From positions 1 to 24,203 of IMG/VR virus record IMGVR_UViG_3300032242_000510: a stretch of 24,203 bases of DNA, one strand, 5' to 3'. Below, piece by piece: positions 1-24,203 of the stretch. Position numbers and translations under genes: made by a program. Origin of the DNA: a virus. How positions within the stretch are numbered: position 1 is the stretch's first letter; every line of letters begins with the position of its first letter. The notes beneath the pieces are model-generated. The model was not told the DNA's origin, ran no database searches, and worked only from the letters and a program-made list of their open reading frames with translations.

Positions 1-396
1 AACATTTATATTTTCTATTAGCTTTATGCTAGAGTCGCTATGTAATGCAATCTTCCCGCCGGCACGTAACAACATAAATCTAACTCTACCGTACTTGTTA
101 CAAGGGAAAACTTCTTTAAGCCATTTAGTTGTTACTGGACAAGACTCTGCTATCTCGGTCCAACGCATATCATTACTAGCATCTTTACCTTTTTTGTAGC
201 CGTAGACATCGTAGTTCTCATGCTTATCCCAACCAAGACCGTGTATAGTTAAACTTTCCCAACCGTGCGAATCTTCATCTCCTCTGTGAGGACTAAATTT
301 ATCAAGTAAGGCAAATGCTTCTGCACACATCTCTTTATGTGGAAGTGCTATATCTAATTTTAGATAACGCCCATCTGATTGAAAATATTCTTTCAT
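1..396 (-). CDS. Fe(II)/2-oxoglutarate oxygenase-like protein, Asp/Asn beta-hydroxylase type (partial)
   Basis: The gene is open from its ATG at 394-396 to the left window edge, so only the first 132 residues are seen. The start shares one base with the stop of the upstream gene (TAATG), which implies translational coupling. Residues 104-132 contain the pattern R-x-R-x-x-x-L-x-x-G-G-x-I-x-x-H-S-D, with H119 and D121 as the likely HxD half of the iron facial triad. The distal His and the 2OG-binding Arg lie outside the window. In the Asp/Asn beta-hydroxylase family this segment is the start of the double-stranded beta-helix. The substrate is unknown; hydroxylation of a peptide or small molecule is the family expectation, and the assignment rests on motif reading. 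Confidence 0.7.
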   Translation of the reverse strand, partial: MKEYFQSDGRYLKLDIALPHKEMCAEAFALLDKFSPHRGDEDSHGWESLTIHGLGWDKHENYDVYGYKKGKDASNDMRWTEIAESCPVTTKWLKEVFPCNKYGRVRFMLLRAGGKIALHSDSSIKLIENINV

Positions 397-1844
397 TAGT
401 TAACTCCGAGCGGCCTTTCGCTAGTATGTTTCCAATCCTCAGTGTGCCACTCTGGTGTTTTTAATTCTTTAATGTCTGTATAGGCAAAATTACTAGCTAG
501 GTCTACACGCTGATCAGATTTTTTAACTTTCCAGAATCCGTCGGCTGCTCTAGAAGTTATTATAACTGTTATATTCGGATCTTTATTTTTAAGTTTTTGT
601 AGTAGATTGTTTTCACAACTAATACGATATTTTAAACTTGAACTAGCGATAAAAGGTGAATGATTGTATAAGTCGCTTAGATTCAACAATGTTTTTTTAC
701 CAGCTTCTAACCAATCAAAGTTAAAGGATGCTGTGTAGTCTATAAGGATATAGTCATAGGTTAATTTTTTAACCTTACTCCATAAGGAATCCCAATCATC
801 GATTGTTGTTAAAAACTTCTGCCATTGCTCTGTTATTTGATCTTTATAAGTATCAGGAATATGAGGTGGGTTATTTGGCAACATAGGTTTGTGCTTCCAA
901 TAAAACTCATCATAGTCTTTTCCGTCCCATTCGTCGACCATCTTCTTCATAAACATCAAACAATTATAGTTGATGTCTGTAAAAATTACTTTGGTATTTT
1001 CTGTAAAGCCGACTATTTCTAAATTCTTAATCCAGTTGAACCCAATGCCCACACTAGCATATTGCTCAACAGGACCATCAAATGGCAAGTCTTCTCTTAG
1101 TCGATCTGAATTCCAACCTGCAAAGAAATTCATTCCAAAAAATTGATAGTACTTTATATCTGCTAGTTGTCTTAGGAAAACATGATCATGTTCATAGTAC
1201 AGATATTTTTTACTATCACGAATTCTTCGAGTTAATGGAATTAATAGTTTGTCATTTTCTAATCCAACATTTAGTATATTCCAGCCATGTAGTTTAACTG
1301 AATATGTTTTAAGCTCAGTACCCTTTTTCATCCAAGCAGGTATTTCCGGGTCGCCGTGTAAACATTCTTCACTACGAATAGGAGCAAGCTGTTGATACTC
1401 TACCCATTCTTCATTGCCTACTATAGGATATCCTAATTCTTTATACTGCTCAAGATTGATAACATAAAATTGTTGATGTAATTCAAAACAGGCATTTTTC
1501 TTATAGTAGGAATGGTCACCTCTATCTAATATATGACCTGCTATAAAGAATTCTTCATCGCATTGATCTTCAACTGCATCAAATAGCCTATCTGATAATC
1601 CTAAACTAGTACCAGCTGAAATAAGAACTGCATGGGTATAACCATCATCAGCTACTGTTCTAAGTAGCTCATCTTCGTCCTTGCTGATAAAAATATCGTA
1701 ATGATGTAGATCAGATCGATGTATTAGAAAATCTGTTAAATTAGCACAAATTTCTTTAGCTTCTCCGCTACGACAATTATCTGTAATATCCAATATGCAA
1801 AAAGCGATAGTACGTTGCTTCTCGGTTCGGAACTTCATTACCAT
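396..1844 (-). CDS. Unrecognised two-domain protein with methyltransferase-like C-terminal half
   Basis: This 482-residue protein matches no family I can name. Residues 10-150 read as an alternating alpha/beta domain, loosely like a GT-A nucleotide-sugar fold, but I see no DxD motif. From about residue 265 there is a Gly-rich stretch (VGIGFNW) and then a beta strand ending in an acid (VIFTD, D290), followed by a hydrophobic strand with acid near 365-370 (YILIDY). That spacing resembles motifs I, II and IV of a class I SAM methyltransferase. The start is supported by AGGA seven bases upstream of the ATG at 1844; a second ATG two codons in is less well placed. It is translated just before the oxygenase gene, whose ATG overlaps its stop, so the two probably act together. 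The function remains open. Confidence 0.75.
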   Translation of the reverse strand: MVMKFRTEKQRTIAFCILDITDNCRSGEAKEICANLTDFLIHRSDLHHYDIFISKDEDELLRTVADDGYTHAVLISAGTSLGLSDRLFDAVEDQCDEEFFIAGHILDRGDHSYYKKNACFELHQQFYVINLEQYKELGYPIVGNEEWVEYQQLAPIRSEECLHGDPEIPAWMKKGTELKTYSVKLHGWNILNVGLENDKLLIPLTRRIRDSKKYLYYEHDHVFLRQLADIKYYQFFGMNFFAGWNSDRLREDLPFDGPVEQYASVGIGFNWIKNLEIVGFTENTKVIFTDINYNCLMFMKKMVDEWDGKDYDEFYWKHKPMLPNNPPHIPDTYKDQITEQWQKFLTTIDDWDSLWSKVKKLTYDYILIDYTASFNFDWLEAGKKTLLNLSDLYNHSPFIASSSLKYRISCENNLLQKLKNKDPNITVIITSRAADGFWKVKKSDQRVDLASNFAYTDIKELKTPEWHTEDWKHTSERPLGVN

Positions 1845-1941
1845 GTTAATTTCCTATCATAAATAGTTTCGTCTACAGTTATATATCTTTATTAAATTGT
1901 AGCTTAACTAAATTAGAAAACAACTTAAAGGAACCAACAGA
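1845..1941. promoter_or_regulatory. Divergent intergenic region with T4-late-like box
   Basis: This 97-base AT-rich gap separates two genes that start in opposite directions. On the plus strand CATAAATA at 1858-1865 resembles the T4-type late promoter (TATAAATA). On the minus strand TATATAAC-like sequence lies near 1875-1885. AAAGGA at 1927-1932 is the ribosome binding site for the plus gene, and AGGA (minus, 1852-1855) serves the minus gene. The promoter assignment is inference. Confidence 0.4.
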
Positions 1942-3390
1942 ATGGATATAATCACTAGAGATGTGCTACATCCCGAATTTGAGATAACTGCGTTAAACAG
2001 AGACGAAAATGATAATCTCGTTTCCGTCTATATGAATAGACAAGAGCTCAATGAAAAAATCGATCTTGCCAAAACGTATTTAATAAAAGAATTTAATGCA
2101 AAAAAAGGACAGCACGTAGTTATGTGTATAACCTACTGGCCGAACTACCCAATATGGCTTTTCGCCTGCTCAGAACTCGGAATGAAATTTATCATTTCTG
2201 ATTTTCCAAAAACAGCATTGGCTATGGAGAAAATGCCTCTTTATAAAACAGCTGACATTGTGCTTTGGGATATGATTTATCCGCCCGGATATGATCAGCC
2301 ACAATATGCAGATAGGAAATTAAACTGTAATGTATTAGATACATACGATCCAACTGAAATTGTATCTCCTGTGTGGTGCGAACCAAGCGACAGTATAATG
2401 ATAACAACAAGTTCTGGAACTACTGGTACTCCTAAACTTATTGAACATGATCACGAATTCTTTTTTAGAATGATGCATTCAGATGCTGACCTGTATGATT
2501 TAAAAGAAGATGAGAAATGCTGGCACGATAAGAATTTACAACACGGGGTAATTCTCGGAGTATACTTCTTGCCAATGGCTAACCGATGCAAATCTCATTA
2601 TCATTCACCGATTGGTTGGGGAGGCGGTGAGAAAGAAGAAGAGTTGCACAGAGCCACTGTTGAAAAAGTACAGTCTGAGAAAATTAATCGAATCGCAGTT
2701 TTCTTTGATGCTATGGAATGGTTTTCAGATCTTATAGATATTACTAAGAAACAACACGACGATATGAAAATCCATTATATCGGATCATTGAAGGAAAAAT
2801 ATTTCAACAAAATAGCTGGCGATTTTGGATATACAATAATACCAACATTTGGTAGCCAAGAAGTCGGTGGTCCAGTTTTTTATTGTGAAATAAATAATTC
2901 TAATTATAAAACTTGGAACATTAGAACCTACGGAACTCCGACACCATTTTATAAAGAAGTTACAACTATTGAAGATAAGTTATTAAAAATAACTGATTAC
3001 AAAGATAGAGTTCATTTCACAGGCGACAGGTTTGATGTTGAGGATGGTGTTTATACATTCCTCGGTCGAGCAGACCTATGTCGTATTAACGGTAAAACAG
3101 TCTATACATATTTTTTAAATTCAGTTGTTGAAGAAGTCACTGGATTAGTTCGAGAAGATGGTTTCGATATTGTGTTTGATAGTGAAGCTGAATGTTGGTA
3201 TATACGTACAAGCCAAGAACTTGATCTTGACGAACTGAATAAAAAAATGGAGCCACACGTTGATCCAGACTACTACTCTATAAGTAAACAAATTGTAGGT
3301 CCCCGAGATCAATTTAAAATAGATGGGTGGAAGTTCAGTAACGCAATGGTTAGACTTGCTGTTACTAATGGCATTGAAGCCATACGATAA
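1942..3390 (+). CDS. ANL-superfamily adenylating enzyme (AMP-dependent acyl/aminoacyl synthetase-like)
   Basis: The 482-residue protein carries the core motifs of AMP-forming synthetases in order: the phosphate loop SSGTTGTPK at 157-165, the A5-like TFGSQEVGG at 302-310, TGD at 360-362 (ribose-binding acid), the hinge-region GRAD at 375-378, and K464 in DGWKFSN near the end, placed as the adenylation lysine. The family activates a carboxylic acid with ATP to an acyl-AMP and usually transfers it to CoA or a carrier thiol. It is somewhat short for the family, and I see no fused carrier or condensation domain. It stands alone between two minus-strand blocks with a good ribosome binding site (AAAGGA, 9 bases before ATG). 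It may activate an acid that another enzyme of the cluster attaches or modifies; the substrate is unknown. Confidence 0.88.
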   Translation: MDIITRDVLHPEFEITALNRDENDNLVSVYMNRQELNEKIDLAKTYLIKEFNAKKGQHVVMCITYWPNYPIWLFACSELGMKFIISDFPKTALAMEKMPLYKTADIVLWDMIYPPGYDQPQYADRKLNCNVLDTYDPTEIVSPVWCEPSDSIMITTSSGTTGTPKLIEHDHEFFFRMMHSDADLYDLKEDEKCWHDKNLQHGVILGVYFLPMANRCKSHYHSPIGWGGGEKEEELHRATVEKVQSEKINRIAVFFDAMEWFSDLIDITKKQHDDMKIHYIGSLKEKYFNKIAGDFGYTIIPTFGSQEVGGPVFYCEINNSNYKTWNIRTYGTPTPFYKEVTTIEDKLLKITDYKDRVHFTGDRFDVEDGVYTFLGRADLCRINGKTVYTYFLNSVVEEVTGLVREDGFDIVFDSEAECWYIRTSQELDLDELNKKMEPHVDPDYYSISKQIVGPRDQFKIDGWKFSNAMVRLAVTNGIEAIR

Positions 3391-3930
3391 TTAAATCTTA
3401 GAAGTATTGTTTAGTTGATTAAGGAATACTTCTACATTTAATTTCCAAAATGTCTGAACATGACCTCTGTACTCTTTTTCAAATGCTCTAGTTAGTACCC
3501 CTGTTTTTTCTAAACTTGGACCCCATATGGTATGCACTAGTCGCTGTGTTCCTATTTTACTAGGATGACTGGTTATATACAGGTCCGCCCAGGGTGGCGC
3601 CCATTCTATACAAGCTGGCATGAGATACTGAGCCGTAACGTGCTGATGATTGATAATCTGACCACGTGTGCGTAATGTGTTTGTTGGTAATAAGTGTGTT
3701 AGCACACAAGTTCTAGCACAGATCCTATAGCCTTCTTCGATTGTGTGTGCCGCTACACTACCGACAGCATGGCCATTATAATATAGAATCCAAACACGCC
3801 AATGCTCTTCATTTTGGAAACAGTCAATCATAGCTTTCCTGCTAGCATTATTTACAAATCCTTTACTCCCAGCTTCTGAGTAAAAGTCAGTAAGATCTAA
3901 ATCTTCAGTCCAGGGAACTACACTATACAT
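3391..3930 (-). CDS. GNAT-like acetyltransferase (tentative)
   Basis: This 179-residue protein has a segment at 43-75 (acid-rich turn, WRVWILYYNGHAVGSVAAHT, then an RICARTCVL strand) that looks like strands beta2-beta4 of a GNAT fold. The usual Q/RxxGxG/A acetyl-CoA loop is not clear, although the SHPSKIGTQR region at 121-130 may stand in for it. Its start overlaps the end of the upstream kinase-like gene by 13 bases, so the two are co-transcribed. Its stop directly abuts the stop of the convergent adenylating-enzyme gene with no gap. A minor alternative is another acyl-CoA-binding or wholly novel fold. Confidence 0.6.
   Translation of the reverse strand: MYSVVPWTEDLDLTDFYSEAGSKGFVNNASRKAMIDCFQNEEHWRVWILYYNGHAVGSVAAHTIEEGYRICARTCVLTHLLPTNTLRTRGQIINHQHVTAQYLMPACIEWAPPWADLYITSHPSKIGTQRLVHTIWGPSLEKTGVLTRAFEKEYRGHVQTFWKLNVEVFLNQLNNTSKI
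3399..3434. terminator. Inverted repeat at convergent gene junction
   Basis: A perfect 10-base inverted repeat, TAGAAGTATT at 3399-3408 and AATACTTCTA at 3425-3434, encloses a 16-base loop. It begins nine bases past the stop of the plus gene and sits inside the last codons of the minus gene. Neither strand has a clear T-run after the stem, so it is not a classical intrinsic terminator. Its position suggests a transcript-end or RNA-stability role in both directions. Confidence 0.45.
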
Positions 3931-4598
3931 TTAACACGCTCAATAAATTCTTGTGGATAGTTTGTACTAAAACTAGCCCAGCACAGTTGATCCATAATCT
4001 CCCACGATTGCTTCTCATCCCACTCAATGCCTAATGTACCTAAATGCTTACGCATTTCGTCTTGTCGTGTTGAATAGATATGACTTTCTACATCTTGAAC
4101 ACTGATATTAGGTTCGTCCTTGTGATAGGTGAAAAAGTAATTGATACTTTTAAGTTTGCCATCTACTATAAAATAACTGCTAGGATGCATACTGTATTTG
4201 TGCCAACCACGTTCTTTATGCGCTTGAATGATCGCTAACATCTGATCTTGCCAATCGGGTAATACGCTGTCGTAGTTAGCTTGATCGCAACCTGCCTGTT
4301 CCCAAAAGTCTGGACCATCAATGGACAAATATATTTTACGGTCCGGAACATTGACTTCTATAATCTTTGGAACCATATGTGGATTGCGCCAAGCCATGTT
4401 GCTCAAGTAGTGCAATTCTCTTTGGAATTTTTCTGCCATCAACTTTGGATCAACCACTTGATTCTTTCCAGAATGGTATTCAGTATCGTTATGATACCAT
4501 TGGCAAAATACTTTTTCATCTTCGGATATGAGACTAGTATAAATCAAGTTATTTCTGCATTGTCCCATTCCGGGTACGTTGTTATAATAATATTTCAT
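3918..4598 (-). CDS. Degenerate protein-kinase-fold-like protein (paralogue of the 9873-10568 gene)
   Basis: I start the gene at ATG 4596-4598 (226 residues), because an upstream in-frame ATG at 4637 would overlap the divergent gene and the alignment with its paralogue begins here. Both paralogues share LIYT/LLYT near residue 20, a helix like RELHYLSNM, the strand DRKIYLS, and a block at 133-156 of the form K-x-S-x-x-P-x-x-x-F-x-V-x-x-G-x-L-K-x-I-x-x-Y. That block resembles the catalytic loop and metal site of small-molecule kinases (HxDxxxxN, then lkxIDfg), but the catalytic Asp is missing and here even the DFG-like acid is Asn. It may bind a phosphorylated ligand or act as a pseudokinase. 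It is co-transcribed with the GNAT-like gene. Confidence 0.6.
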   Translation of the reverse strand: MKYYYNNVPGMGQCRNNLIYTSLISEDEKVFCQWYHNDTEYHSGKNQVVDPKLMAEKFQRELHYLSNMAWRNPHMVPKIIEVNVPDRKIYLSIDGPDFWEQAGCDQANYDSVLPDWQDQMLAIIQAHKERGWHKYSMHPSSYFIVDGKLKSINYFFTYHKDEPNISVQDVESHIYSTRQDEMRKHLGTLGIEWDEKQSWEIMDQLCWASFSTNYPQEFIERVKCIV

Positions 4599-4613
4599 GG
4601 TATAGTAATTATC

Positions 4614-4621
4614 AATAAATA
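4614..4621 (+). promoter_or_regulatory. AATAAATA box upstream of the plus-strand block
   Basis: The box ends eight bases before the ATG of the first radical SAM gene, in a gap of only 31 bases between divergent genes. If it works like a T4-type late promoter, RNA would start about three bases before the ATG. No Shine-Dalgarno sequence is seen, in keeping with a nearly leaderless message. The role is inferred from similar boxes at three other divergent starts. Confidence 0.35.
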
Positions 4622-4629
4622 TTTGCCAC

Positions 4630-5667
4630 ATGAACAATTCAGAAACTACTTCCCTGTGCGAGGAATGCTATCGGCATATACCAGCAATCAGATTTGAAAA
4701 AGATGGGCAAATGATGTTGGGGAAAACTTGTCCCAAACATGGCTATCAAGAAGCAATACTTGATATTAACATAGACTTTTACAAAAGTCAACAATATCAC
4801 AGACGTAAACCAAGTTCGTACTGGTTGGATATTACTAATCGCTGTAATTTGGATTGCCCACATTGCTACCAAATGCCTGATAACAATAGTAAAGATCCTA
4901 GTATAGATTACTTGTTATCAGAAGTTATGAGTTGGCCGGACAATGGATTGCCTGTTAGCCTAGTTGGTGCTGAGCCCACAGTTCGTAGAGACTTGCCTGA
5001 TTTAGTTTTGGCTATACAAGCCTTGTCCACCAAACCTAGGAATGTTATAATAGTTACCAATGGTGTGTATTTGGCCAAGTGGGATTATGTAGAACGATTT
5101 AAAGGAATACCCAACTTAAAATGGACCTTTGGATTAAATCATCCCGACTACAACGGCGGCCAAATTCGCACTAAACAAATGGAGGGGTTGGAAAACTGTA
5201 TCAAGCTAGGATTAGATGTAAAGACATTGACTTACACGTTGGCCAACTTAGAACAATTATCTGACGTAATGTATGAAGTACAAAAATTCGGAATCAATGC
5301 TAGGATACAGCTAGGCGTTGAAATTGGTCGTGTGCCCGAAGGGGACTTTAAAGAGTTGTACCTGTCAGAGTTAGTTGCAGTTGCTGAACAGTTTTGCTTA
5401 GATAAAGGATGGACATGGGAACCAGATTACCAAGGCGGTAATCGTACTCATTTTGCTGTCCGGATAAATGGTATTGAACATAAGTTTATCAAATGGTGCG
5501 ATGTAAGAACCATCGATTTAGAAGAAGTACAAAGCGAGTCATGGGCAAGCATAGTACCAGGAAAACCGATGAGTCCGTTGTTACATCAAGTTATATTAAG
5601 AGATCAAGCAGTTAACCGAGGACAAATGTTGTACGATACAGTACCCGAAAAATACAGACATGAATAA
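4630..5667 (+). CDS. Radical SAM enzyme with N-terminal Cys motif, Tes/MJ0619-like (copy 1)
   Basis: The 345-residue protein has an N-terminal C10-x2-C13 pair and C34-x2-H37, a small Zn- or cluster-binding knuckle, then the radical SAM cluster site CNLDCPHC (C72, C76, C79) and GAEP at 113-116 in place of the usual GGEP, followed by the TNG strand motif. This layout (CxxCY, CPxHG, then CNLxCPxCY) is typical of the radical SAM group that includes tetraether synthase and the MJ0619 methylases, which act on lipids or pterins and are best known in archaea. Those relatives carry longer C-terminal parts, so the substrate cannot be transferred. It overlaps its tandem paralogue by 8 bases (ATGAATAA) and heads a plus-strand block. 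Confidence 0.88.
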   Translation: MNNSETTSLCEECYRHIPAIRFEKDGQMMLGKTCPKHGYQEAILDINIDFYKSQQYHRRKPSSYWLDITNRCNLDCPHCYQMPDNNSKDPSIDYLLSEVMSWPDNGLPVSLVGAEPTVRRDLPDLVLAIQALSTKPRNVIIVTNGVYLAKWDYVERFKGIPNLKWTFGLNHPDYNGGQIRTKQMEGLENCIKLGLDVKTLTYTLANLEQLSDVMYEVQKFGINARIQLGVEIGRVPEGDFKELYLSELVAVAEQFCLDKGWTWEPDYQGGNRTHFAVRINGIEHKFIKWCDVRTIDLEEVQSESWASIVPGKPMSPLLHQVILRDQAVNRGQMLYDTVPEKYRHE

Positions 5668-6727
5668 AATACACGATACAACCTCAGTGTGTGAACATTG
5701 TTACAGACACGTACCTGCTGTGCTCTTTGAAAGAGACAGTTCTATATGGCTATCAAAGAAATGTAAATGGCACGGTACTAGCGAACATCTAGTAGAACCT
5801 AATGCAGACTTTTATATTAACTACAAATACGATCGCCCTACAAATAAAACATACTGCTTAGACATTACTAACAGATGTAATTTAAATTGTCCCCATTGTT
5901 ATCAAATTCCAGATAACATGAGCAAGGATCCGAGTATAGAAACAATACTAGATACTATTAGGGCATGGGATGATGACAGTTATGCTGTTGCTCTAATGGG
6001 TGCAGAACCTACTACTAGAAAAGATTTACCCGAGCTTTGTCGTGCTATACAAGCCCTACCAGGAAAGACTCGAGCAATAATGATTCTAACAAATGGGGTC
6101 TATTTGTCAGACTATGAGTACACTAAACAATTTGCAGATATATCTAATTTGTTTTGGACAATTGGGTTGAACCATCCAGACTATCAAGGACTAACTGTTA
6201 GAAAGAAACAAATGGAAGGTATTGATAACTGTATGAAATTAAACATGCCAATTAAGAATGTTAGCTATACACTTGAAACTATTGATCAACTAGAATATTG
6301 CTTAGATGAGATACAAGAGTTTGGCAAGACATTGAGCCCGCACAATTATAGAGTCCGTGTAGGAACAGATATAGGCCGTCATCCAGGCGAAGAAAAAATC
6401 TACTTGTCAGAGTTAGTAGATATGGTGATAGCAATATGTGAACGTAAAGGCTGGGAATACAAATACGAACCATCATACGGAATTAGGGTACACTACCCAT
6501 TGCGAATAAATGGAATACTAGTTAAAATAATACAATGGCCTGATGTACGTACTATCGACCTCGAAGAAGATCAAACAGAATCATGGGCCGATATGTTACC
6601 TGGCAAACCGGTGTCGCCATTAGTACATCAGGTTATTTTAAGAGACGGTGCCGTAAACAAAAACTTGCCGTTATATGATACGATACCTGAAAAGTATCAA
6701 AGAAAGTATGATGCACGAGATGTCTAA
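5660..6727 (+). CDS. Radical SAM enzyme with N-terminal Cys motif, Tes/MJ0619-like (copy 2)
   Basis: This 355-residue protein is a clear tandem paralogue of the preceding gene. It keeps the N-terminal knuckle (C11, C14, C35, H38), the cluster site CNLNCPHC (C73, C77, C80) and GAEP at 114-117, and both share long segments such as LNHPDY and the C-terminal SWADMLPGKP / SPLVHQVILRD. DNA is also visibly similar around the cluster motif, so the duplication is local. The two may form a heterodimer or act on successive positions of one substrate. It begins inside the stop region of copy 1 (8-base overlap), and the following oxygenase gene starts one base after its stop. Confidence 0.88.
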   Translation: MNKIHDTTSVCEHCYRHVPAVLFERDSSIWLSKKCKWHGTSEHLVEPNADFYINYKYDRPTNKTYCLDITNRCNLNCPHCYQIPDNMSKDPSIETILDTIRAWDDDSYAVALMGAEPTTRKDLPELCRAIQALPGKTRAIMILTNGVYLSDYEYTKQFADISNLFWTIGLNHPDYQGLTVRKKQMEGIDNCMKLNMPIKNVSYTLETIDQLEYCLDEIQEFGKTLSPHNYRVRVGTDIGRHPGEEKIYLSELVDMVIAICERKGWEYKYEPSYGIRVHYPLRINGILVKIIQWPDVRTIDLEEDQTESWADMLPGKPVSPLVHQVILRDGAVNKNLPLYDTIPEKYQRKYDARDV

Positions 6728-6728
6728 A

Positions 6729-7256
6729 ATGAAATTCATTGGAAACTATAACACTTGGATTACAGAACAAAAGATAATGGAGAATCTAACAAGTTTCCAA
6801 TGGGAGAAATATTCGTTAGCATCGGGGTTAGATACAGTGTCTGGTCATCCAATATTAGAAAAAATTAGAAAATTAGCGTACCCTTGGTATTCTAACGATC
6901 AAGCATTCTTTCATATGCTAGGTCCGCATTCTCCCGAAATGACAAGTTTTAAATTTAGCTTACCGGACTTACCGGAAACTCGGACACATACTAACTGGTG
7001 GTTTGTTAAATTGATTCCAGGAGAATTTCAATGTATGCATTTAGACTCACATACTATAGATGTTAAAAATCTTGTAAGGTATACTGTATTCCTACAAGAT
7101 TGGGAACCTGGACATGTATTTGTATTAGATGACAAACACATTGCTAATTATAAAGCTGGAGATATGTATGAATGGAGTGACCCGTTATCTTTACATGCTC
7201 CAGCTAACATAGGCTATAACCCAAGATATACATTTCAAATTACATTGAACGATTAA
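6729..7256 (+). CDS. Fe(II)/2-oxoglutarate oxygenase-like protein (paralogue of the 8061-8585 gene)
   Basis: I place the start at ATG 6729, one base after the previous stop, because the protein then has 175 residues and aligns end to end with its 174-residue paralogue (both begin MK-F/Y-IGNY). Upstream in-frame ATGs at 6675 and 6720 would add an unmatched tail overlapping the radical SAM gene. The motif set is PGEFQCMHLD (H104, D106), a beta-helix core at 116-150, then LHAPANIGYNPRY with H156 and R166, matching the iron triad HxD...H and the 2-oxoglutarate Arg of small double-stranded beta-helix oxygenases. It presumably hydroxylates or desaturates the product of a neighbouring enzyme. The substrate is unknown. 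Confidence 0.82.
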   Translation: MKFIGNYNTWITEQKIMENLTSFQWEKYSLASGLDTVSGHPILEKIRKLAYPWYSNDQAFFHMLGPHSPEMTSFKFSLPDLPETRTHTNWWFVKLIPGEFQCMHLDSHTIDVKNLVRYTVFLQDWEPGHVFVLDDKHIANYKAGDMYEWSDPLSLHAPANIGYNPRYTFQITLND

Positions 7257-7257
7257 T

Positions 7258-8061
7258 ATGATACACGGTATAAACAATAAACCCTATTTTGATATGTCTC
7301 CGTTTTTGGACATGAGTGCGTTTGATAAACTACAACCTGAAATATTAACAGGATTTGCATTAGCACGTGAGTATGCCAAAGAAGGCACATGGATGAAACC
7401 AGGATTTACATTTGATGATATGAGTTACAAACTCAGTTGGAAACCTATCTATCAGTCTATGGATGAGTTCATGGCGTTGCCTAAAGACGATCCTATATAT
7501 CAAGCTGGCATAAAAATAATGCCAACAGATTTTAAAAACTTTCAACAGCGTAATAAGTTTACACGTTTCTTAAAAATGGCTATGGGTGCATACGATCCAT
7601 ACATCTATTATTATCTATGGGAAGAAGGGTCGTGGGATAACAGGACAGCACCGAGAAAACTAACACCTGAAGCAGAATACTTTCCAGAAACAGTTAAATG
7701 GGTTGAAAGCCTAGTGGGCACAGTGTTTGAAGACATTGGCCGAGTTATCTTTTTCCATTGTGAAGCAGACGGCATTCCGTTTGAGCACAGAGATTTAGAT
7801 GCTAAAAACGGTGTTGATGTAATCAAGCCTCACCGTAATGAATTTATACACGTTCGCCCTAATACTAAGAAAGCATTTTATTTGTGGGATCCAGCGACTA
7901 AAAATAAAATATATCTTAACACACGAGCCGCCTGGTGGAATGATGTAGACTGGCATGGCGGAGAACGTATCATGGAACAAAGCTATGGTTTACGTATCGA
8001 CGGCAAGTTTACAGATGAATTCCGTAAGAAGCTAGGAATTGATCATTTGGACACGTACTAA
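7258..8061 (+). CDS. Asp/Asn beta-hydroxylase-like Fe/2OG oxygenase
   Basis: The 267-residue protein is unlike its two flanking genes, yet its C-terminal half fits an Asp/Asn-beta-hydroxylase-like beta-helix. GRVIFFHCEADGIPFEHRD gives H177 and D179, DWHGG gives H233, and R246 in YGLRIDG is the candidate 2-oxoglutarate ligand. The first 150 residues are an uncharacterised, aromatic-rich, mostly helical region. It starts one base after the previous stop, and its own stop overlaps the next start (TAATG). It sits between two close paralogues, so the three oxygenases are probably made together and may act in series or as a complex. Confidence 0.75.
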   Translation: MIHGINNKPYFDMSPFLDMSAFDKLQPEILTGFALAREYAKEGTWMKPGFTFDDMSYKLSWKPIYQSMDEFMALPKDDPIYQAGIKIMPTDFKNFQQRNKFTRFLKMAMGAYDPYIYYYLWEEGSWDNRTAPRKLTPEAEYFPETVKWVESLVGTVFEDIGRVIFFHCEADGIPFEHRDLDAKNGVDVIKPHRNEFIHVRPNTKKAFYLWDPATKNKIYLNTRAAWWNDVDWHGGERIMEQSYGLRIDGKFTDEFRKKLGIDHLDTY

Positions 8062-8585
8062 TGAAGTATATAGGTAATTACAAGTCCTGGATTGACGAAC
8101 AGGGTATCATGGATCATCTTACTAGTTGTCAAGGAGACCGTACACCAGTATGGCAACCTGATAGATGGAAAGGTAACCCTATATTAGAAAAGTTTACAGA
8201 AATAGCTCGTCCGTGGTATTCCGATAACAAGTACTTCTTTCATCAAGTAAATCCTAAATCTGAAGAAATGCTGAATTTTAAATTTAGTTTGCCTATAGTG
8301 CCTAAACAACGTGCTAAAGTCAACTGGTGGTTTGTAATGTTATATCCCGGAGAGTTCCAAGCTATGCATATAGATCCGCAACTAACAGAGGTTAGTAACT
8401 TTGTACGCTACACAATGTTTCTACAAGATTGGGAGCCAGGGCATATATTTGTTTGGGATGACCAATACATAGCCAATTACAAAGCAGGAGATATGTATGA
8501 ATGGAGTGATCCTATGACCTTGCATGGGCCTGCTAATGTGGGCTATAATACAAGATATACTTTACAGATAACCCTGCACGATTGA
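8061..8585 (+). CDS. Fe(II)/2-oxoglutarate oxygenase-like protein (paralogue of the 6729-7256 gene)
   Basis: This 174-residue protein aligns along its whole length with the gene two positions upstream and shares strings such as FLQDWEPGH and NYKAGDMYEWSDP. The metal residues are retained: MHID (H103, D105) and LHGPANVG (H155), with R165 in TRYTLQIT as the likely 2-oxoglutarate contact. Both copies therefore look active. DNA similarity is easy to see over the last 150 bases, which points to duplication within the cluster, with a different oxygenase gene between the copies. The ATG shares its A with the preceding TAA. Confidence 0.82.
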   Translation: MKYIGNYKSWIDEQGIMDHLTSCQGDRTPVWQPDRWKGNPILEKFTEIARPWYSDNKYFFHQVNPKSEEMLNFKFSLPIVPKQRAKVNWWFVMLYPGEFQAMHIDPQLTEVSNFVRYTMFLQDWEPGHIFVWDDQYIANYKAGDMYEWSDPMTLHGPANVGYNTRYTLQITLHD

Positions 8586-8586
8586 T

Positions 8587-9423
8587 ATGCTAAGTCAATA
8601 CTTGATAAATTTTTTAAAAAGTAAAAGCTCGTCGTTGGTTAGTGCTCCTTCGGACATGCTACAGTTTAGTTGCCTTCAGTATGCAATTAATAATGAACAC
8701 TTTGATGAATATAGTAGTTTTGGTTGGATTAACTTTTTGTCCGAAGAAGAAAAAAATAATTCAATACCGAATGATCAAGAACAATTTAAATATTATATAA
8801 ATGACATAGGGTTTAGAGGCAAATACCCTAACACTAGCAATGAAGGGGTGTTGGCGTTTTTTGGATGTAGCATAGCCTTTGGACAAGGATTACCAGAACA
8901 CGAAATCTATGCAGACTTAGTTTCTAAACATTGTGATAAGCAATATCTAAATTTAGGAATTCCGGGAGCAGGATGTCATCGTATCGCATTAACACTTTCA
9001 GCCGCATCAAAGGTATGGAATATAAAAACAGCAATAATAAATTTGCCGCCGTTTACCCGATTTCATTATATTGATAAGACTAATCATCTACAATCAATTT
9101 TACTATCTCACAAAGTAGAACAACCTGAAATAGAATCAATAAGGATTGATATAGTAAAAGACTTCAGTGATCAATTTTTATTATCACAAGCTGTTGATTC
9201 AATACAGTGGATGATGGATATTGCCAAATCAAAAAATATTAATTTAATTCTAGCATCTTGGGACGAAGATACTATCCAACTAGTTAAGACAGCATTTAAT
9301 ATTGATATACTTAAATTTAATATTGTTGATAGAGCTAGAGATGGACACCCGGGAGTATTATCGCATAATGCATTTGCTAATGATATAATTAATATCCTAG
9401 CAAGTGGAACATATACTTGCTAG
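8587..9423 (+). CDS. SGNH/GDSL-family hydrolase-like protein
   Basis: The 278-residue protein has the SGNH block I as FFGCSIAFGQG (nucleophile S95, GCS for the usual GDS), a block II-like NLGIPGAG at 122-129, and block V as DGHPG (D252, H254). Together these give a full Ser-Asp-His triad. The 85-residue N-terminal extension, including LSEEE and YYINDIGFRG, is typical of SGNH proteins found near glycan-synthesis genes. Family members remove or transfer acyl groups on sugars, lipids or peptides. There is no signal peptide, so it should act in the cytoplasm. It ends the plus block and overlaps the convergent oxygenase gene by 35 bases. Confidence 0.82.
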   Translation: MLSQYLINFLKSKSSSLVSAPSDMLQFSCLQYAINNEHFDEYSSFGWINFLSEEEKNNSIPNDQEQFKYYINDIGFRGKYPNTSNEGVLAFFGCSIAFGQGLPEHEIYADLVSKHCDKQYLNLGIPGAGCHRIALTLSAASKVWNIKTAIINLPPFTRFHYIDKTNHLQSILLSHKVEQPEIESIRIDIVKDFSDQFLLSQAVDSIQWMMDIAKSKNINLILASWDEDTIQLVKTAFNIDILKFNIVDRARDGHPGVLSHNAFANDIINILASGTYTC

Positions 9424-9880
9424 CAAGACTACCGTTAATCCCATTGTGCCATTCTCTATAATCTTTCCAAACTAGTACAGCACCTTGTTCCATGCTGTAA
9501 TAATAGTTGTCACCCATTATGAATAATTGTCCTGCACTAGGCTTGCTCATAAACACAGAGAATCTTTTTATTTTACCCAGCTTTAAGTATTCTTCTTCGT
9601 TGTCGTCAATATCATAATGATGCCCAGTCATATACCCAGGTTCTACACAACTGATCCAACTACGCAACGGAGTTACAAAAAACTGTTCAGCTAGTTCCAG
9701 TTCGAGATCTTTAGTATCATAGTAGTTAGTCCACTTAACACTAGCTGTATTGAAGTTGTTGTCCTTCCATAGTTTTAATATTTCTGCGTACTCGGGGTTG
9801 TTCATGTTCCAACGTGCAGGGTCAATAGTAATATCTCTACCGTCTTTAAGATTGGCTATTACTGTATTCCAATCAATCAT
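9389..9880 (-). CDS. Fe(II)/2-oxoglutarate oxygenase-like protein
   Basis: With the start at ATG 9878-9880 the protein has 163 residues, and the start overlaps the upstream stop as ATGATTGA, the same 8-base arrangement used at several other junctions. An ATG nine codons further upstream is possible but less likely. The motif series is EPGYMTGHHYD (H88, D90), a beta-helix core with GQLFIMGDNYYYSMEQGAVLVW, then EWHNGI (H145) and a basic residue at K155. It is related in layout to the 6729 and 8061 genes but more divergent. It is co-transcribed with the kinase-like and B12-type radical SAM genes. Confidence 0.78.
   Translation of the reverse strand: MIDWNTVIANLKDGRDITIDPARWNMNNPEYAEILKLWKDNNFNTASVKWTNYYDTKDLELELAEQFFVTPLRSWISCVEPGYMTGHHYDIDDNEEEYLKLGKIKRFSVFMSKPSAGQLFIMGDNYYYSMEQGAVLVWKDYREWHNGINGSLASKYMFHLLGY
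9397..9423. terminator. Inverted repeat inside convergent gene overlap
   Basis: CTAGCAAGT at 9397-9405 and ACTTGCTAG at 9415-9423 form a perfect 9-base stem around a 9-base loop. The repeat codes for the ends of both convergent proteins, and its right arm contains the plus-strand stop TAG. No T-run follows on either strand. It may mark RNA ends in both directions. Confidence 0.45.
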
Positions 9881-10568
9881 TGTAAACTTCTTCAAATATT
9901 TCAGCAAATACAGTATTACCCCATGACCGTTCTTTTAAGTGTTTTGTAATTGTAATTTCAAAAAACTTCTTAAAGTCAATAAAGCCTTTTTCATCTGTTG
10001 ATTGATCAAAACGATAAGCACCATCCTTACCAATAATACCTTCTATTATTTTTCTTTCTATAAATCTTTCTTCATATGGAATAACAGCATAGTTGTCTAT
10101 AGTTTTTAACTGTCCGTCTTTTGCTACAAAGAAACAGTTTGGGTACAAAGACACCTTCCAGAAATTGTTTGCTTTAGTTGCGATAAAGAAATCCTTCATT
10201 TGTTCTTTCCAGTTAGGAACCTCTTCATCTAAGTTTCTTCCAGGTGTAAATAATACTTGTGATAAGGTTTCTTTATTCCATTCCATAAAGATTTTTCTAT
10301 TTGCAGTATCTATATCATATAATGCAGGTGTAGTTTTAAGATGCGATAATTGTTGTAGAAATTTAACATCTCTTTTAAAGAACCAGTCTACTAACTCTTC
10401 TGGTACTAGTATATCCTCATTCGGTCTATATGCTGGATCGATGCAGTAGTGCGCACACATTACTGTCTGCTCTGGATTAACTCTAGGTGTGTATAGTAGA
10501 TTAGAAGGGTATGGTGTTCCTGTAGGATTTAGTTTATGATAGTAATCCCATGTACTAGTGTCTGTCAT
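9873..10568 (-). CDS. Degenerate protein-kinase-fold-like protein (paralogue of the 3918-4598 gene)
   Basis: The start is set at ATG 10566-10568 (231 residues), sharing its A with the upstream TAA, a TAATG coupling seen elsewhere in the window; an ATG four codons earlier is the alternative. The 138-160 block (K-V-S-L-Y-P-N-C-F-F-V, then DGQLKTIDNYA) resembles a small-molecule-kinase catalytic loop in which N144 could match the metal-binding Asn and D158 the DFG Asp, while the catalytic Asp of HxD is absent. It is thus less degenerate than its paralogue. Both paralogues are followed by a small enzyme gene, here an oxygenase and in the other case a GNAT-like gene. ATP binding is not shown. Confidence 0.6.
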   Translation of the reverse strand: MTDTSTWDYYHKLNPTGTPYPSNLLYTPRVNPEQTVMCAHYCIDPAYRPNEDILVPEELVDWFFKRDVKFLQQLSHLKTTPALYDIDTANRKIFMEWNKETLSQVLFTPGRNLDEEVPNWKEQMKDFFIATKANNFWKVSLYPNCFFVAKDGQLKTIDNYAVIPYEERFIERKIIEGIIGKDGAYRFDQSTDEKGFIDFKKFFEITITKHLKERSWGNTVFAEIFEEVYND

Positions 10569-12109
10569 TATGCCGTCCAATTTAATTTTTTATCGATGTA
10601 TGATTGAACTTGATCCTTAAACTTTTGATCACTAGTGTCTACATCAGATACTTTACGATTATATATTTCTTCATAGCTAGTTGTTTCATAGAAAGCGAAT
10701 AGCCTATCAGACAAGAATGGGTTACAGCCCCTAAGGCCTTGAAATCCTATATCACTATAAAATTCCTGCACAAGAGACTGTGCCTGGTACCAATCCATTG
10801 TATTGTGTTTCCAAATAACAATATCATTTCTAGTACTACCTACGCCTCCGCCTCTTGGAGTAGTAGATTTAAATACAACATTTCCCTTGCTATCTCTAGA
10901 AACTTCATATCCAGGATTGGGCCTAGCTTCTAGTTTGATCAATCCGTTACTAACAAGTTCTTTGGTAAATCGGCTCTGATTTGTAAGTGATTCGTCATAG
11001 TCGGGAACTTCTAATATATGTGCGCTGGCGCTTTGTCGTAGCCAGTTAGTATTAAGCCAATCTAGTGATTCATGCCAAGACTCTGTTGTCTCACCTGGTA
11101 TACCACATATCATCTGTATATTTGCTCTATAACGCTGAGGAGCATGAATATCCGTATATGTTTGAAACTCAAGTAAACCTTGCTGTAGTTTATCAGGATC
11201 CATTCCTTTGCGAACAAGTTTACCTGCAGTATGATTAAATGTTTCAATACCCATACTGTGTCCAAGGAACCCTAGTCTAATATAAGTGTCCCAGTGCTCA
11301 CGATGCTTAACAACTAAGTCGCCACGAGCGAATCCACATATCCAAGGATTGTATCCTAATTCATCTACTGCATCTGCGTACTTTTGTAGTTTCTCAGGAC
11401 GATCATTAAATGTTTCATCCATTACACGCCAGTTCTTAATACCCCACTTTTCGTAGCCTAGTTGTAATTGCTTCTTAAATTCTTCTTTACTTACGCTAAC
11501 ATCTTTCGATTGCCCTAACAGCGGAAAGTTACAGTAGGAGCAATTAAACATACATCCACGTGCTGTTTCAATCTGTGGGCATTCCCAAGACATCATAAAA
11601 TCGCGATCTTCGTAATCGACTAAGTAACTGTCTAAAGGAGTTGACGGGTAGTGATATAGTCCACGGATAACATTCTTGACACCGAAATAATTAGGGTCAC
11701 GCATTAAGGGTGCGCCCAAGGTTCCGGTAAGATGACGACATAAAGCTAGTACAGCGTTTTCACCATAACTATCTACCCAATAGTCTACATGATTAGCAGG
11801 GGTGGTTAAGGCATTATTTCCCCCTACTACTATAGCAACTTTAGGATACTCTTCTTTGAGCCACTTAGTAAATTCATTAAGATACGGACTCCATGGATTT
11901 AAGAACGCTGTTCCAAAGCAAAACATAACAGTTTTGTTAGTTGTCCTGCTACGCACAAACTCTTGTAGTTCCTCTAGTTGCCAAAATGCAGTAAAGTCCA
12001 CAACTTCTGCGTCCCAATCATTCATTCGTAGAAATGTAGCAACACGATGCGTCCACAAGATGCGTTCCCAACGTTTACCTGTTAGACTAAAAAATAGTGC
12101 GTGGTTCAT
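10568..12109 (-). CDS. B12-binding-type radical SAM enzyme
   Basis: The 513-residue protein has a Rossmann-like N-terminal domain (about 1-135) with VVGGNNALTTPANHVDYWVDSYGENAV at 94-120, characteristic of cobalamin-dependent radical SAM proteins. The cluster motif follows at 186-193 (CMFNCSYC), then HSMGIETFN and MICGIPGETTESW, which are typical of the class. The cobalamin-ligand DxHxxG motif is not obvious, so B12 may be bound base-off without a protein ligand, or not bound. Family members methylate unreactive carbon or phosphorus or rearrange rings. It overlaps the upstream oxygenase gene by 4 bases (ATGA) and the downstream kinase-like gene by one, so the four minus genes form one operon. 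Confidence 0.88.
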   Translation of the reverse strand: MNHALFFSLTGKRWERILWTHRVATFLRMNDWDAEVVDFTAFWQLEELQEFVRSRTTNKTVMFCFGTAFLNPWSPYLNEFTKWLKEEYPKVAIVVGGNNALTTPANHVDYWVDSYGENAVLALCRHLTGTLGAPLMRDPNYFGVKNVIRGLYHYPSTPLDSYLVDYEDRDFMMSWECPQIETARGCMFNCSYCNFPLLGQSKDVSVSKEEFKKQLQLGYEKWGIKNWRVMDETFNDRPEKLQKYADAVDELGYNPWICGFARGDLVVKHREHWDTYIRLGFLGHSMGIETFNHTAGKLVRKGMDPDKLQQGLLEFQTYTDIHAPQRYRANIQMICGIPGETTESWHESLDWLNTNWLRQSASAHILEVPDYDESLTNQSRFTKELVSNGLIKLEARPNPGYEVSRDSKGNVVFKSTTPRGGGVGSTRNDIVIWKHNTMDWYQAQSLVQEFYSDIGFQGLRGCNPFLSDRLFAFYETTSYEEIYNRKVSDVDTSDQKFKDQVQSYIDKKLNWTA

Positions 12110-12771
12110 ACCAATTGAAACTCGCTGGGCAGTATATGTTTTAGTGAATCTATCTTGTCTTGTTCTATACTAAATTTTACAAAAGTAGATGCATGGCTAA
12201 ATTTATCTATGTATCCTGCTTTGTTAGCTTCGTTAAGCCAAGGGCTGACCGTGTTATCAAATATGTGTCTGGCATGATCTGCGTTTGTCATAGTAGTAGT
12301 CACAGCTATTTCAACAGGACTAACTAATTTATTCTTTTTCAATAACTTTCTAACGACTAACTGTATTCTAGCACGACGTCCAAAATTAGCGGCTGTGTGT
12401 AAGAAGCTGGCATCCATATCATACCATATACCATCTTGTTCTAGCGGATACATTATGTCTCTTACTAAATCGATTAGATAACAGTTCTCGCCTAGTATAT
12501 TCAAATGGTATCTATCATCTATATCGGCATGTCTTTGATAGCATTGGTTAGGGTCCAAAATAATAATTCTTGCTTCACCTTTGATAACAGGCAATGAGTT
12601 ATAAAGTGTTTCCCAAATAGTTCCTTTGTACTCATTCTTTAGTATCCAAGGATCATAAAAGAAATCACCAGTCGGTTCATTAATAGTTGTTTTCATGCCG
12701 GCTTCGGGTAAATGGTGACATACTTCTTGAAATAATTTTGGATCAACTGTATAATTGGTAGATGTTAACAT
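12106..12771 (-). CDS. Asp/Asn beta-hydroxylase-like Fe/2OG oxygenase
   Basis: This 221-residue protein shows the beta-hydroxylase pattern at 66-140: EARIIILDPNQCYQRHAD gives H81 and D83, FLHTAANFGRRARIQLVV gives H125 with R132/R135 as candidate 2-oxoglutarate contacts. About 75 residues follow the core and have no recognisable motif. It is the first gene of a minus-strand operon and its stop overlaps the next start (ATGA). The only upstream signal is CATAAATA four bases before the ATG, with no clear Shine-Dalgarno sequence, so the message may be leaderless. Confidence 0.8.
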   Translation of the reverse strand: MLTSTNYTVDPKLFQEVCHHLPEAGMKTTINEPTGDFFYDPWILKNEYKGTIWETLYNSLPVIKGEARIIILDPNQCYQRHADIDDRYHLNILGENCYLIDLVRDIMYPLEQDGIWYDMDASFLHTAANFGRRARIQLVVRKLLKKNKLVSPVEIAVTTTMTNADHARHIFDNTVSPWLNEANKAGYIDKFSHASTFVKFSIEQDKIDSLKHILPSEFQLV

Positions 12772-12809
12772 GAAATATTTATGTGCTACTATTATAGTGT
12801 AAATAAAAG
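12772..12809. promoter_or_regulatory. Compact divergent promoter region with mirrored TAAATA boxes
   Basis: Only 38 bases separate two divergent ATGs. Reading outward each way, TAAATA ends exactly four bases before the ATG: CATAAATA on the minus strand (12783 to 12776) and TGTAAATA on the plus strand (12798-12805). Near the centre is the perfect inverted repeat ACTAT-T-ATAGT at 12788-12798. This near-symmetry suggests one site serving both operons. Identity as T4-type late promoters is inference. Confidence 0.45.
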
Positions 12810-13655
12810 ATGAAGATTAAGATAGCTCCAGATTACGATCCAACATATTTAGAAATAGATAGGCCACAGCCACTAGTAGATAGTAATATAGAAAGTATGA
12901 TACAGGATGTGTTATCTGGTAAACTAGATAAGGATATTACTGATAAGGTTTATACTAATTTTAAAAGCGAAATGACTTCTTGGCTATTGCAGTCCAAATT
13001 GAATACCGTTAGAGGTCTAGACAATTTTGATCGTGTAGATATTATTAATGGGTGTACACAGTTTATTGATACTGTTTATATGAATGGTACAGTACAGGTA
13101 CTAGCAGGCGATTATAGATATCATGCTAGACTAGGCAATTGGTATACACACCCTGGGTTCCTTAGTAAAGAAAAGCAGTTAATCATTGCGTGGCCGTTTC
13201 CTAGTACAGGAGATACACACCCGCAGATGAAGGAGATATTAGATGAAGCGCAAGACAAAGGAATTAGTGTACATGTGGATGGTGCTTGGCTTACTTGCTG
13301 TCGCGGAATCGATTTTGATTTATCACATCCATCTATTAAGTCAGTCGCTATCAGTTTAAGTAAAGGACTAGGACTAGGTTGGAACCGTGTAGGACTCCGT
13401 TGGACTAAAGATACAACCGAAGACGCTGTCACTATTATGAATGATTTTAATATGAATCTACGAGCACCTGCAATGATCGGATTGCACTTCCTTCGTAACT
13501 TGCCTGCTGACTACTTGTGGAATACACAAGGAGACAACTACTATAAGGTATGCAAAGATTTTGACTTGACTCCCACTAATGCAATTTATCTTGCTCTTAA
13601 GAATGGGCAACCTGTAGGAGTAAGTCCCTTACTAAGGTATTTAGAAAATGCCTAG
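12810..13655 (+). CDS. Short PLP-dependent fold-type I (aminotransferase-like) protein
   Basis: The 281-residue protein has the fold-type I landmarks: an internal beta strand with VHVDGAW (D157, the usual contact to the pyridine nitrogen), SLSKGLGLGWNRVG with K185 as the Schiff-base lysine and R193 as a likely phosphate contact. PFPSTGDTHPQMKEIL at 129-144 fits the region before the PLP aspartate. Full-length aminotransferases have around 400 residues, and here most of the C-terminal small domain is missing. The protein may be a compact decarboxylase/lyase-like form or a partner-dependent enzyme. Its stop overlaps the next ATG by 8 bases (ATGCCTAG), tying it to the SGNH genes. Confidence 0.75.
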   Translation: MKIKIAPDYDPTYLEIDRPQPLVDSNIESMIQDVLSGKLDKDITDKVYTNFKSEMTSWLLQSKLNTVRGLDNFDRVDIINGCTQFIDTVYMNGTVQVLAGDYRYHARLGNWYTHPGFLSKEKQLIIAWPFPSTGDTHPQMKEILDEAQDKGISVHVDGAWLTCCRGIDFDLSHPSIKSVAISLSKGLGLGWNRVGLRWTKDTTEDAVTIMNDFNMNLRAPAMIGLHFLRNLPADYLWNTQGDNYYKVCKDFDLTPTNAIYLALKNGQPVGVSPLLRYLENA

Positions 13656-14319
13656 GCTAATAGCATTTGGGTGTTCATTGACATACGGGCACGGGTTGCC
13701 TGATTGTTACATTCCTCCTACAGAGCCTGGGCCAAATCCTAGTAAACTAGCATGGCCCTCAATACTTGCTAATTGTTTAGGCAGAGAATGTATTAACATC
13801 TCTAGTCCGGGTGCAAGTAACAAAAAGATATGGAATGATATCATACATTTTGATTATCAACAAACTGATATAGTTTTTGTATTATGGAGTTACATAGCAC
13901 GAACTAGTATTATTCATAGTAGTAAAAAAATTACATTTATGGGTCCGTGGACTGAACATACTAATTATTACAAAGAATTTTATGACAAACATGATGCAAC
14001 ATTGATGTCTAGCTTATTTGTTAATCATGCTAATATGTTTTTAGATAGTAAAAAAATTACTGTGCATAATATTATAATAGGCAAAAGAGAACTACCCGTA
14101 CTTAACTTAAATAAGGTTATTACAAATCACATTCCTGTCTATATCAATGATATCCGCGAGAACTATCCAACGGCATTAGATAATATACATCCAGGACTTG
14201 AATGTCAAACTACGTATAGTAAACAAATTTTAGATTTTTTAAATATAAAAAATGAGTTACCTGTAGTTAAAAAACTGAGTATACTAGATAAAATAAAAAG
14301 ACATATGAAACAACGATGA
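13648..14319 (+). CDS. SGNH/GDSL-family hydrolase-like protein
   Basis: The 223-residue protein starts with block I FGCSLTYGHGLPD (nucleophile S10), has SSPGASNKKIW at 52-62 as block II/III, and DNIHPG (D178, H181) as block V. It is close in its first 45 residues to the next gene (FTYGHGLEDCW and WP in that copy), so the two are tandem paralogues. The substrate is probably an acyl or O-acetyl ester, but transferase activity is also known in the family. It lacks a signal peptide. A 24-base gap separates it from the next gene. Confidence 0.85.
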   Translation: MPRLIAFGCSLTYGHGLPDCYIPPTEPGPNPSKLAWPSILANCLGRECINISSPGASNKKIWNDIIHFDYQQTDIVFVLWSYIARTSIIHSSKKITFMGPWTEHTNYYKEFYDKHDATLMSSLFVNHANMFLDSKKITVHNIIIGKRELPVLNLNKVITNHIPVYINDIRENYPTALDNIHPGLECQTTYSKQILDFLNIKNELPVVKKLSILDKIKRHMKQR

Positions 14320-14343
14320 GAACATTTAAGGAATAGGTGCTGT

Positions 14344-14973
14344 ATGAAAAGATTAATAACATTTGGTGATAGTTTTACTTACGGACATGGTTTAGAAGAT
14401 TGTTGGATTGCAGACAAAGAATATCCCGGTCCAACTCCTAGTAAGTTTGCATGGCCCCAACATTTAGGTGATATGTTGGAACTCGAGGTAGTTAATAAGT
14501 CAAAATGCGGCTGGAGTAACATTCAAATATTAAAAGACATTATAAATTTTAATCTAGAGCCAACTGATATGATTATTGTAGGCTGGACTTACAGTTTACG
14601 AGATTGCATTTTTAGCAAAAATATATTTGGTGTTGAATCAGAAATGCGATTTAGCATCTGGCATAAGAATACTAAATTTATTAAAAAATATTTTGATATT
14701 CATAATAAACACGACCAAGCTGTTAGGATGGGATTATACATGCACCATGCAGAATCTTATCTAAAAACAAAAGGTGTTAAACAGCATCATTTTTGTGCGT
14801 ATCACGGATGGTACGAAGTAATGCCACATTTTACCCAACCCCTTGAAAATTTTATTCCCGACGAGATTGTGCAACATAAATTAGACATTGCATTAGATAA
14901 CAGTCATCCTGGTCCGATAGCACATCGACAAGCGGCTGAACGATTATATAAGATACTAAATGACTCAAAGTAA
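14344..14973 (+). CDS. SGNH/GDSL-family hydrolase-like protein
   Basis: The 209-residue protein keeps the textbook GDS block (FGDSFTYGHG, S10), NKSKCGWSN at 51-59 and DNSHPGP (D185, H188). It is a tandem paralogue of the preceding gene and a more distant relative of the SGNH protein ending at 9423. AAGGA lies roughly a dozen bases upstream of the ATG, further than ideal. The next gene starts inside its last codons with a 14-base overlap, so it is translationally coupled to the twitch-type radical SAM enzyme. A paired role, such as trimming an acyl group before or after radical chemistry, is inference. Confidence 0.85.
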   Translation: MKRLITFGDSFTYGHGLEDCWIADKEYPGPTPSKFAWPQHLGDMLELEVVNKSKCGWSNIQILKDIINFNLEPTDMIIVGWTYSLRDCIFSKNIFGVESEMRFSIWHKNTKFIKKYFDIHNKHDQAVRMGLYMHHAESYLKTKGVKQHHFCAYHGWYEVMPHFTQPLENFIPDEIVQHKLDIALDNSHPGPIAHRQAAERLYKILNDSK

Positions 14974-16219
14974 AACATTTTGTCTGCATCCATTTACAGG
15001 ACTAGCTACTAGAGAAGACGGTGCTATATGTGCCTGTTGTCGTAGTCATCCTGTTGGTTTTATACAACAGCAGTCTCTAGAAGAAATTTGGAACAACGAC
15101 ACTATGAAACGCATACGTAAGTCAGTGCTTACTAACATACGTCCTCCAGAATGCGAGCCGTGCTTTAGTTTAGAGGATCAAGGTGTCGAATCCTTACGTA
15201 AACGTCATATAAGCGGTGCAATTCCCGAAGCTAGGGTTAACTTATACCCTAATGCCTTAGACGCTTTAAACGAAGATTATACAATGCCATTTGAAATACC
15301 TACAATGGAACTAAAATTAAACAATTTGTGTAATCTTAAGTGTCGCATGTGCCACCCAATGGACTCAACAAGTTGGAATGACTGGAGTGTAGTAAAAAAG
15401 TATTATAAAGAAGAAAACAATATCATGTATGCGATTGTCGAAAAACATGATTTGGAAAACAAGCCGCATTTGGATAAGTTTCAAGACAGCCCAGAATGGT
15501 GGGCTAGTTTGGAAAAGTTGCTTCCGTACTTTAGACGTGTAGAGTTTGCAGGAGGCGAGCCCCTAATGGATCCGCAACACTATCGTATATTAGACATGCT
15601 TGCTCCATATGGACATCAGATTGAAATTAAGTACGCCACTAATCTAAGCATGCTAGGTAAGAGTAATCGTACGGTATGGCAATACTGGCCTAAGTTTAAG
15701 AGCGTTGCTGTAAATGTAAGTATAGACGGTATCGGTAATAGTTATGAATACATACGTGGTAATGCATCTTGGTCAGAACTTGTTAATAATATACGTCAAA
15801 TACAGTCAATATCTAACATTAGTCGTATCGTAGGTGCCTGTACTGTACAGGTTAGTAATGTACTAATCTTAGACAAGATGTGTGAATTCTTTTTAGACAA
15901 ATTAGGTATTGTATTCCATACTCATCGCGTAGCATATCCTAAAGTATTATCAGCACAAGTCTTGCCTAAGCCATTAAAGGCCCTGGCTATTATGCGTCTA
16001 GAGGCCCTTAAGGATCGTGTTCCTAATTTTAAACTAGTTAAAGAACATCCAGAATTATTAAAGTATACACTGGGTCAAATACAAGATAATATAAACTATA
16101 TTAACTCTGTGGATCAAAGCGAGCTATGGGAAGACTGTGTAGGATTCAATCATGCATTAGACGCTACTCGTAATCAAAGTTTTATAGATGTTACTCCGGA
16201 GTTCAAAGACTATGTTTGA
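14960..16219 (+). CDS. Twitch-type radical SAM enzyme with N-terminal Cys-rich domain
   Basis: The 419-residue protein begins with a Cys-rich segment like a displaced SPASM/twitch domain (FCLHPF with C8, then CACC at 24-27, then C65-x2-C68) which could hold an auxiliary iron-sulfur cluster. The radical SAM motif CNLKCRMC follows (C124, C128, C131), then GGEP at 198-201 and SIDG. The unusual order, auxiliary cysteines first and barrel second, is shared with the minus-strand gene at 19044-20462. Members of this group occur in phage and marine genomes with unknown substrates. It overlaps the next gene by 8 bases (ATGTTTGA). Confidence 0.87.
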   Translation: MTQSKTFCLHPFTGLATREDGAICACCRSHPVGFIQQQSLEEIWNNDTMKRIRKSVLTNIRPPECEPCFSLEDQGVESLRKRHISGAIPEARVNLYPNALDALNEDYTMPFEIPTMELKLNNLCNLKCRMCHPMDSTSWNDWSVVKKYYKEENNIMYAIVEKHDLENKPHLDKFQDSPEWWASLEKLLPYFRRVEFAGGEPLMDPQHYRILDMLAPYGHQIEIKYATNLSMLGKSNRTVWQYWPKFKSVAVNVSIDGIGNSYEYIRGNASWSELVNNIRQIQSISNISRIVGACTVQVSNVLILDKMCEFFLDKLGIVFHTHRVAYPKVLSAQVLPKPLKALAIMRLEALKDRVPNFKLVKEHPELLKYTLGQIQDNINYINSVDQSELWEDCVGFNHALDATRNQSFIDVTPEFKDYV

Positions 16220-17141
16220 TTCTACCACTATTAAAAATATGTTTTATAATTCTGTTGGGTGCAACACTGCTGAAATTATATTAGAATCAAACAATCAACT
16301 TTTATCGATATTTTATCATTTAAATGACAATCCAGTACAACATATATGGCAAGACATACATAGTGATAGTAAAAAATTTAATATGGGAATAACTCCTGGA
16401 ACTAGCTTAGATGAATTAGTAAACAAGATGAATCTATTACTAACAAAAACTAATCGCCCATTACTAGATTTACCAATATCACAGAATCAATTAAATTCAT
16501 TACATAACAGTTTTGTAGAAAATTCTAAAGAAATATTAACCGACGATGAGCTCAAAATTAATGCACTAATACATGCTATTGAATCTAAAAATAATGTGTT
16601 AACTGATTATGATGCTACTACAAAATTTTATAAAGATCCCGATATTAGAATTCCGATAAAGGAAGAATACAAACTTTGGCTTACTAATGAAAACGATTGG
16701 GGTCATTTACTGCTAGGGTTTGCTACACTAGGTAAATCTTGGAAAGACATAGTAAAAACCAACGATAACTTACAAGATCTAAATACACAAAAGGATATCA
16801 CCTCAGAAACTATTATGATGTTTAATGCAGATTATCCGTATCGTAAAGCTTCTGAACAGCTACTATATAAATGGGCTAAGTCATCTAACTATCAAGTTCC
16901 GTTGGATAATCTAAATCAATTAGCACTAGGGTCGTACTTTTTAGGAGAAGTAATTATCACTGAGGTATTTTTAAATTTTCATCCTATAGTAAGCGATTGG
17001 TATGTTCCAAATCATAAATGTAAATTATTATGGAATAAAAATGTGCTTGGGTATAAGGCACAAGTAAAACAAATTAATTTTTTTAACAGTGATATGTATT
17101 TTAAAACGCTATTAGATCATACAGGATTTCAAAATGTTTAA
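16212..17141 (+). CDS. Unrecognised protein between two radical SAM genes
   Basis: I start it at ATG 16212, which overlaps the previous stop by 8 bases as at other junctions, giving 309 residues; an ATG eight codons upstream is possible. I recognise no family. The sequence is Asn-, Leu- and Lys-rich, probably mainly helical, with few cysteines (one near residue 17 and one near the end), so it is not itself a cluster enzyme. There are no membrane segments or signal peptide. It is locked by 8-base overlaps to radical SAM genes on both sides, which makes it a good candidate for a partner, scaffold or substrate-binding protein of one of them. Confidence 0.75.
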   Translation: MFDSTTIKNMFYNSVGCNTAEIILESNNQLLSIFYHLNDNPVQHIWQDIHSDSKKFNMGITPGTSLDELVNKMNLLLTKTNRPLLDLPISQNQLNSLHNSFVENSKEILTDDELKINALIHAIESKNNVLTDYDATTKFYKDPDIRIPIKEEYKLWLTNENDWGHLLLGFATLGKSWKDIVKTNDNLQDLNTQKDITSETIMMFNADYPYRKASEQLLYKWAKSSNYQVPLDNLNQLALGSYFLGEVIITEVFLNFHPIVSDWYVPNHKCKLLWNKNVLGYKAQVKQINFFNSDMYFKTLLDHTGFQNV

Positions 17142-18030
17142 AGTTGCTAGCCGATACCCAACTCACACGGGTACTATTAAAATTGAATGGAATTTAGGTA
17201 AACGTTGCAACTTCGACTGTAGCTATTGCCCTAGTAGTATACATGACAACTCTAGTCCCCACACTAACATAGAAAAGTTAAAGTCATGTGTTGACAAACT
17301 TGTTACACTAGGCAAACCTATACGTCTTAGTTTTACAGGTGGTGAACCAACAGTACATCCTAAGTTTAAAGAGCTTGTTACATATTGTAAGCATGTGGGA
17401 ATTACATGGATTAGTGTAACAACTAATGGCACACTTCCGCACGAGTTCTATTCCAGCCTACCTGTGGATCAATTTGTGTTTAGTGTACACATGGAATACG
17501 ATGTTAGGCGTGTACTAGACACTATTGTTAATACCAAAGAACTATTCAGCGGAAAGGTATTGGTACATGTAATGGCACATCAGGATCATATGAAGCGTAC
17601 TAGATATATTGCAGAAGCATTAAGAGCAAGTAATGTACCTCATGCTGTTCGTAGAGTTCGTTGGACACAAGGCGATCATGACTTATTCGACGACATGCGT
17701 TATAATGCAGAAGACCTAGCTTGGGTTAAAGAGTACGAAGCAACAGTAGAAGCAAACTGTGTTATAGATGACGATGGCAACCAAATGTATCATGCTAATG
17801 ATATAATTAAATTGCACATGAACAAATACAAAGACTGGTCATGCAACGCAGGTATAGAAAGCCTAATGATAAATTGGGACGGTGATGTACACAGAGCGAC
17901 TTGTAGAGTCGGTGGTAGTCTTGGCAACATATATGAAGGAAGCTTCGTTGCCCCTAGCGAACCCGTAACTTGTGACCGTAATTTCTGTACCTGCGCCGCT
18001 GATATACCGTTAACTAAGTTTAAACTTTGA
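17134..18030 (+). CDS. Radical SAM enzyme with C-terminal Cys-rich domain
   Basis: The 298-residue protein has CNFDCSYC (C25, C29, C32), GGEP at 69-72 and TTNG. Its C-terminal part opens with WSCNAG (C237) and continues with C257, C280, C285 and C287, enough ligands for one auxiliary cluster. The same W-S/T-C-x-x-G arrangement is found in the genes at 18010-19047 and 23078-24037, so the three form a subfamily. Motif reading suggests a SPASM/twitch-like module of unusual type. It begins in the previous stop (ATGTTTAA) and ends tail to tail with, and 21 bases inside, the next minus gene. Confidence 0.87.
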   Translation: MFKVASRYPTHTGTIKIEWNLGKRCNFDCSYCPSSIHDNSSPHTNIEKLKSCVDKLVTLGKPIRLSFTGGEPTVHPKFKELVTYCKHVGITWISVTTNGTLPHEFYSSLPVDQFVFSVHMEYDVRRVLDTIVNTKELFSGKVLVHVMAHQDHMKRTRYIAEALRASNVPHAVRRVRWTQGDHDLFDDMRYNAEDLAWVKEYEATVEANCVIDDDGNQMYHANDIIKLHMNKYKDWSCNAGIESLMINWDGDVHRATCRVGGSLGNIYEGSFVAPSEPVTCDRNFCTCAADIPLTKFKL

Positions 18031-19047
18031 TTGGTGTGTTTCGCAACTACATAAGCAATTCTTAATAGAGCAGATACTGGATTTGAATTCGGGATCGAAC
18101 TTTTCTACAAAGTCTTCATCTAGAATATTAAACGAATAATCTAGCCCGTAAATAGTTTGTTGGCACGATCCCTGTATTTCACCTGTCCAACTAATATAAA
18201 CATTGTCTAAACCTATATCGCAACTCCACCCTTCAAAGTTAGTCCAATTGTTATTGATATAAGTATTAGACTTTGCTCGCACAGTCTTGCCATCGTCGAG
18301 TGTTGCTACACTTTCGTACAGGCGCATTTGTCCTTCAAATATTAGTTTTCTGTTTTTCCAGATCCAAAGAAGATTAGGTATACGTTTTAAAGGGTTTTTC
18401 AAGAAACGTTTTTGTTCAGATGTTATCTGTATATCATCGGCATTGACAACTTTGATGTTACCAATTTTAGAAACTTCAGGTTCGATAACTTCACAAGTTA
18501 TAATAAACCAATTGTGCTTGCTGTTCTTTTTCATATAGTCAATAACATCTAATCCTTCTTGCCAGTGCTTGCGATCCATTAGGACTTTTACAGTTACCTT
18601 CTTTTTGTATTCGAACAAGGTGTCTGCTACAGCAATCATGTGATCCGGATCAGCTTGCGATATATGATATGACAAATGAGCATTATCAATCAAGTGTCCG
18701 TATTCTTTCCACCAACGTAGAGTTCTTGACCCATTGCTGATTAAACTTAGATAGATATCATTTTCTTTTTTAATAGCCTCAATAAACAGTGCAAGGTCTC
18801 TCCATAAAGTAGGCTCTCCGCCTGCTAGGCTAAGATGTATTTTAGTTTTACCTAGCTTCTGCTTGTACATTTCTATAAAATGATTAAAGTTTTTAATTAT
18901 AAGATCTAAATTTTTAGGAGAAGGATAGTTGCCGGCATTGCTATCTGGCCAACAATATTCACATTTGTAATTACAAACATTATTGGGATTCCATCTTATT
19001 GCTAAGATGTTAGGCTTTTGCGTTGATATAATTTTAATAGGTATCAT
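18010..19047 (-). CDS. Radical SAM enzyme with C-terminal Cys-rich domain
   Basis: The 345-residue protein has CNYKCEYC (C25, C29, C32), GGEP at 76-79 and ISNG. The C-terminal module starts at W274-S-C276 and includes C295, C326, C331, C333 and C335, matching the layout of the convergent 17134 gene. It carries an insertion of about 50 residues relative to that gene, rich in Lys and Arg, near 200-255. It is the last gene of the long minus operon, and its ATG overlaps the preceding stop by 4 bases. Substrate unknown; the subfamily resemblance is firm, the chemistry is not. Confidence 0.87.
   Translation of the reverse strand: MIPIKIISTQKPNILAIRWNPNNVCNYKCEYCWPDSNAGNYPSPKNLDLIIKNFNHFIEMYKQKLGKTKIHLSLAGGEPTLWRDLALFIEAIKKENDIYLSLISNGSRTLRWWKEYGHLIDNAHLSYHISQADPDHMIAVADTLFEYKKKVTVKVLMDRKHWQEGLDVIDYMKKNSKHNWFIITCEVIEPEVSKIGNIKVVNADDIQITSEQKRFLKNPLKRIPNLLWIWKNRKLIFEGQMRLYESVATLDDGKTVRAKSNTYINNNWTNFEGWSCDIGLDNVYISWTGEIQGSCQQTIYGLDYSFNILDEDFVEKFDPEFKSSICSIKNCLCSCETHQSKFKLS
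18016..18027. repeat. 12-base perfect palindrome in a convergent overlap
   Basis: AAGTTTAAACTT lies within the 21-base overlap of two convergent radical SAM genes and encodes the K-F-K-L tail of both proteins. With no loop it would be a poor RNA hairpin, so DNA-level recognition is as likely as termination. Confidence 0.6.
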
Positions 19048-20462
19048 AGCAGGTGTGCCAACTCTGGGAACGTTGTTTTAAAATCTGTGTTACGTTGACG
19101 ATCCATTGTTGTAATGTAATCTTTAAAATCTGTTAGCAAGTTAGTGTGATCCTCTTTGTCCATCCAGTCTAAGATGCCTTCCCAACGCTTCCAGCCATAT
19201 GGATTAGTTTCCCAGAACTCTTTGTCCTGTGTATAATTCTTCCATAGCCATTCTTGTAGGGCAACAAACAGTTCACGTACTTCAAGTTTATCTTCTTTGG
19301 GCAATACACGTAGGCTTAACCATGTAGGAATCCAAAGTAAGTGTACACCTACTAGCCCTCCGCCCATAGTTTGTCCTGCGGCATTCTTATCAAAGTTAAC
19401 TTTCTTAAAGTTCATACGTACTTTCCATTTGATAAAATCTGGAACGTGTTTGATGTTTAAGATTTGTACAGCCATAGCAATGTTAGTTTGTATGTTGTCT
19501 GGAGCATTGTCTAATTTAATTAGATTCTCCTCTACAGTTTTCCAATCTAACGGATAGCGTATGTATTCACCACGTGGGCCAATACCGTCTAGGCTAACAC
19601 CTACTTTAACTTTACGGAATTGACTCCATATCTCAATAATCTCATCATTAACTAAGATACCGTTAGTGTTGTAGCGAAGGCTAATTTGTCCAGCATAACC
19701 ACGTTTGATAATTTCTAAAAGCAATGTCTTATGTTCCTTAATCAACAATGGCTCACCACCGGCAAAGTAAAGTTGTTTAATGTTAGGAATTTGATCGTAG
19801 ACTTCTTCCCAGAATGCAGGGTTCTCATGCCACTTGTTGTTAAAGTCGTCGGCTTCCCAACTCATTTGTTTCTTAATTAGTGGGCTAGTGAATATAGGAA
19901 ATACTTTCTTATGTTCCGGTACCCACATACTTGAATCGTGCGGGCTACACATAATACATTTTAAATTACAAGTATGTCCTAGACGTAAGTCTAAGTACTG
20001 TAACTTGTAAGGTACTGAGCCGTCCAGTTCTGTTTCAGCAATTAGTTCCTTAATATCAATCTTTTCATTTAAGTACCAAGTGCCAGTTTCCCAGATACGT
20101 TTGCTAGCAATACCTTCTGCTTCTTCTTCATAACATTTAACACAACTGGCTGGCACTTCGCCAGCTAACATAGTTTTACGTACCGACTTCATATAGTCGT
20201 TATTAAATGCTTGAGTGGGCAAGTCTTTACTAAAGTTAGCAGGTTGGCCATCTTCCATCTTAACAAGCCCTACGGTATAGTCACCTGTGTCTGCACCTGA
20301 TGCATTTGCTACACAACATATACGCATGTCGCCATTAGGGCGTGTTGCAAGATGTATCCAGGGCAATACACAGAAACTAGGACTACCGGATACTTCCGTA
20401 ATCTGTCGTTGCCAGTCACCTAGTTGTGTGTTTTCAGGTTGTAACCAAAATACTTTATTCAT
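19044..20462 (-). CDS. Twitch-type radical SAM enzyme with N-terminal Cys-rich domain
   Basis: The 472-residue protein is a paralogue of the plus-strand gene at 14960-16219. It has an N-terminal Cys set (C31 in FCVLPW, CC at 49-50, C107-x2-C110), then the radical SAM motif CNLKCIMC (C165, C169, C172), GGEP at 235-238 and SLDGIG. The N-terminal set could ligate an auxiliary cluster, as in SPASM proteins, but sits before the barrel. Its C-terminal third contains a WxxxW-rich helix region without known motifs. It overlaps the upstream gene by 8 bases (ATGAATAA) and the downstream gene by 4. Confidence 0.88.
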   Translation of the reverse strand: MNKVFWLQPENTQLGDWQRQITEVSGSPSFCVLPWIHLATRPNGDMRICCVANASGADTGDYTVGLVKMEDGQPANFSKDLPTQAFNNDYMKSVRKTMLAGEVPASCVKCYEEEAEGIASKRIWETGTWYLNEKIDIKELIAETELDGSVPYKLQYLDLRLGHTCNLKCIMCSPHDSSMWVPEHKKVFPIFTSPLIKKQMSWEADDFNNKWHENPAFWEEVYDQIPNIKQLYFAGGEPLLIKEHKTLLLEIIKRGYAGQISLRYNTNGILVNDEIIEIWSQFRKVKVGVSLDGIGPRGEYIRYPLDWKTVEENLIKLDNAPDNIQTNIAMAVQILNIKHVPDFIKWKVRMNFKKVNFDKNAAGQTMGGGLVGVHLLWIPTWLSLRVLPKEDKLEVRELFVALQEWLWKNYTQDKEFWETNPYGWKRWEGILDWMDKEDHTNLLTDFKDYITTMDRQRNTDFKTTFPELAHLL

Positions 20463-21528
20463 TAATCTTTTGCTCTGTTATGCTGATAAAAGGACTTTGA
20501 GGCCCGCACATGATAATACATGTTGAACTAGATTTGTCCTTCCATTTTTGTTGCCACATTGTTTGCCACACATCAGTTTCGATGATTTGGCGTAATCCAG
20601 ACTTTAACACATTTAATTTTGGAAATCCTAACACCTGTTGGCGAACCTTTTCCCCTTCCTCTATAATTGAATCTTCTTGAAACAAATTATATGATTTTAG
20701 CAAATCTACGTCATAGTTTGTATAAAGGAACGCACTAATCATACAGCAAGGACTTAGTTGGTAGTGTGCATCGATATATAATTCTTTATCATTGATAGCC
20801 ATGCAATTTATTTTATCTGCATTAGGCCAATTTTGATGTCCTACTATGTCCGACTTACTTACAAATTTAACTTCGCTATCTAATGGTTGTTCAAGATTAT
20901 ACAAAAACTTACCAGCGTTATCAACAACTGGAAATGGGCGAGCATGACGTCTACTATTTTTTACATTAAATTGTTGAAATCCTAATTCATTAGCTACTGC
21001 CTCTGCGGCACTAACCTGATGCTCATTATGTTTAAATCTAATAAACATCCACTCTGCTACACCACCTGCATCGATAAACGTTTTAGCATTTTTTAAAATT
21101 AAATTATAGTTAGTTCCAACACGATACAGACTATGTGTATCTTCTAACCCATCAAGCGCAAACACTACAATATGATCATTAGGCAACGCTTGATATAATT
21201 TTTTCCACCATTCTGTAGATCTTAAACTACCGTTAGTATGTATTTCTAGTCTAATATCAGGAGCACTAGTTTTAATGTATTCGCACATTTCAATAAGGTT
21301 GTTATTCATCAATGGATCACCGAAGTTTCCGCAAAAGTTGATTCTCTCAAGTTGTTCTAATATATCTACTGGAAATATTGTTATAAAGTCATCTAAGGTC
21401 CATTCATTTGTAGTCAGCAACGGATTATCAATACCGCCGTGAATATTTCGAGGGCACATAGGACAGGACGCTTGACATCGATTAGAAATTTCTATGTGAA
21501 CACGTTTGAGTTCGTTAAATTTAAACAT
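20455..21528 (-). CDS. SPASM-type radical SAM enzyme (paralogue of the 22110-23090 gene)
   Basis: The 357-residue protein has CQASCPMCPR (C18, C22, C25), GNFGDP at 67-72 instead of GGEP, and a C-terminal SPASM-like part with C242, the LSPCC pair at 261-262 and a late C337-x3-C341. It shares FKHNEHQV, LYRV and HTNGS with its paralogue one gene away, so both derive from one ancestor. SPASM enzymes commonly modify peptides or proteins, and some modify sugars or nucleotides, so substrate class is open. It overlaps both neighbours by 8 bases. Confidence 0.88.
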   Translation of the reverse strand: MFKFNELKRVHIEISNRCQASCPMCPRNIHGGIDNPLLTTNEWTLDDFITIFPVDILEQLERINFCGNFGDPLMNNNLIEMCEYIKTSAPDIRLEIHTNGSLRSTEWWKKLYQALPNDHIVVFALDGLEDTHSLYRVGTNYNLILKNAKTFIDAGGVAEWMFIRFKHNEHQVSAAEAVANELGFQQFNVKNSRRHARPFPVVDNAGKFLYNLEQPLDSEVKFVSKSDIVGHQNWPNADKINCMAINDKELYIDAHYQLSPCCMISAFLYTNYDVDLLKSYNLFQEDSIIEEGEKVRQQVLGFPKLNVLKSGLRQIIETDVWQTMWQQKWKDKSSSTCIIMCGPQSPFISITEQKINE

Positions 21529-22120
21529 TCTTCTTTCCTATAATCATCCAACGTGTGTACAAGGGTAAGACTAGTTCTCCTGCCCATAGTACGTTTATAT
21601 GGCTCTGCTCCACAAACTCGGCTAGGCTTTCTGCTGTACGTACATGTTCGTCTATTTTATAATTATTGCTTTGTAGGACTAGTAGTTGATCTTTATTCCT
21701 ATTCCGCAACCATTGTTCGTACTGAGCTTGTGTGATATGTTCGCAACTAGTATTGATAACAACATCAACAAACGAAATTAAACTGCACATGTCTGTAGTC
21801 ACAGCACTGAATCTACCATCTATCTCTTCTTGCTTGTTCATAAGAACAGCAATAGCTTCACATGATGGATCAATATCAATACTACAAATTTTCTTAACAG
21901 GTACATTACTCTGGAACAGCATACTGGCTAGTACACCAACCCAACCACCGTGTATTTCAATACTTAGTTGATCCCGATGTACGTGGTTATCTAAATTACT
22001 GATTAACCATTCTTTGCTTTTAAGTTGCCCAGACCAAAAGGCGTCCATGGTCCTCATTGGGTTTTCACTGTTGCGGATAGCCTGCATCCAATGATGTAGG
22101 TGTTCTGTATCAATTAACAA
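21521..22120 (-). CDS. Class I SAM methyltransferase-like protein, TTG start
   Basis: The 199-residue protein has a motif I-like segment SIEIHGGWVGVLASML (about 53-68), an acidic end of strand 2 (SIDIDPSC, D82/D84), an acid at 110 and a motif IV-like VVINTSCEHI at 120-129. This fits a small Rossmann methyltransferase, although the G-x-G-x-G loop is altered to HGGWVG. The first codon is TTG at 22118-22120; AGGAG at 22127-22131 lies six bases before it, and an in-frame TAG lies just upstream, so an ATG start is not available there. It is placed between two paralogous SPASM enzymes and overlaps them by 11 and 8 bases, suggesting work on the same substrate. Confidence 0.75.
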   Translation of the reverse strand: MLIDTEHLHHWMQAIRNSENPMRTMDAFWSGQLKSKEWLISNLDNHVHRDQLSIEIHGGWVGVLASMLFQSNVPVKKICSIDIDPSCEAIAVLMNKQEEIDGRFSAVTTDMCSLISFVDVVINTSCEHITQAQYEQWLRNRNKDQLLVLQSNNYKIDEHVRTAESLAEFVEQSHINVLWAGELVLPLYTRWMIIGKKNV

Positions 22121-23090
22121 ATTGTTCTCCTAGTTTATCAAACTTACCGCATTGGCGTGAACATTCTAGCAAAGGTTTGTGCGCCCAAGTATCTTCAATC
22201 TGTTGAAAATACCCCGACGAAAATATAGTTGCTAATGAATCTTTTTGTAGATTAGGAAACAGGCCGATAGCATCCATGTAGTCTACACGGCTTGCTTGAT
22301 TGGGTAACTGCCAACTAAAGTCTAGCCAACAGCAAGGACTTACTGTACCATCTGCGGCAATGTACATTTGTTTATGTTGTACAGCCTTACAATTAATCTT
22401 AGTAGAGTTTATATTATCTTTAACTTTACTAACCATTGCCTTGCTAGTTTCTGTAGGATACAGTATGTGTGTAGTGTGCCCTGTATCATCTAGTACATGA
22501 AGTTTATCTTCTACAAAACGTGAAGTATGCTTGGCTTGGAAATTTTTAAATTTCATATCTGTAGCCATAGCACGACATTCTTCTACTTGGTGTTCGTTGT
22601 GTTTGAATACTAGCATGTGCCATTCTGCTTCTCCTCCGGCTTCTATAAATGCCCATGCATTTTTTATAATCTTGTGCCAGTCGGTACTTACACGATATAG
22701 CTTGTGTGTATCTTCTAATCCGTCGATACCAAACGTAACTTTAACTTTATGGTTGGCTAATTCTTTCCACCAATCAATATTTCTAGCACTGCCGTTAGTA
22801 TGCATGGTCAGTTGCATATTAGGATTAGTTTCTCTTAAGTATTGAAATATTTCTAAACAATCTTCTGCAATAATAGGATCACCTAAGTTACCACACATAA
22901 ACAGTTTGTTGAGTTGCTGTATAAATTCTGGACTAAACCAAGATTTAAATGTTGCTAAGTTTATTTCTGTAGGATCAAACAGAGGATTCATAGGACCACC
23001 GTTGATACGCCGTGGGCACATAGGGCAACGTGCTTGGCATTTGCTAGTTAGTTCTAAATGGACATCTCTTATATCTTCTAGTTTATACAT
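22110..23090 (-). CDS. SPASM-type radical SAM enzyme (paralogue of the 20455-21528 gene)
   Basis: The 326-residue protein has CQARCPMCPR (C18, C22, C25), GNLGDP in place of GGEP, MHTNGS, FGIDGLEDTH, and a SPASM-like end with C234, SPCC at 253-254 and C310-x3-C314. The strand DGTVSPCC is the usual beginning of the SPASM core. Compared with its paralogue it is about 30 residues shorter in the C-terminal part. Its ATG lies inside the last codons of the upstream radical SAM gene (13-base overlap). Together with the methyltransferase it forms a three-gene set. Confidence 0.88.
   Translation of the reverse strand: MYKLEDIRDVHLELTSKCQARCPMCPRRINGGPMNPLFDPTEINLATFKSWFSPEFIQQLNKLFMCGNLGDPIIAEDCLEIFQYLRETNPNMQLTMHTNGSARNIDWWKELANHKVKVTFGIDGLEDTHKLYRVSTDWHKIIKNAWAFIEAGGEAEWHMLVFKHNEHQVEECRAMATDMKFKNFQAKHTSRFVEDKLHVLDDTGHTTHILYPTETSKAMVSKVKDNINSTKINCKAVQHKQMYIAADGTVSPCCWLDFSWQLPNQASRVDYMDAIGLFPNLQKDSLATIFSSGYFQQIEDTWAHKPLLECSRQCGKFDKLGEQFVN
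22127..22131 (-). promoter_or_regulatory. Shine-Dalgarno site that fixes a TTG start
   Basis: AGGAG on the minus strand, six bases before TTG 22118-22120, is among the strongest ribosome binding sites in the window. It lies within the last codons of the upstream radical SAM gene. Confidence 0.65.
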
Positions 23091-24037
23091 TTTGGTATCT
23101 TGCTATCCGCACTACTTACACACCTAGTAGTTACGCATTTTTGTGGTGCGGAAAACAAAGTAAATTTTTCTATCGTGCCTAGTGCTTCTTCGTGGCAACT
23201 ATAGGCACGTTTAACTTCCGTACCTTTTATTATAACACTCTGATAACCTGCATTACAAGTCCAATTGGCAAATTGATTAAACCCTAGTGCATTGAAACGT
23301 TCTGCTTGATCAATGAAATAGTTTTGATCGCCATCTGTTAAACGTATCTGAAATCCTTCCTGCTGTTCAAAATCGTTTTGCATTATAGCAATCATTTCAT
23401 CGGTATAGCCATCTACGATAGCAGTAGCAGAGTCGTTACTTTGCGGTTTGAGAGTTACGTTAATTCCGCGAGTCCTTAGTCGTTCACAGCGTTCTAGTGT
23501 TTCAAAAAACACGTCAGGAACCATTACTTGATTGACTGTTACATGAACACGGTCGTACATCAATTGCAAACACTTGTCCCCGAACTCTTGCTCCTTGGCA
23601 AACTCTGCATGAAAACTGGCTGTTATACTACGGCGTTGTAGTAATTCTGTATTAGTAGACCAACTTTTCCACCATTTAGAGCCTGGACTCAAATTAGTAG
23701 TCATGTGTATGCTTTGATAGCTACTTTCTGTTTCGTCTAAGTATTTGACTAGATCGGGCAGTTGTTTATATGCTGTAGGTTCGCCGCCACTAAAGCTCCA
23801 GTGAAATTCAGTAAATCCATTTTGGCGAGCTTGCCTTTTGATTTCGTCTATAGCACGAGTGTATACTTCAAATGGTTGGTAGTCCAACCTATCACTACGA
23901 GCATAGGGCCAACAATAGCTACATTTATAATTACAAAATCTACCCAATATCCAACTTACGTTAAATAAAGGACGGTCCAACATAGTTTGTTGTCCAAAAT
24001 GCGTTATATCTTTGAGAGGGATAGCGTTAAAGTTCAT
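23078..24037 (-). CDS. Radical SAM enzyme with C-terminal Cys-rich domain
   Basis: The 319-residue protein is first in the long minus operon. It has CNYKCSYC (C35, C39, C42), GGEP at 84-87 and TTN, and a C-terminal W259-T-C261-x-x-G with C281, C301, C306 and C317. The CWP after the cluster motif is shared with the 18010 gene. Its ATG is immediately preceded by TGTAAATA with a six-base spacer and no Shine-Dalgarno sequence, and the region also holds the -35 box of the divergent tRNA-like gene, which starts at the ATG itself. The gene boundaries are secure; the substrate is unknown. Confidence 0.87.
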   Translation of the reverse strand: MNFNAIPLKDITHFGQQTMLDRPLFNVSWILGRFCNYKCSYCWPYARSDRLDYQPFEVYTRAIDEIKRQARQNGFTEFHWSFSGGEPTAYKQLPDLVKYLDETESSYQSIHMTTNLSPGSKWWKSWSTNTELLQRRSITASFHAEFAKEQEFGDKCLQLMYDRVHVTVNQVMVPDVFFETLERCERLRTRGINVTLKPQSNDSATAIVDGYTDEMIAIMQNDFEQQEGFQIRLTDGDQNYFIDQAERFNALGFNQFANWTCNAGYQSVIIKGTEVKRAYSCHEEALGTIEKFTLFSAPQKCVTTRCVSSADSKIPKCIN

Positions 24038-24065
24038 TGACAGTATTTACAAATGATAGTATAAT
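24037..24065 (+). promoter_or_regulatory. Perfect consensus sigma-70-type promoter for the tRNA-like gene
   Basis: TTGACA at 24037-24042 and TATAAT at 24060-24065 are separated by exactly 17 bases. The expected start, six to seven bases after the -10 box, falls on G24072, the first base of the acceptor stem. The same stretch on the minus strand carries TGTAAATA (24051 to 24044) for the divergent gene. Confidence 0.85.
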
Positions 24066-24071
24066 ATACAT

Positions 24072-24167
24072 GTAGACGTGAGTGGAACATGGTATACCTC
24101 CAGCTTGCTGGGATAGGGCCTTGCCCTTAGGGTGGCTTTGTAGGTTCGAATCCTACCGTCTACACCA
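24072..24167 (+). tRNA. tRNA-like gene, long variable region, anticodon uncertain (possibly Ser-GCU)
   Basis: The 96-base element has a perfect 7-bp acceptor stem (GTAGACG 24072-24078 with CGTCTAC 24157-24163), discriminator A, encoded CCA at 24165-24167, and a perfect T arm (GTAGG-TTCGAAT-CCTAC, 24140-24156). The middle 61 bases fit a class II tRNA by length, with GG in a D-loop-like position and a strong variable hairpin. The anticodon arm is poor: placing T33 at 24106 gives GCU, but the flanking stem has two mismatches. CCAGC-TT-GCTGG (24100-24111) instead makes a tight local hairpin. It may be a degenerate tRNA, a tRNA with an unusual core, or a tRNA mimic. Confidence 0.6.
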
Positions 24168-24186
24168 TTTTACAACTTAGGCAAAG

Positions 24187-24203
24187 AAAGAGGCAAAAAT
24201 GAA
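24187..24203 (+). other. Probable ribosome binding site and start of a gene cut by the window edge
   Basis: AAAGAGG at 24187-24193 is followed five bases later by ATG at 24199-24201. Only the start is visible, so nothing can be said of the product. It would follow the tRNA-like gene by 31 bases on the same strand. Confidence 0.4.

What the first reader, a model, noticed from the sequence alone, without database searches (positions are those of the whole stretch)
24072..24167. tRNA-like gene with perfect ends but non-canonical centre
Acceptor stem, T arm and CCA are flawless, but no 5-bp anticodon stem with a 7-base loop and T33 fits well. Instead there are two tight hairpins (24100-24111 and about 24116-24136). 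Selection has kept the ends, which suggests use as a tRNA mimic, an unusual tRNA, or a decoy that is processed and aminoacylated or CCA-recognised.
Basis: seen in the sequence. Interest (0 to 1): 0.65.

Follow-up and report, generated by a model that had tools for sequence, protein, structure and literature searches.

The report
Phage tRNA mimic without an anticodon
Large freshwater bacteriophages carry a strongly promoted, single-copy gene for a tRNA-shaped RNA that keeps what a leucine tRNA needs to be loaded with leucine but has no anticodon, so it cannot read the genetic code and probably acts as a decoy or amino-acid carrier.

Summary
The 96-nt RNA at 24072-24167 belongs to a large, previously unlabelled family in big T4-like phages: at least 98 distinct members in IMG/VR and no pattern match in 84,980 bacterial and archaeal species genomes. 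It occurs once per phage contig, usually outside the phage's own cluster of 20-33 ordinary tRNA genes.

Acceptor, T, 'anticodon-position' and variable stems show strong compensatory change; the tRNA elbow, A73 and CC(A) are invariant. The anticodon arm is replaced by a variable hairpin, usually capped by UUCG, CUUG or GNRA. None of the 98 has a 7-nt loop with U33.

A sigma-70 promoter (12/12 in the window) lies upstream, with 6 nt (95/98) or 7 nt between the -10 box and nt 1. The RNA is therefore predicted to start at its mature 5' end, without RNase P.

The residues that E. coli LeuRS needs (A73, A14, A15-U48, G18G19, A20a, D-T-loop contacts) are all present, and published anticodon-arm-less tRNALeu is still leucylated.

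Best reading: an anticodon-less tRNALeu mimic, charged by host LeuRS, acting in trans. Charging and target are inferred. A second family occurs in cultured jumbo phages (Serratia BF, Pectobacterium CBB). T4 RNA C is the nearest known RNA.

The parts
24037..24042 (+). -35 box TTGACA
   Evidence: 12/12 sigma-70 consensus together with the -10 box, spacer 17; conserved position in 98 relatives
24060..24065 (+). -10 box TATAAT, 6 nt upstream of RNA nt 1; predicted transcription start at 24072
   Evidence: 6 nt in 95/98 and 7 nt in 3/98 relatives; nt 1 always a purine; start site not measured
24072..24167 (+). anticodon-less tRNALeu-like RNA, 96 nt
   Evidence: model R1 108 bits, E 2.8e-25 (the window is one of the sequences the model was built from); family of 98 distinct relatives
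24072..24078 (+). acceptor stem, 5' strand GTAGACG
   Evidence: pairs with 24157-24163; 6 of 7 pairs change on both sides among relatives
24079..24099 (+). D domain TGAGTGGAACATGGTATACCT: Leu-type D loop (A14, A15, G18G19, A20a), weak D stem
   Evidence: elbow residues invariant in 35 independent sequences; D-stem pairing tested column by column
24100..24111 (+). CCAG-CUUG-CUGG hairpin in place of the anticodon arm
   Evidence: covarying stem; loop is a tetraloop in 65/98 relatives, never an anticodon loop
24115..24139 (+). long variable arm: GGGCC-UU bulge-GCCC-UUA-GGGU-GGCUUU
   Evidence: outer stem covaries; inner stem seen in folds of relatives
24140..24156 (+). T arm GTAGG TTCGAAT CCTAC
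   Evidence: 100% paired with double changes at two of five pairs
24157..24163 (+). acceptor stem, 3' strand CGTCTAC
24164..24167 (+). discriminator A73 and encoded CCA
   Evidence: ACCA in 96/98 and ACCG in 2/98 relatives
24199..24203 (+). first codon (ATG) of the downstream secreted HExRHC-type protein, cut off by the end of the record; a purine-rich AAAGAAAGAGG lies at 24184-24193
   Evidence: full gene in the nearest relatives L007/L024 with identical RNA

Best explanation
This is a phage-encoded, anticodon-less tRNALeu mimic. Host sigma-70 RNA polymerase starts transcription at the first base of the acceptor stem, so the 5' end needs no RNase P; the 3' end is freed from the downstream transcript by ordinary tRNA 3' processing. 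The upper half folds like a class II leucine tRNA (acceptor, T arm, D-T elbow, A15-U48, A73-CCA), and the anticodon arm is only a structural capping hairpin. Host LeuRS, which does not need the anticodon, charges it. Because it cannot decode, it acts in trans as a non-decoding competitor (for LeuRS, EF-Tu or a tRNA-directed host enzyme) or as a leucyl donor outside the ribosome. Shown by sequence comparison: family, structure, absence of an anticodon, promoter position, leucine identity set, single copy. Inferred: expression, leucylation, action in trans, target.
For: Covariation in all four stems. No anticodon loop in 98 relatives. Promoter fixed 6-7 nt upstream of nt 1. The leucine determinant set is complete in 35/35 independently found RNAs, against 29/32 phage tRNALeu, 2/30 Ser+Tyr and 29/272 non-Leu tRNAs overall. 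The best cellular match in bacterial bins carrying the neighbouring protein is tRNALeu(GAG) in all six fetched. Published E. coli tRNALeu variants without the anticodon arm and variable arm stay active (PMC9976931). One strong hit per phage contig. Several unrelated downstream genes, including tRNA genes. In Cronobacter GAP32 the slot of the related cultured-phage RNA holds a normal tRNALeu.
Against: No expression, charging or binding data. The weak D stem and extra nt could impair charging. Against the model, phage tRNATyr can score as high as tRNALeu. The wide RNA pattern fixed many D- and T-loop positions, so their invariance is only meaningful in the protein-found set. No phage-encoded leucyl user (Aat) or class I synthetase was found, so the target is open. 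In most loci a gene follows closely, which leaves a cis role possible.
Confidence: 0.6

Rival explanations
1. A cis-acting tRNA-shaped 5' leader. It protects the 5' end of the downstream mRNA or makes tRNA 3' processing cut the mRNA free; loss of the anticodon only keeps an abundant by-product from disturbing translation.
For: The RNA is the first thing in the predicted transcript and a gene usually follows about 20-60 nt later. 38 of 54 sampled HExRHC genes have it directly upstream. No terminator after it.
Against: The downstream gene is not constant, and 25 of 29 histone-type cases have a T4-late-like TATAAGTA between RNA and gene. Conserved elbow, A73, CCA and leucine set exceed what a 5' cap needs. 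The cultured-phage relatives sit inside tRNA clusters. 16 HExRHC loci do without it.
Confidence: 0.2
2. A tmRNA-like rescue RNA using SmpB and alanine.
For: tRNA upper half, weak D stem and a hairpin in place of the anticodon arm resemble the tRNA-like domain of tmRNA.
Against: The alanine determinant G3:U70 is present in only 5 of 72. There is no room for a tag reading frame in about 100 nt, and ARAGORN calls no tmRNA.
Confidence: 0.03
3. An ordinary tRNA-Ser(GCT), or a decaying tRNA pseudogene.
For: ARAGORN call; near-threshold Rfam tRNA score.
Against: No anticodon in 98 relatives; compensatory changes in all stems; A73 rather than the usual serine G73; fixed strong promoter.
Confidence: 0.02

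Closest known systems
Phage T4 stable RNAs C and D (species 1 and 2 RNA)
   Same: Small stable RNAs encoded next to phage tRNA genes, function unknown (PMC3014915, PMC9697503). RNA C has a perfect T arm and a possible 7-bp acceptor stem.
   Different: T4 RNA C has a 5' extension of about 46 nt, no encoded CCA at that acceptor and no significant relation to model R1 (15.1 bits, mostly the T arm). T4 RNAs are reported as late RNAs; here the promoter is sigma-70-like.
Bacterial tRNALeu, class II (especially GAG)
   Same: A73, A14, A15-U48, G18G19, A20a, long variable arm; part of the acceptor stem shared with tRNALeu(GAG)
   Different: No anticodon arm, one extra nt before the D region, weak D stem, longer bulged variable arm
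Leaderless tRNAs of Nanoarchaeum equitans
   Same: Transcription start placed at tRNA nt 1 so that RNase P is not needed (PMC10100707 and PMC3491384 abstracts)
   Different: An archaeon without RNase P and with decoding tRNAs; here one phage RNA in bacteria, start site only predicted
tmRNA tRNA-like domain
   Same: tRNA upper half without an anticodon
   Different: No mRNA part, no consistent G3:U70, leucine rather than alanine determinants

Membership tests
decoding tRNA (Rfam RF00005) | score above the family's gathering cut-off | tested here: not met
   28.3 bits against 29
decoding tRNA (Rfam RF00005) | 5-bp anticodon stem with 7-nt loop, U33 and an anticodon | tested here: not met
   0 of 98 relatives
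decoding tRNA (Rfam RF00005) | acceptor stem, T arm, elbow contacts and CCA | tested here: met
   ACCA in 96/98
leucine-accepting RNA (E. coli LeuRS identity set) | A73, A14, A15-U48, G18G19, A20a, D-T loop contacts | tested here: met
   35/35 independent RNAs; determinants from PMC9976931
leucine-accepting RNA (E. coli LeuRS identity set) | actual charging with leucine | not testable with these tools
   needs an in vitro or in vivo charging assay
tmRNA | G3:U70 and a tag reading frame | tested here: not met
   GU at pair 3 in 5/72; no tmRNA call
T4 RNA C family | sequence/structure homology to T4 RNA C | tested here: inconclusive
   15.1 bits, E 0.0045 in a 4-kb search, carried mainly by the T arm
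leaderless tRNA | transcription start at nt 1 | tested here: inconclusive
   promoter spacing fixed at 6-7 nt in 98/98, but no start site was measured

The most novel reading that the evidence does not exclude
Large phages encode a dedicated class of leucyl-charged, anticodon-less tRNAs that bypass RNase P and act off the ribosome, as a decoy that jams or misleads LeuRS, EF-Tu or tRNA-targeting immunity, or as an amino-acid donor. This would be a non-decoding tRNA kept as a phage tool across unrelated gene neighbourhoods.
Probability: 0.45. Interest if true: 0.88.

Novelty: new variant of a known kind. Interest (0 to 1): 0.74.

Why it matters
tRNA arrays of large phages are usually read as decoding helpers. 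A conserved phage tRNA that cannot decode shows that at least one member does something else. It gives a concrete handle on long-unexplained phage RNAs such as T4 RNA C and D, and predicts a simple experiment: does bacterial LeuRS charge it? Relatives in cultured phages make it directly testable.

Tried and rejected
Single-sequence folding is uninformative (z -0.88). blastn against 50,697 phages found no relative of the window RNA or of the histone-type RNA. The HExRHC protein has no match in cultured phages by tblastn, no Pfam family and no PDB fold match with E <= 0.001. Synechococcus phage S-SRM01 has the histone H1-like protein but no strong RNA hit. An Aat-type leucyl transferase (PF03588) is absent from 17 phages, and class I synthetase family PF00133 from 16. 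A promoter-plus-D-loop pattern scan was loose and mostly random, but added diverged members. The tmRNA reading was rejected mainly on the missing G3:U70. Primer roles (reverse transcription, replication) look unlikely because the acceptor sequence drifts with compensation; this was not tested further. L371, L373 and L374 look like other odd Leu-like RNAs and were not followed. L105, L170 and L115 were left out of the statistics: the first two are pattern matches across ordinary tRNA genes, and L115 is diverged and lacks an encoded CCA.

Full report
What is there. The window is a complete IMG/VR record of 24,203 nt. At 24072-24167 lies a 96-nt tRNA-like gene with perfect acceptor stem, T arm, A73 and CCA. 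ARAGORN labels it tRNA-Ser(GCT), and Rfam's tRNA model gives 28.3 bits, just under its cut-off. The label is an artefact: the same RNA in relatives is called Pro, Gly, Ser or Arg.

Relatives. A gapped pattern returned 22 loci of exactly the same length. Each with a complete downstream gene has the same small secreted protein there (signal peptide, HExRHC motif). Using that protein as an independent bait gave 213 relatives, with the best 80 fetched. Of 54 sampled, 38 carry the RNA immediately upstream. This set is not biased by an RNA pattern, although the bait protein itself came from RNA-bearing loci. In all, 98 distinct RNAs were analysed.

Structure. On 72 sequences 23 chosen pairs hold in 95.9% of cells, with 14 pairs and 184 cells changed on both sides (shuffles 49.6); sliding the partner drops pairing to no more than 54%. 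The independent set gives 99.2% with the same controls, though its alignment was fitted to the model. Invariant there are U8, A14, A15, G18G19, A20a, U48, T54 T55 C56, A58, A73 and CC. The anticodon position holds a hairpin of 14-35 nt whose loop is usually UUCG, CUUG or GNRA. Of 98, 65 have tetraloops, one has a 7-nt loop, and none has U33 with a purine at 37. The D stem is weak: A10-U28 is constant and the next pairs are mismatched. A long variable arm with a 5' bulge (or an internal loop in the histone-associated group) covaries in its outer stem.

Transcription. The window promoter is TTGACA-17-TATAAT, 12 of 12. In 95 of 98 relatives exactly 6 nt separate the -10 box from RNA nt 1 (7 in the rest), and nt 1 is always a purine. 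The predicted start is therefore the mature 5' end. The start site is predicted, not measured.

Genome context. The RNA occurs as one strong hit in each of 16 contigs (65-400 kb). Most of these phages also carry 22-33 ordinary tRNA-model hits clustered elsewhere. Six of 16 contigs have a clear T4-type capsid gene gp23, nearest in sequence to cultured jumbo phages such as Sinorhizobium phage Phosso. Downstream genes are the HExRHC protein (57), a histone-like protein (29; 25 of these with a T4-late-like TATAAGTA-type motif in between), other genes, and in L131 and L286 a tRNA-Ser-like gene a few nt away. Changing neighbours argue for an RNA that acts in trans.

Leucine identity. MAGs that carry the HExRHC gene are mainly freshwater Burkholderiales, with a Methylopumilus and some Methylococcaceae; binning of phage contigs is weak host evidence. 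In 12 of 16 of these bins the model has a significant hit; the six fetched are all tRNALeu(GAG), 47-48 bits, and share GACG/CGUC of the acceptor and the D loop. The published E. coli LeuRS determinants are A73, A15-U48, G18G19, A20a and D-T loop contacts; variants without the anticodon arm and variable arm stay active (PMC9976931). The same review says elsewhere that the anticodon arm is needed for LeuRS editing, so mischarging is possible but disputed. The determinant set occurs in 35/35 independent RNAs, 29/32 phage tRNALeu, 2/30 Ser+Tyr and 29/272 non-Leu tRNAs overall. A caveat: in phage clusters tRNATyr can score as well as tRNALeu against the model.

Cultured relatives. Searching cultured jumbo phages exposed a second group. 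Serratia phage BF and Erwinia pEa_SNUABM phages (unannotated), Pectobacterium CBB ('tRNA-Val', 110 nt), Xanthomonas XbC2 (unannotated) and Erwinia Kaldavass ('tRNA-Arg', 109 nt) share a Leu D loop, a capped hairpin for the anticodon arm, a bulged variable arm and compensatory acceptor, T and D pairs. Only four distinct sequences were compared. In Cronobacter GAP32 the same slot holds an ordinary tRNALeu, which points to origin from tRNALeu. Vibrio phage 2.275.O has another, more diverged case. Whether these groups share one origin with the window family is not shown.

Known precedents. T4 RNA C and D are stable RNAs of unknown function (PMC3014915, PMC9697503). T4 RNA C has a T arm and a possible acceptor stem, but homology is not shown. 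No paper found in the searched library describes an anticodon-less phage tRNA; most subscription papers are not covered.

Judgement. Structural class is near certain, leucylation likely (about 0.6), action in trans likely (about 0.7). Decoy against donor is open.

Noticed in passing
window 4630-24037: Ten radical-SAM genes in one 24-kb phage record, two of them with an HMPTM-type N-terminal zinc ribbon and two with a SPASM domain, plus an AMP-binding enzyme at 1942-3390.
   Followed up: partly
L024:3001-3330 and relatives: Small secreted protein with C-terminal GHExRHCFQGxxH motif, over 200 relatives in IMG/VR, no Pfam family and no PDB fold match.
   Followed up: partly
L042, upstream of 2124: Where the RNA is absent, the sigma-70-like promoter lies so close to the start codon that the HExRHC mRNA may be leaderless.
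   Followed up: no
L106, L118, L130 and other histone-type loci: A T4-late-like TATAAGTA motif, within a small inverted repeat, between the RNA and the histone-like gene in 25 of 29 cases.
   Followed up: partly
L131:5710-5806 and L286:2904-3000: The RNA stands a few nt before a tRNA-Ser-like gene, as if heading a tRNA operon.
   Followed up: no
L371:7864-7950, L373:3642-3723, L374:393-479: Other Leu-like RNAs with long odd centres and no encoded CCA; possibly a third group or intron-bearing tRNAs.
   Followed up: no
L264:1501-1635 (Vibrio phage 2.275.O): Unannotated 135-nt Leu-like RNA with a CCAGC-GCGAAA-GUUGG hairpin in place of the anticodon arm and a very long variable region.
   Followed up: partly
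L375:1407-1501 (phage T4 RNA C): The 3' 95 nt of T4 RNA C can form a 7-bp acceptor-like stem CGGAACG/CGUUUCG plus a perfect T arm, a possible tRNA-like domain.
   Followed up: partly
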